This document shows, in pieces, positions 1 through 64,000 of a stretch of DNA of 64,000 bases. The DNA comes from Aureispira sp. CCB-QB1 (lineage in GTDB: Bacteria; Bacteroidota; Bacteroidia; Chitinophagales; Saprospiraceae): assembly GCA_945870185.1 (NCBI GenBank), contig CAMBRK010000011.1:1-64000 (forward strand), given 5' to 3'. Numbering within the stretch: the stretch's first letter is position 1; every line of letters starts with the position of its first letter. Position numbers and translations under genes: made by a program. The notes under the pieces are model-generated. The model was not told the DNA's origin, did not search any database, and worked only from the letters and a program-made list of their open reading frames with translations.

Positions 1-708
1 CCAGAGCGGGGTATGGCACATACACGATCACGGCACACCATTACGCTGCACTTTCACTGCTTCCTGTATCTGTGTATCCTGCTCAGGTAGTGCATCCTGT
101 CCTATGCTCCACAAGTTCCGCAAGATACAGGCACACTTCGTTTGCACCACCTGTTTGTATCCACATATACCGCAGTTCATTTTATCTGTCTTTGTGGCAG
201 CCTTACGGGTGCATCTGCTGGCATAGCCGCCTGGAGCCAGACCATTCCCACCACCAACGCACTCCATGTTTCAAAGTCAACCCTCCACCTTCTAAACATT
301 CTCCACCTTCTAAACTTTAAACTTAATCTTAGCCTTAATCTCATCATCTGTCTCCAGGCTACTCCTATGCTCAGCAGATGCACCGCTGCCACTGTGAATT
401 CTTGCTTTATAGTTCGGCTCCTTCCAGGAGCCTGTTTTCTAAGGCATAGTCAAGGCTCAGGGCTGTTTTACCTGTTTTTTTTATATTTCCTACCTAAAAA
501 ATATCTCACCTACGAACCAACCATTATATTTGTCTTTGTAAAGCAACTTTAATCCGTTTTCAAACAAATCATACACGTTTAATAACGAATCGTATTGACA
601 AACTTTCGTATTTTGTTATATTCACATATGATATGGAAATCAATGATTTATGAGAATTTTAGGAACAAAGGAATGGTGTGTAACAAAAAGTTACATGATA
701 TCATAAAA
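1..708. other. Non-coding or degenerate segment, related to 52370-52700
   Basis: No convincing gene was seen. Several blocks recur in order in E2 around 52378-52650, including GCTTCCTGTATCTGTG, a block around CCGCAG(T/C)TCATTTTAT, GGGTGCATCT, and a final hairpin-tailed block containing GGCTCAGGGCTGT. At 419-435 GGCTCC pairs with GGAGCC and is followed by TGTTTT, which resembles a terminator. A short reading frame (TAVHFIC and similar residues) is shared by both copies but is not otherwise maintained, so I favour a repeated non-coding element or an eroded gene. Confidence 0.4.
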
Positions 709-1635
709 ATGAAAAAATTTATAATATTAATTACTTGTTTCTTAATAACAGTGCAGCTATATGCTAGTTACGGTTGTGGAGGAACTTTAGATGGTCTAAC
801 TAAGGGGAGTGACCTAGTGGTAATTGGAACAATCGAAGAAAACGGGCTTAACAATGTCAAGAATATAGACAATAGCTTTCTAATAGATATTTATATTCAA
901 CAAGTAATTAAAGGGAAATTAAAACGTAAGCAAGTTCAAGCATTTGTATCTTTCAACTTTGACATTAAAGCGATTAATCAAGACAATATATTATTTTTTC
1001 TTCGAACTCATAAATTAGATACATCAAAATACATAATTGATAATTGTTGGATAATTAATCTTAGTAATTCTGATAATGATGATAGATTAAAAAGAATTAA
1101 GGAATTCGTTCAAATTGATGAAATTAGTCACATCAAGAAACGAAGTAAGAAAACCATCGAATGGTATTTGAAATGTGTGAATAATGATACAACACGCTAT
1201 ACAGGCATAACAGGCTTTTCTGTACATGGACCTTTTTATGAGTTTGATTCAAAAACTAACAAGTACAAAAGAAATAAAAAATATAAACTATCGAAAAGCC
1301 AAAAAAAACAATTGAGACTTTACTTTTTAGATAAATTGAATTTCGAATACAATGATGTTTTTATTGTAGGTCTTATACGTAAAAGGAAAGACCCAGAAAT
1401 TTTAAACAAGCTAATTGAGCAATTAAACCTTTACGACAAAACAGGCGAATTCTATAATATTTCAAATCGGGTTTGGTTTCGTGAATTCAATATTATGCAG
1501 GAAATATTAAATTTTACTGATGATCCAGAATTAAGAAAAATCTATGAAGATATCAAGAAAATTGGATTCTATTCTTTTTCACAAGATATCCAGAAATTGA
1601 CCTTTGAATTTGTCAAAAGAACGAACGTCATGTAA
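709..1635 (+). CDS. Secreted or lipid-exposed protein of unknown function
   Basis: This 308-aa protein starts at the ATG giving MKKFIILITCFLITVQLYAS, a good Sec signal peptide. The frame is open upstream, but that extension has no signal logic. After the signal there is a Cys-Gly motif and a segment (GSDLVVIGTIEEN, then VIKGKLK) of the kind seen in small beta-barrel secreted proteins of Bacteroidota. The C-terminal half is charged and helical, with no motif I recognise. It stands alone on its strand, between the degenerate segment at 1-708 and a MITE-like repeat, and its base composition is A+T-rich like the neighbouring cargo. Function is unknown. Confidence 0.65.
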   Translation: MKKFIILITCFLITVQLYASYGCGGTLDGLTKGSDLVVIGTIEENGLNNVKNIDNSFLIDIYIQQVIKGKLKRKQVQAFVSFNFDIKAINQDNILFFLRTHKLDTSKYIIDNCWIINLSNSDNDDRLKRIKEFVQIDEISHIKKRSKKTIEWYLKCVNNDTTRYTGITGFSVHGPFYEFDSKTNKYKRNKKYKLSKSQKKQLRLYFLDKLNFEYNDVFIVGLIRKRKDPEILNKLIEQLNLYDKTGEFYNISNRVWFREFNIMQEILNFTDDPELRKIYEDIKKIGFYSFSQDIQKLTFEFVKRTNVM

Positions 1636-2631
1636 CACGCCGTGACCACGATCATGCATCCTAATGTCGGCACGTCGGGTACGGCCAAAACGTTCATCTT
1701 TATTCCTTTTAAATTAACAAAAAAAAACCGATCAGCAAAGGTAATGCTCACCTTGTTTTTGTAAAGATCGGTGCCTTCGGTTTTGGCCAAAATTATATAT
1801 ACCTCCATCTTGGGTATATATTTTAGTCCAAAAATCTTTACAAACCTGTCGCAGTCTATCAAGCTTTAGCATGACTTTGCGTGAAACGCCCCGCTAATTA
1901 TTTGCTGCTTATCGGTTTTTGTTTGCCCAACGTGATTTTTCACCCGTCGATAGCCAAAAAATCTATAAACACATTTTTAAACTTGCACAGGAGCCTGTTT
2001 TATTAGGCATAGTATAGGCTCACGTCTGCCTGCTAAGGAACGCTGGCAAGGCTGTTTAATGCTTTTTTTTGAATTCCTTAATGGAGCTAAAATTAAGATT
2101 TATGGCATCTCATATTAAGTTTAAGACTACAAAGTGAAAAATCAAACGATAAAATCTGATAAATTTATTTGTAGCCATTATATTTGCTTCATATTTTCTG
2201 AGCACCCTTAAATGTAAGGGGTTAGTCCAAATATAATCATCATTCAACCTTGTGTCCATAACGGTGTATCCATAACCATATACTGACCACAAGTAATTAA
2301 CCTAGCAAAATTTCTGTACTTTTTCCGAAAGATGTAGCAAGAGCAGATATACATCAGCAATGATGACTTGATTATTTTTAATCACAGTTTTTTTAAAAAT
2401 AGGGTATTGTAGACTTTCAAAAAGGAATAAAATAGTTTTTTTGGACAGACCTAGTATGGAGTCATACATGAATTGTAAATAAAAATCGTCATGAAAATTG
2501 ATAAAGTAAATTATAAAATTTTTTTATGGCGTATATTTTTTAAAGTTATGGCTTATGAAAGTAGAAAACTGTTTTATAACTCTATATGGTTTTATTTAAA
2601 TACAAAAAATGATCTTAAAACTTAAAAGAAA
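1636..2631. other. Intergenic region with a MITE-like repeat
   Basis: About 1 kb without a supported gene. It holds the MITE-like copy at 1723-1920 and, at about 1989-2024, a second copy of a block also found at about 427-461 (AGGAGCCTGTTTT followed by GGCATAGT and AGGCTCA). The remainder (2040-2631) is A+T-rich and probably holds the promoter of the downstream surface protein. Confidence 0.5.
1723..1920. repeat. MITE-like repeat, copy 1
   Basis: A 198-bp non-coding unit begins AAAAACCGATCAGCA and ends TGCTGCTTATCGGTTTTT, which are imperfect terminal inverted repeats. Inside are an ACCGATC/GATCGGT pair and an ATATATACC/GGTATATAT stem. Copy 3 (8824-8981) is closely similar, and copy 4 (56696-56918) shares both ends. 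Confidence 0.65.
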
Positions 2632-5600
2632 ATGAAGATATTAAAGGAAATGAAACAAATAATTTTATTTTTTATTTTACTAATTATAGGAACTATGAAT
2701 TCAAAAGCCCAGACCACCAATTTAACTGGTCCATCTGGAAGTGGTAATTTTGGTAAAACGGTTACCGTATTACCAAATGGCAATTTCGTGGTAACTGATC
2801 CATTATTTGATAACGGTGCTATACAAGATGTAGGTGCCGTGCATTTATATAATGGTTCTACTTTTGCACTTATAAGTACTTTAAAAGGCAGTACCGCAAA
2901 CGATATGGTTGGTAATAGTGGTATTATTATACTGGGTAACGGTAATTATTTGGTAAGGAGTGGCAATTGGAATAATTCAAGAGGTGCTGTTACTTGGTGC
3001 AGTGGCAATGTAGGGGTAAATGGTGTGGTAAATAGTAATAATAGCTTGGTGGGAAGTACTTCTAATGACCAAATAGGTAGTTATGGTATTCTTGTCCTAA
3101 GTAATAGTAATTATGTAGTAAATAGTTCAAATTGGGATAATGGATCTGCAACAAATGCAGGTGCTGTAACATGGGGTAGTGGAATTGTAGGAGTTAGTGG
3201 TGTAGTTAGTAGTAGCAATAGTCTCATAGGGAGTACTTCTGATGATCGTGTTGGGAGCTATGATGTCGTAGCTGTTGGTTCGAACAATTATGTAGTCATT
3301 ACGGCCTTATGGGACAATGGAAACTTGATCAATGCGGGAGCTGTAACTTGGGGAAGCGGAGCAACAGGTGTAAGTGGCGTAATTAATAGCAATAATAGCC
3401 TAGTGGGTCTCTCTGCTAACAATTCAGTAGGTGAAAGTCGAGTTACAGTCCTAAGTAACGGCAATTATGTTGTGAAAAGTAGGTTTTGGGATAATGGAGC
3501 TGCAACTAATGCAGGTGCTGTAACATGGGGAAGTGGTTCAGTAGGGATTAGTGGAGGAGTTAGCAGTAATAATAGCCTAGTGGGAAGCTCAACTAACGAT
3601 CAAGTGGGTACTATAGTTACTGCTCTCCCCAATGGAAACTATTTAGTAAGGAGTTCCAATTGGGATAATGGAGCTATAATTAATGCTGGTGCTGTAACAT
3701 GGGGCAGTGGAACAATAGGAATAAGTGGTGTTATAAGCAGCGGTAATAGCTTGGTGGGCAGCACCAATAACGATAATGTAGGCGGGGAAGAGATAACTAT
3801 CCTTAACAATAGCAATTATGTGGTATCTTGCCCAAGTTGGGATAATGGAACCATATATGATGCAGGTGCAGTAACTTGGGGTAGTGGCACAGGAGGTATA
3901 AATGGTGCCATAAGTAGCAACAATAGCTTAGTGAGCACCACAGTTAACAGCTTTATGAGCAAAGTTACTGCTCTCCCAAATGGTAATTATGTGGTATCAT
4001 GTCCTGGATGCACTATTAATGGAACTTTATATGGTGCAGGTGCTGTAACTTGGGGCAGTGGCTCTGGTGGAATAAGTGGTCAAATAAGCAGCAGTAACAG
4101 CTTAGTGGGAAGTACATCCGCTGACTTAATAGGTGGAGATGGGATAACTATCCTCAGTAATAGCAATTATTTAGTAAGGAGTTCTTCTTGGGATAATGGT
4201 ACTTTGAATGATGCAGGTGCTGTAACTTGGTGTAGTGGAACATCACCTGTTATTGGGGTAGTAAGCAGCATTAACAGCTTGGTGTGCAGTATTGCTAACA
4301 AAAGATTTGGATTAGATGACCCAATTGCCCTCAGTAATGGAAATTATGTATTAACTTGTGCTAATTGGGATAATGGAACTATACTCAATGCTGGTGCTGT
4401 AACATGGGGAAGTGGCACAGTAGGTGTAAGTGGTGTGATCAGCAGCAGCAATAGCCTGGTGGGCAGTTCTGCTGACGATAAAGTAAGTGGAGTTACTGCT
4501 CTTCCCAATGGTAATTATGTGGTTAGAAGTACCGGATGGGATAATGGAGCTATTATTAATGTAGGTGCAGTCACTTGGGGCAATGGTACTGGAGGGATAA
4601 GTGGTATAGTAAGCAGCAGTAATAGTTTGGTGGGCAGTTCAGCTGACGACAGAGTTGGTAATAGTCCTATTATTGTGCTAAGCAATCATAATTATATAAT
4701 AAAAAGTTGGCAATGGGACAATGGATCCATAATTAATGCTGGTGCTGTTACATGGTGCAGCGGCACAGCTGGGTTATCTGGTACAATAAGCAGCGGTAAT
4801 AGCCTGGTTGGTAGCTCAGCCAACGACCAAGTGGGTACTTTCGTTACTGCTCTATCAAATGGTAATTATGTTATAAATAGCCCCAATTGGGATAATGGAA
4901 CTAACATGAGTGCTGGAGCAGTAACATGGGGTAGTGGAAATGGCGGGCTGGCAGGCGTAATCAACAACAACAATAGCCTTGTTGGTAGTACTAATAACCA
5001 ATTGGGGAGTCATCAAATAATAGTTCTAAACAATGGTAATTATATAGTGAATAGCCCAAATTATGATAATGGAACTATTGTTAATTCAGGGGCAGTAACA
5101 TTTGGCAGTGGCACAACAGGGGTAAATGGATTAATAAACAGTTGCAATAGTGTAATAGGAAATGTTGGGTCAGGGGGCAGTGCATTAGTGGTTGCATATA
5201 ATTATATTAATAATTACATTGTGGTGGGTAAGCCTTCTGAAAATATTGTAAGCATTTTTAATCCTACAGGACAGACTTTGGGTGTCCATTTAGATAGTGT
5301 ATCACAAAATTTAGTTGGTATCGCACCTACACCATTTATTAATAACAGTTGCCGTATTAATACATTATTATTGCCCACCGGAGCAAACCCAATAAGCGGA
5401 AATGTTAAAAGTAAGTTATGGGTAGAAACTACACAGCCTACAGACTTTGTAAAACGCCACTATGAAATTACACCTTCAAGCAATGCTAATACATCAACTG
5501 GTAAAGTAACACTTTATTTTACTCAACAAGAATTTAACGATTTTAATTCTACATCTGTTCCATTAAAACTGCCAACAGGCACTGCTGATGTATCAGGAAA

Positions 5601-6222
5601 AGCGAACCTTCGTGTTGAAAAACATGCTGGTACAAGCAGCGATGGATCTGGCTTACCCGGTACTTACACCGGAACACCTGAAATCATTGACCCTGTAGAT
5701 GCCGACATAGTATGGAATGCCACAACAAGTCGCTGGGAGATAAGTTTTGAGGTAACAAGTTTTAGTGGCTTTTTCATAAAAACAGGATGTAATCTCAATG
5801 TTACCAATGGAAATGATAATGGTCCAGGATCACTAAGGGCAGCTATTTCATGTTCAGCTTCATTTGACACCATAAAAATTCAAGCAGGAGCAGAAATAAT
5901 AATTCTAAATAACTCTATTGAGATTAATGATAAAATAATTGTTTTAAAAGATAACATAGGCCCTCGGGCTACAATAGAATTAAACTCTGATATTAATAAA
6001 TTATTAATTGCTAATACAGCTGGATTAACACTTGATAATGTAAACTTGAAAGATAATTCAATTATTAAAAACTTACCTCTTATTCTAAATAATGGAGAGT
6101 TAAGGTTGAAAAATGTGGATATCTTTGGCTCTTCGGGAAGTACATCTAGTCCGATTGTCAAAAATGAAACAGCTTCAGCATCTATGTTAATATATGATAA
6201 TGTCAAAATTAAAAAAGAATAG
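2632..6222 (+). CDS. Large secreted repeat protein (propeller-like repeats, DUF5650-type)
   Basis: This 1196-aa protein has a signal peptide (hydrophobic IILFFILLIIGTM, then NSKAQ). Residues from about 60 to 830 consist of about 13 units of roughly 60 aa, each with the pattern NSLVGS..D.VG, L.NGNYVV.S, WDNG...NAGAVTWGSG. From memory this matches the DUF5650 family, probably beta-propeller blades. The segment after about 900 is beta-rich. A stretch NVTNGNDNGPGSLRAAI near residue 1065 resembles the start of a CSLREA/right-handed beta-helix domain. The protein ends with IKKE and no recognisable T9SS sorting domain, so either the tail is a different anchor or the gene is truncated. Likely surface-exposed or secreted; function unknown. 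The near-identical DNA repeats make it prone to copy-number change. Confidence 0.8.
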   Translation: MKILKEMKQIILFFILLIIGTMNSKAQTTNLTGPSGSGNFGKTVTVLPNGNFVVTDPLFDNGAIQDVGAVHLYNGSTFALISTLKGSTANDMVGNSGIIILGNGNYLVRSGNWNNSRGAVTWCSGNVGVNGVVNSNNSLVGSTSNDQIGSYGILVLSNSNYVVNSSNWDNGSATNAGAVTWGSGIVGVSGVVSSSNSLIGSTSDDRVGSYDVVAVGSNNYVVITALWDNGNLINAGAVTWGSGATGVSGVINSNNSLVGLSANNSVGESRVTVLSNGNYVVKSRFWDNGAATNAGAVTWGSGSVGISGGVSSNNSLVGSSTNDQVGTIVTALPNGNYLVRSSNWDNGAIINAGAVTWGSGTIGISGVISSGNSLVGSTNNDNVGGEEITILNNSNYVVSCPSWDNGTIYDAGAVTWGSGTGGINGAISSNNSLVSTTVNSFMSKVTALPNGNYVVSCPGCTINGTLYGAGAVTWGSGSGGISGQISSSNSLVGSTSADLIGGDGITILSNSNYLVRSSSWDNGTLNDAGAVTWCSGTSPVIGVVSSINSLVCSIANKRFGLDDPIALSNGNYVLTCANWDNGTILNAGAVTWGSGTVGVSGVISSSNSLVGSSADDKVSGVTALPNGNYVVRSTGWDNGAIINVGAVTWGNGTGGISGIVSSSNSLVGSSADDRVGNSPIIVLSNHNYIIKSWQWDNGSIINAGAVTWCSGTAGLSGTISSGNSLVGSSANDQVGTFVTALSNGNYVINSPNWDNGTNMSAGAVTWGSGNGGLAGVINNNNSLVGSTNNQLGSHQIIVLNNGNYIVNSPNYDNGTIVNSGAVTFGSGTTGVNGLINSCNSVIGNVGSGGSALVVAYNYINNYIVVGKPSENIVSIFNPTGQTLGVHLDSVSQNLVGIAPTPFINNSCRINTLLLPTGANPISGNVKSKLWVETTQPTDFVKRHYEITPSSNANTSTGKVTLYFTQQEFNDFNSTSVPLKLPTGTADVSGKANLRVEKHAGTSSDGSGLPGTYTGTPEIIDPVDADIVWNATTSRWEISFEVTSFSGFFIKTGCNLNVTNGNDNGPGSLRAAISCSASFDTIKIQAGAEIIILNNSIEINDKIIVLKDNIGPRATIELNSDINKLLIANTAGLTLDNVNLKDNSIIKNLPLILNNGELRLKNVDIFGSSGSTSSPIVKNETASASMLIYDNVKIKKE

Positions 6223-6736
6223 TCAAGGTGTCTATCTAATATGGTATTATTTATTATGAAAAATTGGTTGCTTGATTTATGAATTGGTTTTTTGTATGGC
6301 AAACATTTTTACTTCATAATAAGAATGAGTTAAAATAATGCTAAAAACGTTTAATGAAGGAATAAGTGGACCACGAAGCCAAAACACAAGCTAATTCGGC
6401 CATTTCGCCTTATTTGGCCGAACCGAAGGGTAACCAAACTGTTCAAATTTTTATAAGATTCCCAGAAAACCGATCAGCAAAGTTAATGCTCACCTTGCTT
6501 TTGTAAAGATCGGTACCTCCCGGATACAGATAGTATAAATACATTCTCTTTCATTGAGTATACCAGCATTGCAAAAAGGTCTTAATGCTTTTTGATTACG
6601 TTTTTCGTCAGACACATCATCCTAATTTTTCTTTTGAGAATCAATAAGTAGAAAATCCTTAAAAAGCATAAAGCCAAGTAGATATTACCTGGCTTTATGG
6701 GCACGGTCGGGTATCGAGACCCGTCCATTTCTTGAT
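6223..6736. other. Intergenic region with a partial MITE-like repeat and the intron 5' exon
   Basis: No gene seen. It contains a partial MITE-like copy at 6466-6516. A stem at about 6671-6699 (AAAGCCA/TGGCTTT) and a small GGGT/ACCC hairpin near 6708-6723 lie just upstream of the group II intron, the type of context in which some bacterial group II introns insert. Confidence 0.4.
6466..6516. repeat. MITE-like repeat, partial copy 2
   Basis: This matches the left 50 bp of the MITE family (ACCGATCAGCAAAG, then TAATGCTCACCTTG, then GATCGGT) but diverges after that. No right terminal repeat was found, so it is a truncated relative. Confidence 0.5.
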
Positions 6737-8681
6737 GTGCGCCAAGCATGTTTAATATCTAAGGGGTGAAAGTCCTCAACGAGCCAGCCGATGGGAATCG
6801 TTAGCCAAAAGCAAGGGTGTCTTGAGTAATTGAGAATCTGAAGGAAGCAGGCGGCAAAAGTGTGATTGAACGAACAGAAACATATTATAAGGCTTACATT
6901 GTGGGTAAGCGAGCATCAGATTGCGAAGCCCAATAATCGGACGTAAACAATGGTAGTAAAATATGTCAGTTACACGGAAAGAGATTGAACTTACCTTGGG
7001 AGATCCTATAAATAGAATCCTGAGACGGAACAAAGCGCAAGGGAAGTAAAGGACTATTTAAAGGAAGTCAGCAGAGATCATAGTAGTGAAGAAGCATCTG
7101 TAATGGATGTGGAGCGAAGGATCGAATCTTTAGGATGTTAATTTTTTTTTGAAAGTAATGGTAAAGGCCAATGATTAAGGACAAGGAAAATGTTAAACCG
7201 ATGCAACCTGCTGGACAGGGAGAAGGAAAATTTAACAGCCTATTCAGTGATGAACTACCCGTATGGTACGACGGAAGTGGAAAGGTATGTCCGAAGTGGA
7301 CTTCCAGATGCTCGCAAGAGAGAGAACAGACGATGAACTTACTAGATGAGATAGCGTCGTTAAGGAATCTAGTAAAAGCCTACCGACACGTGAAATCGAA
7401 CGCAGGTAGTCCGGGAGTAGATGGTATAGATGTCAAGGAGTTCGGGAAATGGTTTAGAGTGCACCATGGAACACTAAAGGCAGAAATCCTAAACGGAGAC
7501 TATCGCCCTTCATTAGTACGTGGAGTAGAGATACCGAAACCCAAAGGCGGCAAAAGGCTACTGGGCATACCGACGGTTAAAGACCGAGTTGTACAGCAAG
7601 CAATCAGCCAAGTGATGGCAAGGTATTATGATGTTACATTTACGGAAAGCAGCCATGGATTTAGGCCAGGCCGTGGCACAGAGAGCGCACTAAAGTTAGC
7701 CCAGTCACACGTTAAATCAGGGAAGACACGAGTAGTCGACATCGACTTAGAGAAATTCTTTGATGAAGTGAACCATAGCCGATTGATGTGGCATCTGAGT
7801 TTACGGATGGGAGACAAACGATTACTAGACCTAACCAGAAAGATACTACGCAGTGGTATACTGTTAGGTGGCGTATCGCATCATCGGATAAAGGGGACAC
7901 CCCAAGGTAGCCCACTGAGTCCGTTGTTATCCAACATCGTATTAGATGAGCTTGACCAAGAACTGGCTAGGCGTGGACTGAGTTATGTAAGATACGCAGA
8001 TGACGTATTGATCTTTGTAAGAAGTAAACAAAGTGCCGAACGGGTATATGTCGGTATCAGCGAATACATAACGAAGAAAATGCGTCTGAAAGTAAATGTA
8101 GAGAAGAGTGGAGTACGGAAAGTACATGAAGTAACGTTTTTAGGTCATAGTCTAGGCGGTGGTGGTCGCCTTTATCTAAGTAAGCCGAGCGAATTACGAC
8201 TTAAGTCCAAGTTAAAAGTTCTGACATCACGTCGCCGTGGGACCAGTCTGGATCAGTTGATAAAGGAAGTAAATAGCTTATTGCGTGGTTGGTTACACTA
8301 CTTCAAGAGATCAGAAATGAAATCGAAGATAGAAAGAATCAACAGCTGGCTGAAAAGACGAATAAGATGCTTTAGGATAAAACAATGCAAACACAAGATT
8401 GGTATTGTCAGATTCCTAAGGAGCCAAGGCGTAGGAGAGAAATTGAGCTGGCTGACAGCCCTAAGTGGCAAAGGTTGGTGGCGTCTATCTAACACTCCTG
8501 GCACCAACATCGGGATGAATAACAAGTGGTTTACAAAGATTGGATACTACGATTTAGTCTCCAACTACAACCAACTGCACAAATCCACCTAAAGAAACCG
8601 CCGTACACGTAAGTACATACGGTGGTGTGAGAAGACGACAAAGGTAATCTATTTTTTAATTACCTTTGTCTCTTACTCGAT
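6737..8681 (+). mobile_element. Group II intron
   Basis: The 5' end reads GTGCGCC, matching the GUGYG consensus, followed by a typical domain I start with GGGGTGAAAGTCC. The maturase gene lies inside. After it comes a domain V-like element (about 8594-8636, with CCGCCGT pairing ACGGTGG) and then domain VI, with 11-bp arms at 8638-8648 and 8659-8669. The intron ends TACTCGAT at 8681, a typical 3' end. It appears complete and could be splicing-competent. It does not interrupt a recognisable gene, only intergenic E1 DNA. Confidence 0.8.
7171..8592 (+). CDS. ltrA: Group II intron reverse transcriptase/maturase (LtrA family)
   Basis: This 473-aa intron-encoded protein both assists splicing and copies the intron into new DNA sites. 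The reverse transcriptase domain covers about residues 75-330. It shows IPKPKGGKRLLGIPTVKDRVVQQAI, the GFRPGRG motif, GTPQGSPLSPLLSN, and the catalytic YADD in VRYADDVLIF. The maturase (domain X/GIIM) follows, with VNSLLRGWLHYFK. No HNH endonuclease domain is present after domain X, so retrohoming would depend on replication forks or other targets. The protein is full length for the endonuclease-free type and is intact. It lies in intron domain IV. Confidence 0.9.
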   Translation: MIKDKENVKPMQPAGQGEGKFNSLFSDELPVWYDGSGKVCPKWTSRCSQEREQTMNLLDEIASLRNLVKAYRHVKSNAGSPGVDGIDVKEFGKWFRVHHGTLKAEILNGDYRPSLVRGVEIPKPKGGKRLLGIPTVKDRVVQQAISQVMARYYDVTFTESSHGFRPGRGTESALKLAQSHVKSGKTRVVDIDLEKFFDEVNHSRLMWHLSLRMGDKRLLDLTRKILRSGILLGGVSHHRIKGTPQGSPLSPLLSNIVLDELDQELARRGLSYVRYADDVLIFVRSKQSAERVYVGISEYITKKMRLKVNVEKSGVRKVHEVTFLGHSLGGGGRLYLSKPSELRLKSKLKVLTSRRRGTSLDQLIKEVNSLLRGWLHYFKRSEMKSKIERINSWLKRRIRCFRIKQCKHKIGIVRFLRSQGVGEKLSWLTALSGKGWWRLSNTPGTNIGMNNKWFTKIGYYDLVSNYNQLHKST

Positions 8682-8823
8682 TTCCTTTGACTTGTAAAAT
8701 AAAGTAACAAATATAGTTGTATTTTTTATATAGATATTTTTTTTACAATATTTTAATGCAATGCTTTAAATATTATAGCGCCATTTATAGACTATACTTA
8801 ATATCTTCTATCTATTACAAAAA

Positions 8824-8981
8824 AAAAACCGATCAGCAAAGATAATGCTCACCTTGTTTTTGTAAAGATCGGTGCCTACGGTTTTGGCCCAAATTATATA
8901 TACCTCCATCTAAGGTATATATTTTAGTCCAAAAATCTTGACAAAAACGCCACCCTAATTTTTTGCTGCTTATCGGTTTTT
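8824..8981. repeat. MITE-like repeat, copy 3
   Basis: This 158-bp copy has the same termini as copy 1 (AAAAACCGATCAGCA and TGCTGCTTATCGGTTTTT) and nearly the same interior over the first 120 bp. It lacks about 40 bp present in copy 1 between the ATATATACC stem and the right end. Confidence 0.65.
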
Positions 8982-9254
8982 GTTTGTCCATCGTGTGTTT
9001 TCACCCTACGATAGCCAAATGAGATTCTGAAAGAACAAAGTCATACCTAAGTGTCCTTAGTGATAGCTTTTGTGGTCTCTAACGCTAAAGCGTCACAAGA
9101 GTGGTTAAAAATTAATCTTACCTAAGTGTTCTAAGTGAAAGCCTTTATGCTCTTAGTGGTAAAATAGCAATTCTTCAAATATACCAACTCCACAAACCCA
9201 CGCTCATTTTTCATCCACTACATACAGGCACTAAGGTAGCTACGGGTCTGATAT

Positions 9255-9314
9255 ATGCAAGGTCTGCTGCCCGCTACATCCACGCTTGCGCCTTTCAGGC
9301 GTTCCACCTTGCAT
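9255..9314 (+). promoter_or_regulatory. Structured leader upstream of gene A (E1)
   Basis: ATGCAAGG (9255-9262) pairs with CCTTGCAT (9307-9314). The equivalent place in E2 has GTGTATGG/CCATACAC (57159-57166 and 57183-57190): different bases, pairing kept. GTAGCTACGGG (E1) or TTAGCTACGGG (E2) precedes the stem in both, and ACGCTG follows it. Confidence 0.45.
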
Positions 9315-9402
9315 GAAATCATCCCCTTACGCTGAATTTGCACCTGTTAGTGTGGCTGAGATGGCCGCACGCATTTTATTTCATTTTCATATACATTTTA
9401 TC

Positions 9403-9711
9403 ATGACTACTACAGTACATGCTTTTCCATTTGGCCAGCTCTATCAGACCAGTCGTATGTTTGACGCAGCTTGCGAGCATCGCCCATTTGCCAGGTTCAT
9501 CCGTAGGTGCATTTTTCGTCATCTCAGGGGAGATTGGGGAGATTGCTGCCATGAGGATAGAGACCGTAATGATATCGCGCTCCAGGGCGGTGATAGGCTC
9601 TTTTCAGTTTATGAGATTCCACATGGCCTCTTCGCTTTGGAGAGTAAGATTTGGATTATCACAGAGGCAGATCGGTCATATACCACTGTCCTTTTCCCAT
9701 CTGAGTATTGA
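9403..9711 (+). CDS. Gene A (E1): small DWGD/IWIITE family protein
   Basis: This 102-aa protein starts at MTTTVHAFPFGQLY; the start is set by alignment with the E2 copy at 57282. Conserved features are an N-terminal segment (F..A.EH.PF..F), a central HLRGDWGDCCHED, and a C-terminal SKIWIITEADRSYTTVLFPSEY. Small plasmid and element proteins with this DWGD/IWIITEADRS pattern are common and are often misannotated as type I restriction subunit M; I know of no demonstrated function. It is followed by a terminator (9722-9747) and then gene B. The long leader suggests RNA-level regulation. Cytosolic, with no membrane segment. Confidence 0.75.
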   Translation: MTTTVHAFPFGQLYQTSRMFDAACEHRPFARFIRRCIFRHLRGDWGDCCHEDRDRNDIALQGGDRLFSVYEIPHGLFALESKIWIITEADRSYTTVLFPSEY

Positions 9712-9721
9712 GCTCAGTTTC

Positions 9722-9751
9722 AGCCCTGTCATTCTTTTGGCAGGGCTTTTC
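9722..9751 (+). terminator. Intrinsic terminator after gene A (E1)
   Basis: AGCCCTG (9722-9728) pairs with CAGGGCT (9741-9747) and is followed by TTTT. Confidence 0.65.
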
Positions 9752-9803
9752 ACATTCATCTTTTTCACATTTTTCATTCATTCACACATTTACACATTCA
9801 CTT

Positions 9804-10130
9804 ATGAGACACAGACATCCACTTCCAGAGCTTCCTTTTGATCTTGGTTCCATAGTATTTTCACCAGGTATCATAGCCCATTTACCACACACTCCAGATA
9901 TGAGAGCTTATTTAGATCGCGTATTGGAGTGGCACGCTGCTACAGATTTTGGCATCATTTCCAGATCCACTCGTTTTGATAATGTACTCGCTGCTTTATT
10001 AGGGGCTGGCAAGCTTACTTCGCGATATTTGGTACCACGTGCATTATGTCCAGAGCAGTCCGGAGTCATCATTACCACGCATTTGGATATCAGCACTACC
10101 ACTATTCGCTTCGCGGGTGAGCAGGAGTAG
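9804..10130 (+). CDS. Gene B (E1): small element protein of unknown function
   Basis: This 108-aa protein starts at MRHRHPLPELPFDLG, matching the E2 homologue at 57684. Both share a LPEL.F.LG.IVFSP start, the block WHAATDFGIISR (CHAATDFGIISR in E2), a segment RFDNV.AAL, and a C-terminal ITTHLD..TTTIRFA.EQ. It may be a distant relative of gene A, since both keep the order 'position statement / residence segment / TTHL or IWIITE strand', but this is weak. It is cytosolic by composition. It always follows gene A, with a terminator between, so the pair is co-inherited rather than an operon with free read-through. Confidence 0.75.
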   Translation: MRHRHPLPELPFDLGSIVFSPGIIAHLPHTPDMRAYLDRVLEWHAATDFGIISRSTRFDNVLAALLGAGKLTSRYLVPRALCPEQSGVIITTHLDISTTTIRFAGEQE

Positions 10131-10141
10131 TTCTCTTTTTT

Positions 10142-10172
10142 ATAGCCTTGGTCTTTGACCAGGGCTATTTTT
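10142..10172 (+). terminator. Intrinsic terminator after gene B (E1)
   Basis: ATAGCC (10142-10147) pairs with GGCTAT (10163-10168), extended by TTGGTC/GACCAG, and is followed by a T-run. A degenerate copy of this terminator lies at about 10429-10456. Confidence 0.7.
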
Positions 10173-10190
10173 AAAATCATCAAAATGCAA

Positions 10191-10198
10191 TATCTTTG
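10191..10198 (+). promoter_or_regulatory. Promoter -7 element (TATCTTTG)
   Basis: A perfect Bacteroidota TAnnTTTG element lies 15 nt before the ATG of the 49-aa gene. No clear -33 TTTG was found. Confidence 0.5.
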
Positions 10199-10213
10199 CA
10201 AATAAAATCATAT

Positions 10214-10363
10214 ATGATAATCAAAAAATTCGATATCAAATTCATAAGCGAATTAACTAAACTCTCCAAAGAAGAATTTCAAACACTATTTGGCAGTAAA
10301 AAAAGTGATAAGACAATACTTGGTGACACCAAAGTAAAAGCATTCAAAGATAAGCCACACTAA
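10214..10363 (+). CDS. Small protein of 49 aa, unknown
   Basis: The frame reads MIIKKFDIKFISELTKLSKE and continues with a lysine-rich tail ending KDKPH. It has a good -7 promoter element just upstream and is flanked by two imperfect copies of the gene B 3' end plus terminator (10120-10175 and 10403-10456), as if it were a tiny cassette inserted with duplication of its target. No homologue is recognised. Length and context make it plausible, not certain. Confidence 0.45.
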   Translation: MIIKKFDIKFISELTKLSKEEFQTLFGSKKSDKTILGDTKVKAFKDKPH

Positions 10364-10549
10364 AGATCAGGATCAGGGTTCCATTACTAATACGCTTTTC
10401 TTCAGCGCAGGAGTAGTTTTCTTTTTTGTAGTCTTGATCTCTGACCAGGGTTATTTCTTCTAAAACTATGCAAATATTTTAAAAGACAATAATCGATAAA
10501 TTATAAGAAAAGCTACATATTTGCAAGATGTTAGAATAATAATTGAATC

Positions 10550-11761
10550 ATGAATCATTTTTTCAACATTGCAATTTTGATTTTTACTACTATAACAGGT
10601 TATGCCCAAACTTCGGGTGACTATTTTGTTTCTTTAGGGAAAACAAGATCTAATAAAGATGAAATTGAATATCTCATGACATGCTTTTTGAATGGAAATA
10701 CAAAATATGAGTATTCAACACTAAATGGGTATATGCATGGAATTCAAAAAGAATATTATACTTCTGGTAAAGTAAAATCATTTAAATTGTATCAAAAAGG
10801 CAATTCAACTTTAATAGATACAAGTTGGTTTGAAAGTGGAATTATTAGTAGCATTATTTCAATAGAAAATGATGGTATTTGGAAGAAAGAATTTTATGAA
10901 TCTAAAGCATTAAAATCCAAAGCCTTAATCAATAATAATGGAAAAAGAATAGGAGAAGATATTCGATATCATGAAAACGGACAGATTAGTTACCAATGCC
11001 TTTATGATAAGAATGGATTGTCTATAGGAAACACATTTTCATATTCTGAAGATGGTTCATTTCGAAGTGTAGGTGAGTACATAAAAGGTGAATTTCATTT
11101 ATGGCAAATGTGGGATAGTACTGGCATGCAACAGGTTATTGACGGTACAGGCAGTGATTTTTTTCATACTTCTGAAGGTTATATTTATGAATTAAAGTAT
11201 AGAAATGGGGTGACAAATGGAGATCAAAAGATTTATAAAGATGGAAAATTAATCTCTTTGTTTAATCAAGAAAATGGAAAAGCTCATGGACCATCTTATG
11301 AATATTATTCAAATGGCAGACTTAAGTCTATAACTCATTTTCAAGATGGTAATATTGTTAAAAAAGAAGACAATTTTCCGATGTTCGATAATCCTATTCT
11401 TGAAACTGACATAACTGTGTTGATACCGCCAAGAATCAATGAGTATAACAATTTGATTAAAACTGAAAATGTGCCTAAGCTAATTAATCGTGAAGCAGTC
11501 CAAATGTTTCTAAACTCAAATCTATTAGAGTATATAAATAGTCCTCACGATTTTATTGTCACATCATTTTATGACATTAAACTTAATAAGGAAGGAGAAA
11601 TATTTGAATCAAACGTATCAGAAAGTGAAGATTCACCATTTCTAAAAGTAGTTTTAAAAAGTTTTAAGTTAATGAAATTTGATCTCCAAAATCAATCTTT
11701 TGAAGGAGCGGATAATCAGATAAAACTTAGATTTGATATCAAGTTTACAGAAAAGAAATAG
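10550..11761 (+). CDS. Secreted MORN/YwqK-repeat protein
   Basis: This 403-aa protein starts MNHFFNIAILIFTTITGYAQ, a signal peptide. The middle (about residues 55-270) carries repeats of the MORN variant seen in YwqK-type proteins: KEYYTSGKVKSFKLYQKG, RYHENGQISYQCLYDKNG, KIYKDGKLISLF and YEYYSNGRLKSITHFQDG. The C-terminal 110 aa (EAVQMFLNSNLLEY, then FYDIKLNKEGEI) resembles a TonB-C-like fold used by periplasmic proteins of Bacteroidota. YwqK proteins are often annotated as antitoxins, but there is no partner here and the protein is exported, so I do not adopt that. It lies in E1 at a place where E2 has nothing, between gene B and the lysis-like operon. Confidence 0.75.
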   Translation: MNHFFNIAILIFTTITGYAQTSGDYFVSLGKTRSNKDEIEYLMTCFLNGNTKYEYSTLNGYMHGIQKEYYTSGKVKSFKLYQKGNSTLIDTSWFESGIISSIISIENDGIWKKEFYESKALKSKALINNNGKRIGEDIRYHENGQISYQCLYDKNGLSIGNTFSYSEDGSFRSVGEYIKGEFHLWQMWDSTGMQQVIDGTGSDFFHTSEGYIYELKYRNGVTNGDQKIYKDGKLISLFNQENGKAHGPSYEYYSNGRLKSITHFQDGNIVKKEDNFPMFDNPILETDITVLIPPRINEYNNLIKTENVPKLINREAVQMFLNSNLLEYINSPHDFIVTSFYDIKLNKEGEIFESNVSESEDSPFLKVVLKSFKLMKFDLQNQSFEGADNQIKLRFDIKFTEKK

Positions 11762-11820
11762 TGCCATTTAATCGCAATAAACAACTTCACAATTTCCACA
11801 ACTTAATAACTCCACATTAA

Positions 11821-11853
11821 ACAAAAAAAGGCCCCGAACCAGCGTCCGGAGCC
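11821..11853 (-). terminator. Terminator of the E1 minus-strand membrane-protein operon
   Basis: On the minus strand GGCTCCG pairs with CGGGGCC (11830-11853), followed by a U-tract (AAAAAAA on the plus strand, 11823-11829). The same hairpin ends the homologous E2 operon at 58134-58157. Confidence 0.75.
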
Positions 11854-11877
11854 TAACCCATGCAAACAACCAAAACT

Positions 11878-12132
11878 CTAAATCTTCCCTTCGGGATGGT
11901 TGGGGTGCGCCTTTTCACTCCCTTCAGAAGATTGCGCCTTTTCCCTCCCTTTGGGAGGGTTAGGGAGGGCCCAATGCAACCCCTTCGACACCCCAAAACT
12001 CACAATCGCACCCACACAAGCTAATATGCCCGTTTTGATGATATCATTGCCATCTACGATGCCAATGAATGCGATCAAGGTACCACCGAGCGTTCCCACC
12101 GCCTGATCACTATGATGAATTCCCATCCCCAT
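11878..12132 (-). CDS. Small holin-like membrane protein (E1)
   Basis: This protein of about 84 aa starts MGMGIHHSDQ. I chose this ATG because it is the first one conserved with the E2 copy and lies after a strong AAAGGAGGAGG site. One or two hydrophobic segments (TLGGTLIAFIGIV, then IIKTGILACVGAIVSFGVSKGL) are followed by a charged tail rich in K, E and P. It overlaps the upstream small membrane gene by 23 bp, exactly as in E2. Size, topology and position after a peptidase-like gene are those of a holin or spanin-type partner, but this is inference. The last 30 codons differ from E2 and carry imperfect repeats. Confidence 0.65.
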   Translation of the reverse strand: MGMGIHHSDQAVGTLGGTLIAFIGIVDGNDIIKTGILACVGAIVSFGVSKGLHWALPNPPKGREKAQSSEGSEKAHPNHPEGKI

Positions 12133-12373
12133 CATGACCTCCTCCTTTGGTTTCGCCGATGGCATCATCAGCGATGTTAGTAATCTGACTTACAGCCGTG
12201 GCCACACCACCTGCAGTAACCAAGTATCCACCGATTGTCACCACTGTTGCAGGTAGCGACACTGGAGCCGTAAGCAACACCGTCCCTACACCTGCCAGCA
12301 CCAATCCCACATTCCGCAACACCTTAAAAAACTTAGGCGTTGGGGCCTTTATCCTATCTACAATCTTACTCAT
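12110..12373 (-). CDS. Small membrane protein (E1), 87 aa
   Basis: The protein starts MSKIVDRIKAPTPKFFKVLRN and has a hydrophobic hairpin, with segments VGLVLAGVGTVLLTAPVSLP and VVTIGGYLVTAGGVATAVSQI, then a glycine-rich acidic tail. It overlaps the DUF5675 stop by 4 bp (translational coupling). The E2 copy at 58447-58713 is very similar. Two adjacent small proteins with short transmembrane segments next to a cell-wall enzyme suggest a lysis-cassette arrangement, not proven. Confidence 0.7.
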   Translation of the reverse strand: MSKIVDRIKAPTPKFFKVLRNVGLVLAGVGTVLLTAPVSLPATVVTIGGYLVTAGGVATAVSQITNIADDAIGETKGGGHDGDGNSS

Positions 12374-12768
12374 AATACTTTTTTGATGATTTTAATAAAA
12401 TGACTTTTCTCTCCACTCCTCTTCAAATTCTCGATGATATACCCAAGCGCCAGCTTTGAATACTGACCCTTCCCATTCCCACCCGAAGAAAACACCGGAG
12501 CTATACAGCCCCGGAGTTCCTTCCGAGCATCATTGGCCACATGCATCAGGATGCCAGATCTCCCCTTCACATTATCTATCCTCAGGCACTCCACAAATTT
12601 CGGATGTTGAATGATGGCCACTGGATAAACTCCTTCCGGCACACACGACACATTTCGCTCATTATTGGCCCATCCCAATTCAATACTCCGACAGAGAAAG
12701 ATGCCCTGGATAAAAATCATCCCATCTGTCCAGCCATCCCGATACAACCTTTGAAGCTCTAACATCAT
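12370..12768 (-). CDS. DUF5675-family protein, peptidase/endolysin-like (E1)
   Basis: This 132-aa protein carries the DUF5675 signature: RSIELGWANNERNVSCVPEGVYPV near the N-terminus, then RSGILMHVANDARKELRGCIAP. From memory, relatives in crAss-like phages are described as L,D-carboxypeptidase/transpeptidase-like; the H and C in these two blocks (MHVAN, LRGCIAP) would fit a Cys/His active site. It is soluble. It lies in a four-gene minus-strand operon (250-aa protein, this gene, two membrane proteins) shared by both elements. Likely role: cell-wall cleavage in release or transfer of the element, by inference. Confidence 0.75.
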   Translation of the reverse strand: MMLELQRLYRDGWTDGMIFIQGIFLCRSIELGWANNERNVSCVPEGVYPVAIIQHPKFVECLRIDNVKGRSGILMHVANDARKELRGCIAPVFSSGGNGKGQYSKLALGYIIENLKRSGEKSHFIKIIKKVL

Positions 12769-12828
12769 CTTAAATTCTTTAACTCAACCTTAATCTCAGT
12801 CTCGATAATCTTAATCTCAACCTTAATC

Positions 12829-13581
12829 TTAAATCACCTCAATCACCGCCAAGGAATTATACCCACCATTCTTGAGAGAATACTGATTACCATTCACTTC
12901 TTGGTAAAACTCAATTTGAAGCGTGAACACATTAAGACCGGTACCCAAGGTAGGTGTAGCTGCCTGAGTCAATGCCACATTACTGGCTGTGCTATTGATC
13001 GGCAGATTTACCTCATTACTCATTACAGTCTCAAACTCTCCAGTGGCAAAATCCACTTTCGACCATCCAGCTTTAAACGTCACATGCGTCGATCCAGGTG
13101 CAGACACCAAATCCAGCTTAGGTACCAAGCCAGTGATGTTTACCGCTCCAGTAGTAGTGTTCAAAGCATACGCTTTAAACAAGATACTACTCAAGATCGC
13201 CCGATTATTGAAGTTGAAACCTTTCAATACCGCCTTCCCTTCAGGAAGGTCAAAGCCCTCATGCACATGTCTCTCACCACGCTCATTGGCCGCATCCAAA
13301 TTTTTGACATCGGTCATCAATTGGGTGAGCCTGGACACCACGCGGTTGTCACTCGCATTCATCATGAAATTCCGCAAAGCTGTTCTCAACAGCTTTCCTG
13401 CACCAGCCGACATTCCAAATTCAGCTCCATTCTCCCGAGTCCTTTGGAATGTAGGATCATTGGCGATCCTGTCCGCAGAAACTCCTCCCTTGGTCCTTAC
13501 CAAGAAACCATCAGCACTTTTGTAAAATGATAGGTCATCAAGCTTTCCCACCACTTTCAACAATCCACCTTGTCTTGCCAT
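12829..13581 (-). CDS. 250-aa element protein with conserved N-terminal motif (E1)
   Basis: The protein starts MARQGGLLKVVGKLDDLSFY and continues with a motif containing RIANDPTFQRTREN and GAGKLLRTALRN. The N-terminal 100 aa are basic and strongly conserved with the E2 copy. The C-terminal half is beta-rich and more variable, ending LKNGGYNSLAVIEVI. Similar proteins are frequent and unnamed in Bacteroidota genomes. It has no signal peptide or membrane segment. It heads the operon that includes the DUF5675 and membrane proteins, so it may be a structural or cell-surface component of the same process. Function is not known. Confidence 0.75.
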   Translation of the reverse strand: MARQGGLLKVVGKLDDLSFYKSADGFLVRTKGGVSADRIANDPTFQRTRENGAEFGMSAGAGKLLRTALRNFMMNASDNRVVSRLTQLMTDVKNLDAANERGERHVHEGFDLPEGKAVLKGFNFNNRAILSSILFKAYALNTTTGAVNITGLVPKLDLVSAPGSTHVTFKAGWSKVDFATGEFETVMSNEVNLPINSTASNVALTQAATPTLGTGLNVFTLQIEFYQEVNGNQYSLKNGGYNSLAVIEVI

Positions 13582-13941
13582 AACTACATCATTTTTATAT
13601 GTGAAATAATGACAATATTACGCTCATTTCACCTGCTTTGTTATAGTTTTTGAAGTGCCTGTGTAATAAAAGACAATAAATGATCATTTTTAACATATAT
13701 TTGCATACCAAAAGGGGCTAGATTTTCGTCATAAGTTTTTACTTTTGTCATATCAAATGGTAGCCACTTACAGACATTACTTTTTGACTATACGCTGAAT
13801 TCTATTTGCTAGAAAAACTTCCAAACACCCAAATTATTTTTTTGTGCCCCATCAGCTTTAGATAGTGTATGGATGATGTATGGATGGTGTATGGATAGTA
13901 TATGAAGAGTGTATCAACAATTATGTTAAATAGAAGTCAAA
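13582..13941. other. Divergent control region between 250-aa and 65-aa genes (E1)
   Basis: No gene seen. It contains a TATATTTG -7-like element on the plus strand (13696-13703) and the phased 11-bp tandem repeats at 13861-13915. The equivalent E2 region is 59904-60322. Confidence 0.5.
13861..13915 (+). repeat. Phased 11-bp tandem repeats (E1)
   Basis: There are five 11-bp units: GATAGTGTATG, GATGATGTATG, GATGGTGTATG, GATAGTATATG, AAGAGTGTATC. They lie 27 bp before the 65-aa gene. E2 has the same type of array at 60231-60296. A period of 11 bp puts each unit on the same DNA face. Confidence 0.75.
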
Positions 13942-14139
13942 ATGAGTAAATTTTCAAGAGTAGTTATTTATCCAAAAGATGTCTCTGCCATCACCGGCAA
14001 GAACTACCGTTCTTCCTGGCTACTGCTTACCAAAATAAAAAAACATCTGAATAAGGACGTCCATCAGGTAGTCACTGTCCAGGAGTTCTGTGAGTACATG
14101 GGGATAGGGGAGGATGCATTGACTAATCTACTAGCCTAA
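13942..14139 (+). CDS. Small 65-aa DNA-binding-like protein (E1)
   Basis: The protein starts MSKFSRVVIYPKDVSAITGK and has a helical pattern ending FCEYMGIGEDALTNLLA. Proteins of this size and pattern (YP.DV..ITGK..R...LL..IK, then EFCEY) recur next to integrases and RteC-like genes in Bacteroidota and are usually unnamed. The shape suggests a small helix-turn-helix or excisionase-like factor. It sits directly behind the phased 11-bp repeats, its likely binding sites or those of a regulator. Its stop overlaps the convergent RteC-like stop by 4 bp. Confidence 0.7.
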   Translation: MSKFSRVVIYPKDVSAITGKNYRSSWLLLTKIKKHLNKDVHQVVTVQEFCEYMGIGEDALTNLLA

Positions 14140-14921
14140 GTTTTTTTTGTAATCTTTCTTTGGTAATCCTTTTCAATAAGATCGTCTCTCTTTTGCTCAA
14201 TCTTTGTTTTCATTTTATTTGAATACTTTGCAGTTTCTTTTCTAATATACAATTCATGAGTTGAGCCGTGAATGTCTTTGATCTCCACATTGAAAAACTT
14301 ACTGATATGATTTGAGATTTCTTCAAGTGACATTTCACCATTATTGATCACATTAGTTAACTTAAGACCATTTATTAATTCACTAAGTTCAGCTATTGAT
14401 CCAGTCCATTTAATTTTCGGATAGGATGCTATAATTTCTTCCACAGAATCCGGATCATCAGCCTTTAACAGATATTTTTCTATCATTTCTAGTGCCTTAA
14501 TGAGCGCAAAGATATGATTATCTTTTGATTCTTTTCTAAATAACGTCTCATCTCTTAGGTTTCCCTTTGATCTAAAATAAATGATGTCATCTTTGATCAA
14601 TATACAATCATCTTTCAATTGTTTTAGTAGCCTGGAATAATACTTTCTATCTCCTGGTATTTTCTCCAATTCAAAATTATAAACGCGCTCATAATAAATC
14701 CCTAGATGCTGAAAAGTAGGCTTATCTATCTTGTAGTATTGGATTTCATCTTGAAGTGATTTAAACTGGTGTTCACCTTCAGCCCTTGTTAATTCACCAC
14801 TTAATGCCACATACGTATCCAGACGTTCCTTTAATTCTTCTCTATTGAATACCATATTGAAGTGGTCAGGGTATTTGCCCAAAAATTGATTTAGAATGAT
14901 ACATAATTTTTTGGATAGCAT
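14136..14921 (-). CDS. RteC-like protein (E1)
   Basis: This 261-aa protein shows the RteC family pattern: EIQYYKIDKPTFQHLGIYYE in the first third, ALIKALEMIEKYL in the middle, and KWTGSIAELSELINGL followed by INNGEMSLEEI near residues 170-215. RteC controls excision of CTnDOT-type elements by activating excision genes; here it is next to the integrase and is likely the element's excision regulator. The N-terminal half is coiled and charged. The E2 homologue (60552-61316) is clearly related but more diverged than the integrases. Confidence 0.75.
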   Translation of the reverse strand: MLSKKLCIILNQFLGKYPDHFNMVFNREELKERLDTYVALSGELTRAEGEHQFKSLQDEIQYYKIDKPTFQHLGIYYERVYNFELEKIPGDRKYYSRLLKQLKDDCILIKDDIIYFRSKGNLRDETLFRKESKDNHIFALIKALEMIEKYLLKADDPDSVEEIIASYPKIKWTGSIAELSELINGLKLTNVINNGEMSLEEISNHISKFFNVEIKDIHGSTHELYIRKETAKYSNKMKTKIEQKRDDLIEKDYQRKITKKT

Positions 14922-15108
14922 AAGTGAACTTCAATAAATCATTCTAGTAATAGGCAGTGTGGGTTCAATTAATATGTATAACGAACCTAAATTCAAAATA
15001 TGATATGAGTAGATAAAAAAAATAAATTTTAACTTTTAGGTAACACATTTAAAATAAAAAAGCCATCCAAAAGGACAGCTTTTCCGTAATCGCTAAAGTG
15101 AAATTTTA
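14922..15108. other. Intergenic region before the RteC-like gene (E1)
   Basis: About 190 bp without a gene. It holds the integrase terminator (15058-15083) and the likely promoter of the RteC-like gene. Confidence 0.5.
15058..15083 (-). terminator. Terminator after the E1 integrase
   Basis: On the minus strand AAAGCTGTCC pairs imperfectly with GGATGGCTTT and is followed by TTTATTTT. Confidence 0.6.
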
Positions 15109-16359
15109 CTACTTTGCTTTTCTCAAAGTATCATCTTTCTTAGCAGCCAATTTATCGCTTAACATGTCCATTTCATCACCAACCCTTGACTCCACTATTT
15201 TGCCATATATCTGAGTCGTTTTAATACTGCTATGTCCAAGCATCTTACTAGTGGCTTCCATACTCACACCATTGGCCAGCAACACTGTAGTTGCAAATGT
15301 ATGTCTAGCAATGTGTGTGGTTAGTGGTTTTTTAATTTCACATATATCGGCAATCTCCTTTAAGTAGGAATTAAGCTTTTGATTGCTTTTCATGGGCAGT
15401 AATTTATTTCCCTTGACACAAGCTGGATGATCTTGATATTTCTCCAGGATATCCAATGCTATGTCCAATAGAGGTACATTGGCTACATTTTCAGTTTTTT
15501 GTCTTACTGTGTAGATCCACTTTTTACCATTGATTCCAGTTCCAATATGTTCAGGAGTAAGCATTGCGGCATCTTTATAAGCGTATCCTGTATGGCAGCA
15601 AAATACAAAAATGTCTCTCACCTCGATGAGCCTATCAATAGTAAATTCTTTAGTCATAATTCGATCAAGCTCAGCTGCAGTCAAATATTCCCTTTTGGCT
15701 TCCTTAACGGGACACTTATATCCTTGAAATACATTTTTCTCAACCCACTCATTATTTACAGCAAAATCCATAATTCGCTTCACATATTTGAGATATTTTG
15801 ACATAGTATTTTGTTGGATTTTAACTTCAGTTTTAATATAGAACTCATACTCCACCATAAAAGAATACTTCAGCTGATTCAAATAGATATCGTCAGTTTT
15901 ATACTTTAACTTAATAAAGTCAGCTATTCTATTTCTGAAGGCATGGTATCTCCCCCAGGTTATTTTGCCTATTTCGATGCCAATTAATTTTTCAGCATTC
16001 GAATTAAAGATGTCACAAACTTCGAGAAGTTTTTTCCTGGTATCAACTTCTTTTGCAGTAAGCTTGTTTTTTAACATGTCAACTGTGATATCAGAATCCT
16101 TGATTTTGTAATCATTATAAATTCTGAGCGTATCTAGCTTAATTTTTTCTAGGTATTCATTAAGTGAATTTGCCATTGCAGAATTCCCTTTGACTCTACC
16201 TAATTGCTCATCCCAGTTTTTTAATTCTACCGTTTGGTCGGTAGAAATTCTAACTCTCTTCCCTTCGAGAAATAATTGCAAATAAATAGGAGCATGTCCA
16301 TTTTGTGCTCTGTCCTTTCGGACCATAAAGGTTACTTTTAAAAAATCTAATTTTTTCAT
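15109..16359 (-). CDS. int: Tyrosine recombinase/integrase (E1)
   Basis: This 416-aa site-specific recombinase has an N-terminal arm-binding domain (about 1-60: MKKLDFLKVTFMVRKDRAQN, then IYLQLFLEGKRVRIS), a SAM-like core-binding domain (about 110-205) and a catalytic domain (about 225-400). Visible catalytic residues are H349 and R352 in THIARHTF, H376 in MLGH, and nucleophile Y385 in TTQIYGKI. The usual first arginine is replaced (HTGYAYKD, A260), as also in E2; IntDOT of CTnDOT likewise lacks this arginine, so activity is plausible. It lies beside the att core at 16649 and probably inserts the element into the tRNA-Arg 3' end. Confidence 0.9.
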   Translation of the reverse strand: MKKLDFLKVTFMVRKDRAQNGHAPIYLQLFLEGKRVRISTDQTVELKNWDEQLGRVKGNSAMANSLNEYLEKIKLDTLRIYNDYKIKDSDITVDMLKNKLTAKEVDTRKKLLEVCDIFNSNAEKLIGIEIGKITWGRYHAFRNRIADFIKLKYKTDDIYLNQLKYSFMVEYEFYIKTEVKIQQNTMSKYLKYVKRIMDFAVNNEWVEKNVFQGYKCPVKEAKREYLTAAELDRIMTKEFTIDRLIEVRDIFVFCCHTGYAYKDAAMLTPEHIGTGINGKKWIYTVRQKTENVANVPLLDIALDILEKYQDHPACVKGNKLLPMKSNQKLNSYLKEIADICEIKKPLTTHIARHTFATTVLLANGVSMEATSKMLGHSSIKTTQIYGKIVESRVGDEMDMLSDKLAAKKDDTLRKAK

Positions 16360-16596
16360 GGGTCATACATGGATTTAAAACGATGAATAAATATTGTATG
16401 TTGCCATTTGTCAGTAAAATCCCTAAAAATTCTTTATAATTAACATTTACAAATCATCTGTTACCAGACTTTTAGATTTTAGCTTGGTGACGCATTGGGT
16501 ACAGATTATAGTTTCTGGTGTCTATGTGGGCACATATAATTTGAGTCTTTTTGAGTAAATTTGAAGATGTAGATTTTCATAACTCCCTGAAAAACA

Positions 16597-16641
16597 AACG
16601 CCAAACAAGAAATCTGATATGATTTTAACTTGTTTGGCGTT
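16597..16641 (-). terminator. Hairpin next to the att site (E1 copy of the tRNA terminator)
   Basis: AACGCCAAACAAG (16597-16609) pairs with CTTGTTTGGCGTT (16629-16641); on the minus strand it is followed by TGTTTTT. The same structure follows tRNA-Arg at 62993-63026 with a C-G to T-A compensatory change in the stem. Confidence 0.65.
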
Positions 16642-16648
16642 GCGAAAA

Positions 16649-16663
16649 GTGATCCCGACAGGA
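16649..16663. repeat. att core, E1/E2 junction
   Basis: The 15-bp sequence GTGATCCCGACAGGA is identical to the 3' end of the tRNA-Arg gene at 63033-63047. The rest of the tRNA is absent here, as expected at the non-tRNA end of an element integrated at a tRNA 3' end. A terminator-like hairpin lies just left of it, as at the tRNA copy. Confidence 0.8.
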
Positions 16664-16751
16664 AAAGTTACACTTATAAATACCTTTATAATTTATTTAT
16701 ATTCTTCATTATATACATTAAACATATCTTTATATGTTGGATTGTCGCTGC

Positions 16752-16770
16752 ATTGTCGCATTAAATTTAG
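16752..16770 (+). repeat. Candidate integrase arm site, E2 left end
   Basis: ATTGTCGCATTAAATTTAG is repeated with one mismatch at 62921-62939 near the other end of E2, in the same orientation. A further TTGTCGC lies at 16742-16748. Confidence 0.5.
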
Positions 16771-16934
16771 CTCAATTTAGTGCGTTTTGGAATACTATCA
16801 AAATAAAAAGCACTTTTTTCTTCTAATTTTAATCAGATTTTTCATTGCTTTTTTAATCAGTTTTTGTCCAAACGAACCTACTGGCCATACCCCATTTTGG
16901 GCCAAATTTCATCGGTCGACATCAGTTCCGTCTT

Positions 16935-17100
16935 ACAGCCTACTGAGTCCGTGAAACAGCCTACTCAGTCCGTGAAACAGGACGGTACGTGTCCTGTTTG
17001 ACGGACTTGACACGGAACACATGCGGAACACAAACAGGACCATAAATAACTAAACTAATAATAAACATTTAATAAACTATTAATAAACATTATAAACAAA
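16935..17100. other. Origin-like region (direct repeats plus A+T-rich stretch)
   Basis: Two adjacent 21-bp direct repeats with a single mismatch (16935-16955 and 16956-16976) are followed by dyad GGAC/GTCC motifs around 16980-17040 and an A+T-rich block with repeated AATAAAC (17041-17100). A helicase loader and a replication-type gene lie 1-2 kb away. This layout resembles a replication origin, or an oriT, but no protein site can be assigned. Confidence 0.4.
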
Positions 17101-17775
17101 AGCGAAAAAAAAAATTTGAAAAAAATCGAAAACAACGGGACGCTCGCACCGGGGGGGCGGCGATTTTGAGTTTCCGTTTTTTACCATCACTGGCTGTTAA
17201 ATTTTGATGTCAGGATCCTTTGCTGTGACCTTCGACACAAAGATCAATTTTCATGTTGTCGTGCTATACAGGTGTATCTCATATCTTCATTCAATTGTTA
17301 CAAAATTCCTTTTACCTCATTACAGGGATGAAGTAAAACAAAAACAATTTATGAAGTCGAATTTTGGATACACAAAGCGATAATGATTTAAGCTATTCTG
17401 TCATGGTACATTCATCGTCAGGCCAATTCTTTGCCTTTAGGGCGTTTTATCTCGATTCTGAGAGAGTTTTATTGTCTTTTAAGGCATTTTGTCGAACACG
17501 GAATTTTTAACGCTTTAAACAAGTCTTATTGAGTCAGGTTGATGATTTGGCTAAGTATTGAATTCTTGATTAGTTCATTTGGTAATTATGCAAAATATAA
17601 TATTATTTATTATTAATTTTATAGTTATTTGTTTTAGTAAAATTACAATATCGGTTGTTTATATTCTGTTTTTGTAGAATTTGGATTTTTTTTGACACTA
17701 TGCATTTATCTAAGTGACTAATAACTAATTGAATATAAATTACAGAATAAAAAATGTATTAAAAAATGCTAAAAT

Positions 17776-17809
17776 AAAACACCCAACTTGGGTGTACCTT
17801 GGGTGTTTT
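17776..17809 (+). promoter_or_regulatory. Hairpin with two alternative pairings before the HTH gene
   Basis: AAAACACCCA (17776-17785) pairs perfectly with TGGGTGTTTT (17800-17809). The first arm can instead pair with GGGTGT at 17790-17795. It is 47 bp before the start of the excisionase-like gene and may be a terminator or attenuator. Confidence 0.4.
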
Positions 17810-17856
17810 GTATTGCGCATCGCATGACCTTTGTGCCGTACAAATCAATATTCACC

Positions 17857-18159
17857 ATGCCTGCAAATATTCTCACCACAGACGATCTCAGAGAGTTTAA
17901 AATAGAGCTCTTGCAAGAAATTAAAAAGCTGATTTCGTCATCAAATTTGTCTCCTAATCCTGAAGGCAAGAGATTTCTGAAATCATCAGAAGTGCAAGAA
18001 CTTCTTAATCTATCGCCAACATCTCTCCAAAACTTAAGGAACGCTCGCGAACTACCATTCTCGAAAGTAAATGGGACTTTTTTTTATGATTGGAACGATA
18101 TTATCGAGCTAATTTCCCAAAATAAAAAGGAAGCGAAACCTAAGCGAAAATCTAATTAA
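17857..18159 (+). CDS. Excisionase/MerR-type helix-turn-helix protein
   Basis: This 100-aa protein starts MPANILTTDDLREFKIELLQ; upstream ATGs read through the hairpin and were not used. The N-terminal 40 aa form a helix. The C-terminal part, KRFLKSSEVQELLNLSPTSLQNLR, followed by LPFSKVNGTFFYDWNDIIELI, is the typical helix-turn-helix of element-borne excisionase-like proteins of Bacteroidota (HTH_17 type). It is the first gene of a plus-strand operon with the replication-type and helicase-loader genes (spacing 10 bp). Probable role: DNA binding in excision or control of the operon. Confidence 0.75.
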   Translation: MPANILTTDDLREFKIELLQEIKKLISSSNLSPNPEGKRFLKSSEVQELLNLSPTSLQNLRNARELPFSKVNGTFFYDWNDIIELISQNKKEAKPKRKSN

Positions 18160-18169
18160 AGGAAGCACC

Positions 18170-18883
18170 ATGTCTAAAAATAATATCCAAGTAAACTACA
18201 TCAGACATCTTGAGAATTTCCTTTCCTTGGTTAATATTGGTGATTCTCTTCACTTTGGCCATGTGGCACTTTATGTTTCATTGTTTCGCATATGGAACAT
18301 CAATTATTTTACCAATCCTTTTAGCCCATCCAGGAGTGAAATAATGTCTCATGCTGGTCTAAAATCGAAGGACGCATTTTATCGAAACCTGAAAGAATTG
18401 AATGCGTTTGATTTGATTCGCTACTATCCTTCAAAATCTAGGTACGAGCATAGCTACTATTGCATTTCGACTATTGAGCACTTAGAATTTGGATTCAAAA
18501 TAGATGTTTGGGGTCTGAGTAATCATAACACAATTGCCAATCAAGTGCAAGCAAAACTAGATTTTCAGGATGATCAGTCCAGACCAAATAACAAAGTCTT
18601 TGACATCAATTCAAAAACCAAACTCTTCAACGGTAAAGGATCTCTAATCTTGGAGAAATCGCTGGTAATAAATCAGCATGGAAAGAAAGAAGAACCTGAT
18701 CAGAGTGCCACCTACAACCCCCTTACCGACCCCAAATACGCATGCCATTTCGACAATCGTAATTCTTCATCATCAAATAGTAACAATTATGCAAACCATC
18801 AGAATTCACAATCAAGAAATTCCAATCTCCGTCCTTCAGGAGTACCAGTCGATCCAGAAGCTGATTATTCAATCAGACTTTAG
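18170..18883 (+). CDS. Winged-helix replication-type protein
   Basis: The 237-aa protein starts MSKNNIQVNYIRHLENFLSL. A winged-helix pattern is visible at about residues 45-105: PFSPSRSEIMSHAGLKSKDAFYRNLKEL, then LIRYYPSKSRY. Similar proteins precede DnaC-like loaders in phages and integrative elements and act like DnaD or a replication initiator. The C-terminal 70 aa are low complexity (runs of N and S), probably a linker. It overlaps the start of the loader gene by about 95 bp. Inferred role: bringing the helicase loader to an origin such as the repeat region at 16.9-17.1 kb. Confidence 0.65.
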   Translation: MSKNNIQVNYIRHLENFLSLVNIGDSLHFGHVALYVSLFRIWNINYFTNPFSPSRSEIMSHAGLKSKDAFYRNLKELNAFDLIRYYPSKSRYEHSYYCISTIEHLEFGFKIDVWGLSNHNTIANQVQAKLDFQDDQSRPNNKVFDINSKTKLFNGKGSLILEKSLVINQHGKKEEPDQSATYNPLTDPKYACHFDNRNSSSSNSNNYANHQNSQSRNSNLRPSGVPVDPEADYSIRL

Positions 18884-19493
18884 TTACGAAAATTTTGCAC
18901 GACTCATGGAGATCCATGGCCAGATCATTTATGGATTACACTTCAGGCTTTTCAAGGAAGATAAAGACGTCATCTTACAGCTTTACGCTTACTTCACTGG
19001 AGATTTAGACTTATGCAACCATTACGGCTTAGACCTAAGAAAAGGTTTATTTTTATCAGGCAAAACGGGTGTTGGCAAGACTGTCCACATGAAAATCATT
19101 AGACATTTTATGAGTTATAAAGAAAGATTTAAAATGAAATCCTGTACACAATTGGCTTTAGAATACATGGACCAAGGCTCTCATATCCTGACCACATACG
19201 GACGAAATTACGCAGATCGGATGGACCTGAATACAATCAACCAATCCTACTGTTTTGATGACATGGGTACGGAAGATGAAGTCAAGCATTACGGCACGCA
19301 GATCAATGTATTAGGGCAAATCATCCTGATGCGCTATGAGCTCTTTCAGGAGCGTCAGGTGCTTTCGCACTTCACCAGCAATCTCACAGCTCCACAGATC
19401 GAACAGCATTATGGCGACCGAGTCCGCAGTCGCCTGAGACAAATGTGCAACTGGATACAATATACCGCTGATTCAAAAGATAAACGTAGGTAA
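18789..19493 (+). CDS. DnaC-like AAA+ helicase loader
   Basis: This protein of about 234 aa takes its start at MQTIRIHNQEIPISVLQEYQ, because the frame upstream is only the shadow of the preceding gene; the start is uncertain. The P-loop is LFLSGKTGVGKTVHMK and Walker B is YCFDDMGTE. A sensor-like segment QVLSHFTSNLTAPQIEQHYG is followed by an arginine-finger region DRVRSRLRQMCNW. This matches DnaC/IstB-type ATPases that load the replicative helicase. With the preceding gene it gives E2 a replication module, which integrative elements use after excision. Confidence 0.8.
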   Translation: MQTIRIHNQEIPISVLQEYQSIQKLIIQSDFSYENFARLMEIHGQIIYGLHFRLFKEDKDVILQLYAYFTGDLDLCNHYGLDLRKGLFLSGKTGVGKTVHMKIIRHFMSYKERFKMKSCTQLALEYMDQGSHILTTYGRNYADRMDLNTINQSYCFDDMGTEDEVKHYGTQINVLGQIILMRYELFQERQVLSHFTSNLTAPQIEQHYGDRVRSRLRQMCNWIQYTADSKDKRR

Positions 19494-19522
19494 CGAATAA
19501 TTTTGAGTGGTTTTGCATGGTC

Positions 19523-19552
19523 GCAGTCCTGGCGCTGGCCGGGACTGCATTT
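19523..19552 (+). terminator. Terminator after the helicase-loader operon
   Basis: GCAGTCC (19523-19529) pairs with GGACTGC (19542-19548), followed by ATTTTG. The U-tract is weak. Confidence 0.45.
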
Positions 19553-19627
19553 TGAAATCCACCTAAATAATATTCTCTGGGCTTTTTGTTGGTTTTGAGT
19601 TCGTCATCATGCAGAAAGCTGCATGGA

Positions 19628-19675
19628 AAGAGTTGCTGCGCTGACGCCCAGCATTCGCAGCACTCTTTTTTTTTC
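19628..19675 (+). terminator. Second terminator-like hairpin
   Basis: AGAGTTGCTGCG pairs with CGCAGCACTCT (one bulge) and is followed by eight or more T residues. Confidence 0.55.
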
Positions 19676-19942
19676 CACTGTATCCTGTTCAAAAAACAAG
19701 CGATAGTGAATGAAGAATCAAAAGTGCGTCTATCGCATATTTTCAGATAAGTAAAATATTTACCTCACCATGTGCGATAGAATAACCATTTTGATGCGAG
19801 AATGAACGGTGCCCCGCAATCGCCTTTTTTTGAACTAGCGTTTTTGGATACTTTTTTGGCAATGCAAAAAGTATCTGCCCTGCCGGCATGAGGCAATGAT
19901 TTCCTGAAATACAAACATCTTTAATCATCACAAATATTAAAA

Positions 19943-20965
19943 ATGAAATACAAAATCCTTATCTCAATCTCATCCTTAATCTTATTCTTAACCTTAACCT
20001 TACATTCCCAAGAAATCATATTCCCTGGTCTCCAGGGAGACACCCTAATCTCCGAGATCAGAAAATACTACACACCCAAAACTGTCCTCCCTTACGATCA
20101 GGCACGAACCAAACTGTACAATGAAATCTTCCTTGAGAACGATTCATTAGAATGCTTTTATTCCGGATATAAAATACCAGTTCCATCAGGTACCAATATT
20201 TTAGCTTGGACTGCCAAGTATGGCATCCAAACAGAACATCTTTTTCCTAGGTCGCTCGGTGCAGCAACGATGCCGGCACTAGGTGATCTGCATCACCTGG
20301 TGCCTTCTAAGGCCAACATCAACACCATGAGAAAAAATGCACCCTTTAACGATATTCCTGATGACAAAACCAAATACTGGTTACTATATGACAAAGTTTT
20401 CACACGGCCTGATCAGAAGCTTATAGATCATTATTCAGAATCCACATCTAATGTATTCGAACCACGGGAATCAAAAAAGGGTGATATATCAAGATCACTA
20501 TTCTATTTCTATGCCATCTATGAAGGTAAGCTATCAAAGAAATCAAGATCATTTTTTACATCGATGTTACCCTACATCTGTCGATGGCATCGCAATGATA
20601 AAGTGGATCCCACAGAATACGACCGGACCATGGCCATTGGTCGGATACAGTCTAATATCAACCCATTCGTCATCGATCCGACTCTTGCAGAACGGTGTTT
20701 CTGTAAAGCTCATACAGAACTCCCACCTAAAATTCACATCGTAAACATCTTCCCAAACCCATCCAAAGGTCTCTTTTACATCGAGATTGAAGACTACAAA
20801 GGACCAGTCATTATGAAGATTTCTACAGCTTCAGGAAAGCTTCTCGAGACCCATCATTTGATGTATTCAGGGTTAATGACATGGAGATTGAGGAAGGGGA
20901 TTTTTGAAGTCGAAACAAGGCTGGATAATGGCCAAATATTAATGAAAAAAGTGTTGGTGATGTGA
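19943..20965 (+). CDS. Secreted endonuclease I with T9SS sorting domain
   Basis: This 340-aa protein has an N-terminal signal peptide (MKYKILISISSLILFLTLTL, HSQ). The middle is an endonuclease I (EndA/NucM-type, His-Me finger) domain: TEHLFPRSLGA with the catalytic histidine, GDLHHLVPSKANINTMR and NAPFND. The last 85 aa (NIFPNPSKGLFYIEIEDYKG, ending MKKVLVM) form a type A T9SS C-terminal sorting domain. The product should be exported and probably attached to the cell surface, where it degrades DNA. An exported DNase on a mobile element is unusual; it could scavenge DNA, or attack phage or competing DNA outside the cell. Confidence 0.88.
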   Translation: MKYKILISISSLILFLTLTLHSQEIIFPGLQGDTLISEIRKYYTPKTVLPYDQARTKLYNEIFLENDSLECFYSGYKIPVPSGTNILAWTAKYGIQTEHLFPRSLGAATMPALGDLHHLVPSKANINTMRKNAPFNDIPDDKTKYWLLYDKVFTRPDQKLIDHYSESTSNVFEPRESKKGDISRSLFYFYAIYEGKLSKKSRSFFTSMLPYICRWHRNDKVDPTEYDRTMAIGRIQSNINPFVIDPTLAERCFCKAHTELPPKIHIVNIFPNPSKGLFYIEIEDYKGPVIMKISTASGKLLETHHLMYSGLMTWRLRKGIFEVETRLDNGQILMKKVLVM

Positions 20966-21036
20966 CAAAAAATAAGAGTGTTCATCTTAAAGTTCCCTCT
21001 TTGGATTTTTATGAATTAAAGGACAAATAAAACCTG

Positions 21037-22515
21037 CTAATCTGTACCCGGTTGTTCAATAGAACTTTTCAATTTTTGTAACTCTTGCTTCTTTTCAGTC
21101 TCTGATTTATAATAACTCTCAAGTGTCTCGACGAAAAAAAATTCTTTTTCAGACAATTTAGCATTATGCTTTTTACGAGATTGGGTTACCCTTCTTTGGG
21201 TTATCTCCATGGTTATGAATGACTTATCGCTATTGTTTACTCGCTTTTTTACACTCCAGATATGTATCTCCCCACTAAGACAACCTTCTACATAAGATGC
21301 TACACAGTGATGCATTTCGATACTTTCATTGACCAGATCTAGTCCCGTTTTTATTTCTTGAAAAATGTAAATGCAATTTTCATGATGAACGGTGAAATCA
21401 TTTAATCCACTGCCTTCCCAATTGTATCGATCATAATCACTAACATCTCCATCAAACATATTCAAATGCCATTCTTGCATTCTGCGTAAAACAGCACTAG
21501 GAGATATATTCCGATAATATTGATTGAATTGAAAGTTTCTTACATGTACCTTGAAAAAATCTAGATATTCTATCATTTGAAATTGTGCCGTTGGTGTACA
21601 AACCTGGCAGATTTTTACATATAGGGTGATAAAATATTCTTGATGATCAAATACGCTCCAGTCATTTCTCATCAAAAGTGATCGGTTTCGACTATAAAAT
21701 TCGGGAAGCAGTTCAGGCCGATTAAAAGCTCGCATGAGTTTAGCCAATAATATGCCATGAGCGATATAATCTCTTTCAATATCAATAGTGCAAGGTATCT
21801 CATTCAAATAATGTACATCCCTATTACTGACATGGATAGGAAGCCCCTGAATGTTCTGGATTTTTGCCCCATGAGTAAGTTGCATGACAATATTTTGATC
21901 TGATAACGACATTTTTAAAAAGTATTGCCAAAAATATTTCGGCAATTTATATTTTTCAAGGACATATTGTAGAATTTCATTTTCACCAAATTGAAAATTT
22001 TGCCCATCAGCAGATTGTATTAAATATCGTACTGACCTTTGATGGCTATGCCTAAATCTGTAAAAGGCACGTAGTAGAAGTATCCAGTTGGTTTTTACCA
22101 TTGGGATTTTTTTCTTGCTGGACCATTGGATAATATTTTCAAAATATGACATGATATATTCGACTTCATCGAGATGCATATACAAAAAATCGCGTACAGA
22201 TATTTGCTGGCATAGATATCTTAGTTGCGCTTTTATAAAATCACATTGATATTTTTGTAAATAAATAAAACGTCTTACCCAGAGCATAAAACGATCAAAT
22301 TCGTCCTTCCTGCAATACTCTAAAAAATCTTGCATCGTCTCGAATAGCTTATGATCATCACGAAAATCAGACATTAGGTCTTCTATGATCTCAATATCTT
22401 CGTCCCTATTGAGATGCTTGTAAGTGTAGAATTCATTTCTATAGTTGTTCTCTACCCAATTTTGGGGATTGGTAAAATCGACAATCTTATTAATTTTGAA
22501 GCTCCTGTTTGTCAT
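21037..22515 (-). CDS. PcfJ-like protein
   Basis: The 492-aa protein carries, near its C-terminus, the PcfJ pattern: EMHHCVASYVEGCLSGEIHIWSVKK, then FITMEI and a K/H-rich stretch. PcfJ proteins are common on conjugative plasmids and integrative elements; the biochemical role is unclear. The N-terminal two thirds are helical and unknown. It is the last gene of the 28-kb minus-strand run (27-bp gap to the preceding gene), convergent with the endonuclease gene. Its presence supports a mobile-element origin of this run, but it does not by itself indicate transfer. Confidence 0.7.
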   Translation of the reverse strand: MTNRSFKINKIVDFTNPQNWVENNYRNEFYTYKHLNRDEDIEIIEDLMSDFRDDHKLFETMQDFLEYCRKDEFDRFMLWVRRFIYLQKYQCDFIKAQLRYLCQQISVRDFLYMHLDEVEYIMSYFENIIQWSSKKKIPMVKTNWILLLRAFYRFRHSHQRSVRYLIQSADGQNFQFGENEILQYVLEKYKLPKYFWQYFLKMSLSDQNIVMQLTHGAKIQNIQGLPIHVSNRDVHYLNEIPCTIDIERDYIAHGILLAKLMRAFNRPELLPEFYSRNRSLLMRNDWSVFDHQEYFITLYVKICQVCTPTAQFQMIEYLDFFKVHVRNFQFNQYYRNISPSAVLRRMQEWHLNMFDGDVSDYDRYNWEGSGLNDFTVHHENCIYIFQEIKTGLDLVNESIEMHHCVASYVEGCLSGEIHIWSVKKRVNNSDKSFITMEITQRRVTQSRKKHNAKLSEKEFFFVETLESYYKSETEKKQELQKLKSSIEQPGTD

Positions 22516-22542
22516 GCTTGTTACAAATATTTCATAGAATTT

Positions 22543-23553
22543 CTAAAATGGTAAATCATCTTCAGTGCTGTTAGATTTATCAAAAGCTTCTTTCCCCCAA
22601 TTCTCAAAAAACCACTCATCTTCGATATCTTCAAGTAAAGTGTCATTTCTAATTTCTTCGGTAACATCATATGCGAAATCCTTGTTCTGTAAAAACTTCA
22701 AAAACTCAGAATGTCCATAAACAGCAAAGCGCAAATTAGGCAAGAAATCTTTGAAAGTAAAATATCCAGCATTCACATAATCTAAATTTAAATCACTTAC
22801 ATAAATATAAGAAAAGTCTTGGAATCTATACGTCTCCAACCATTCATAAATGTCCAATACCTTTTCATGATTAAGTGCGTCAAACTTTTCATTGGCTAAT
22901 CTGATTAGGTCTTCATTTATCAAACCTTTATATAGATAATCCATCTTAAATAAAGTATCTATCAATTTATCAAACGCGGACATTCCATGCCCATTTTCAC
23001 TCATATTAGCCCTAGCCCAATTATATTTTTCCACCCAAGCACAAAAATCATCTAAAAACCAAAATACAATTTGCCCATTATCAATCTCCAGCAACATATT
23101 TTCTTTTTCATCTAAAAGCCTCAAATAAATACTATCAGGCTTAAAACTGATCATTTCGTCTAAGGGAATTCTCATCTCGTATATATGAAAATCACTACTT
23201 TTTTGTTCTTCAGTTAAATCAGAAGGCATGCAATAGTCCAACTTAAAAAACCCATCTTTGGTAGGCTCTATGTCAAAAGCAAAACCCAATGTAGAAGAGT
23301 AAAACAATACCAGATGTTTATGAAATACTTCTGCCCCATCTTCATGAAAGCAAGACTTACATTTTGATTCTCTAACTTGTATATTATTAACACCATTTTC
23401 TTTCGACACCCATTTAAAAAAGTCACCTAAGTGTCTTATTACTACACTTTTTTCTCCTTGAAAATGAGCAACTTCATCATCCATAAATTTTTCTGCTGTG
23501 TCTATATCAAAGGAAGCGATGGCCTGAATAAGGGCTTGGCGTGGATTGGTCAT
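22543..23553 (-). CDS. Unknown protein, about 336 aa
   Basis: The start is taken at the ATG giving MTNPRQALIQAIASFDIDTA; a GTG two codons upstream is possible. It is acidic and rich in W, Y and F, with no signal or membrane segment. A paired CKSC is visible near residue 65. The C-terminus is acidic (EDIEDEWFFENWGKEAFDKS, ending DDLPF). No family is recognised. The N-terminal segment resembles a short helical-repeat cap (IASFDIDTAEKFMDDEV). It lies 18-27 bp from its neighbours and is probably co-transcribed with them. Confidence 0.7.
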   Translation of the reverse strand: MTNPRQALIQAIASFDIDTAEKFMDDEVAHFQGEKSVVIRHLGDFFKWVSKENGVNNIQVRESKCKSCFHEDGAEVFHKHLVLFYSSTLGFAFDIEPTKDGFFKLDYCMPSDLTEEQKSSDFHIYEMRIPLDEMISFKPDSIYLRLLDEKENMLLEIDNGQIVFWFLDDFCAWVEKYNWARANMSENGHGMSAFDKLIDTLFKMDYLYKGLINEDLIRLANEKFDALNHEKVLDIYEWLETYRFQDFSYIYVSDLNLDYVNAGYFTFKDFLPNLRFAVYGHSEFLKFLQNKDFAYDVTEEIRNDTLLEDIEDEWFFENWGKEAFDKSNSTEDDLPF

Positions 23554-23577
23554 TTTCACAATATGATTTTATTCGTA

Positions 23578-24045
23578 TTAAAGATTATCAAAGGATAATA
23601 AATCATCTTCTGCTTTGATCATTTTAGCTATCTCTTCTTTTGTGAGCCATTCAGTTTGTTCGCTCATTAAAATTCCTTTCTCAAATTGTAATATCATCCT
23701 ACCTTCAAAAACCGGCACATGTCCATTATGGATCATACAAGCTACATCACCCAAGGCAACATGAATTGACCCGCTAAACCAATCTGCAAAGACGATCTCT
23801 TGGTCAGGAAATAAATATTTTATATCTACTTTCAGGAAATCAAGTATATATCCCTCCCATTTTATAAGAAAGAGTTTTTTATTGTCAATTGCCCACTGAG
23901 CTTTATAACCTCTCCAACAAGTTGAACTTGGAGCAACTAATGGGTGTGGAAGTCTTATGGTTTTTAGGTAGCCTTCCAAGGGTTCACTATATAAAGAGTG
24001 GGTCTCATTTTTGTAAGTAATAATATCTTTTACTTGTAAGGTCAT
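23578..24045 (-). CDS. Unknown small protein (155 aa)
   Basis: The start is at the ATG giving MTLQVKDIITYKNETHSLYS; the frame extends to a TTG but that is less likely. It is beta-rich with a conserved-looking block STCWRGYKAQWAIDNKKLFL and an Asp/Trp-rich stretch (FADWFSGSIHV). Proteins of this build are frequent, unnamed, in Bacteroidota, often near toxin or immunity genes, but I cannot assign a function. It is cytosolic. Confidence 0.65.
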   Translation of the reverse strand: MTLQVKDIITYKNETHSLYSEPLEGYLKTIRLPHPLVAPSSTCWRGYKAQWAIDNKKLFLIKWEGYILDFLKVDIKYLFPDQEIVFADWFSGSIHVALGDVACMIHNGHVPVFEGRMILQFEKGILMSEQTEWLTKEEIAKMIKAEDDLLSFDNL

Positions 24046-24125
24046 AATATTTGGATTTATTGGAAAAGGGTAATGATTATTGGCGGTCAAATTAAAATCG
24101 ATCTTAAATTTTACAATGATTTTAT

Positions 24126-24617
24126 TCAGTTCTTATTCTTCAGAATATATAATTCAATCAAATAATCTCCCTTCTCCGACTTAAATGGCTGCCCACTTTT
24201 CTGAAACTCATATTTTTCTAGAATGTGTTTCATCGCCCCGTTATTTTCTTTTACTGTTGCATAAATATTGACAGGAGTTTTTATCAATACTTCAACTATC
24301 TTCTTACCATATCCTTTTCCCTCCATCCTACTCACAATCCAGCCTAATTCAAAGTCAAAATCTTCTGGATTTTCTAACGAATTAGATTTCTCAAAAACTC
24401 CCTTTTTATAACTATCATTCGGTATCTTTAATGCTCCCACAGCACTCATCTCATCCGCATCAGGTATAAACATGAGCGTCGGATTTTTGAGTATCAAGCC
24501 ATCAAATGATGACTCTTTGACATTACCTTCATTCATTACTATTTCTTTAAACTTCTTAACAATTTCTGGGAAAAAAACACTAGCAACACCAGTGACATAT
24601 TTGATTTCATCATTCAT
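24126..24617 (-). CDS. GNAT-type acetyltransferase-like protein
   Basis: This 163-aa protein has an acetyl-CoA-binding-like segment GWIVSRMEGKGYGKKIVEVL (RxxGxGxG/A type) followed by VNIYATVKENNGAMKHILEK, a typical GNAT C-terminal half with the 'N..s..ll.k.GF' pattern. Substrate is unknown. It overlaps the upstream PLD-J gene by 8 bp, so the two are translationally coupled. GNAT proteins occur as toxins (acetylating tRNA) and as protein modifiers; no antitoxin partner was recognised. Confidence 0.7.
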   Translation of the reverse strand: MNDEIKYVTGVASVFFPEIVKKFKEIVMNEGNVKESSFDGLILKNPTLMFIPDADEMSAVGALKIPNDSYKKGVFEKSNSLENPEDFDFELGWIVSRMEGKGYGKKIVEVLIKTPVNIYATVKENNGAMKHILEKYEFQKSGQPFKSEKGDYLIELYILKNKN

Positions 24618-25986
24618 TTTTATTATGGTTAAGTTGTGACTTTAAATCTTCTACTTGTTGTAGCAAAGCGGCTTTTAAAACTCCAAAATGTTGATCCCAA
24701 TCTTCCAAACTGCTAATCGTTCTGTAAGATTCACTTTCTTTGAGAGCGATGATATCGGTTTGCAATATTCTTATTTTTCTTTTTAGCTTAGCTACTTCAG
24801 CTCGTATCAAATCCTTTTCTTGAATGGTTTCTGACTTAGGTTTAAAATATCTCCCTTTTTCCAATTCAGCCAAACTCTCACTCACACTTTTTAGGTCATT
24901 TCTATCGTAAGCACTTTTGAGCTCTATAAATATTTCCTCGGCTATTTCTTTAAATTCATCACTTACTTTATCAGGGTGACATAGTGTAGATGCTTTTCTA
25001 AATTTCTTTTTTAAATCTACGATTTGTTCATCAGATAACTCAATATGTTCTTTATTAACATCATCTTCTACCGCATCTTTATACTTCTTTTCATCATCTT
25101 GTGTTTTTGAAAAACTCTCTTTATCTGATGAATACTTTAACTTTTTAAGCCTAAATAACTCCAGAATGATAATACCCAATTCTTTGGTATGTCTATACTG
25201 ATATTCATTTAATAGCTTCAGTAAATCAGTTTTTTCATTATCAAATGCATTGACTTCATGCTCCAGAACTTTTATCTCCAGCTTTAATCCAAAAACCTCA
25301 GGATCGTAAAATATACTCACTTTTTGCCTTTCAGATATAAAATTTTGTATCCTACTTACACATGAACCATACTCTCTCTGTACAAAATCATTGATGATAG
25401 TTTTTAATTCAAAATTATAATCGTATTCTTTAAGTTTAGTAATAGAAGGTAAAGCATCATCAATATCCTCCAAGATGATAAAGTTTTTAATGATTTCCAG
25501 CCGTTTGACAATTTGCTCATGGGGTATTTCTCTTTTGGCTATAACATCTTCGGGATGGAACTTCCTCAATATATTATAAAACTCAGTAATGAATTGATTG
25601 GCCAAATCTGTGTCCCCATTGGTTATTACCACATTCTCAAAATTACTTTCTGCCTTATAACTCCAATTGTAGGAACCCGTAATGACCGTTTTGCCATCTA
25701 TGACACAAAACTTATTATGCATGAGTTCAGAGTCTCCATTGCCTATCAGAAATACCTTTGATCCCTCACCTTCCAAACATCCGTAGTCTATATAAGATTT
25801 TTCGTTAATACTATCGTTGGCAATAATCACCTGAACCTTACATCCACTTTTAGCCTTTTGTATCAACTCCTGAAACAAAGTCTTGTTGGTAAACCAAGCC
25901 ACAGCAACGTAAATGGACTCAGTTGCCTGTTGGATTTCTTCTTTAATCCTGTACGAAATATTATTAAAAATGGCTTCTGTTTGCAT
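24610..25986 (-). CDS. PLD-like nuclease fused to a J-domain-like segment
   Basis: The 458-aa protein begins with a phospholipase D-type domain (residues 1-150). The catalytic HxKxxxxD is at H90-N91-K92 to D97 (LMHNKFCVIDGKTVITGSYN), a single motif as in Nuc-type nucleases that act as dimers. A coiled helical linker (about 160-300) follows. A J-domain-like helix pair with HPD at 337-339 (RKASTLCHPDKVSDEFKEIA) comes next, then a C-terminal coiled coil (about 385-458). Single-motif PLD proteins often cut DNA or RNA in defence systems; the HPD implies interaction with a DnaK-type chaperone. It is coupled to the GNAT gene and lies downstream of TPR and HEPN genes. Confidence 0.8.
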   Translation of the reverse strand: MQTEAIFNNISYRIKEEIQQATESIYVAVAWFTNKTLFQELIQKAKSGCKVQVIIANDSINEKSYIDYGCLEGEGSKVFLIGNGDSELMHNKFCVIDGKTVITGSYNWSYKAESNFENVVITNGDTDLANQFITEFYNILRKFHPEDVIAKREIPHEQIVKRLEIIKNFIILEDIDDALPSITKLKEYDYNFELKTIINDFVQREYGSCVSRIQNFISERQKVSIFYDPEVFGLKLEIKVLEHEVNAFDNEKTDLLKLLNEYQYRHTKELGIIILELFRLKKLKYSSDKESFSKTQDDEKKYKDAVEDDVNKEHIELSDEQIVDLKKKFRKASTLCHPDKVSDEFKEIAEEIFIELKSAYDRNDLKSVSESLAELEKGRYFKPKSETIQEKDLIRAEVAKLKRKIRILQTDIIALKESESYRTISSLEDWDQHFGVLKAALLQQVEDLKSQLNHNKNE

Positions 25987-26073
25987 TAATAGGCGTATTT
26001 ATTAAAAAATATATCAATTTAGTTTAAGGATTTAATCTGGCAGCAGTATAATAAATTTCTATTATTTAAAATT

Positions 26074-27021
26074 TTATTTTTGATGACTTATAATACTATT
26101 TAACAAATCTACTGTATAACTGAAATTATATTTTACATAAGGCCACCATCCTTCATCCTTTTCAAAAGTTGATTGTATCTCATATCCTTTCGTATAATCT
26201 GCAAGCGCTTCTTCCCATTCATTAAAGAAATGCATTATTAGAAATGCTCTATTTTCGTAAGCATTATAATTATTTGGGTTTGCATTAATTGCATTAGTAA
26301 AATCCTCTCTTGCTCCGTCCCAATCTTCGTTTCCTTGCCTATGTTCTCCCCTTTTTAAAAATGCTCTATCTTGATTTGGATCCAATTCTATAACTTTAGA
26401 ATAATTAGAAATTGCCCCCTCAGGATCCTTTAATTCACTCTTTACATTTCCTAGCCAATAATAAGCATTAGCGATATTTGGACAAATTTCTAAAACTTTG
26501 GAAAAATCATCACTTGCTAATTCATATTCTTTATTTTGAAAATATGCAAATCCTCTCCAAAAATATGCAGCAATAGATTTAGGGTAAATAGTTATTGCCC
26601 TAGAAAAGTCTTCAATATTTATTTTGCCAAATTGAGTAATATTCCATCCATGGTATTCATCAAATACAATATTAGTGTCTCTGCTCGCTACACCCTTCAG
26701 TATATAAGCTAAATAATTATTTGGATCTATACAAATTATTGAATTTACAATATCGTCAGCACTTTTTTTTAAAACTTTATTAAAGTTAAACAAACGTTCA
26801 TCACACAAAATACTTTCATCACCTTTTTCAAACATGTGATAAAAATTTATACCTTCAGTTACCTTGTACTTATTATTCAACAAACAAAATGCCGTATTAA
26901 ATAACTGCTCAATATTATCCATCATTAAATCTTGAGTAAGACCAATCAGACTATCTACCTTTTTTATCTCAGGTAGAGATGATGGGCTTGGGATTAAGTT
27001 TTTAGGGAAATCATCGCTCAT
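26074..27021 (-). CDS. TPR-repeat protein (315 aa)
   Basis: At least four tetratricopeptide units are visible from about residue 130 to 280: AAYFWRGFAYFQNKEYELA, ANAYYWLGNVKSELKDPEGA with AISNYSKVIELDPN, AFLKRGEHRQGNEDWDGARE, and AYENRAFLIMHFFNEWEEAL. TPRs are protein-binding scaffolds. The first 100 aa are not TPR and could bind a partner. It is 13 bp from the HEPN gene, so the two are probably co-translated partners, with the scaffold possibly controlling the HEPN protein. There is no signal peptide. It is part of the long minus-strand run. Confidence 0.85.
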   Translation of the reverse strand: MSDDFPKNLIPSPSSLPEIKKVDSLIGLTQDLMMDNIEQLFNTAFCLLNNKYKVTEGINFYHMFEKGDESILCDERLFNFNKVLKKSADDIVNSIICIDPNNYLAYILKGVASRDTNIVFDEYHGWNITQFGKINIEDFSRAITIYPKSIAAYFWRGFAYFQNKEYELASDDFSKVLEICPNIANAYYWLGNVKSELKDPEGAISNYSKVIELDPNQDRAFLKRGEHRQGNEDWDGAREDFTNAINANPNNYNAYENRAFLIMHFFNEWEEALADYTKGYEIQSTFEKDEGWWPYVKYNFSYTVDLLNSIISHQK

Positions 27022-27034
27022 ATACCTTGATATT

Positions 27035-27634
27035 TTAAGCTATTTTAATAATATTTTCTAATTTAGCAATATATGTTAGCCACAAAGGACTATTTATGTC
27101 TTCTATTTTTAATCTTTCGGAAAAATCCTTGATTTCATGTTTTAAGTTCTGCGAAAACTGATATGCATCTATTGTTTTAGTAGCTGTATCGAATAAGAGA
27201 CCATCTCTTCTTATTTTCCATCCATTTCTAGTCTCACCAACATGAAGAATACCACATCTGACATTCTTAAAGAAGTCTTTTGAAAGTCCATTGTGGCTAA
27301 ATTCACTAAGTCTTTTTGCGGTTGTAAAAAACAAGCCGAAACATCTTTCGCTTTTGTCTTTAGTATCCATAAATCCAGAAACACTAAAGGAGATATAGGT
27401 TTCTATTAGCAAACAGCAATTTGCCATTAGGGAAAATCCATTTTTGTAGGACTTTTTATAGACTTCACTCTCAAAATCGAAGGGTTTTAGATATCTCCCA
27501 TATAACCTGATATAGATGAAGTGTGCAAGGTTTTCTTTATATTTTTCCATATCTTTTATCCAACCTTCCACATCTCGTACTGTGATATCTTTTTGATTAT
27601 CATCAGTGGCTAAGATTATATCATTTTTATTCAT
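27035..27634 (-). CDS. HEPN-like protein with Rx4H motif
   Basis: This 199-aa helical protein has a segment GFSLMANCCLLIETYISFSV and, at residues 126-131, R-C-G-I-L-H inside FFKNVRCGILHVGETRNGW. This is an Rx4H motif of the kind that forms the active site of HEPN ribonucleases. The fold prediction is from pattern only. HEPN proteins cleave RNA in many toxin and abortive-infection systems. It lies between two TPR-protein genes (38 and 13 bp gaps), which suggests a HEPN effector held by TPR scaffolds. It could also be a non-catalytic member. Confidence 0.65.
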   Translation of the reverse strand: MNKNDIILATDDNQKDITVRDVEGWIKDMEKYKENLAHFIYIRLYGRYLKPFDFESEVYKKSYKNGFSLMANCCLLIETYISFSVSGFMDTKDKSERCFGLFFTTAKRLSEFSHNGLSKDFFKNVRCGILHVGETRNGWKIRRDGLLFDTATKTIDAYQFSQNLKHEIKDFSERLKIEDINSPLWLTYIAKLENIIKIA

Positions 27635-27672
27635 TTTATTAAATTTACTATTTTTGAATATTTTCTTTTCTT

Positions 27673-29172
27673 CTATCGCCCACTCCAGTCAGAAACATCA
27701 TCAATATCACCGTCATAATCGTCATAATCTCCTAATTGCCCATCACTAAGGGCATCAAAAGTATCTCTTTTGTATTGTTTTGGGTCGTCTTCTGAATAAT
27801 CTATAACACGATATGGCTGATTTTCAATTGTTTTTAATTTCCATTTTTCAATAATATGTAATTTTATTAAATTTGCTGCTAGGGCATATTTATACAATTT
27901 ATTTGTAATTAACCGCTTATCATAGAATAATGACTTAGCCAAAATAAAATGAACATTTGAAGTTACACCTCCAAAAATATAATTAGGATCGGAAGCAATA
28001 ATATCCGAAATAACTGATCCCTTATATTTTCCACTATCCAAAACACTATTAGAATAAAATATCTTAAAATCTTCAGATTCCAATATATCTCTTGAATCTA
28101 AATTATAAAAAATTTCTGGGCACGAAAGATAGTGGCTCATGGGAAAATTTTTCAGTGCACTTACACTCCAATATAGCTGGTTACTTATGTTGATAGGATC
28201 AACTTTGGCGTTGAAATAATTATTAATATCTTGTTCTGTTAACTCTATATCGTTCTCAATACATACTTCATATTTTCTTTGAGCACGTCCTTTAGAGCCA
28301 TTTATAAAAGCTGTCCTTGCATCACTTAATGCAGTTTTAATTTCCATTTTTTCACAATAAGCTAGTAGTTCTTTTGCATACTCATGTGCCGGATCTATGT
28401 TAAGGCAATATCTAAGTTGTCGAATTGATTCATCATAATTTTTGCTGTAACTATGAAAAATACCTTGGTATAAACATTGATTTAATGAACTCAAATGCTT
28501 GTACCCTATAGAATATATACTTTCAGCTTCTGAATATTTTTTCTCACCAATTAAAGATCGCATTAAGGCGATATACCCTCTTTCAGTTTTTTCTATTTCA
28601 ATATTCTTTTTAAAATCTTCACTTGCAGAATTGTAATCTTTTAAATTGAAACTAATAATCCCTCTATTTAAATATGCACAAGCGAAGCTATTGTTTAATC
28701 TTATTGCAACATTGTAATAGTGTTTAGCTAGTTCTGAACCAATTCCGTCTTCATCCAAAATATCAGCTAGTCTTTTGTAGTACCGTGCCGATGTTTTTAA
28801 AATTATTGCATTCTTCGCATCGTCTTCTCTGTTTGGGTTTATTTCCTTTTTAATATAGGATCTGAAATGATATGCAAAATCATTTGTTTTATCATTTTGA
28901 ATGACTGACGATAAAACTTCATATGCTTTTTCTTGCAACTTGATTTTGTCATAGTAAAATCCTTTAACAACTCTATATGTTAAATTATCACTTTTAAATT
29001 CATCCATAAATTGCATTTGTTTTTCAAATTCATTATCACTTTGGCCTTGTAAAAAACAATTACAATCATACTTATTAAACAAATCGAGTATAGCTTCACA
29101 AAATTCAATGACTTTTCCTTCTTCAATGAATGAATTTGCTTTCCTAAAAATATTTCTAAACCTATCGTCCAT
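27673..29172 (-). CDS. TPR-repeat protein (499 aa)
   Basis: TPR-like helical pairs run through about residues 60-280: YRVVKGFYYDKIKLQEKAYE, ACAYLNRGIISFNLKDYNSA, and SLNQCLYQGIFHSYSKNYDE with IRQLRYCLNIDPAHEYA. The C-terminal half is non-repetitive, ends in an Asp/Tyr-rich acidic tail (DYDDYDGDIDDVSDWSGR) and has no recognised domain. It is cytosolic. It sits 35 bp after the metallopeptidase gene and 38 bp before the HEPN gene; it may carry the sensing role in a peptidase-TPR-HEPN group. Function inferred from context only. Confidence 0.8.
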   Translation of the reverse strand: MDDRFRNIFRKANSFIEEGKVIEFCEAILDLFNKYDCNCFLQGQSDNEFEKQMQFMDEFKSDNLTYRVVKGFYYDKIKLQEKAYEVLSSVIQNDKTNDFAYHFRSYIKKEINPNREDDAKNAIILKTSARYYKRLADILDEDGIGSELAKHYYNVAIRLNNSFACAYLNRGIISFNLKDYNSASEDFKKNIEIEKTERGYIALMRSLIGEKKYSEAESIYSIGYKHLSSLNQCLYQGIFHSYSKNYDESIRQLRYCLNIDPAHEYAKELLAYCEKMEIKTALSDARTAFINGSKGRAQRKYEVCIENDIELTEQDINNYFNAKVDPINISNQLYWSVSALKNFPMSHYLSCPEIFYNLDSRDILESEDFKIFYSNSVLDSGKYKGSVISDIIASDPNYIFGGVTSNVHFILAKSLFYDKRLITNKLYKYALAANLIKLHIIEKWKLKTIENQPYRVIDYSEDDPKQYKRDTFDALSDGQLGDYDDYDGDIDDVSDWSGR

Positions 29173-29207
29173 AAATATTACAACTTTAAAATTTTATAAT
29201 TCCCTAA

Positions 29208-30239
29208 TTACTTAATCCTTCCATTATACTTCTCCACCGCTAATCCATCCGTTTCCAAAGCCATTGCTTTCAATACATTAACATATTCCAGAATTTCCTT
29301 TTGATTAGCCTCCCATATCTCAAAAAAACGGCTAAACTCATCCCCATTTTTAAAAACTACTCCTCTAGGATGAGCATCATTTATTACTCTTTCAGTCAGT
29401 ATAAATCCATTCCTGAATACTGAATTTGCATCAATGTCAAATCCACCTTTATTCCCGCTCTTAAAAGCATCAACAATGGTATTCATGATATATGTTGCTC
29501 TTATTGAAGGATGAGGGTGAGAACATGAATTAGTATAAAATGCATCATGCCTTCCTTGAAAAATAAGATAATTGATAAATATGGCACCAACACCAGTTGA
29601 TAACAACATTTCTGCCACTTCTTTTTTGTAGTATGCTTGTTTTAATTTGCCTTCCAGCGATTCCATCCATTGATTTATATGATTAGCAATTTGTATGGCT
29701 GCATATTGATCAGCATCATATTCCATTAGATGAACTTCTTGTGAATAGCTACCACAATTGACCATTTCAGAAAAATGTGAAATACCTCTTAAGTCATCTT
29801 GTATGATATGCCCTAACTCATGAAAGAAAGTAAACATTTGACAATACTTATACATCTTTTCTAAAAAACCTTCTTGACCCACTTTGTCTAAAATGTGAAA
29901 TGATTCAAGTTCACCTTTCATAAGAGTTTTATAATCAACTCCGCTAAATAATTCACTCATCTGAATAATAGTACCTGCGTTGATACCTATTAATGAATTA
30001 CTTTTCCATGCGAATGCATTAATATTTCCGTTATGAATGAAAGCCAATAAAGTAGGTGTAAATCCATACTTCTTTTCTGCTCTATTTATATATTCTTGAT
30101 AAGACTGAAATGGTTCTTCAAATAAAAATTCAATTTTCATGCCATAAAACGCATCATAATATTGAATCTTTTGCCCATTTTTATCTACAAGACCCAAACT
30201 GTTCAGATACTCCACCTGCTTTAAATAATCATATCCCAT
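29208..30239 (-). CDS. Zinc metallopeptidase-like protein (HELGH)
   Basis: This 343-aa soluble protein has the zinc motif HELGH at residues 140-144 (MFTFFHELGHIIQD) and a downstream EYDADQYAA at 173-181, the pattern of gluzincin M48/M78-like peptidases in which the E of ExxxD is the third zinc ligand. No membrane segment is seen, unlike HtpX-type M48. It starts 6 bp after the PP2C stop and precedes the TPR gene. A protease placed next to kinase/phosphatase and TPR genes could act on a regulator or activate an effector by cleavage. Substrate unknown. Confidence 0.8.
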   Translation of the reverse strand: MGYDYLKQVEYLNSLGLVDKNGQKIQYYDAFYGMKIEFLFEEPFQSYQEYINRAEKKYGFTPTLLAFIHNGNINAFAWKSNSLIGINAGTIIQMSELFSGVDYKTLMKGELESFHILDKVGQEGFLEKMYKYCQMFTFFHELGHIIQDDLRGISHFSEMVNCGSYSQEVHLMEYDADQYAAIQIANHINQWMESLEGKLKQAYYKKEVAEMLLSTGVGAIFINYLIFQGRHDAFYTNSCSHPHPSIRATYIMNTIVDAFKSGNKGGFDIDANSVFRNGFILTERVINDAHPRGVVFKNGDEFSRFFEIWEANQKEILEYVNVLKAMALETDGLAVEKYNGRIK

Positions 30240-30245
30240 TTTACT

Positions 30246-30956
30246 TTATTTTAAATAATTCACCCAAACCCCACTATAATTATCCCTACCCTCAACCTCC
30301 ACCAGCTCCTTAATCCTATTAATCCCATCTTCAATGTTATCAGAAGAATACAAACATTCATGAATGCTATATGCATCCATGACATCCGTGATGCCATCTG
30401 TACACGCCATCAGAATGTCTCCACAGGCTATTGGACCAAAGTGTTCAAAGCCAATGATGGCGTCTTTCACTGTTCCATGGATAGATCTAGTTACCACATG
30501 CCTATATTTTTCTATTCTCTCAGCTGAAGCAACAGAACCATGTTCTCCCATTTCTGATATAAGTGTGTGATCCCTGGACTCAAAGATTATTTCACCAGCT
30601 CTGAAATGGATAATCTTGACATCTCCAACCCAGAAACAACAACTTTCATTCTCAGATATAACAATACCACCGATAGTGGTACCCATCTTAATGCCGTGGT
30701 CACTTTGATACTGCCGAACAGCAAGATTAGACTTATTCACAGCTTTCTGTATGGCATCTTGATTGATCACACTCTGTGATGAGAGATAGGTACATATACT
30801 CTCACATACCATTTTTGAAGCAATGTCACCACCATCATATCCTCCCATGCCATCAGCAACAAGAATCAGATCAGTATTTTGTCCGATTTTTTCAATCATT
30901 ACAAAATCTTGATTTGTCTTCCTGCGACCTTTCTCTGTAAATGAAGTTATCTTCAT
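30246..30956 (-). CDS. PP2C-family Ser/Thr protein phosphatase
   Basis: This compact 236-aa PP2C has its metal-binding motifs present: RRKTNQDFVMI, VADGMGGYDGGDIAS, CCFWVGDVKIIHFRAGE, and ACTDGITDVMD, plus a final D-N pair in RDNYSGVWV. PP2C enzymes remove phosphate from Ser/Thr using two metal ions. The gene start overlaps the mad8 stop by 4 bp (ATGA), so it is translationally coupled to the defence operon. The obvious partner is the kinase Mad6 about 7-11 kb upstream: the phosphatase may hold that pathway off or reset it. Cytosolic. Confidence 0.9.
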   Translation of the reverse strand: MKITSFTEKGRRKTNQDFVMIEKIGQNTDLILVADGMGGYDGGDIASKMVCESICTYLSSQSVINQDAIQKAVNKSNLAVRQYQSDHGIKMGTTIGGIVISENESCCFWVGDVKIIHFRAGEIIFESRDHTLISEMGEHGSVASAERIEKYRHVVTRSIHGTVKDAIIGFEHFGPIACGDILMACTDGITDVMDAYSIHECLYSSDNIEDGINRIKELVEVEGRDNYSGVWVNYLK

Positions 30957-33900
30957 ATGTTACCAGTTGCTTTTACGGTGCTTCCACCATGTTGTGTTAC
31001 TCTAGGCCGTGTTGATATTTTAATTGGTTTTGTGGTGATGCCCTTGTCTGTTGCTTTTGTAGCCCATAGAAAGCCTTCACCGGGCAGCAGTGCGCTCATA
31101 TCTGCTGGCGTTAAAACCGCCAACTGTGTGATGGACTTTTGAATGTGTTTAAGCCATTGTGGACTATTAAATTTATGCAACAGAACTATCGAACTCAGTT
31201 CTATGATTTCATTGGGCAGACTTGGTGGATCCTGACTCGCTATCATAATGCTCACACCTTTATGTCTCATTTCTCGTATGGCTGTTACTATGTTTCCTGT
31301 CAGGTCTTTGTTATCCATATATTTATGTGCTTCATCAAACACTATAAACTTATTGAAGTGATTTCCTTCATCGCCCTTCACTCCAGAAAAGATATTCAGC
31401 ATGATCACAAACAAACCCAAAGCTTCATCCTTCACTATAAATTCATCCCTGAGATCTACAATAATCAGCCTACCGGGTTTAAGAGTATCTTTTAGGGATA
31501 AACTATCATCAATATATTCCCTTGCAAAGCTCAGTTTCTGCCTAGCCAATGCCTTTTGTGCATTTGACAGCAGCACAGTACTTTCCACAGCTTCTGTGAT
31601 ACCCATTAGATTCAAATTCTGCCTTTGCTCCTTCATGATGGCCTTTAGTTGCTTGATATAGGCACTATCGTTCCCTACAGCACCTAATAAAAACAACCAA
31701 TCCTGCACATTCAATTCTTGTGAATTAAAGGATATTGGCATCACCTGTATAGATGGAAACTCGGCCATTCTTTCATCCATTTTATCTCTTGGCGTGAGAA
31801 GGATCACATCTTCTATATGATCTGGATTTGCCCCATATCTTTCTTTCAGCTTTTTCAGCTCACCATCATTGCTATTCGGTGATATCATGGATGTAAACTC
31901 TGGTTCATAATCCATACTTTCGCTATAATGGAAGATGACACCTGCCAGTGGTGCAGGCAGCTGATTAATGTGGCTAAATTCCTTGAGTACCATTTCACTT
32001 ATGGTACCTATGGTATAGGACTTACCACCACCTTGCACGCCAAACAAACTGATAGTATTGGTTTCACTCAGGTCTATAGCTATTTTTTTATGCTGAACGG
32101 TTTCTCCGAGCAATCCATATTGTTCTGATGGTGAACTTTTACCCACCAGTATATCAAACTCAGGAGAGACATGATCACCATTTTTTGCTACTACTGGCTT
32201 AGGTTGTCCATCATCTGTCTTGTTTTCAGATGTTGGTTTTTTATCATCATTTCTTTTAGAATCTATATCATCATTTCCGTTATGGTCAGTATTGTCTTTT
32301 GGGGTTACACCTTTGGTCTCAACATCTTCCGCTTCGACAGCCATCTTACTTTTCAGTTTATGTATAAATGGTTTCAAAGCATTTCCTGCGCCTAGCACTT
32401 CTTTAAGTTCAGTATCAAAACCTGTATCTTCCAGCCTTTTGGTATTGAGATCAGAATCAGGATCAAGTATCTCTTCTATGAGCTTATGGCCAAAGGTAAA
32501 ATATATGAGATCACTGTCAGCTATTTCTTTGTGGTGTCTTTTGGTAGCCGAAAAATCGAACACCAAGCCTATTTGATTAAATTTTATGGTAAATCCTTTG
32601 TCCAGGTCTTGTAAAAATTCTGAATAAGTAGCGTAAGCATTATCACTTAGATATGCATACCTGTATCCTCTTTCCATGTAAAAGGATAGCAATAATTTGA
32701 GCTCTTTATTCTTAATCTCTCTGTCTAATCTATCATAAGACATTTGATAACTAGGATCAAAATGCATTCTGATGGCTTCGATGGTGTTTTGGATTTGTTC
32801 CTTCATCTTTGCTTTCAGGTCTTCCTTTTCACCAGCACCAATGGATTTCCTGCATTTGATTTCAAGCACAGTGATCAATATTTCTCTCTTTTCTGGTTGG
32901 ATAGATATCAATAAATTATCAGCTCTACTCTTACTTTCCGTGGTGAGATTTTCAAACAAATTTTGATGAAGGTCAATAGGAATCAAGAAGGAATCCTTCA
33001 AAAATCCTTTTTTTTCCAATACTCTTTTGGTAAATGCAGACCCAATCACTTCAAAAGCTTTATTCTTAGACGAATTGAGTTGAAGTACCAATGAGCTACT
33101 CACCGCCCTAAGATCTTCTAATAAGATTTTTATTTTTTTCTCATCGTCAGGATTGTAAATATCCAAATCAAAAGCTTCAAAATGTGGTCCCAGCAGTCCA
33201 AGGACTTCTGAAGTAGGGCGAGTGGTTAAGTAGGACGAAATTCCAGTCAATTCTTCACCAGGTACATAATCTAGCAAAAATGGGATATTGCCATCTTTAG
33301 TTGGTTGATCAAATATTTCAGGACCAAGGTTTTTATCAAATGTGACCACCCAGTCAGAATAATCATGCAAATGAGCTATGAGTACTTTGTCCTTTTCATT
33401 TAGGATCAATTGTGTGGCAGGTATCGATACGGTATATCTAGATGCCAAAGCTCCACTTACAAAAGTTTGAATATTGTCAAAAATGGTAATTCCAGTTTTG
33501 CCACTACCAGAATATTTATGAAACAAATCATTACCTTGGATGAATCTATTCCATTTCATAGTATCTCCCTGTTCTTCTACCAATACGGTAGAATCCGAAA
33601 TGGCACCATTAAGATAGAAGTTCCTATTTTTCAGAATTGGTTTTACAAGTTCTATTTGAACTGGAAATGGGCTTACCATAAAACTCATATGTGCTGTAAA
33701 CCTACTCGGATATTTCATGTAGTCAGACATATTATTGATAGAAAACCGAAGCTTTGGAAACAGCCGGTTATTGGATGGCTGCGAAAACGCCTCAGCTTCC
33801 TCAGAGATATTTGAATCAGGATTCAAAAGCGTTCTTAGAGCTTCACCATGTTCTATGATTCTATCTGTGCCCCTAAATATCCTTATTTCATATTTGACAT

Positions 33901-36364
33901 CCTTAAATGCACTATCTTTTTCAAGCTCTACAAAAGCATCTGCAAATACATGGGTATCACCAGAATTAATAAGATTCAAAATTAACTTATCTGTATATGG
34001 GTGCTGAATTAGATAGTTTTTAATATGTCTTACCACCAAATTTTTGCTAATATCATTTTCAACATAACTATCTCTGGTAATATTAAATAGTGTCCTGAAA
34101 TAATGTTTTAATTGTCTGGTGATGGATGTCATGCCCTGACTGTTTTCATCAGTCAAAGTATTTAAATACAAGCCCCATCCATAAGCAAGTTCCCCTGTAT
34201 AATGAAAATCCTTAAAGGTCGCTGGCTCTACCAATACCAAAGGATTGTTTTCAGGAGACAAAGATCCACTGAATAAATGTTCAAGATTGTTTGTCCATGT
34301 TTTTCTGTAGCCATCATATTCTCTCGTCTTTTGTTCCCATGAAGAAAATATTTCTGACAATTGCAAATGCCATGCAAGCCTTAAAGGGTGCAATGGACAT
34401 AAAAGTATGGCTTCGACTGGCTTTCCATCAGGCAGTTTCGTCCTAATCCTGGCAACATCTAAAATTTGAAGCTCTGTCAAAAACTGCTGCAACTTTGCCT
34501 TCTCATCATCCGATAGCCCATCATCTGAGATTTGCTTTTTAAGATCCGATGTCCAAGTAGCATATTTGTCCAGATATTGTTTGACCTTAGGTTTAAGGTT
34601 GTAAAAGTCACATGTCTCAAAAACCCCATTTTTGCTTGTATTACTTTCCTGTATCTGCTTAAAGATATCTTTCCGCAACTTTTGGATAGGATTCGGGACC
34701 AGATTATTCATCTCACTGGCCACAAACTGTATGGATTCAAAATTTAAGGCGGTGGAGTTGTTCTGAAGGACGGCTCGGACATGACCAAATGAATCACCAT
34801 TTTTTAAGAATTCATTTTCAATAGCCCTTAACTTAGATGACAAATTTATTTGGTAATTATGTCTGCCCCCATAATTTACATGAAAAGTAGATGTATGTTT
34901 TGCTTTTTCATCATTCAGCCAGATATTGGATGCATCCGTGGCTACAGGATTGGCATCTGCATGTCCGAATTTCACTAAATCACTCTTAAACATATGATAT
35001 GCTTGCAGAATATTATTTAGTTTATGTTTTCTGTCCGTTTCTTCTTTGTCATTCGCATCCTCTATGACAAAATCAAAATCATCAGTATCACAAGTCAGCT
35101 TATAATTAAAGCTCGATCTTTGCAGCTCTGGGTTTTTGGCCTTTTGCTCCTCCCATGCACTTTGTACCCTTTGATCCTTAAAATCATCTTCATAATTCAG
35201 GACATTGCCTTTATCATCTTCGGCCAGAATTTTAAAAAAATAAGAACCTTCCTCTATCTCAGCAGTATTTAATAATATACTGACCTCTCTATATGGTCTG
35301 TCGGCATTTGTATTTTTTAGTTTTTTAATTAACCGAAATTCAGTGCCGGAACCGCCATCCACATTCATTAAAATCACTTTGTAGTATTTTAATTCCGAAA
35401 TGTCTTTCGGATGTGGGAAGGTACTAAATTTTACTTTTATCTTACAAGGCCTATTGTCATCAGCTCGTACAACATTCTTACCTTCTATGACTTTTAAATC
35501 TGGAGATATAATCTCTTCAGCACGTAATTTGATGTGTTTAAAATTTAAATCAGGTATCACCCATGTTGAAAAGTTTAAATGCGCATAATTCCTATAAATG
35601 GTTTCGCCGATGTCATACCCAGATTTTAATCCATTATTCTCTTTGATAAATTCTACCAATTGTTTCTGAATGGTATCCTTCTGTAGTGGCAACTCATTAA
35701 TTCTATCGTACAATGGTTTATTAAACGAACTCAGTAGCTCCATACTGGTGAGATTAAAATTAAGCCTATGCCTAATTTTTTCTTCTTCTTTGAGCAGGTT
35801 AGCATCAGGGAGTAGCTCTAAGTGATACAAAAAATTGCCTATTTGTTCTTTATCTATTTTAGCGTCATACAGGGCTATTAAGTATTTTATGACATTGGTA
35901 GTAGAAGTTTTATCACTCCCCAAATATCCTAATATATCGTCTTTGATTATCTTTTGAAATTCTCCAGGTATAGATGCTAATAACTTTGATTTTAGTTTGA
36001 GCTCTATGCCTTCCAGCTTGATTTCTTTAAATGTGGCATTGCCATAAGAATCTTCAGCTGCGGTCCGGCTGTTAGAAGGTATAAGTACCAATATGGGTTT
36101 GGACTCCTGATTTCTTAGTTCAATTAATTTTGTGGCAGTTATATATCTATCATCATTATTGTATTCTTCGGCAACAATAAAAGCATCTATATGTCGATAT
36201 TTGGATGATAGATTTTCCCAAAGATACTCCATCTCTGGAGTACCCAATCCACCTATTTTCATACAATGCCCGGGTAAAGCATTCCGAAAATCACCATCAT
36301 ATTCTTCTATGATCGTTTGGATAATATATGTATAATAAGGGTTCATATTCTTTAAATCTTTCAT
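30953..36364 (-). CDS. mad8: Mad8-like protein: large HerA/FtsK-type ATPase
   Basis: This 1803-aa protein has a HerA-like P-loop domain in its C-terminal 400 aa: Walker A at 1442-1451 (GVQGGGKSYT) and Walker B at about 1672-1681 (KFIVFDEAHK), followed by MRHKGVSIMIASQD, a HerA signature. An E-x-K motif (ITVLEIKCRKS, E1168/K1170) with an upstream Asp (D1149) could be a PD-(D/E)XK nuclease core. The N-terminal 1000 aa show no recognised domain. Size, ATPase type and place after Mad6 and Mad7 match the MADS component Mad8; the family name is from memory. Likely a DNA-translocating nuclease of the defence complex. It is followed by the PP2C gene with a 4-bp overlap. Confidence 0.8.
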   Translation of the reverse strand: MKDLKNMNPYYTYIIQTIIEEYDGDFRNALPGHCMKIGGLGTPEMEYLWENLSSKYRHIDAFIVAEEYNNDDRYITATKLIELRNQESKPILVLIPSNSRTAAEDSYGNATFKEIKLEGIELKLKSKLLASIPGEFQKIIKDDILGYLGSDKTSTTNVIKYLIALYDAKIDKEQIGNFLYHLELLPDANLLKEEEKIRHRLNFNLTSMELLSSFNKPLYDRINELPLQKDTIQKQLVEFIKENNGLKSGYDIGETIYRNYAHLNFSTWVIPDLNFKHIKLRAEEIISPDLKVIEGKNVVRADDNRPCKIKVKFSTFPHPKDISELKYYKVILMNVDGGSGTEFRLIKKLKNTNADRPYREVSILLNTAEIEEGSYFFKILAEDDKGNVLNYEDDFKDQRVQSAWEEQKAKNPELQRSSFNYKLTCDTDDFDFVIEDANDKEETDRKHKLNNILQAYHMFKSDLVKFGHADANPVATDASNIWLNDEKAKHTSTFHVNYGGRHNYQINLSSKLRAIENEFLKNGDSFGHVRAVLQNNSTALNFESIQFVASEMNNLVPNPIQKLRKDIFKQIQESNTSKNGVFETCDFYNLKPKVKQYLDKYATWTSDLKKQISDDGLSDDEKAKLQQFLTELQILDVARIRTKLPDGKPVEAILLCPLHPLRLAWHLQLSEIFSSWEQKTREYDGYRKTWTNNLEHLFSGSLSPENNPLVLVEPATFKDFHYTGELAYGWGLYLNTLTDENSQGMTSITRQLKHYFRTLFNITRDSYVENDISKNLVVRHIKNYLIQHPYTDKLILNLINSGDTHVFADAFVELEKDSAFKDVKYEIRIFRGTDRIIEHGEALRTLLNPDSNISEEAEAFSQPSNNRLFPKLRFSINNMSDYMKYPSRFTAHMSFMVSPFPVQIELVKPILKNRNFYLNGAISDSTVLVEEQGDTMKWNRFIQGNDLFHKYSGSGKTGITIFDNIQTFVSGALASRYTVSIPATQLILNEKDKVLIAHLHDYSDWVVTFDKNLGPEIFDQPTKDGNIPFLLDYVPGEELTGISSYLTTRPTSEVLGLLGPHFEAFDLDIYNPDDEKKIKILLEDLRAVSSSLVLQLNSSKNKAFEVIGSAFTKRVLEKKGFLKDSFLIPIDLHQNLFENLTTESKSRADNLLISIQPEKREILITVLEIKCRKSIGAGEKEDLKAKMKEQIQNTIEAIRMHFDPSYQMSYDRLDREIKNKELKLLLSFYMERGYRYAYLSDNAYATYSEFLQDLDKGFTIKFNQIGLVFDFSATKRHHKEIADSDLIYFTFGHKLIEEILDPDSDLNTKRLEDTGFDTELKEVLGAGNALKPFIHKLKSKMAVEAEDVETKGVTPKDNTDHNGNDDIDSKRNDDKKPTSENKTDDGQPKPVVAKNGDHVSPEFDILVGKSSPSEQYGLLGETVQHKKIAIDLSETNTISLFGVQGGGKSYTIGTISEMVLKEFSHINQLPAPLAGVIFHYSESMDYEPEFTSMISPNSNDGELKKLKERYGANPDHIEDVILLTPRDKMDERMAEFPSIQVMPISFNSQELNVQDWLFLLGAVGNDSAYIKQLKAIMKEQRQNLNLMGITEAVESTVLLSNAQKALARQKLSFAREYIDDSLSLKDTLKPGRLIIVDLRDEFIVKDEALGLFVIMLNIFSGVKGDEGNHFNKFIVFDEAHKYMDNKDLTGNIVTAIREMRHKGVSIMIASQDPPSLPNEIIELSSIVLLHKFNSPQWLKHIQKSITQLAVLTPADMSALLPGEGFLWATKATDKGITTKPIKISTRPRVTQHGGSTVKATGNI

Positions 36365-36371
36365 TTTAAAA

Positions 36372-37928
36372 CTACTTTAATTCATATCTTGGTCTGATCT
36401 TTTGAAGTAAATAGGCATCACTTAGATCATTATAAAATCCGATTTGTCTGAGTTTATGCTTAAATGCTTCTACATTTTCTTTAAAAGCCAAATGGGTATT
36501 TACATCCGCATCCTGAAATCTTTCTTCGCCCAGCCCGTTGATGATCAGACCATACCGCTTTCTGATCTTAATCATCAGATCTTCGATCGACATGCTCTTA
36601 GTAGTGTACTTGGCACCATCGGTTTCTAATACAAGGATTTGAACAAAAGTCTCAAGCAGTCTGGTACCTAACATAAATCTTCTTGGGTGCTTTTTACTTC
36701 TTCCTTGAGCTAGAAATCCCCTATCATTATTTTTCTGAGAGAGATTATCTATCATTTGTATATTATACTTGTATTGGTATGCACCCTTTGCTTTAATGAT
36801 AAATTCTACGTAGCGATCAAAATAACTACTTTCATATTTCACCAGATCATTAACCAATTCTTTATCATCTTCATCCAAGTCATGATATAAGTGATCCCAC
36901 AAAGTCTCAAAATAGACTTCAAAACCTTGAGCTTTATTTTTAAGCGTATCCAAGGCCTGTCGAAGATTTTCCGAATTAGTCTTATCTTTTTTCAGTTTCC
37001 TCAATGCAGCATTGATTTGAAAAGTGGCTTTGATATAATCATATATGCGTTTTGTCATATCGTCAGCATCCGTAGCAGCGATTTTTGAAATTCTACTTTC
37101 AAAACTATCCGTAGCATCTAGCACCACATTCCAGTTATCCATGACATCTATTTTACCCTCATCTATCATTTTAGGTAGCAAGTATATGGTCTTTTGGATA
37201 TACCTTGACAGGTGAAATGAAGTGATCGTTTTAAGATAGTCTATCAGTACATTTCTTGGTATTCTGGTCTTATACCTCAATAGCCTTTTTACGTCATCAC
37301 AATAGAGTTCTGCATCTTCTTTGAGCAATGGCTCTATTTGATTTAAATTGGAATTACTTTCCAGAAAACCAGGCATGACATTTTTTATGATATGCAATAG
37401 CCCCAGACTATCCACATCAAGATCTTGGGATGCATTTATTTTATTGGTGACAGGATCCCAGCCCTCCATCAGAAAACTTTTCAAATCTTCTTTTACCGCA
37501 GGATTACATCCGAGCATCAGATAAACCTGATCAGCGGAGAAGTAATCTCTGGTATTGGGTACATTTCGCACCCTATAACTCTCTAAATGGATAGGCCGTA
37601 GCGAAGATATTTTTTCTTTATCCACATTTCCCCTGGAGACCATATTGACCAGGTTATTTCTGATCCATAACTCTCCAGCTTCAGGATGGTCATTGTAACC
37701 TACCATCTCACCATCCACTTCCATTTTCTTAAATACGTTTTTCAAAACGTTAATATCGATCACTGCACTTGTACCCGCTCGATTTCTTTGTTTTGGCCTT
37801 TGGCCATTGTGCCGTAATAGCATAAATAAATTGACCATGGTATTATCAATATTTATTGCTTTGGCATCTACCGTAAATATCAATTCATTACGGAATACGC
37901 CTTCCTCTTTGTTTAATTTTAGTGCCAT
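36372..37928 (-). CDS. mad7: Mad7-like protein of unknown function
   Basis: This 518-aa protein starts MALKLNKEEGVFRNELIFTV. It is mostly helical with no motif I recognise; AVIDINVLKNVFKKMEVDGE and a W-rich loop (FLMEGWDPVTNKI) are visible. There is no signal or membrane segment. It begins 1 nt after the kinase stop and ends 7 nt before mad8, so the three are tightly coupled. Position and size fit Mad7 of the MADS defence system, where no enzymatic role is evident; assignment is by synteny. Probably a structural partner of Mad8. Confidence 0.7.
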   Translation of the reverse strand: MALKLNKEEGVFRNELIFTVDAKAINIDNTMVNLFMLLRHNGQRPKQRNRAGTSAVIDINVLKNVFKKMEVDGEMVGYNDHPEAGELWIRNNLVNMVSRGNVDKEKISSLRPIHLESYRVRNVPNTRDYFSADQVYLMLGCNPAVKEDLKSFLMEGWDPVTNKINASQDLDVDSLGLLHIIKNVMPGFLESNSNLNQIEPLLKEDAELYCDDVKRLLRYKTRIPRNVLIDYLKTITSFHLSRYIQKTIYLLPKMIDEGKIDVMDNWNVVLDATDSFESRISKIAATDADDMTKRIYDYIKATFQINAALRKLKKDKTNSENLRQALDTLKNKAQGFEVYFETLWDHLYHDLDEDDKELVNDLVKYESSYFDRYVEFIIKAKGAYQYKYNIQMIDNLSQKNNDRGFLAQGRSKKHPRRFMLGTRLLETFVQILVLETDGAKYTTKSMSIEDLMIKIRKRYGLIINGLGEERFQDADVNTHLAFKENVEAFKHKLRQIGFYNDLSDAYLLQKIRPRYELK

Positions 37929-37929
37929 A

Positions 37930-40900
37930 TTAAAATTCCATGGTTTTAATGATCAATTGATTCCTTTCATTTCTTTGAATACTATAGAAATTCAGATTGT
38001 CTTTATTGGACAATACCACTTCATGATAAGTAAGGTTTTCAAGCAAATTTTTAAAGATCATCATTTCTATAAACTTACCTCTCAGATCATTTAGGGATGG
38101 ACTGAATCCCTGCTGAATAAAGAAGAGCATCTCATATAGGTCCAATGAAATGGTCAACTTGATGTGATGGTGATGTTTATGTCTGAATACGAGACTATCA
38201 GGTTCATATTCCAGATACCTTACCAAATGGTCAGTTCGACTCACAAAAAGTTCAAAGTCATCCAGAGTAAACAATCTAAATGAGTTGCTAAAAGGGTCCT
38301 TAATCTCCGTGGACGCAAGCACCAGATAATTCTGATCTATGCCAGGATGATCACATCCTTCATTAATAGAAATAGCCCTGGATATACTACCCTTGGTTAT
38401 GTTTGCTGCATCCCCATGGGTCAGCACCTGTACAAACTTAAAAACAGAATGATAAGGCAACCTTTGCATGTAAGAAGGTATCAACATATTTTCACCATGG
38501 CCACCATAATCACTGAAAGTCTTAACCAATACAGCCTTACCTTCGAAATACTGATGCCTGACAAAATTCTTTTGCATGCCCTTAATTCTTTTGATCACAA
38601 GGCTGTTTTGCTCGTGAGCAGGTACCCATATTTTACATTCATTAAATGTTTCGATGAGATTACTTTCTCTTTCACTAAACTCGAGAAAGTCCTGCTGTCC
38701 ATGCCTGCCAAAAAACAATTCCCTGTCTTGATCAGGTATGGCCACTTCACCTACATCAGTCTCTCGCAGTAAGGAGATAAGCCTATCTGCCGTGCCACTA
38801 TCTTTAGCACTTCCATCTGTGATATTAAAATAATAATGCTGCCAGTACTGCTCTGGATGATCTTTGGCACTTTCATATAGTCCAGGTATATCATCACATA
38901 CATAATCTCTGGTGAGCATAAAGGAAATCATCGACCTCAGATCACGCATCGTGATATGCATCTCTCTTTTCAGGATAGCTGTACGTAATAACCATTCCAT
39001 TCTAGTGATGACTTCATCACCACCAGATACATCATTAAACGAATCGACATTGTATTTGATAAAACAATGATTGGCCTGTGGACAACTATCACACTTCGCC
39101 CAACTGCTTTTGTGGGTGAGTGTCTTGATCTGTTGTCTGAACAAACTAGGGCTATCGTCATTTTTAGCAACTACCGATCTCAAATTAAGATTGATAATCA
39201 TCAATCCATCTGGTAAATCATGATGACCATCTTTATAGAAATATTCCTCTATGGTATTAGCAAGCTGAAAATATTTCTCTGATGTGCTTAGAAATTCTAC
39301 CAGCCTACCTTCATTAATTGCTATAATCCTACCTTCTCCAGCAGACGAATAGTTTTCAATGTGTTCAAAAGGCTCAAAAAAACTTTCCAATACCTCATTA
39401 TTTGCCTTTTCGTCTTCATCCTGAGAGCCATCATAATTACTCTCAAATGGAATTCCGTTTATTTTAAACCGTGCACCATTTTTATGTGTATGCCTTACCA
39501 GATCGGTGATCAATCCATTTTCTTCGATTTTTCGCATAAATGCCGTCTTTCCATCTCCAGCATTACCGGTGATGATAAGCAACTTGTATTGGCCATCTAG
39601 TACCGCAGGTATTAATTGTTGATCAAGTTTGGTAGGTGTATATGTTTTATCTTCGTATTTGTTGTACTCAAAACTTGATCTTGTCCCTGAGTTGCCATGT
39701 TTTGACTGACTGAAAAGCGAGTTGACATACATGATATATTCTTTCAGATCCACTTTATCACCACTTGCACTGTTTTTATCTTTTATATCTTCTAGAATAT
39801 TTGCCTCTCCAATTTCTAGTAATGCATCCAGCATTTCTTGTGCACTTCTATATCTATTCTGACCATCGGTCTGTATGGATTTCATCACAAAGTCTGCAAA
39901 CGATTGAGATATCCTAGGCTCTATCTCTCTGATATCATTTGGCATTTTGCTTAATAGTGGCATCTTTTTGGGTGACCAAGGGTGTTGTTTGCATAGCAAT
40001 TCATACAAGGTAATGCCTAGAGAAAATGTATCAGCAGATAAATCCCAATCAACTTTTAAACCATCTTTTACCAGATCAGGAGCCAAGTAAGGATTGGTAC
40101 CTACATATTCCTTATTTCCTTCTACAAATGAAGCCACATTAAAATCTATCAGTACAAAACGCTGCTCCTTATCCCAGATGATGTTTTGTGGTTTGATATC
40201 TCTGTGCAGTATGGGTTTGGGTTGAGCTTGCATGAGCACTAATGCGGAAAGAATATCTTTGGCCAACTGATATACACGCTTCACCGGTAGCCTTGCATCT
40301 GTCCTGGTGTACATACTCAGATTTTCACCTTCCAGATATTCCATGGTTGTATAAAACTGCGAATCAATAACCCCATTCCATATAAATTTTACAATATTAG
40401 GATGGGAGAGCTGTATAAGAGATCGGTACTCATCTTGTACGGAAGCGACGTTTACACTTTCATGAAATAATTTGAGTGTATATTCCTCGGCTTGGAGTGT
40501 GTGTTTCACCTTAAAAACCCTGGAATAACCACCCTTGCCCAATACTTTATATATGGTATAGTCGCCAATTTTGTCACCTTCTTTGAGATCATAAGTATCT
40601 TTGCTTGGCAATCGTTGCTTTGGCACTTCCTTTTTATTGGTATGATTTGATTCCGCTTCTTTCAGGGCAGATTCTATAAATTGCTCCAGCTCATCTATAG
40701 AGTCTATACGCTTCAGATCATCCACGAGAATGGTTTTTTGGCACAATTCATCTAACCATTTTGGCAAGCTGGCATTGATGGCACTAGGCAATTTATCTTT
40801 CGGCAGTTGACCACCCATTTTGTCCAGATCATAAGGTGTATTAAATGGTTCTTTATCTGTAAATAACCAATACACCAAAACCCCCAATGAATAAATATCA

Positions 40901-42063
40901 GATGCCCTGGAAGCATCGCCCACCGTCAGCTCCAATGGATGATAGGCCGTAGCATTCATTTCATTGATGGTAGCCATTACGGTGTATCCTTGTCGATTAT
41001 CATCGGCAAAGTACGACTTGCTAAAATTGCCCAGATAGGCATACCCACCATGTAAGAATACATTATCAGGATTGATATCTCTGTGAAAGATATTGACATG
41101 ATGTGCTTCTTTCAGTGCGGTCATGACATTTCTGATGATATTCAGTTTTTCCTGAAAGGTAAATGTCTTATGTTTTGCTTCTGACCTGAGTGAGTTTTCA
41201 TCCAGAAAATCAGATATCTCATAAAACATATGACTTTCTTCATCTATCCTGAACTCTACATTCAGTATAAATGGTTTTGCTTTCATACTTCCTAAAGCCA
41301 TGTATTGGTTTCTGATCCTACTTTCTCTATGCTTTAGCTCTTCAGCATTCAATCCACTCACCTGCAGAGCATATTCTTTGACTCTTTTTTTTACAGGGGT
41401 AATAAACTCACTCAGTTTTACCAGATATTCTGTAAAATTTTGGTCTTGTTGTAATATTTCTATTATATCAAACTCAAGTACCTGTTTTTTTTCTTTATTA
41501 GATTTTTTGCTCTGATTACCTATCAAATAATCTGTAATATCTTGCTGTATTTCAGTCAAGTCAGCCCATTTATCCAATTCATTAGTATCAGTTAAATACT
41601 TAATTAATTTTTCATTGAGCTGAAAGGTAATTTTTCCAGCCTCTTGCATCAGATAAGGGGGCATAATGTTCTGATAACTCAGTGTAACCATAGACTGCAC
41701 CCAAGCTTTGCCCCAGAGATATTCATGTTCTTTGAGTGTGGCTGCAAGTATACTTGATTTTAGTCTACATGTTTTGAGTGGATTAGGCCGTTCTTTGTCA
41801 TTGATATACCAATAATTATTATCACCTTCTATTCGGCCTTTCCAGTCTTTGTTTTCTATATTGAATATGGCATGTGGTGCAACCACTACGAGATCATACT
41901 CCCAGTACTGTGTACGATTATTACGGGGATTGGTCGATGCAAGTTCGATATTAGGTATAAGTATATAATCGTCCGGAAGATTTACTTTCAGAAAATCGAG
42001 CAGTCGTTTCTCGCCATCATTGACTACAGATTCAAAATAAGGTGGTTTTATTATTCTTGCCAT
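37930..42063 (-). CDS. mad6: Mad6-like multidomain kinase (NERD, pseudokinase, kinase, P-loop ATPase)
   Basis: The 1377-aa protein contains, in order: a NERD nuclease-related domain (about 13-120, with DLVVVAPHAIFNIENKDWKG); a kinase-like C-lobe with HRDINPDN at 327-334 but LGNF in place of DFG and no clear VAIK lysine, so probably a pseudokinase; a second kinase at about 502-750 with GKGGYSRVF, K531, HRDIKPQN at 620-627 and DFN at 640-642, which looks active; then a P-loop ATPase domain (GNAGDGKT at 833-840) with a Cys cluster (C991, C994, C1000). Kinase plus ATPase in one chain matches Mad6 of MADS. It overlaps the mad5 stop by 13 bp. Likely senses or signals infection. Confidence 0.85.
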   Translation of the reverse strand: MARIIKPPYFESVVNDGEKRLLDFLKVNLPDDYILIPNIELASTNPRNNRTQYWEYDLVVVAPHAIFNIENKDWKGRIEGDNNYWYINDKERPNPLKTCRLKSSILAATLKEHEYLWGKAWVQSMVTLSYQNIMPPYLMQEAGKITFQLNEKLIKYLTDTNELDKWADLTEIQQDITDYLIGNQSKKSNKEKKQVLEFDIIEILQQDQNFTEYLVKLSEFITPVKKRVKEYALQVSGLNAEELKHRESRIRNQYMALGSMKAKPFILNVEFRIDEESHMFYEISDFLDENSLRSEAKHKTFTFQEKLNIIRNVMTALKEAHHVNIFHRDINPDNVFLHGGYAYLGNFSKSYFADDNRQGYTVMATINEMNATAYHPLELTVGDASRASDIYSLGVLVYWLFTDKEPFNTPYDLDKMGGQLPKDKLPSAINASLPKWLDELCQKTILVDDLKRIDSIDELEQFIESALKEAESNHTNKKEVPKQRLPSKDTYDLKEGDKIGDYTIYKVLGKGGYSRVFKVKHTLQAEEYTLKLFHESVNVASVQDEYRSLIQLSHPNIVKFIWNGVIDSQFYTTMEYLEGENLSMYTRTDARLPVKRVYQLAKDILSALVLMQAQPKPILHRDIKPQNIIWDKEQRFVLIDFNVASFVEGNKEYVGTNPYLAPDLVKDGLKVDWDLSADTFSLGITLYELLCKQHPWSPKKMPLLSKMPNDIREIEPRISQSFADFVMKSIQTDGQNRYRSAQEMLDALLEIGEANILEDIKDKNSASGDKVDLKEYIMYVNSLFSQSKHGNSGTRSSFEYNKYEDKTYTPTKLDQQLIPAVLDGQYKLLIITGNAGDGKTAFMRKIEENGLITDLVRHTHKNGARFKINGIPFESNYDGSQDEDEKANNEVLESFFEPFEHIENYSSAGEGRIIAINEGRLVEFLSTSEKYFQLANTIEEYFYKDGHHDLPDGLMIINLNLRSVVAKNDDSPSLFRQQIKTLTHKSSWAKCDSCPQANHCFIKYNVDSFNDVSGGDEVITRMEWLLRTAILKREMHITMRDLRSMISFMLTRDYVCDDIPGLYESAKDHPEQYWQHYYFNITDGSAKDSGTADRLISLLRETDVGEVAIPDQDRELFFGRHGQQDFLEFSERESNLIETFNECKIWVPAHEQNSLVIKRIKGMQKNFVRHQYFEGKAVLVKTFSDYGGHGENMLIPSYMQRLPYHSVFKFVQVLTHGDAANITKGSISRAISINEGCDHPGIDQNYLVLASTEIKDPFSNSFRLFTLDDFELFVSRTDHLVRYLEYEPDSLVFRHKHHHHIKLTISLDLYEMLFFIQQGFSPSLNDLRGKFIEMMIFKNLLENLTYHEVVLSNKDNLNFYSIQRNERNQLIIKTMEF

Positions 42064-43400
42064 GATTCAATTTCTTTTTCTATTAAGTCTATTGCTTGGT
42101 TTTCCAATATTATAGCACTATTAATATTTTCTAGATGTTGTTTAATCAATTCACCAATTTTGTTAACATACTGTACTTGCAGAATAGGAATTTTAATTTC
42201 ACCAATATATTCTTCATTTAGATGTTGGATGACGGATCCATAAGAACCAGATAATAATGAATTACAACCAATTTTTGATTTTAAAAAAGCATATATGTAT
42301 TCTTTCGATATTCTTGAATTCTCTTTAACCACAATCCTAATTGCATCTTCAGATATAGCATAGTTACTAAAAATTTGTAAAACATAAATGGAATCTCCTA
42401 GAGTACCACTTCTACATGTTAGTAACCATCCTTCACCAACCCTAAAGTCTTTTGATAATGCTTGACTAATATATTTGGTAGTTTTAGTTGGATTAGCTTT
42501 TTGCATCGCAGATGTTGATAAAAAAGGTACTCCTTCTTCAACATAATTTCTTTTTGATCGTGGTCCAATAAATATTTTTTCTGTCTGACTTTTTATTGTC
42601 ACAAAAGTTAAATCACTATTATGTATACAATCATCAACTTTCTGACTAACAATATTATATAAAGAATCAAAACGCTTAAATCCACTTGCAACTTTTTTTA
42701 TTCCAATTTTTTGAGAATTGATATTTCCATAGCTATAATTTATATTATAATTATTAAAATATGCAATTGATTCCTGCAATAATTTATTCGCTTCTACTCT
42801 TAATAATGATGTCTTCAAAATGAGATCATGAATTTCTTTTTGCTTTTCAATATCCAAAATAGGAACTAATGTTTTTTTAATTCCAGGTGATTCGATATAT
42901 CTAACCACTGATCCTGATGCATTCTTATTAATTTGTGAAACACCATATTTCGATGATAAGAAGGCATATATATAACCGAACTTTACATCATCATTACATT
43001 CAACCCTGCATACATTATTGGCATAACTAATTCCCTCACTCAATTCATTAACTAGCCTTGTGTTTCCTATTGTACCAAAACCTGTTATTAAAATTTGATT
43101 TTTTTTAACTACAGATCCGACCTTAATAGCTTGTTGTTTATTAATATAAACTTCGCTGCCTTCTAATGCATTTGTAACGTCACTACTTTGACAATATGGA
43201 ACAGCTCTTTCAGTTTTTTGACAAAACTGTCTTTTAAAAATAGGTGGATTAAATACTTTTGCCATTTCACCTAATGGCAAACATTTGTCTTTATTAATTT
43301 CTATAACTCTACTATTAAAAGCATCACCATTCAAAAAATAAGAGCTATTAAATCTTTTATCCTTTGAGATAAATTCTGCCTTTAGTTTTCCAAGTTTCAT
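42051..43400 (-). CDS. mad5: HsdS-like specificity subunit (Mad5-like)
   Basis: The 449-aa protein has two target-recognition halves. The first (about 1-200) reads CLPLGEMAKVFNPPIFKRQF, then ILITGFGTIGNTRL and ESPGIKKTLVPI; the second (about 230-440) has EKIFIGPRSKRNYVEEGVPF, WLLTCRSGTLGDSI and EEYIGEIKIPIL. Each ends in a helix (IEKQKEIHDLILKTSLL and VNKIGELIKQHLENI) that spaces the DNA-binding lobes, as in type I specificity subunits. It should direct the Mad2 methylase to a bipartite DNA site. It shares 4 bp with the preceding gene and 13 bp with mad6. It is complete, with no restriction subunit HsdR nearby. Confidence 0.85.
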   Translation of the reverse strand: MKLGKLKAEFISKDKRFNSSYFLNGDAFNSRVIEINKDKCLPLGEMAKVFNPPIFKRQFCQKTERAVPYCQSSDVTNALEGSEVYINKQQAIKVGSVVKKNQILITGFGTIGNTRLVNELSEGISYANNVCRVECNDDVKFGYIYAFLSSKYGVSQINKNASGSVVRYIESPGIKKTLVPILDIEKQKEIHDLILKTSLLRVEANKLLQESIAYFNNYNINYSYGNINSQKIGIKKVASGFKRFDSLYNIVSQKVDDCIHNSDLTFVTIKSQTEKIFIGPRSKRNYVEEGVPFLSTSAMQKANPTKTTKYISQALSKDFRVGEGWLLTCRSGTLGDSIYVLQIFSNYAISEDAIRIVVKENSRISKEYIYAFLKSKIGCNSLLSGSYGSVIQHLNEEYIGEIKIPILQVQYVNKIGELIKQHLENINSAIILENQAIDLIEKEIESWQE

Positions 43401-46400
43401 ATTTTACTATTTATTATTTTCCAATTACCTTCCTTAAATATTGGTTTGAGATAGCTGATACTTTCTGGATAGTCATCCATAAATGTGACCCCCAAAAACA
43501 GATTTGCCCTGCTCAATCCTACGTATATAAATTTATTGATCAATTCCTGCTCCCCATCCGATAGTTGGTCCAGATCAAGAAAAAATACAGCCCCAAATTC
43601 CAATCCTTTGATATACTCAATACTAAACACCCTGATATGCTCTTGATTGCCTAGTATTTGCCCTTGCACACAGGCAGATATACCTATACCTACCTCTTCA
43701 AGCTCTGAATAGTCCTTAAGCAGATTTGATATACGCAGTACTTCAGTATCATTTTTAACAAAAATAGCTACCGTGGGAAAACTAGTACCATAGAGATGGT
43801 GTATCTCCATAATTCTAGCTACCACCCAGTTCAATTTTTCTTCTTCATCATCACCTATAAACACCAAAGGTTCAGGATCCCTTTCATCCTCATCATGGTA
43901 TGGTCTAAATTTAGCCGGCACTTCCAGAATATTTTCATAAATAGAAGATGCTATTTTAAGCAACTTGGCAGTCTGCCTGTATGCTATCACCAAATCCTGA
44001 ACTTCAGCAGCAGGATATATCTTTTGATAGTCACTCCAGGAATGAATACCTTTGGTTGTCATCCTTTGCATTAGGTCTCCTGACAAAGTCACAGAATTAA
44101 AAAGTGGATGTGATAGCGTACTCATTACGGCGAGCTCCCAGATAGAAAAATCAGTGGCCTCATCGATCGCGACTACTGCCTTAGCGTTTTCTTTATAAGC
44201 GGTCAGGTACAAATGATCACTCTCATTGTAGTATTTCTTGTCAGTCTCATAAATGGCTCTGCATATATCAAAAATGATACAAAGTATCAAATCAGCTTCC
44301 TGATGATTGATGCTATCTTTAGATATCGCATCATTACACTCCTTAATCCCTATATCCGTCAACACCCTTGGGTTGTCCTTCAGCTTTATTCTCCTGAATG
44401 CTTTATAATGTTTAGGTATCTCACTCAAGTAATTGATTTCAGGCCCTCTGCCCAGTAGTTCAAAGTACTTTTTAAAATACAATTGAATACCTAAATGCGG
44501 AAGCTTTTCTTCCTTGACTAGACCACTTATCTTCTCATAAAGGACTTTATTTTTATCTGATAGTTTGTTATTGGTAGCATCTATACTTCGGATAGCAAGG
44601 CTGCGCAACATTCCTTTGAGTTTACCATTGATGATTCTTCTCAAATCTATGGTTTCATCAGGATTCAGACCATTTATATTTTCTTCCGCGTCATCATCTT
44701 CGTCATCTATGTCCGGATCAACGTTTGTATTTCTCGTATCAGATATCACCCATTTTTTTATCCATTCATACAGTTCTGCATTCTTTTCTATATTGACCTG
44801 CAAACGAGATGCATCATCATTCAGCTGATCTCTTATATCCTTGTTTAATGCATTAAAGAATTCTAAAAAACTGTTTCGAAAGTTTTTATAAAAAGTAAAC
44901 CAATCACTGTGTTTATCCAGTTTTAAGGCATATTTTGATGCATCCTGCATCTTAGTTACTTCCCTATACAACTCCTTTCTTTTGTTTTCGGCGGCAATGA
45001 CATCTATCGGGCTTTGGAGTTTTTTGATGATATCCTCTTGATGTATTTTGGCAACCTTATCCTTTTGAGCATCCATGATATGTTTTAGGAAAAGTTTTTT
45101 TACTGTCACATATATATCAGCACTTGGATGAAAATAAGATTTTCCATTTTTAATGCCAAAAGGTTTTTTAGTTTCTGTATTGGTCAGACCAGTTTCTCTT
45201 ATTAAAACATTTCTGTGATTATGCCAAGTTCTTACGCTATTGTTATTAGCTATGAGACCTTCAGCTACCATGGCATTGGCTAGGTAATCTCTTAATAAAT
45301 CAGTAGGGCTAAAAAATATCCAACTTTTCCTTTGATTGAATAACATCTCACTTTTCTCGGGTGATAGTTCTCCAGTCTTTTCCTCTATGGTCATAGAAGT
45401 CAAATAAGTAATTCTTTGGATCAACGATGTCGTTTTTCCCGTCCCAGGTCCACCATTGATGATCAATGGACCATCAAACACTTTGGATCGCTTAATCTCC
45501 TCTTGATATTCATCCAGATGGGGATTATCTCTTAGAGCTACTTCCTGAGCTATATATTTTGTAATTCTGGACTTAAGTTCACTTATCTCAGCTTCATTTT
45601 GTGCCAACTCTGCCACCAGCTTTTTAGCTTCTTCAGATAAGTCATCTTCATTATCATGAATTAAGGCTTCAAGTTCATCATGTTTATCCTTAAGTATTCT
45701 AAGTTCTTCCAGTTTTTGATATAATGAGCTGAAAGTAAAATGTTTTTCTTGCCCTTCTACTTGAATCATACCATTTCTGGCATCGCCACCGAAATCATCT
45801 ACACCTGTATATTGAGAGTAAGTATCTACATAGAGACTAATATCGCCTCTTGGAGCTCTGTAAAATCTACTTCCTACACCCTTTTTCAAATTTAAGCCAA
45901 GCTCTGAATCTCTGAAAACGCAGTTGCTCGCAGTATATAAAGTATCACGACCTGTTGAAACCGTACCAATAGGATTTCCATGTACATCTCTTACAAATAC
46001 AAAATTATTGGATTTGGGATGTCTCAATATCCACCTTGAAAATTCGTTATCATTCAGTCGCCCTTTAGCATAACCAATGCTTTCTTCCTGGACTCTGATT
46101 CCTTTTTCTAATCGGATATGATCTAAAATAAATATCCCAGTTTTGCGTAGGTTTAAATAATTAGTATCTATCAAATCTTGATTATTATTTGTTGTAATAA
46201 TCTCATTATTTTGAGCAATACTATTAGGTTGACTAATATAGTTATCCATCGTACTTTGTTGTATCTCAGTTTCATCATCCACTTCATCATCCATCGTATT
46301 TTCATCATCAATTATTTGTGATTCTATATTTGCCTGAATTGATTCGTCATTTATATTACTTGCATTTTTGAACTTTTTAATTAGAAGCGAATACATTTCA

Positions 46401-46519
46401 TCTGTTAGCTGTGAAGTAGGTTTTGGTTCTACAGTAAAACCATTTGCCGCAAGAAAATCAACCATAACTCTGATACCAACATTGAGTTCCTTAGCTACTT
46501 TTACGATTCTATTCTTCAT
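43397..46519 (-). CDS. mad3: SF1 (UvrD/Rep-like) helicase ATPase of the MADS locus
   Basis: This 1040-aa protein begins with a segment (1-55, MKNRIVKVAKELNVGIRVMV DFLAANGFTV) resembling the N-terminal domain of translation factor IF2, then a linker. The helicase has Walker A at 356-363 (GGPGTGKT), Walker B VVAIDEATDFSIWEL, a GD-motif SLSGDLMQ-like block (TLSGDLMQRM), and the C-terminal motifs YIKGLEFGAVFFLD and FIYVGLSRANLFLG, typical of UvrD. A coiled coil (about 265-325) precedes the P-loop. It lies where MADS has Mad3 (AAA ATPase) and Mad4; only one gene is here, so the symbol is by position and tentative. It probably unwinds or translocates DNA. Confidence 0.75.
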   Translation of the reverse strand: MKNRIVKVAKELNVGIRVMVDFLAANGFTVEPKPTSQLTDEMYSLLIKKFKNASNINDESIQANIESQIIDDENTMDDEVDDETEIQQSTMDNYISQPNSIAQNNEIITTNNNQDLIDTNYLNLRKTGIFILDHIRLEKGIRVQEESIGYAKGRLNDNEFSRWILRHPKSNNFVFVRDVHGNPIGTVSTGRDTLYTASNCVFRDSELGLNLKKGVGSRFYRAPRGDISLYVDTYSQYTGVDDFGGDARNGMIQVEGQEKHFTFSSLYQKLEELRILKDKHDELEALIHDNEDDLSEEAKKLVAELAQNEAEISELKSRITKYIAQEVALRDNPHLDEYQEEIKRSKVFDGPLIINGGPGTGKTTSLIQRITYLTSMTIEEKTGELSPEKSEMLFNQRKSWIFFSPTDLLRDYLANAMVAEGLIANNNSVRTWHNHRNVLIRETGLTNTETKKPFGIKNGKSYFHPSADIYVTVKKLFLKHIMDAQKDKVAKIHQEDIIKKLQSPIDVIAAENKRKELYREVTKMQDASKYALKLDKHSDWFTFYKNFRNSFLEFFNALNKDIRDQLNDDASRLQVNIEKNAELYEWIKKWVISDTRNTNVDPDIDDEDDDAEENINGLNPDETIDLRRIINGKLKGMLRSLAIRSIDATNNKLSDKNKVLYEKISGLVKEEKLPHLGIQLYFKKYFELLGRGPEINYLSEIPKHYKAFRRIKLKDNPRVLTDIGIKECNDAISKDSINHQEADLILCIIFDICRAIYETDKKYYNESDHLYLTAYKENAKAVVAIDEATDFSIWELAVMSTLSHPLFNSVTLSGDLMQRMTTKGIHSWSDYQKIYPAAEVQDLVIAYRQTAKLLKIASSIYENILEVPAKFRPYHDEDERDPEPLVFIGDDEEEKLNWVVARIMEIHHLYGTSFPTVAIFVKNDTEVLRISNLLKDYSELEEVGIGISACVQGQILGNQEHIRVFSIEYIKGLEFGAVFFLDLDQLSDGEQELINKFIYVGLSRANLFLGVTFMDDYPESISYLKPIFKEGNWKIINSKI

Positions 46520-46557
46520 ATATGCTGATGAATTTAAGGGTTTTTACGTGGTTAGAT

Positions 46558-48585
46558 TTAAAATGTCATTCCCTTTAAAAATTTATGATAAGCTTCAGTG
46601 ATCTTTGGTAAATCATCATCCAGTTTTTTGACTTTTTCTTTTCTGGTTTTCACCTGTACTTCATGCCCATCCTTTTTCCTAACTAGATACTGCGTTTCTA
46701 TATCAAAAAGCAATTCAGCGCCATCTTCATCGCGAAGAAAGATAGGATTGCCCCTTCTGTCTTTACCCAATTTTTCGGCAATAGCCATAAACACATCATA
46801 ATCATCACTGCCATCCTGAGCCAATTGTCTTTCCAATTCTGTTTTTTTCTGCAAAAACAACAAACTAGCCTGTACGCCTACCTGCGGCAAAAAGGCTTCC
46901 ACAGCGAGATCCACAGATGCAAGAATCTTAAATTTGTCCAATATCCATTCCCTCACGGGTAAAGTATTTGGATTTCCCAAAATACCATCAGGCAACACTA
47001 TCGCCATCTTCCCGCCATCTTTAAGGAAATTAAAACATGCCTCGATAAATAGTACTTCTGGTGCATCGCTATATTTAGATAACTCATATCTAGATGCAAT
47101 ATCCTTTTCCACCTTTACTTTGGCTCCAAATGGTGGATTAGTAAATATCATGTCAAATTTGCCCCTGGCATCAGACCCATAACGGATATCTATATCATCT
47201 TTTGTTTTTAGGCTTCGATCAATGGCGGCATTAATCTTATCTATTTCTTCAGGATGATCCCATAGTGGATACGCCAATGAGTTGACATGAAAGATATTGG
47301 CATGGCCATCACCAGCCATCACCATATTCATTCTTGCAGCTTTTTTCAAATCAGGGTCAAAATCAAAACCAAATATGCTGGACTCTGCATATTTTCTTAC
47401 CCTATCATTGACTTCTATGGAATTAAATTTATCAGCTAGTAGTGGTCCATCGAGTTCAGAAAATAATTGTTTGGCTATTTGTTTTCTCACATGATCAAGC
47501 ACCATGACTACAAATCCACCCGACCCAACAGCAATATCCAGTATCCTGTCATTTTCAGTCGGATTTAACATTTCCACCATAGATCTTACGATGTTCCTAG
47601 GTGTAAAAAACTGACCAGCTTCTTGCTTGAGCGTATTACTTACGATGGTTTCATAAGCCATACCTTTTACATCCACCGTAGCATCCATCAACGAGTACTT
47701 GGCCAACGCACCGGCAATAAAGGACAACCCTTTATCTGTCAGCCCAATGGCTTCATTTCCATCAAATACTTCAGAAAATATTTCATCAGATTTCAATTCA
47801 TCAAACAAACCCTTGATTCTATCTGCAACCGCTCTTCTTCCTTCAGGTGTATTTTGTTCCTTGACACCTACCCAAAACTTCCGTCTGTAACTTTCGCCTT
47901 TTTCAGCACAGATGAACCTTCTTTTTTCGTCATATAGCTTGCAAAATATCAAATTTAACAGCTGCCAGAAAGCATCTTTCTTCCGACCTTCATTACCATA
48001 AATATAGTCATGAGATCGTTTGAATACCCGTATGAGCGTGTCATTGGCTGGCTTACGACTATACGACCTGTCAGCTCGATCTAGGTCATCAATAGTTTCC
48101 CCCTCACCAGGGAAATCAGATAGATCTACAAAATTATAATCGTAACCAATAGCATCATCCTCTTTTTGAAGAAAATGCAGGTCAGCACCATTGGTCCATA
48201 ATCCAAACTCGCAGCTTTCTATAGCAGCCATGGCATTTTCGAGAGTGGCAGTCAGCCCCTTAGATTTATCAGATTCTTTGATCTTTTCATCATGAACGAT
48301 ACATACTCTAATGACATGACTTTGGTCATGTGCTCCACCAGAACTAAAGACAACAAGATCAACCTTTTGCTTTTTGGGTTTATTGGTTTCTAAGTCTATA
48401 TATTCTATCTTAAAGTCACGTTCCATATCGCTCAGGTCAAACCCATATTCTTCATTGAGCATCAAGATGACAGATTGAAGGTTACTCTCATAATTCGTAA
48501 TCTTTTTTGTGGCACCTGTCAATATACACAAAAGTTGATTGTCATCCAATACAACGTCTTCTTGTTCCATTACTTCATTTTCCAT
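46558..48585 (-). CDS. mad2: N6-adenine DNA methylase (HsdM-like, Mad2)
   Basis: This 675-aa methyltransferase transfers a methyl group from SAM to adenine N6. It shows GQFFTPR (324-330), SAM motif I DIAVGSGGF (350-358) and catalytic NPPF (483-486) in MIFTNPPFGAK, all typical of type I HsdM. The N-terminal 200 aa carry a type I N-domain (LVVFSSGGAHDQSHVIR). It must rely on the HsdS-like Mad5 for sequence recognition. It overlaps the Mad1 gene by 11 bp. Methylation would protect the host DNA from the other MADS proteins. No HsdR is encoded here, which separates this locus from a normal type I system. Confidence 0.9.
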   Translation of the reverse strand: MENEVMEQEDVVLDDNQLLCILTGATKKITNYESNLQSVILMLNEEYGFDLSDMERDFKIEYIDLETNKPKKQKVDLVVFSSGGAHDQSHVIRVCIVHDEKIKESDKSKGLTATLENAMAAIESCEFGLWTNGADLHFLQKEDDAIGYDYNFVDLSDFPGEGETIDDLDRADRSYSRKPANDTLIRVFKRSHDYIYGNEGRKKDAFWQLLNLIFCKLYDEKRRFICAEKGESYRRKFWVGVKEQNTPEGRRAVADRIKGLFDELKSDEIFSEVFDGNEAIGLTDKGLSFIAGALAKYSLMDATVDVKGMAYETIVSNTLKQEAGQFFTPRNIVRSMVEMLNPTENDRILDIAVGSGGFVVMVLDHVRKQIAKQLFSELDGPLLADKFNSIEVNDRVRKYAESSIFGFDFDPDLKKAARMNMVMAGDGHANIFHVNSLAYPLWDHPEEIDKINAAIDRSLKTKDDIDIRYGSDARGKFDMIFTNPPFGAKVKVEKDIASRYELSKYSDAPEVLFIEACFNFLKDGGKMAIVLPDGILGNPNTLPVREWILDKFKILASVDLAVEAFLPQVGVQASLLFLQKKTELERQLAQDGSDDYDVFMAIAEKLGKDRRGNPIFLRDEDGAELLFDIETQYLVRKKDGHEVQVKTRKEKVKKLDDDLPKITEAYHKFLKGMTF

Positions 48586-49309
48586 TCTTATCCATGTTTT
48601 TTAATAAATTCTGAATTTCAGCTTTTTTATCCCGTCGCGAAGCATACCGTATAAGCTTACTTCTATTGACATTATACTTCTTAAATGCTATCTCAAATAA
48701 ATTTGTAAATTCAATCCCCAATGACCCCTGCAAAATATCAGCTTCATACAACACATTAACCAAAATCCCTTCCAGTGTAAAGGAATTAAAATCATCACCT
48801 TTATAGGTAGGAGCCTCTGATACAAGCGTGGTAAGTATTATAGCTTCATTCTGCGCATTGATATACCTGTGCATGGTCTCTTTATCTGTATGTAAAAATA
48901 CCTGTTTACTGAAATCCAGCATTTTATCATACAATTGATCCAATTCATCTTTTGGCGCAGAGATAAACATCCACTCTTTTTCTATGGGTTGATCAATAAT
49001 TTCACTCAACAAGTGAGTATCAAATACATACAGATCATAGGGAACAAGGCCCTTTATTCTTTTAAGTTGCCTCTTAGTCTTAGCAGATATCATAGGTACA
49101 AACACTGGTTTATATTCAAATGAATACAATCCTCTACCCACTTGAAAGACCAGTTTTTCTTTTTTCAATTGAAATATTCGCCATCCTACAGTACTAGGTG
49201 CCACATCAGGATTCGCATTGCGAATAGCCGTAGCCAACTCCTTCGTCGAGAAGTATTGTTGGTTCTTAAACCTATTTTTTAAGTGGTTGAATATCTCAGT
49301 ATTAAGCAT
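48575..49309 (-). CDS. mad1: Mad1-like helix-turn-helix protein (DUF6577-type)
   Basis: This 244-aa protein has an N-terminal winged helix (about 15-60: YFSTKELATAIRNANPDVAP, then TVGWRIFQLKKEKLVFQ) and a C-terminal domain that resembles AbiEi-like antitoxin or DUF6577 proteins (VFDTHLLSEIIDQPIEKEWM). It is the first gene of the operon and is divergent from the HEPN/SecB-like triplet. MADS loci begin with such a regulator (Mad1). Likely role: autoregulation of the operon, possibly binding the inverted repeat TGGCAA/TTGCCA at 49363-49387. Cytosolic. Confidence 0.75.
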   Translation of the reverse strand: MLNTEIFNHLKNRFKNQQYFSTKELATAIRNANPDVAPSTVGWRIFQLKKEKLVFQVGRGLYSFEYKPVFVPMISAKTKRQLKRIKGLVPYDLYVFDTHLLSEIIDQPIEKEWMFISAPKDELDQLYDKMLDFSKQVFLHTDKETMHRYINAQNEAIILTTLVSEAPTYKGDDFNSFTLEGILVNVLYEADILQGSLGIEFTNLFEIAFKKYNVNRSKLIRYASRRDKKAEIQNLLKNMDKNGK

Positions 49310-49448
49310 GGACTATTAAATTGGCTCCAATGTATGAAGTTCAGAATATTAAAACAAATTTTTGGCAATAATATTGTCTTTTTGCCATATATTTGATATA
49401 AATCATACATCACAACTAAACTTTCTTTAGGTATCGATAAACAATTGT

Positions 49449-49470
49449 ATAAGTATTGTACTTATATTTG
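49449..49470 (+). promoter_or_regulatory. Palindromic operator overlapping a promoter
   Basis: ATAAGTA-TTG-TACTTAT (49449-49465) is a 7-bp-arm palindrome whose right arm runs into the -7 element TATATTTG (49463-49470). A protein bound here would block transcription of the HEPN/SecB-like triplet, as in autoregulated toxin-antitoxin operons. Confidence 0.55.
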
Positions 49471-49487
49471 CACAATATTTGAGTACC

Positions 49488-49877
49488 ATGCGAATCCTTT
49501 TAGATAAATCTTTATCAAATATTGAAGCAGCTGAGCTTTTACATCAGGAAGAAATGTACGCATCTAGTGTCCATTGTTCTTACTATAGCAGTATTCAATT
49601 AATGAGGCACCTTCTATTTAATAAGTTTGGTTTTGACGAAATGGAATTTGATGGAAGACCTGAAATACAAGATAAAGGTTCTCATAATTATTTAATAAAT
49701 TTCATTAGAAACAAACTTGACCCTTATGCAAGCAGAGCATATAGTTCAGGTATTAGTGACTTAAAGAAATGTAGAAAGGAAGCTGATTACATGCAAATCA
49801 AAATTTTAGAAATTAATAGTCAGAAAGCATTAGATTTAGCAAAAAATATAAATTCTAAATTACAAGTTTTATTATGA
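49488..49877 (+). CDS. HEPN-domain protein
   Basis: This 129-aa protein starts MRILLDKSLSNIEAAELLHQ; a TTG three codons upstream is the only alternative. The pattern SSVHCSYYSSIQLMRHLLFN, SHNYLINFI and a C-terminal LKKCRKEADY matches small HEPN proteins, some of which are RNase toxins, some partners of nucleotidyltransferases. I see no clean Rx4-6H motif (the nearest, R then H nine residues on, is too long), so catalysis is uncertain. It is followed with 4-bp overlaps by an unknown gene and a SecB-like gene, in one operon with a palindromic operator. Confidence 0.75.
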   Translation: MRILLDKSLSNIEAAELLHQEEMYASSVHCSYYSSIQLMRHLLFNKFGFDEMEFDGRPEIQDKGSHNYLINFIRNKLDPYASRAYSSGISDLKKCRKEADYMQIKILEINSQKALDLAKNINSKLQVLL

Positions 49878-50371
49878 GCCCAAAAGAATTTTTAATCAAC
49901 AAAATAGATTATTTGGTGGTAAAATACCCATCCATAAATTGTAAATATGCTTTTGATGGCTTTGACAATACACATACCATAGAGATTACGCCTACATCTT
50001 TTTATCATCAGGATGAGTTTTTTTTATTGGATGAAAATGATATTTATGCTGAATTCTTTCAGTTATTTCCATATGAAGGATTATTTTTCATCTCGGGTGA
50101 GAATGAATTTCCTGTTACCAATCCTATTTACATTAAGTCTGGTGGGTCATTTATAGATTACAGAGAATTTGTAAACTTTAATCAGATAGATGCAATCGAG
50201 TTAGAAACAAGTACCTTGGAGTCTCATGAGTTTTCTGCCGAAAATCACTTATTGCCTTTTATGTCTGTAGATGTAATATCAAATTTTCAAAATCAAATCC
50301 ACAATGATTTATGGGATAACCTTAAGTCAAATACCACCATTGGTACAAATAAATTCGCATTAGCAGCATGA
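49874..50371 (+). CDS. Unknown protein between the HEPN and SecB-like genes
   Basis: This 165-aa protein starts MSPKEFLINKIDYLVVKYPS. It is acidic and rich in F, Y and D (ALFYHQDEFFLLDENDIYAEF-like block, then LFPYEGLFFISGENEF). No family is recognised. It overlaps the HEPN gene by 4 bp (ATGA) and the SecB-like gene by 4 bp. In known toxin-antitoxin-chaperone operons the middle gene can be an antitoxin whose stability depends on a SecB-like chaperone; this gene is the natural candidate for either toxin or antitoxin here. Confidence 0.75.
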   Translation: MSPKEFLINKIDYLVVKYPSINCKYAFDGFDNTHTIEITPTSFYHQDEFFLLDENDIYAEFFQLFPYEGLFFISGENEFPVTNPIYIKSGGSFIDYREFVNFNQIDAIELETSTLESHEFSAENHLLPFMSVDVISNFQNQIHNDLWDNLKSNTTIGTNKFALAA

Positions 50372-50793
50372 CAAATATAGATAGCTCAGAAAGTGGTTTT
50401 AAAATTGAAAGTCTTACTTTAGTTGATTGTAAGTTTTCCCGTGGACCTAAAATTTCATCCAATAAGAGTGATGTAGATTTAAAACACGATCTTCAGGTAG
50501 ATGTATCCATTAAAGATAATCAAGTTTTTGTGGTAGAGAAATTTAAAATTGACCAATCAAACAATGATCAGTTTGAATTTAACATTGAAGTAACCATGCT
50601 TGGCATTTTTTCAAAAGTTGGCGAGATGTCTTTGTCTTTAGAAGAATTTGGTTATGTTAATGGTGCTGCAATAATATTTCCATACATCAGAGAGCAAGTT
50701 TCAAATCTATCTTTAAAAGGTGGTTTAGGTAACATTATCCTTCCACCAGCAAATTTTGTAAATCTTTATAATAACAAATCATCAGTTAAGTAA
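50368..50793 (+). CDS. SecB-like chaperone
   Basis: The 141-aa protein has the SecB core near its C-terminus: GAAIIFPYIREQVSNLSLKG, then GNIILPPANFVNLY, equivalent to the 'P..RE.i..l....g.p.l.L.pvnF..ly' of SecB. The N-terminal half is beta-rich (FKIESLTLVDCKFSRGPKIS, then DLQVDVSIKDNQVF). General SecB serves export; element-borne SecB-like proteins coupled to toxin-antitoxin genes (TAC systems) instead fold and protect the antitoxin. The 4-bp overlap with the preceding gene favours the TAC interpretation. Confidence 0.8.
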   Translation: MTNIDSSESGFKIESLTLVDCKFSRGPKISSNKSDVDLKHDLQVDVSIKDNQVFVVEKFKIDQSNNDQFEFNIEVTMLGIFSKVGEMSLSLEEFGYVNGAAIIFPYIREQVSNLSLKGGLGNIILPPANFVNLYNNKSSVK

Positions 50794-50812
50794 AAAGATA
50801 CCATTGTTTTTC

Positions 50813-50931
50813 CGAAGTTGCAATAAGACCATTATTGCACTTTTGGGCCTTCCCTTATTGGCGTTGCAAATTCAATTTGCAACGTGACCTTCACCCATTG
50901 ATAGTTTTGTTTGTCGAATTTTGCAACTTCG
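50813..50931. repeat. 119-bp nested inverted repeat
   Basis: The outer arms CGAAGTTGCAA (50813-50823) and TTGCAACTTCG (50921-50931) enclose a perfect palindrome at 50872-50894 (11-bp arms CGTTGCAAATT/AATTTGCAACG around one base). It lies 20 bp after the SecB-like gene and could be a terminator pair, a small transposable repeat or a binding site. Confidence 0.55.
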
Positions 50932-52255
50932 ATACCATATTTTTGCGGTCACTGAACGATCCACCTATGTTTTACTGGACTTGTAAACTTGTTTGCAAGC
51001 AAAACATCCAATTTACGGCATAGCAGCAGAATATAAAGTGAAGCCCCAAATAGTTGCTAAGTTTCCGGACCAGATAGAAATAAAGCAAAATCTAAAATAT
51101 GACTTATTTCCTCGATTAAATTGGCAAACTATCCTAATAATTGCCCCAAATCCCTCCATCCTACGGCACACTTCATTCCTTCACTCATTGCGTTTGCTAC
51201 ATTTCACTATGTTCTCATTACACTGCACTTCATTCATTCATACATTCAGAGAGCCTACGGATTCCCGCAGCATAAGTATCTCCGTCATTTCATTGCACTC
51301 TCCATCCCATATTCAGATCAGCAAGCAGCATTAGAAAGATCATCCCCTAAAAGAAGAAATAAATAATGTTTTCTAATGCTACACTTGCTTCACTTCATGC
51401 ACAACTAAGAGTTTCATTTCATTCCTACTATACACATGCTCTTTAGCCTAGCTTCTTTTGGTCCCCGTTTCAAATTGGATGTAGTCAAAAAATATATCAC
51501 GTATCATGCAGCAAAGGTACAGGGAATGCATCTGACACAAGAAGTACCGCTGCGCTATATGTCACATATCTCCACACTTACAGGTAGTATATGATGTCAT
51601 ATTCCTTCTTTTAGTCAGATCCACCCTGTGATCACGGCACCATGATACGAGATATATTTAAGAGACAGTACTTCGGCTGGTGGCTAGTGTGTTCTCGAGT
51701 GGCTTCTACTTCAGTGAGTGTTGAGTTCGGTAAGTTGCCTTATGATTTAGTATGTATTCAGTGTTTTGGGTACAGGTTTTTCATTAGTCAGTTACCATTT
51801 TAGTTCAGTGTTTTTCAGTAGCTCTCAGTGATGGGGGCTTTTTTTATATCCGCATCATTAATAGTGGACTTGTAAACTTGTTTGCAAGCTATCCCTTTAA
51901 TGGAGTTGTAAACTTGTTTTCAAAATTATCCACACAAAACTTAATCCTTATTACTCCATACCATAACATCTTCCCCAACTCTTTTTTTGCCTATACTCAA
52001 AGCCTAACTTCATAAGCTGTGTGCCAAAGGCACTTCTTTTTTGTCGGGCGCTTGCTCCTTTCAGTCCGCTGCGTTCGCCCTTTCACAGGTTATATGGCAT
52101 ACTGTCTCAGCCATAGACCAGAATGTTCCAGCCACTTGCTCTACCCATAGCGCTTCATGTTCATAGAGTACGCTTAACTCCAAATCCTAACACAATTGTA
52201 CACTATGCCCATGAACGCTATCTTTGCCTACCCGCTAAGTGGCTTTGACGCAGTT

Positions 52256-52332
52256 ACATAGTATCTACCATAATGACAAGTACCGTTTCACTATATGTAC
52301 CATATTCCTTGTCATTATGGTAGATACTATGT
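52256..52332. repeat. Hairpin with perfect 25-bp arms
   Basis: Arms 52256-52280 and 52308-52332 are exact inverse complements (core TATCTACCATAATGACAAG) with a 27-nt loop. There is no adjacent U-tract, so it is not a simple terminator. Confidence 0.7.
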
Positions 52333-52835
52333 GTATATCAGCTTACATTCTGGCGGCTATGGCTGGCAGTATTTTCGCTGCTTCCTGTATCTGTGCCATC
52401 GCATCCACATCATGTATCCTTTCAGGAGCATTACATTTACATCATGAGTATGCATGGCACATCTACCGCAGCTCATTTTATTTGTTTTGGTGGCGGCCAT
52501 GTGGGTGCATCTAGTACGCACAGCCACATTCGTACCTCACATTACTCCTGTACGCACTATCTGCACCGCCGCCACTAAAATCTTCTTCCTGATATTACCA
52601 CCTCTGGTGGTATGTTTTTTATGGCATGGTCAGGCTCAGGGCTGTATAACCTGCCTCCCAGTGTTCGTACCTCACTAACTCCTTAACCGAGCCTAAAGGC
52701 ATCGGAGAAAATCCACTCCCTGTTTTCACCACTTCTAGTGGTTTGTTTTCAGTTGCAATTTCAGAATTAATGGCTCAATCTTTTGACTTTTAGTCTCCTA
52801 TGTTTAAAAAAAACTACCATTTAAAAAAGAACCCA

Positions 52836-52843
52836 TACCTTTG
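52836..52843 (+). promoter_or_regulatory. Promoter -7 element (TACCTTTG)
   Basis: A perfect TAnnTTTG element lies 183 nt before the first gene of the Gabija-like operon. No convincing -33 element was seen, and a long leader would result. Confidence 0.35.
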
Positions 52844-53025
52844 AGCACGATATGTTATTTTGGGAAGTATTTAAAATAGTATGTCACCCATTTAAAAATA
52901 AATTTTATAACCAAACTTTCGCATTTTGATATTATTAATATGACTTGAAAATCAGTGAGATATAGTGAATTTATTTAAATAGGAGTATAGCAAATAAGTA
53001 CGTTAGAAAAAAAAAAATATAAAAA

Positions 53026-53868
53026 ATGGACGAATTAATAGAAGATGTTAGAAAATTATTACAAAATGATTTTCAAATGCACTTATTTGATGCAGCAATA
53101 GATAACTTAAATGCATCAGAAAATAAACTATGTTATAATAATTTTGCATATAGTATGAGAGAATTGTCAAGACATATTCTTAAAGATCTATCACCTGATG
53201 ATAAGGTTTTAAATAGTTCTTGGTATACAAACGAAATTCCTGATAATGAAAATGGAATAACAAGAGCTCAAAGAATCAAATTTGCTATTCAAGGTGGATT
53301 ATCAAATGAATACATAAAAGATAAACTTAACATCGCTGACCAAATAAATTTAAAGAAGAAAAATCTTGTAGATCAAATAAGTAAACTCAGCAAATATACT
53401 CACATAAATGAAGAAAGCTTTGGTATCAATGAATCAAGTGTAAAGGAGAAGTCTATTGAAAACTTGAAAGCATTTAAGGAATTTGCATTTATGATTGATG
53501 AGACCAGAAATGAATTGATGAGAAAACTGGAAGATATTACAAACAATAAATTGGTTAGTGAAGTCATATTTAATGTTTATTCAGAAATTGACATACTTGC
53601 ACCAAAGCATCATATTGAAAATCTAATAGCGACAAAATCAAGTATAACTTGCATTACAGACAAAAGTGTTGAAGTCAATTCACAAGGAAATGTATTCGTT
53701 GTGCTTGAATACGGTAATAAGGAAGAAAGATCAAATAATGATGGTCTTGATATGTGTTTGGAATTTCCATTTATGAGTAACCTTGCTTTTATAATAAATG
53801 ATAGATTTCCGAATGGTTCCAATGAAGTTCAGACCTTTGATGTTGATACATCTTCTTGGTATGAGTAA
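53026..53868 (+). CDS. HEPN-like protein (pEK499_p136-type) preceding the Gabija genes
   Basis: The 280-aa protein starts MDELIEDVRKLLQNDFQMHL. Residues 40-60 read FAYSMRELSRHILKDLSPDD and contain R45-x4-H50, an Rx4H HEPN motif. The next block, SWYTNEIPDNENGITRAQRI, then KFAIQGGLS, agrees with what I recall of the pEK499_p136 HEPN family. The C-terminus is beta-rich and unknown. It ends 40 bp before gajA-like and is on the same strand, so it is probably an extra member of that operon, perhaps an RNase effector or regulator. Family assignment is from memory. Confidence 0.65.
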   Translation: MDELIEDVRKLLQNDFQMHLFDAAIDNLNASENKLCYNNFAYSMRELSRHILKDLSPDDKVLNSSWYTNEIPDNENGITRAQRIKFAIQGGLSNEYIKDKLNIADQINLKKKNLVDQISKLSKYTHINEESFGINESSVKEKSIENLKAFKEFAFMIDETRNELMRKLEDITNNKLVSEVIFNVYSEIDILAPKHHIENLIATKSSITCITDKSVEVNSQGNVFVVLEYGNKEERSNNDGLDMCLEFPFMSNLAFIINDRFPNGSNEVQTFDVDTSSWYE

Positions 53869-53908
53869 AAAAGCAAGTGGCTAACAAACAATATAACATA
53901 AATTGACA

Positions 53909-55471
53909 ATGAATTTTATAACCAAGCTCAAACTTAAAAACTTTAAACGCTTCGACTCATTTGCCGTTGACTTTGATGACAATATAAATATCCTTGTTGG
54001 CGACAATGAATCGGGAAAATCGAGTTTAATAGAAGCAATTAGCCTTGTTTTAAGCGGTAGTAGAAGCAAAGTGGAAACAACGGGCTTAGAAAATATTTTT
54101 AACTCGAAAGCAGTAAGTGATTTTTTAGCTTCCGATAAAAATTATGAAAATCTCCCGAATGTGTTTATCGAAGTTTATTTCAACGAACAACATAACATTG
54201 AACTTTCTGGAAAAAACAATTCAGATAAAATTGTTTGTGATGGACTTAAGCTCGAAATTGTTCCAAATGATGATTTTGGTAAAGACATTAAATCAATACT
54301 TTCTCAAAGTGAGCCAGTATTCCCTTATGAATTCTATAGCATTAAATTTTCAACTTTTTCAGGTGAAGCATATTCGAGCTACAAAAAGTATTTAAGACAT
54401 ATCCTTGTTGACAATAGCCAGATAAGCAGCGAGTATGCGATAAAAGAATATGTAAAAGATATGTATAATTCTTATGCAGATCCTTTAGAAAAAAGTATAC
54501 ACCAAAATGAATACAGAAAGCACAAAGAAAATTTTAAAAATGTTGTTTTAACAGGACTAAATTCTAAAGTCCCAGACTACGATTTTTCAATAAGAAATAA
54601 CTCGAAAGCAAATTTAGAAACGGATTTAACTCTTACGGAAGGAAGTATAAGTATTGAAAATAAGGGTAAAGGAATTCAATGCTTTATAAAAACCAAATTC
54701 GCTCTAAGTAAAGCAGAAGAAAATTTGGATGTAGTGTTAATTGAAGAGCCAGAAAACCATCTTAGTCATATAAATATGAAAAAATTGATTAAGGAAATTG
54801 AAGGGTCAGAAAAGAAGCAGATTATCATTTCTACTCATAGTAATATGATAAGTAGTAGGCTTAATCTAAGAAACTCAATTCTTCTTAATAGCAATAGCAA
54901 TGTTCCTGTTCATTTAAAAGGTGTCGATGAAGAAACAGCAAAATTTTTCATTAAGGCTCCTGACAACAATATCCTTGAATTTGTTCTTTCCAAAAAAGTG
55001 ATACTTGTTGAAGGAGATGCTGAATTCTTATTAATGGAATCATTTTTCAGAGCAATTGCTTCAATGGATTTTGAGCAATCAGATATCCATATAATTTCCG
55101 TTGACGGAACAAGTTTTAAACGATATTTAGAAATTGCCAAGGTATTAAATATAAAAACCGCAATAATTAGAGACAACGACGGGGACTATCAAGCAAACTG
55201 TGTAAATAATTATTCAGACTATAGTAGTTTTGATTTCATCAGGGTTTTCTCCGAAACAGACCCTGCAATTTATACTTTTGAAATTTCTGTTTATCACAAT
55301 AATACAAAGATATGCGATGGCTTATTCTCGCCGGGGAGAAAAACACTGACGCCATTACAGTATATGCTTAAAAACAAAGCGGAAGTAGCTTTTCAACTCC
55401 TTGACAAAAAGTCAAATGAATTAGTAGTTCCTACCTACATTAAAAAAGCAATTGAATGGATAAGAGAGTGA
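53909..55471 (+). CDS. gajA: OLD-family ATPase-nuclease (GajA-like)
   Basis: This 520-aa protein starts MNFITKLKLKNFKRFDSFAV; an in-frame TTG two codons earlier is less likely. The ABC-type ATPase has Walker A GDNESGKS (31-38), Walker B VVLIEEPENHLSHIN and a switch histidine in IIISTHSNM. A Toprim nuclease domain follows with VILVEGDAEFLLME and AIIRDNDGDYQAN. This is the class 2 OLD arrangement, always paired with a UvrD-like helicase, known as the Gabija defence system. It is shorter than the usual 570-580 aa. GajA nicks DNA when nucleotide levels drop. The stop overlaps the helicase gene by 16 bp. Confidence 0.85.
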   Translation: MNFITKLKLKNFKRFDSFAVDFDDNINILVGDNESGKSSLIEAISLVLSGSRSKVETTGLENIFNSKAVSDFLASDKNYENLPNVFIEVYFNEQHNIELSGKNNSDKIVCDGLKLEIVPNDDFGKDIKSILSQSEPVFPYEFYSIKFSTFSGEAYSSYKKYLRHILVDNSQISSEYAIKEYVKDMYNSYADPLEKSIHQNEYRKHKENFKNVVLTGLNSKVPDYDFSIRNNSKANLETDLTLTEGSISIENKGKGIQCFIKTKFALSKAEENLDVVLIEEPENHLSHINMKKLIKEIEGSEKKQIIISTHSNMISSRLNLRNSILLNSNSNVPVHLKGVDEETAKFFIKAPDNNILEFVLSKKVILVEGDAEFLLMESFFRAIASMDFEQSDIHIISVDGTSFKRYLEIAKVLNIKTAIIRDNDGDYQANCVNNYSDYSSFDFIRVFSETDPAIYTFEISVYHNNTKICDGLFSPGRKTLTPLQYMLKNKAEVAFQLLDKKSNELVVPTYIKKAIEWIRE

Positions 55472-56475
55472 TTTTTGCTGTTGCAGGATCGGGTAAGACA
55501 ACTTTTCTAATCAATCAGTTAAATAAAACTGAAAGGTTTTTACTTGTTACATACACTAACAATAACGTTCATAATTTAAGATCAGGCATCATAAAAAAAT
55601 TTGGCTACTTCCCAAGTAACATTAAGCTATACTCCTTTTACTCTTTTCTTTATGGCATTTGCTACAAGCCGTTTTTACACGACAAACTGAAAACCAAAGG
55701 CATAAACTATGATACGACACCTTCTCGCTTCTTACACCGCAACAAAAGAGAATATTACATTGACAAATTCAACAGACTATATAGTGCAAGAATTTCCAAA
55801 ATCCTTTTTGCAACTGACGAACAAGGCAATGTAGTTGAAAGAATATCAAAGTATTTCGACCATTTGTTTATTGATGAAATCCAAGATTTTGGGGGTAACG
55901 ATTTCAATTTGCTGAAGGAAATTAGCAAGGCAAAAGTAAACCACATTTATGTTGGGGATTTTTTTCAGCACACTTTTGACACCAGTAGAGACGGAAATAC
56001 TAATTCAAAACTTCATGATGATTTAGAGAAATATATTGGAGAATTTCATAAAATGGGGGTTGTCCCTGACACTAAAACATTATCAAAAAGCTTTCGTTGT
56101 AGCCCCAATATTTGCAAATTCATATCGGAAAGCTTAGCAATTTCTATAGAATCTCATAGAGAAGATGAAACAGCAGTTGAATATATTGACACCATAGATA
56201 AAGCAAGACAAATATTTAATGACAATTCAATTGTGAAGCTCTTTTATAAAGAACATTACAAATACGATTGTTTTTCAAGAAATTGGGGTGACAGTAAAGG
56301 AGAAGACAAATACTTTAACGTTTGTGTGGTTTTAAATAAATCAACTTTTGACAAATACAGCAAAGGAAAGCTGCACGAATTACCGCCGACAACATTGAAC
56401 AAATTGTATGTTGCACTATCAAGAGCAAAGAATAACTTATATCTAATTCCCTTTAATTTAATAGATACGGTCTAA
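55456..56475 (+). CDS. gajB: UvrD-like helicase (GajB-like, short)
   Basis: The 339-aa protein has the SF1 motifs: Walker A FAVAGSGKTTFL near the start, DExx-like LFIDEIQDFGG, the motif III GDFFQHTFDTSRDG, motif IV-like LSKSFRCSPNI, and motif VI LYVALSRAKNNLYL. A standard GajB is about 490 aa; here the 2A/2B parts appear reduced, so unwinding may be weak. It may act mainly as a sensor of DNA ends that activates GajA. It overlaps gajA by 16 bp. Confidence 0.8.
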   Translation: MDKRVIFAVAGSGKTTFLINQLNKTERFLLVTYTNNNVHNLRSGIIKKFGYFPSNIKLYSFYSFLYGICYKPFLHDKLKTKGINYDTTPSRFLHRNKREYYIDKFNRLYSARISKILFATDEQGNVVERISKYFDHLFIDEIQDFGGNDFNLLKEISKAKVNHIYVGDFFQHTFDTSRDGNTNSKLHDDLEKYIGEFHKMGVVPDTKTLSKSFRCSPNICKFISESLAISIESHREDETAVEYIDTIDKARQIFNDNSIVKLFYKEHYKYDCFSRNWGDSKGEDKYFNVCVVLNKSTFDKYSKGKLHELPPTTLNKLYVALSRAKNNLYLIPFNLIDTV

Positions 56476-56695
56476 CAAAAAGACAAGAAGAACAGCCTAG
56501 AAAAAGCGTTTGGCTCACTAGCTGGTGATGTGTTTAATAGAATATTCTAGTTCATCTCATTATTCATAGTGTATTGACTTTTTCTTCATAGAAATCCACC
56601 ATATTACCAAGCCTAAACCGTTGATTATGTCTACACGCCTTACCGGTGGTAAAACTATAGATACAGAATTTCAGAATTCCAATTATAATCAAAAT

Positions 56696-56918
56696 AAAAA
56701 CCGACCAGCAAAGATAATCCTTCCCTAGCTTTGTAAAGATCGAGCCTTGCAGGTTTCGGTATGAATGTCTGTTTCGTAGAAAAATTGACAGCGTCAATTT
56801 AAGACATGAACCGTGCTGCACACCAGCACGGCGTATTAGAAAGCTTTATCTTAAGACATTCATCACCGAAAATCTTGACAAAGCCGCCTGCCCGCATTTT
56901 TGCTGCTTATCGGTTTTT
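56696..56918. repeat. MITE-like repeat, copy 4
   Basis: The 223-bp copy starts AAAAACCGACCAGCAAAG and ends TGCTGCTTATCGGTTTTT. The interior differs from copies 1 and 3 and holds its own inverted repeats, for example CGGTATGAATGTCT against GACATTCATCACCG. Confidence 0.6.
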
Positions 56919-57158
56919 ATTTATGATATGTCATGTTTTGGAGACACCACTGGACCAACAAGAAACTTCAAATAAATACCAATCAACAAACTACCAAAAA
57001 CTTGCACACGACACCCCAAAATCAAAGTTACCATTCTTAATCAAATCAGCACTTGAACAAATAGCCATCAATTCCCCATTCCATCAAGCAGCAGTTGTAA
57101 GCCCGCCCGCTTTTCTACCACACAAAACAGATACAAAGTTAGCTACGGGAACTGAAAC

Positions 57159-57190
57159 GTGTATGGTCCACTACGTTCTCCACCATACAC
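57159..57190 (+). promoter_or_regulatory. Structured leader upstream of gene A (E2)
   Basis: GTGTATGG (57159-57166) pairs with CCATACAC (57183-57190). The E1 stem has other bases at the same place (9255-9314), so pairing rather than sequence is conserved. Confidence 0.45.
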
Positions 57191-57281
57191 TTATTCATTC
57201 CCTCACGCTGTCAGGTATCCGTTAGTATGGTCTAGGTTGGCTGTACACTTAGTTTTTCATTTTTATATTCTTATTATTATT

Positions 57282-57599
57282 ATGAGTACGTCAGTTGCTT
57301 CAGTTCGTCGTTTTGATTATGGTTCGTTATTTACTAGTGCCACAGTTTTTGATGCTAGTTGTGAGCATATTCCGTTTGGGGAGTTTGTTCGTTCATGTAT
57401 TGCTCGTCATTTAGCTTGTGATTGGGGAGATTGTTGTCCAGATGATGCTGCCCTTAATGATGCTGCCTTAGTAGATGGTAGTCGTATTTTTTCAGTATAT
57501 CATATTCCTGCAGGGTTGTACGGTTTAGATAGTAAGATTTGGATTATTACGGAGTCTAGTAGAGAGTACACTACAGTTATCTTTCCATCAGAGTATTAG
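57282..57599 (+). CDS. Gene A (E2): small DWGD/IWIITE family protein
   Basis: This 105-aa protein starts MSTSVASVRRFDYGSLFTSA. It shares with the E1 copy the blocks FDASCEHIPFGEFVRSCIARHL, DWGDCCPDD and SKIWIITESSREYTTVIFPSEY. It is cytosolic; relatives are common on plasmids and elements with no established role. Codon use is T-rich at third positions, unlike the C/G-richer E1 copy, which suggests the two elements were acquired independently rather than by a recent duplication. A terminator follows at 57614-57647. Confidence 0.75.
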   Translation: MSTSVASVRRFDYGSLFTSATVFDASCEHIPFGEFVRSCIARHLACDWGDCCPDDAALNDAALVDGSRIFSVYHIPAGLYGLDSKIWIITESSREYTTVIFPSEY

Positions 57600-57613
57600 T
57601 CCATCATCATTAG

Positions 57614-57647
57614 TAGTCCTGGGTATTGTGCTCGGGACTATTTTTTT
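57614..57647 (+). terminator. Terminator after gene A (E2)
   Basis: TAGTCC (57614-57619) pairs with GGACTA (57635-57640), followed by TTTTTTT. Confidence 0.7.
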
Positions 57648-57683
57648 CACCTATTTTTATTTCACCTATTTAATTTTATACGT

Positions 57684-58010
57684 ATGAGATATACACATCG
57701 CCTTCCTGAGCTTACATTTGAGCTTGGTACTATTGTTTTTAGTCCTTGTATTAGAGCTGGATTATTGTCATCATCAGGATTACAGCCTTTTTTAGATCAT
57801 TTCCTAGAGTGTCACGCAGCTACAGATTTTGGTATTATTTCCAGAGCAATGAGATTTGATAATGTGATCGCAGCTTTGATTGATACAGGTCAGTTGACTT
57901 CGAGATTCTTCATTACTCCTACTATTTGTCCACCAGAGACAGTTGTCATCGTCACTACCCATCTGGATGAGCGTACTACCACGATCAGGTTTGCATCAGA
58001 GCAGCTTTAG
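57684..58010 (+). CDS. Gene B (E2): small element protein of unknown function
   Basis: This 108-aa protein starts MRYTHRLPELTFELGTIVFS. It shares LPEL.F.LG, CHAATDFGIISRAMRFDNVI and TTHLDERTTTIRFASEQ with E1 gene B. It sits alone between the terminators of gene A and its own. No transmembrane segment and no recognised catalytic motif. Its constant position just before the lysis-like operon in both elements suggests a backbone rather than cargo function. Confidence 0.75.
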   Translation: MRYTHRLPELTFELGTIVFSPCIRAGLLSSSGLQPFLDHFLECHAATDFGIISRAMRFDNVIAALIDTGQLTSRFFITPTICPPETVVIVTTHLDERTTTIRFASEQL

Positions 58011-58022
58011 GTAGTCCATTAG

Positions 58023-58060
58023 GTAGCTTTGGTCAGTGATCAGGGCTATCTTTTTTTTTT
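58023..58060 (+). terminator. Terminator after gene B (E2)
   Basis: TAGC and GGTC segments pair with GATC and GGCTA around 58024-58048, and a run of ten T residues follows. Confidence 0.6.
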
Positions 58061-58123
58061 GGCAGAATATCTTTATGGCATTGCAGCATAATGGCATCGC
58101 AATTTCAAATTGCAATCTTAATA

Positions 58124-58157
58124 AACGAAAAAAGGCCCCGAACCAGCGTCCGGAGCC
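58124..58157 (-). terminator. Terminator of the E2 minus-strand membrane-protein operon
   Basis: This is the same hairpin as at 11830-11853: on the minus strand GGCTCCG pairs with CGGGGCC (58134-58157), followed by a U-tract. Confidence 0.75.
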
Positions 58158-58187
58158 CAACCCATGCAAAACAAATCAAACTAAAAC

Positions 58188-58469
58188 TCAATCTCCATCC
58201 AGTTCGTCAGAGCGTCCGCGCTCTGATGCAGTATCTCCAGGTTTCTTGCCTGAATCTTTACCGCTCTTTTCCTTTTTGAAAGGAAACTCTACATTCCCGG
58301 GAAATATCTTATGTAATCCCTTCGACACACCAAAACTAACCATCGCTCCCACACATGCCAGGATACCAGTCTTGATGATATCACTGCCATCTACGATGCC
58401 GATGAAAGCGATCAAGGTACCACCGAGCGTTCCCATCGCCTGATCACTATGGTGAATTCCCATCCCCAT
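58188..58469 (-). CDS. Small holin-like membrane protein (E2)
   Basis: This protein of about 93 aa starts MGMGIHHSDQAMGTLGGTLI; this ATG follows AAGGAAGGAGG and is conserved with E1. Hydrophobic segments TLGGTLIAFIGIV and IIKTGILACVGAMVSFG are followed by a long charged tail (KKEKSGKDSGKKPGDTASER). It overlaps the preceding gene by 23 bp. The tail differs from the E1 copy although the membrane part is nearly identical, the usual pattern of holins and spanins. Confidence 0.65.
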   Translation of the reverse strand: MGMGIHHSDQAMGTLGGTLIAFIGIVDGSDIIKTGILACVGAMVSFGVSKGLHKIFPGNVEFPFKKEKSGKDSGKKPGDTASERGRSDELDGD

Positions 58470-58713
58470 TAGACCCTCCTTCCTTTTTTTCGCCGATGGC
58501 ATCATCACTTATATTGGTGATCTGACTCACAGCTGTGACCACACCACCAGCTGTCACTAGGTATCCACCAATAGTCACCACAGCTGCTGGAAGCGATACA
58601 GGTGCCGTCAGCAATACAGTACCCACACCAGCCATGATCAACCCGATATTTCGCAACACCTTAAAAAATTTAGGCGTTGGTGCCTTCGCCCTATCTATGA
58701 TTTCACTCATCAC
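58447..58713 (-). CDS. Small membrane protein (E2), 88 aa
   Basis: It starts MMSEIIDRAKAPTPKFFKVL and carries two hydrophobic segments (IGLIMAGVGTVLLTAPVSLP and VVTIGGYLVTAGGVVTAVSQI) and a glycine/glutamate tail. It is nearly identical to E1 12110-12373, starts by a 4-bp overlap with the DUF5675 stop, and belongs to the lysis-like operon. Confidence 0.7.
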   Translation of the reverse strand: MMSEIIDRAKAPTPKFFKVLRNIGLIMAGVGTVLLTAPVSLPAAVVTIGGYLVTAGGVVTAVSQITNISDDAIGEKKEGGSNGDGNSP

Positions 58714-59105
58714 TTTTTACTTTTAATGTCAATAAAATGTTCCTTCTCATCACTCATCATCAAATTCTCGATGATATACCCAAGTGCCAGTCTAGAATGC
58801 TGACCCTTTCCATTCCCACCCGAAGAAAACACCGGAGCTACACAGCCCCGGAGTTCCTTTCGAGCATCATTGGCCACATGCATCAGGATGCCAGATCTCC
58901 CCTTCACTTTATCTATCCGCAAGCACTCCCCAAATTTTGGATGTTGAATGATGGCTACTGGATAAACTCCTTCCGGCACACACGATATATTTCGCTCATT
59001 ATTGGCCCATCCCAATTCAATACTCCGACACAGCAAGATACCTTTGATCAGAATCTCCCCATCTGTCCAGCCATCCCGATACAACCTTTGAAGCTCAATT
59101 ACCAT
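58710..59105 (-). CDS. DUF5675-family protein, peptidase/endolysin-like (E2)
   Basis: The 131-aa protein has RSIELGWANNERNISCVPEG and RSGILMHVANDARKELRGCV like the E1 copy, ending LALGYIIENLMM. The conserved His and Cys would suit a Cys/His peptidoglycan enzyme. It is the second gene of the operon. The two elements keep this gene very similar although their cargoes differ, so it appears to be under selection for the element's own life cycle. Confidence 0.75.
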   Translation of the reverse strand: MVIELQRLYRDGWTDGEILIKGILLCRSIELGWANNERNISCVPEGVYPVAIIQHPKFGECLRIDKVKGRSGILMHVANDARKELRGCVAPVFSSGGNGKGQHSRLALGYIIENLMMSDEKEHFIDIKSKK

Positions 59106-59150
59106 CTCAAATTCTTTTACTCAACCTTGGTCTTAACCTTGATCTCAACC

Positions 59151-59903
59151 TTAAACCACCTCAATCACTGCCAATGAATTATACCCACCATTCTTGAGAG
59201 AATACTGTGTACCATTCACCTCTTGATAAAACTCAATCTGAAGCGTGAACACATGGATACCAGTCGCCAAAGCTGGCGGAGCTGCATGTGTCAGATTGAT
59301 GTCCACAGACGTGTTGTTGATAGGGATGTTCACAGAGTTGCTGATCAGCGTCTCGAACTCTCCCATCTGGAAATCCATCTTTGACCATCCAGCCTTGAAT
59401 GTCACATGTGTAGATCCTGGAGCCTTAACCAAGTCCATCATTGGTACCACACCAAGGATGTCCAGTGCGCCTGTAGTGGTGTTCAAAGCAAAAGTTTTGA
59501 ACAAAATACCACTCAAAATCGCGCGATTGTTGAAGTTGAATCCCTTCAGCACAGCTTTACCTTCAGGAAGGTCAAAGCCCTCATGGACATGTCTTTCACC
59601 TCGGTCATTGGCCGCATCCAGATTTTTCACATCCGTCATCAATCTTGTCAATCTCGAAACCACCCGGTTGTCACTGGCGGTCATCATCAGATTTCTTAAT
59701 GCTGTTCTCAACAGCTTCCCTGCACTCGCTGACATTCCGAATTCAGCGCCATTCTCCCTCGTTCGCTGAAACGTCGGATCATTCGCGATCCTGTCTCCAG
59801 AGACTCCACCTTTGGTCCTTACCAAAAAACCATCGGCACTTTTGTAAAAGGATAGGTCATCAAGCTTTCCCACCACCTTCAATAATCCACCTTGTTTAGC
59901 CAT
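59151..59903 (-). CDS. 250-aa element protein with conserved N-terminal motif (E2)
   Basis: The start MAKQGGLLKVVGKLDDLSFY is placed by comparison with the E1 gene; a longer upstream frame exists but is not conserved. It contains RIANDPTFQRTREN and ASAGKLLRTALRN, a middle block ERHVHEGFDLPEGKAVLKG, and ends LKNGGYNSLAVIEVV. The N-terminus is nearly identical to the E1 copy while the beta-rich residues 160-215 vary. This mosaic variation resembles a phage tail or surface-interacting protein, but I cannot name it. Confidence 0.75.
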   Translation of the reverse strand: MAKQGGLLKVVGKLDDLSFYKSADGFLVRTKGGVSGDRIANDPTFQRTRENGAEFGMSASAGKLLRTALRNLMMTASDNRVVSRLTRLMTDVKNLDAANDRGERHVHEGFDLPEGKAVLKGFNFNNRAILSGILFKTFALNTTTGALDILGVVPMMDLVKAPGSTHVTFKAGWSKMDFQMGEFETLISNSVNIPINNTSVDINLTHAAPPALATGIHVFTLQIEFYQEVNGTQYSLKNGGYNSLAVIEVV

Positions 59904-60322
59904 AATGCCACAATTTAAAAAGTTAAATAATACGACAAAGATATTGGCGTATTTCCCACTTTGCGCCACATTCAATACTCACACTATCATAAATTACAAT
60001 AATTTACATATATTATCAAACAATAACATATATCTTTAACCGTTTTTTAACATCATTTTCCCACAAACAACTTACTTTTGTTCAGTAATTAAAATTCAAA
60101 CCACTTACACAAAGTGTTTTTACCAGCATCTGAGATTTAAATACTCGAGAAATTACCCCCACCCACGACAAACCCTCATAGCAATAAAATCATCTACACC
60201 ATCCGGACGGTTTGTCGAGACATCCCCGCCGATAGTGTATGGATGATATATAGATAGTGTATGGATAGTGTATGGATAGTGTATGACAATAGTATCATCA
60301 ATTTTGGCAAATAGAATGTAGC
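59904..60322. other. Divergent control region (E2)
   Basis: No gene. It contains the phased 11-bp repeats (60231-60296) just before the 65-aa gene and A+T-rich DNA with probable promoters for the 250-aa gene. Confidence 0.5.
60231..60296 (+). repeat. Phased 11-bp tandem repeats (E2)
   Basis: There are six 11-bp units, four of them exactly GATAGTGTATG (60231, 60253, 60264 and 60275), the others degenerate. They lie 27 bp before the 65-aa gene, the same distance as the E1 array. Confidence 0.75.
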
Positions 60323-60520
60323 ATGAGCAAATTTTCAAGACTGATTATTTATCCCAAAGATGTCTCCGCCATCACTGGCAAGAACTACCGGACTTCTTGG
60401 CTATTATTAAATAAGATCAAAACCTACTATGGCAAGAAAGATCATCAACCTGTAACGGTATTAGAATTTTGTGAATACATGGGTTTGAAAGTAGAAGATG
60501 TAATTTCAGTCATGAATTAG
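60323..60520 (+). CDS. Small 65-aa DNA-binding-like protein (E2)
   Basis: The protein starts MSKFSRLIIYPKDVSAITGK, with SWLLLNKIKTYYGKKDHQPV and EFCEYMGLKVEDVISVMN. It is clearly the counterpart of the E1 gene at 13942. The phased repeats upstream and the neighbouring RteC-like and integrase genes suggest a role in control of excision or copy number. It is small, basic and without membrane segments. Confidence 0.7.
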   Translation: MSKFSRLIIYPKDVSAITGKNYRTSWLLLNKIKTYYGKKDHQPVTVLEFCEYMGLKVEDVISVMN

Positions 60521-60551
60521 AGCACTTATTGTTTACCAAGGGGGAATGGCA

Positions 60552-61316
60552 TTAGGGCTTATTGCGATGTCTTTTTTGTTTGTCTTGGAGAGCTTTCGCT
60601 TTCTTGTTACAAAATCTTGCAGGGTCCTGACGTTCCATTATATCATGCGAAGTACCATCAAAATCAGTAATATTCACTTCAAAGAATAATTGAAATCGCT
60701 CATGTAATTCCTTCAACGTAACATCACCATTATTGATCACTTTTGTCTCTTTCCAACTTGTTAGCTCCTCCACATACTCAATCTGCAATCCTGTCCACTC
60801 TAATTTCCTAAAATCGGCAATCTTATCTTCTATTTGCCTACTGTCCAATTTATTATCCAAATATTTTTGCAACATATAAAGTGCTTTGATTACGGCAAAA
60901 ATATTACATTTTTCCGATTTTTTGACAAACCATATATTATCTTTTTCCGCACTATCCAAACGATAGTACTTTAATTCTTCCACAATGGTTTTAGAATCGT
61001 CATGCAGACTGGTTTCAAGTTCCTTGTAATATTTCCGCTCTTTACCAATTGGTTTTTCAGACTCAAGATCCAGCAACCTTTCGTAATATATACCATACTG
61101 AAATAATTTTGGTCTTTCATTGCGGTAATAATTGATCTCTTCTGCTTCAGATTGAAAGGGAAATGTGTTTTCCAGCTCAACCATCTTGGATATTTGTGAT
61201 ACAATGAAATTTTTCCTTTGCTTAATCGTTTCCAGACTTAATAAAGACGTATGCCCTACATCATTGCAGAATACCTCGAAGGCATTTATAACGGAATGCA
61301 GCTCTTTTAAAAGCAT
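60552..61316 (-). CDS. RteC-like protein (E2)
   Basis: The 254-aa protein shows EEINYYRNERPKLFQYGIYY, VIKALYMLQKYL and KLEWTGLQIEYVEELTSWKE followed by INNGDVTLKELHERFQLFFE, the RteC pattern seen in E1. It is more diverged from the E1 protein than the integrases are from each other. It likely regulates excision. The gene is convergent with the 65-aa gene (about 30 bp apart) and 180 bp downstream of the integrase stop. Confidence 0.75.
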   Translation of the reverse strand: MLLKELHSVINAFEVFCNDVGHTSLLSLETIKQRKNFIVSQISKMVELENTFPFQSEAEEINYYRNERPKLFQYGIYYERLLDLESEKPIGKERKYYKELETSLHDDSKTIVEELKYYRLDSAEKDNIWFVKKSEKCNIFAVIKALYMLQKYLDNKLDSRQIEDKIADFRKLEWTGLQIEYVEELTSWKETKVINNGDVTLKELHERFQLFFEVNITDFDGTSHDIMERQDPARFCNKKAKALQDKQKRHRNKP

Positions 61317-61496
61317 AGGCTATATCAATCTTCACTTAACAGGTTTAGGTTAAAACTTACAGTCAATAAAAAACAAATAACGAATAATTTTCGCACCAAA
61401 GTATATTATTCTTGATTTTAACAATTACTAATCTATACAACTAAAAAAGGCAGTATGTCACCAGTACTGCCTTTTTTTTTGAATAAATTTAAAACC
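61317..61496. other. Intergenic region with integrase terminator (E2)
   Basis: No gene. A strong hairpin at 61444-61474 lies just after the integrase stop; the rest is probably the RteC-like promoter. Confidence 0.5.
61444..61480 (-). terminator. Terminator after the E2 integrase
   Basis: AAAAGGCAGTA pairs with TACTGCCTTTT around a 9-nt loop, with T-runs in both directions, so it can work from either side. Confidence 0.75.
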
Positions 61497-62756
61497 TTAT
61501 TGTGCCTTTTTTGAGTCTTCATTCTTTGGAGAAAAAAGTTTCTCACTCAGTTGGTCCATCTCAGCTCCAACTCTACTTTCTACAATCTTACCATAAATCT
61601 GTGTGGTCTTTATGCTTTTGTGCCCTAGCATTTTGCTTGTAGCTTCGAGACTAACACCATTTGTCAATAGAACAGTAGTCGCAAATGTATGCCTGGCAAT
61701 GTGCGTGGTAAGTGGTTTTGTAATGCCACATATATCTGCCAATTCTTTAAGGTAAGTATTTAGCCTTTGATTGCTTTTCATTGGTAGAAGGCGATTCTTA
61801 CTCACACATACAGGATGCTCTTTGTACTTTTCTATAATGTTTAGTGCTGGTTGTAGTAGAGGAACATTACTTACATTATCATTTTTCTGTCTGGAAGTAT
61901 ATATCCATTTCTTACCGTTGATGCCAGTAACTAAATGATCAGAACATAGAAGTGAAGTATCTTTGTAGGCATATCCTGTATAACAACAGAAGACAAAACA
62001 ATCTCGCACCTCACTCAATCTAGGAATAGTAATTTCCTTTTCAACAATTCGCTGCAACTCTTCAGCGGTGAGATATTCCTTTTTTGTCTCTTTAGTATGC
62101 GCCTTATAAGATGACAATACATTTTTGACTAAGTAATCATATTTTACACCATAATCAAGTACTCGACTTAGATATTGCATAAACTTGACCAGTGTATTTT
62201 GATGAAGCTTTACTATAGATTTTAGGTATATCTCATATTCCATTGCAAAAGAATATTTGATCTGATCGATCTGGATATCTGATACTTGGTATTTGTACAC
62301 AAGAAAATCTAGAATCCTTCCCTTATACAATTTATAGCGATTGAAAGTAATCTTTCCAATCTCAATTCCCACAAGGCCTTCATATTGCTGATTATGAAGC
62401 TCACATAATTCAGAAATGGTGATCGTATGTTTTTTTGAGACTTCATCGTTACCCATTAAACGATTACGAATTTCATCAACAGTAATATCTTCCTGGTTGG
62501 CCTTCATAGTATGGAATATTTGTAGTACATCCATTTTCATAGTATCCAAATGGAGATTGATGGTGCTAACCTTTTTGGAGCTTCCTTTTACCCTTCCGAA
62601 ATTGGAATCCCATTCGTCATAATTTACTTTGTGGCCAGTTCCGATGTAAGCGCGCCGACCTGACAGGTACAATTGCATCATCACAGGTGATGATCCTGTA
62701 TTCTTTTTATCCGATCGAAGGATAAAACTTACCTTAAGAATTTCTAACTTTTTCAT
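61497..62756 (-). CDS. int: Tyrosine recombinase/integrase (E2)
   Basis: This 419-aa integrase is homologous to the E1 enzyme throughout: N-terminal arm-binding domain (MKKLEILKVSFILRSDKKNT), core-binding domain around residues 115-205, and catalytic domain with THIARHTFATT, MLGHKSIKTTQIYGKI (His and nucleophile Tyr). The first catalytic arginine is again replaced (YTGYAYKD). It lies 277 bp from the tRNA-Arg 3' end and its att core. The similarity to the E1 integrase, together with the common att site, explains how the two elements stacked in one tRNA gene. It probably both inserts and excises E2. Confidence 0.92.
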   Translation of the reverse strand: MKKLEILKVSFILRSDKKNTGSSPVMMQLYLSGRRAYIGTGHKVNYDEWDSNFGRVKGSSKKVSTINLHLDTMKMDVLQIFHTMKANQEDITVDEIRNRLMGNDEVSKKHTITISELCELHNQQYEGLVGIEIGKITFNRYKLYKGRILDFLVYKYQVSDIQIDQIKYSFAMEYEIYLKSIVKLHQNTLVKFMQYLSRVLDYGVKYDYLVKNVLSSYKAHTKETKKEYLTAEELQRIVEKEITIPRLSEVRDCFVFCCYTGYAYKDTSLLCSDHLVTGINGKKWIYTSRQKNDNVSNVPLLQPALNIIEKYKEHPVCVSKNRLLPMKSNQRLNTYLKELADICGITKPLTTHIARHTFATTVLLTNGVSLEATSKMLGHKSIKTTQIYGKIVESRVGAEMDQLSEKLFSPKNEDSKKAQ

Positions 62757-62862
62757 TTGTATTGCATGGTTTTAAAACGTGAAAAAATACTTTCCTGTTG
62801 CCATGCAGCGTAAAATAAGTGAAGAATTGTCGCGTATAAACATTTGCGACAGCTATTTTGGT

Positions 62863-62881
62863 ATTTGCGACGGTCGCAAAT
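62863..62881. repeat. Perfect palindrome in the E2 right end
   Basis: ATTTGCGAC and GTCGCAAAT flank one G. The same half-site occurs several times between 62822 and 62930, as expected for arm-type binding sites of a recombinase or an excisionase. Confidence 0.6.
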
Positions 62882-62920
62882 GTGTCGCAAAATAGTATGC
62901 TTTTTGACCCTTGTTGCTGA

Positions 62921-62939
62921 ATTGTCGCATTAAATTCAG
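62921..62939 (+). repeat. Candidate integrase arm site, E2 right end
   Basis: ATTGTCGCATTAAATTCAG differs by one base from 16752-16770. It is 93 bp from the att core; the left copy is 88 bp from its core. Confidence 0.5.
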
Positions 62940-62992
62940 TTTAAAAAACATCAATTTAGCAATGTATTTATTCATAACTCCTTGAAAAACAA

Positions 62993-63026
62993 ATGCCAAA
63001 CAAGAAATTCATCTTGTTTGGCATTA
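62993..63026 (-). terminator. tRNA-Arg terminator within E2
   Basis: On the minus strand AATGCCAAACAAG pairs with CTTGTTTGGCATT and TTGTTTTT follows. It lies inside the element boundary, just after the tRNA 3' end. Confidence 0.65.
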
Positions 63027-63032
63027 ATAAGG

Positions 63033-63047
63033 GTGATCCCGACAGGA
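63033..63047. repeat. att core within tRNA-Arg 3' end
   Basis: This copy of the 15-bp core covers the last 14 nt of the tRNA-Arg gene (minus strand) and one flanking base, so the tRNA remains intact after integration. It is the right boundary of E2. Confidence 0.8.
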
Positions 63048-63107
63048 TTCGAACCTGTGACCCACAGATTAGAAATCTGTTGCTCTATCCAGCTGAGCTA
63101 CGGAACC
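63034..63107 (-). tRNA. tRNA-Arg (anticodon TCT)
   Basis: A 74-nt cloverleaf on the minus strand: acceptor GGTTCCG pairs with CGGGATC (with G-T and T-G wobbles), D-arm with AGCTCAGCTGGATAGAGC, anticodon stem ACAGA/TCTGT around TTTCTAA (anticodon TCT, reads AGA), T-arm with GGTTCGAATC. No CCA is encoded. Its 3' end is the integration target of E1 and E2. Confidence 0.93.
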
Positions 63108-63599
63108 GTAGATGTGAGATTTCTTTAAATCGAGCACAAAAGTAAAACAAATTTTAATTCTACCAATACACCCAGGCATTTTTTTTGCAAAAAATATCTG
63201 TCAATGGGTAATCGCATCCCATTTTTAGGTAAAAAGAAACCTGAATCATCGTATATTTTGGTGCCATTGACATAGGTGGATTTGATTTTTTATTTGAAAG
63301 TTATTTTTTTCCTATGCGCCCCAACCACACATATAATGGATCTTAGATAACATAAAAAGACTTTCTTTTATTGATAATTCTTCCATTTTTATAAGTATTT
63401 TAGACTTGTAATAAATTATTAATGGTTAAGTAACAAAGAGACAATTAAATATAACATAGAATTTAAACATTTAGTATTATGATTTTTATAAGAATTTCAT
63501 TTAAAAATAAATGCATTTGTGGGAAAAAGTATTATCTTTGCCCCGCTATTTACAGATTTTTGTAATTTGTATCATTGGTAAACCATAAAATATTAAAAA
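63108..63599. other. Intergenic region between tRNA-Arg and rpsO
   Basis: About 490 bp without a gene. It includes the tRNA promoter side and the rpsO promoter (TATCTTTG at 63533-63540). It is chromosomal rather than element DNA. Confidence 0.6.
63533..63540 (+). promoter_or_regulatory. rpsO promoter -7 element (TATCTTTG)
   Basis: A perfect Bacteroidota TAnnTTTG sits 59 nt before the rpsO start; the -33 box is not clear. Confidence 0.6.
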
Positions 63600-63875
63600 A
63601 TGTCAGTTTATTTATCTGAAGAAAAGAAAAATGAAATTTTTGCGGAGTACGGTGGCTCAGCAACTAACACAGGATCCATGGCGGGTCAAGTCGCTCTTTT
63701 TACTTATCGTATCAAGTCTCTTTCAGAGCACTTGAAATCAAACAAAAAAGATAATTCATGCAAAAGAAGCATGTTGACTCTAGTAGGTAAGAGGAAAAGG
63801 TTATTAAAGTATATTCAAAGTAGAGATATACAAGCTTATAGAGATCTAATCGAGAAATTAGGTATCAGAAAATAA
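63600..63875 (+). CDS. rpsO: 30S ribosomal protein S15
   Basis: This 91-aa protein has the S15 pattern: IFAEYGGSATNTGSMAGQVA, LFTYRIKSLSEHLKSNKKD, RSMLTLVGKRKRLLKYIQS, and DIQAYRDLIEKLGIRK. It binds 16S rRNA helices in the small-subunit platform. The length is standard. It is transcribed alone from a promoter 60 nt upstream and ends at a strong terminator (63878-63910). It is a core housekeeping gene and marks the chromosomal side of the integration junction. Confidence 0.97.
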   Translation: MSVYLSEEKKNEIFAEYGGSATNTGSMAGQVALFTYRIKSLSEHLKSNKKDNSCKRSMLTLVGKRKRLLKYIQSRDIQAYRDLIEKLGIRK

Positions 63876-63877
63876 GA

Positions 63878-63910
63878 AAAGAGCGGCAATATGCCGCTCT
63901 TTTTTTTTTA
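63878..63910 (+). terminator. rpsO terminator
   Basis: AAGAGCGGCA pairs with TGCCGCTCTT around a 2-4 nt loop, followed by a run of T residues. Confidence 0.9.
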
Positions 63911-63947
63911 CTTATAATTTTATACACTACAGATTAATTATTATCTT

Positions 63948-64000
63948 TATATTTGCACCATGTTATATGCAGTTTGTGCTGAAAATCGCCTTCTTTTAGT
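63948..64000 (+). other. Possible promoter and truncated gene start at window end
   Basis: TATATTTG (63948-63955) is a perfect -7 element. An ATG follows at 63960 (MLYAVCAENRLLL to the end of the window). The spacing is too short for a normal leader, so the start may lie further on. Confidence 0.3.

Follow-up and report, generated by a model that had tools for sequence, protein, structure and literature searches.

A probable phage-type lysis operon with a divergent candidate regulator gene on putative mobile elements of Aureispira sp. CCB-QB1 and other Bacteroidota

Two copies of a lysis-type operon

The window, a stretch of 64,000 nucleotides (64 kb) from Aureispira sp. CCB-QB1, contains a lysis-type operon twice, once in each of two element regions designated E1 and E2. 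Both copies are located on the minus strand and have the gene order c0, c2 (DUF5675), c3, c5, terminator. The genes and signals of the two copies, with the evidence for each, are as follows.

E1, 11829..11854, minus strand: intrinsic-terminator-like hairpin 3' of c5, within repeat D8
E1, 11878..12168, minus strand: c5, 96-aa small membrane protein, relatives in 2 viral contigs; alternative start 12132
E1, 12110..12373, minus strand: c3, 87-aa small membrane protein, motif APTPKFFKxLRxIGL, relatives in 37 viral contigs
E1, 12370..12768, minus strand: c2, DUF5675, predicted YkuD-type fold (PF18925 4.3e-20; phrog_1501 5e-13; fold comparison Z up to 10.5)
E1, 12829..13581, minus strand: c0, 250-aa lead protein (ORF)
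E1, 13861..13915, no strand: 11-bp iterons upstream of c1 (repeat analysis)
E1, 13942..14139, plus strand: c1, 65-aa divergent conserved gene, putative DNA-binding regulator (proximity of c1 matches to c0)
E2, 58133..58158, minus strand: terminator-like hairpin (hairpin scan)
E2, 58188..58508, minus strand: c5 (ORF); alternative start 58469
E2, 58447..58713, minus strand: c3 (ORF)
E2, 58710..59105, minus strand: c2, DUF5675 (ORF, profile match)
E2, 59151..59903, minus strand: c0, 85% identical to the E1 copy
E2, 60231..60290, no strand: 11-bp iterons upstream of c1 (repeat analysis)
E2, 60323..60520, plus strand: c1 (ORF)

An earlier note on this DNA had described an operon kept in both elements, and all four genes were indeed found on the minus strand at the claimed place, the second copy spanning positions 58188-59903. 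The module is larger than this operon and also takes in the divergent gene c1 (13942-14139) and its iterons. The overlaps, claimed to be identical (4 and 23 bp), turned out to depend partly on the choice of start codon. While c2 and c3 overlap by 4 bp in E1 and E2 alike, the 23-bp overlap of c3 and c5 exists in both copies only if c5 starts at its internal ATG (12132, 58469); the longest ORFs overlap by 59 bp in E1 and 62 bp in E2. The common terminator was recovered as a hairpin of 11 pairs followed by a T run, which sits in both copies within a 49-nt repeat (96% identical). One or two hydrophobic segments were recognised by simple hydropathy in each of c3 and c5, in agreement with the two overlapping small membrane genes reported downstream of DUF5675, and none in c0 and c2. 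Comparison of E1 and E2 gave dN/dS values of 0.074 for c0, 0.39 for c2, 0.12 for c3 and 0.39 for c5, the constraint being strongest on c0. Due to the repeated gene order, the overlaps, the terminator and the purifying selection, the operon is more than a chance arrangement.

Relationship of the operon genes to phage proteins

The enzyme gene c2 was confirmed as DUF5675, its match to PF18925 reaching 72.1 bits at a curated cut-off of 26.7. Its AlphaFold2 model (pLDDT 94.3) did not yield a significant match by Foldseek alone. In VIA-align, each of the best 19 rows is an enzyme with the L,D-transpeptidase fold (Z 7.0-10.5, above 8 for 15 rows), with 94-113 residues of the predicted model aligned at an rmsd of 2.3-3.3, and the next row scored 2.3. 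As judged from the predicted model, c2 has the YkuD L,D-transpeptidase fold. A His...Gly-Cys motif, read by eye from the alignment, is kept in 32 of 34 DUF5675 relatives and absent from those of loci L086 and L075. The usual YkuD signature comprises a His directly before Gly-Cys (HGC). The conserved string of DUF5675 is H-x(11)-C, and the residue preceding GC is not His but, for example, R, K, L or N. What c2 shares with the YkuD L,D-transpeptidases is thus the predicted fold and the conserved His and Cys; what separates it from them is the missing HGC signature, on account of which it was not assigned to the YkuD family, and the lack of a sequence-level match to solved members. A YkuD fold would not be unprecedented in phage endolysins, since YkuD is listed as a rare catalytic type of phage lytic proteins in a section of PMC8310338 and noted for a few of them in passages of PMC13284279 and PMC5017753. 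The YkuD row, as given in that section of PMC8310338, does not include DUF5675. According to a passage in PMC12729407, cellular YkuD enzymes mostly make or edit cross-links, which counts against a lytic role of c2. At least 579 relatives of DUF5675 were detected among 600 candidate stretches of viral contigs, where the family is common, and 198 in phage records with a Flavobacterium-type member as query. DUF5675 also comes up in two vibriophage papers.

For c3, relatives were found in 37 viral contigs but no match in phage records. In 32 of these contigs, a gene of a holin cluster, one member of which matches phrog_2359 (7.9e-13), lies directly upstream of the c3 relative, and in 28 a gene of an M15-endolysin cluster follows within 3 kb downstream. 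Relatives of c5 were found in two viral contigs, in one of which an Amidase_2 gene follows. Direct comparison of c3 and c5 with holin profiles was not convincing (best phrog_2879, E 0.035). The likeness to a phage lysis cassette pointed out in the earlier note was nevertheless borne out gene by gene, by the predicted fold of c2 and by the phage setting of the c3 and c5 relatives, and a phage lysis origin of the operon is supported.

For the lead protein c0, the AlphaFold2 model (pLDDT 91.8) comprises a helical N-terminal and an Ig-like C-terminal half. Between E1 and E2, residues 1-125 are 94% and residues 126-250 are 75% identical. The two halves have the same dS (1.24 and 1.25), while dN of the Ig-like half is about five times that of the N-terminal half. 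Since dS is equal, it is constraint and not age that separates the halves, and the mosaic structure formerly ascribed to c0 was not confirmed for this pair; rapid evolution of the Ig-like half accounts better for its mosaic look. A comparison of the E1 copy with the C12 copy does show unequal dS values for the halves (0.77 and 0.25).

No convincing match to c0 was obtained by profile searches in Pfam, PHROG or NCBIfam, and a profile search of PDB sequences with c0, c1, c2 and c3 gave nothing meaningful. The c0 structure had no Foldseek match at or below 0.001 in PDB or BFVD. The best row of VIA-align reached a Z of 4.4, and Ig-like as well as fibronectin-like domains occur in the list; the fold is not thereby shown to be new. 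On these values (no Foldseek match in either database, Z not above 4.4), a phage tail, capsid or injection protein was rejected, and the structural search against tail and injection proteins proposed in the earlier note ended without a significant match. Among 50,697 phage records c0 was not detected. In viral contigs, a single-sequence search gave no relative and a profile search gave one (locus L272, a contig of 51.7 kb). A 191-aa viral protein in locus L231, matched by the c0 profile at 1e-4, was excluded as by sequence it resembles an unrelated phage protein. The nearest family is DUF6266 (PF19781). A profile comparison aligned its N-terminal approx. 35 residues (40 columns) with c0 (E 5.7e-6), the similarity being limited to this part, and like c0 it is found beside DUF6943-type genes. 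The Pfam model of DUF6266, however, matches none of 63 c0 proteins at 0.05. A paper on DUF6266 was not found in the open-licence literature.

The properties of c0 raise the question of whether the operon serves its export. In a type 10 secretion-like process, holin-like c3 and c5 together with c2 would release c0, and the element would merely be the vehicle. Holin/hydrolase pairs release toxins, and the release of large proteins in this manner is described in PMC10847048 and PMC12729407. Moreover, c0 is the first gene of the operon and its product lacks a hydrophobic segment by simple hydropathy, and the faster dN of the Ig-like half at equal dS is expected for a surface-acting part. On the other hand, c0 has no convincing similarity to any known protein, and in 7 of 66 loci (L057, L058, L059, L060, L073, L076, L107) c0 and c1 occur without detected c2, c3 and c5, although L057 is cut by a contig end and the downstream side of L076 lies outside the count. 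Dedicated export of c0 is therefore rather doubtful.

Distribution, mobile setting and cargo

Relatives of c0 occur in 15 of 199 genomes of the family and in 26 of 296 genomes of the phylum, the own genome included. All of c1, c2, c3 and c5 are present in 26 of 66 c0 loci; all four are missing, at the thresholds used, in 19, which mostly contain distant c0 genes. The same gene order recurs in 31 Flavobacterium-type loci and across several families. The regulator candidate c1 belongs to this module, as a c0 gene is found no more than 5 kb away from 27 of 30 c1 matches, and at least 32 of the 36 loci compared have the two genes in divergent orientation. The 11-bp periodicity of the iterons yielded a lag-11 score of 19.26 compared to 13.68 +/- 0.39 in shuffles (31 loci). 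Only one of 72,556 plasmids, Marivirga sp. BKB1-2 p1, harbors a copy, and this one looks degraded (c0 in two ORFs, a shortened DUF5675 gene, an integrase in pieces); a plasmid module with an unrelated known role was thus not encountered. Nothing was found in favour of a contact-dependent device, a further suggestion of the note. Titles and abstract starts of the open-licence literature on Bacteroidetes lysis cassettes, satellites and Flavobacterium lysis modules revealed nothing describing the unit.

In the window, the operons are accompanied by the following mobility and cargo genes.

E1, 10550..11761, plus strand: MORN-repeat protein, putative cargo in the opposite-strand slot after the operon (PF07661 1.1e-9; slot position)
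E1, 14136..14921, minus strand: RteC-family protein (PF09357 2.9e-23)
E1, 15109..16359, minus strand: tyrosine integrase (PF00589 2.8e-13; phrog_1 1.4e-39)
E1, 16649..16663, no strand: 15-nt attachment core common with the tRNA-Arg 3' end (repeat comparison)
Beside E2, 53026..53868, plus strand: Aga-type nuclease (PADLOC 2.3e-66)
Beside E2, 53903..55471, plus strand: GajA (PADLOC 4.3e-111)
Beside E2, 55456..56475, plus strand: GajB (PADLOC 5.7e-53)
E2, 61497..62756, minus strand: tyrosine integrase (profile match)
E2, 63033..63047, no strand: attachment core inside tRNA-Arg (63032-63107, minus strand; repeat and tRNA comparison)

For the far ends of E1 and E2, the core was not found repeated elsewhere within the 64-kb window. 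E2 adjoins the Gabija genes in an exchangeable slot whose flanks are common to another contig, and these shared flanks suggest that Gabija may lie inside E2. Capsid, tail and portal genes had been reported absent from the element, and indeed no head, tail or portal family is named among the PHROG families listed for the 30 proteins of both element regions (25 of 26 families, several of them of unknown function). The Flavobacterium-type module is a unit of approx. 4.5 kb with a variable slot, usually without a nearby integrase. Genes for nucleases, TIR proteins or exonucleases can occupy the slot; when 10 slot proteins were scanned, 6 gave matches, namely to nuclease, TIR, exonuclease, CoiA or defence-candidate models. 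The conserved right-end tail of the unit has no consistent RNA fold (z -0.35, -2.90, 0.89) and no Rfam family; a packaging site was considered for this tail and discarded after no exact match was found in viral contigs. Across the loci, an integrase is close by in just 13 of 66 (5 of 20 in an extra set), so the carrier is not uniform. Insertion into tRNA genes is likewise not a general rule, any tRNA gene being present in just 9 of 60 loci scanned. The satellite reading put forward in the note therefore stands in part: integrases, the tRNA-Arg core, defence-type cargo and the lack of named particle genes speak for it, but in most other loci an integrase is not close by, and c0 together with c1 is also met in loci lacking the lysis genes.

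The missing integrases, together with some copies that are incomplete or contain internal stops, might also indicate decayed prophages or passengers which retained a lysis cassette by chance and were spread by neighbouring integrases. This is very unlikely. Purifying selection on c0 is strong (dN/dS 0.007-0.097 over 28 pairs) and disfavours a remnant, and the gene order maintained across Flavobacterium-type loci and several families as well as the divergent position of c1 likewise argue against it. The defence-type genes sharing the cargo slot of the unit bring abortive infection into consideration. In this case, c0 or c1 would sense a phage and early lysis by c2, c3 and c5 would kill the cell before progeny mature. 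Premature lysis is a simple means to spoil a phage burst, and the operon is faced by one divergent conserved gene with iterons. Against this, neither c0 nor c1, the two module proteins scanned, was matched by a PADLOC model, and c0 is not always accompanied by lysis genes. A defence function of the operon itself is thus unlikely.

Proposed function and comparison with known systems

The operon is probably a phage-derived lysis or release module on small Bacteroidota mobile elements for which no virion genes of their own were shown and which often carry exchangeable defence genes. In the working we propose, c1 would bind the 11-bp iterons and repress the divergent operon up to the arrival of a cue, perhaps phage infection or excision. 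The products of c3 and c5, coupled via their overlapping frames, might then act as holin-like partners and make the inner membrane permeable, whereupon c2, a protein lacking a hydrophobic export segment, could reach the peptidoglycan and cut its peptides by means of the predicted YkuD fold. The cell would open, presumably by lysis, and release c0 and whatever the element needs outside. The purpose may lie in the release of a satellite, in an altruistic suicide or in the export of c0. It is possible, though a good deal more tentative, that the elements are undescribed, widespread, capsid-less Bacteroidota satellites with their own regulated lysis cassette, an L,D-transpeptidase-fold endolysin, a defence slot and an Ig-domain c0 that takes part when helper particles are captured or redirected.

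If the proposed release module is real, Bacteroidota would possess mobile elements of a new class that bring along their own exit from the cell, and DUF5675, a large unnamed phage protein family, would be tied to cell-wall lysis via a fold of the YkuD type, seldom listed for phage lytic proteins. The compact cargo slot would be a place to seek new antiviral genes. The satellite idea would become directly testable in culturable Flavobacterium.

With phage satellites carrying defence cargo (P4-like, PICI, StCI), the elements have in common small size, variable defence genes, the lack of listed virion genes and, in E1 and E2, an integrase at a putative tRNA attachment core. They differ from them by their own lysis-type operon and the often missing integrase, and none of the 25 PHROG families listed for the E1 and E2 regions is named as a satellite hallmark gene. 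Type 10 secretion systems resemble the module in combining holin-like membrane genes, a peptidoglycan-type enzyme and a soluble protein in one operon. By contrast, the module described here has another enzyme family, a mobile carrier and in c0 merely a candidate substrate, and its lysis genes are optional for c0. The lysis cassettes of Bacteroidota-type tailed phages, composed of a holin, a c3-like protein and an M15 or amidase endolysin, contain the relatives of c3 and c5, and their small membrane genes also adjoin a peptidoglycan enzyme. What separates our module from these cassettes is that no virion genes are listed nearby, that DUF5675 replaces the M15 or amidase enzyme, and that c0 heads the operon, with c1 and the iterons facing it.

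The c0 operon in the elements E1 and E2

The window lies on contig C11; the genome has a size of 4.9 Mb and contains c0 in five copies and DUF5675 in four. As the earlier note had described, the operon is present in both elements of the window, E1 and E2.

Genes of the operon in E1
12829-13581, minus strand: c0, 250 aa, head of the operon
following c0, minus strand: c2 (DUF5675, 132 aa), c3 (87 aa) and c5 (96 aa), with a terminator-like hairpin last

The second copy at 58.1-59.9 kb (E2) shows an identical arrangement. The reported overlaps were recovered in both copies, 4 bp for c2/c3 and, given a c5 start at an internal ATG, 23 bp for c3/c5. The module also comprises c1, a gene of 65 aa divergent from c0 at a distance of 361 bp (E1) or 420 bp (E2). 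An array of 11-bp iterons faces c1. Over 31 loci, the iteron score was 19.26 at lag 11, compared to 12.8-14.5 for the remaining lags between 7 and 16, and shuffled sequences gave 13.68 +/- 0.39; individually, 15 of the 31 loci gave p <= 0.05 for lag-11 iterons. We infer that c1 binds to these iterons.

Both elements harbor a tyrosine integrase and an RteC-type gene, the latter identified by a PF09357 match in E1 and by cluster membership in E2. Beyond the integrase, a 15-nt core is identical to the 3' end of tRNA-Arg. It lies inside an intact tRNA in E2 and at locus L006, and at L008 within a tRNA that is truncated because the sequence ends there, while E1 and the copy on contig C12 contain the core alone. 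The opposite ends of E1 and E2 were not found. Past the E1 core, putative excisionase-like and DnaC-like genes are located; both families were detected, the assignment to ORFs being our own.

Tandem pairs of genes encoding ~105-140 aa of the CDWGD...ITEADR...FPSEY type occur at 9286-10130 and 57282-58010 of the window and in L097, L098 and L099. This family, which we take to be plasmid-related, is found near the operon in Saprospiraceae-type copies and has 26 members across 14 loci. A dispersed repeat of ~250 bp lies close to E1 and E2 (1713-1958, 8814-9019 and 56690-56922; 88-94% identity between the first two copies). By eye, a group II intron-type reverse transcriptase was recognized at 7171-8592. 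An eleven-copy repeat of ~177 nt (3093-5186) is situated within an ORF of 1196 aa (2632-6222) with a signal-like N terminus.

Structure, relatives and evolution of the module proteins

In the c0 model (pLDDT 91.8), a hairpin region at the N terminus, modelled with lower confidence, is followed by helices up to approximately residue 120 and then by a sandwich of Ig-like type; nothing of known fold or function is clearly related to c0. A profile comparison aligned 40 columns of its N terminus with DUF6266 (E 5.7e-6), and in the L308 genome the c0, DUF6266 and c1 genes stand in one row. DUF6266 genes adjoin DUF6943-type genes in L185, L303 and L304 (judged by eye; the family DUF6943 was assigned in L067). 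In one case, L188, the neighbour is a c3-like gene (7e-5).

E1 and E2 share 94% identity over residues 1-125 of c0 and 75% over the remainder, and dN of the C-terminal half is about five times that of the N-terminal half. Since dS is equal in both halves (1.24 and 1.25), they are of the same age and under different constraint. The protein had been termed mosaic, a description which for E1 versus E2 has to be replaced by uneven constraint. Between E1 and the C12 copy, dS of the two halves is unequal (0.77 and 0.25). Altogether, c0 revealed dN/dS values of 0.007-0.097 (28 pairs); those between E1 and E2 were 0.39 for c2, 0.12 for c3 and 0.39 for c5. At 0.25, dS of c2 (12370-12768 versus 58710-59105) amounts to about one fifth of the c0 value (1.24), which suggests that c2 may have been exchanged between the copies. 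Alternatively, the low value might reflect constraint at silent sites of c2.

Features of c2, c3 and c5 favour a lysis role of the operon. The AF2 model of c2 (pLDDT 94.3) gave no significant Foldseek match. By realignment, the top 19 chains were all of the L,D-transpeptidase fold (Z 7.0-10.5, 15 of them above 8; next row 2.3) and included Pgp2, DpaA, YkuD, Csd6, Tlde1a and LdtMt. The usual YkuD signature is absent. A histidine and a Gly-Cys 11-12 residues downstream are kept in 32 of 34 DUF5675 relatives (alignment read by eye). DUF5675 genes occur frequently in viral contigs as well as in phage records; one small group of viral contigs has them next to a conserved protein of membrane type and to genes resembling terminases (terminase by eye). 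In the available text of a catalogue of phage lytic proteins, YkuD is a rare type (PMC8310338).

Relatives of c3 were detected in 37 viral contigs, in 32 of which a holin-cluster gene lies directly upstream and in 28 an M15-endolysin cluster within 3 kb. One of these contigs, checked with PHROGs, contains portal, protease, tail fibre, holin and endolysin genes. A chromosomal c3 relative (L173) precedes a lysozyme-like gene (by eye); among 50,697 phage records there was no match to c3. Two viral contigs possess c5 relatives, followed in L190 by an Amidase_2 gene and in L191 by a small SPTP-type protein, c3-like by eye, not by profile. Neither c3 nor c5 matched any holin profile convincingly.

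Distribution and mobility of the unit

Four c0 relatives with 84-86% identity lie in records labelled Saprospiraceae. Counting the source genome itself, c0 relatives occur in 15 of 199 family and 26 of 296 phylum genomes (up to 8 per genome), c3 relatives in 19 of 296 and c1 relatives in 17 of 247; 27 of 30 c1 matches lie within 5 kb of c0. One of 72,556 plasmids (Marivirga) carries the module, in degraded form. The partners around 66 c0 loci were c1 (43), c3 (39), c2 (36), c5 (29), DUF6943 (16) and integrase (13), with c1, c2, c3 and c5 all present in 26. Two findings count against the lysis reading. Seven loci (L057, which ends at a contig end, L058, L059, L060, L073, L076 and L107) contain c0 and c1 without c2, c3 and c5, and at the thresholds used 19 have none of the four near c0. 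These thresholds miss some genes, as a diverged DUF5675-like gene of L081 is visible only by eye. The lysis-type genes are a frequent but not obligate part of the unit.

In L081, c0 is followed by the diverged gene and an XhlA-like small protein (by eye). A second c0 subfamily (L081, L096, L099, L111-L113, L116) has a staphylococcal-nuclease-like gene upstream; this cluster (c8) was found in 15 loci, one member being checked with Pfam.

Twenty further loci, picked by DNA similarity and all from one Flavobacterium-type genus, which we infer to be Flavobacterium, gave c1 in 20, c2 in 19, c3 and c5 in 18 each, DUF6943 in 16 and integrase in 5; the complete set is present in 18. An 11-kb query containing one Flavobacterium-type copy (L090) was searched against 81 genomes of the same genus. 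Matches were present in 47, although for some genomes they covered nothing more than a ~100-bp repeat lying outside of the module; the c0 part matched in at least 29 among the matches listed. The shared block extends from about the c1 stop codon to ~4.46 kb further on. Flank matches lie mostly on other contigs; in one genome (G691), the contig carrying the unit also has a 110-bp match immediately after the right end. The usual order in 31 loci, some of which lack parts, is c1, c0, c2, c3, c5, 0-2 opposite-strand genes, DUF6943 and tail. In 13 of them (query copy included) a closing stretch of 57-71 nt with 92-100% identity and repeated GAAC and CGA words was found (e.g., L090:13281-13355), with no similarity past it. 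A pattern built from it occurred 18 times in 12 of the 81 genomes, the reversed pattern not at all.

The left end of the unit is not fixed: beyond c1, the compared loci have no long conserved sequence, and 5 of the 20 loci have an integrase there. A word resembling ACTwGTTCAAwTTTTAGT recurs 60-120 nt past c1 in L063, L064, L067, L068 and L088 (by eye) and is possibly part of this end.

Cargo genes and comparison with known systems

Ten proteins encoded in the opposite-strand slot after c5 were scanned. Matches were obtained to a CAP12/Pycsar-type TIR (3.3e-6), a TIR (2.5e-5) adjoining DUF2971 (8.4e-12; PADLOC candidate 2.3e-7), a PADLOC exonuclease 'Effector' (2.7e-40), HSDR_N (5.1e-6) and CoiA_N (2.3e-9); three of the ten had no match in either library. 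The L089 slot protein gave no match in PADLOC, the one library scanned for it. The slot of L319 contains an apparent transposase pair (by eye); in E1 it is occupied by a MORN-repeat protein for which PADLOC gave no match.

Defence genes near E2
53026-56475: Gabija, GajA (4.3e-111) and GajB (5.7e-53) by PADLOC, preceded by an Aga-type nuclease (2.3e-66)

The L099 stretch on contig C71 of the same genome has flanks in common with the Gabija stretch (92.7% over 1.6 kb and 74.9% over 1.4 kb) and different genes between them, so that the Gabija slot is exchangeable.

According to the available parts of the sources, type 10 secretion releases folded proteins by a holin and a hydrolase (PMC10847048), the release of typhoid toxin involves an L,D-transpeptidase (PMC12729407), some satellites have defence hotspots (PMC9122126), and satellites carry integrase, regulation and replication genes and no structural genes (PMC13376191). 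At listing level, the open-licence literature contained no description of a unit combining c0 and lysis-type genes, and nothing in its accessible part reported that this unit causes release, lysis or packaging. What separates the c0 unit from type 10 secretion and from satellites is a lysis-type operon of its own which includes c0 and sits in a mobile unit for which no virion genes were listed.
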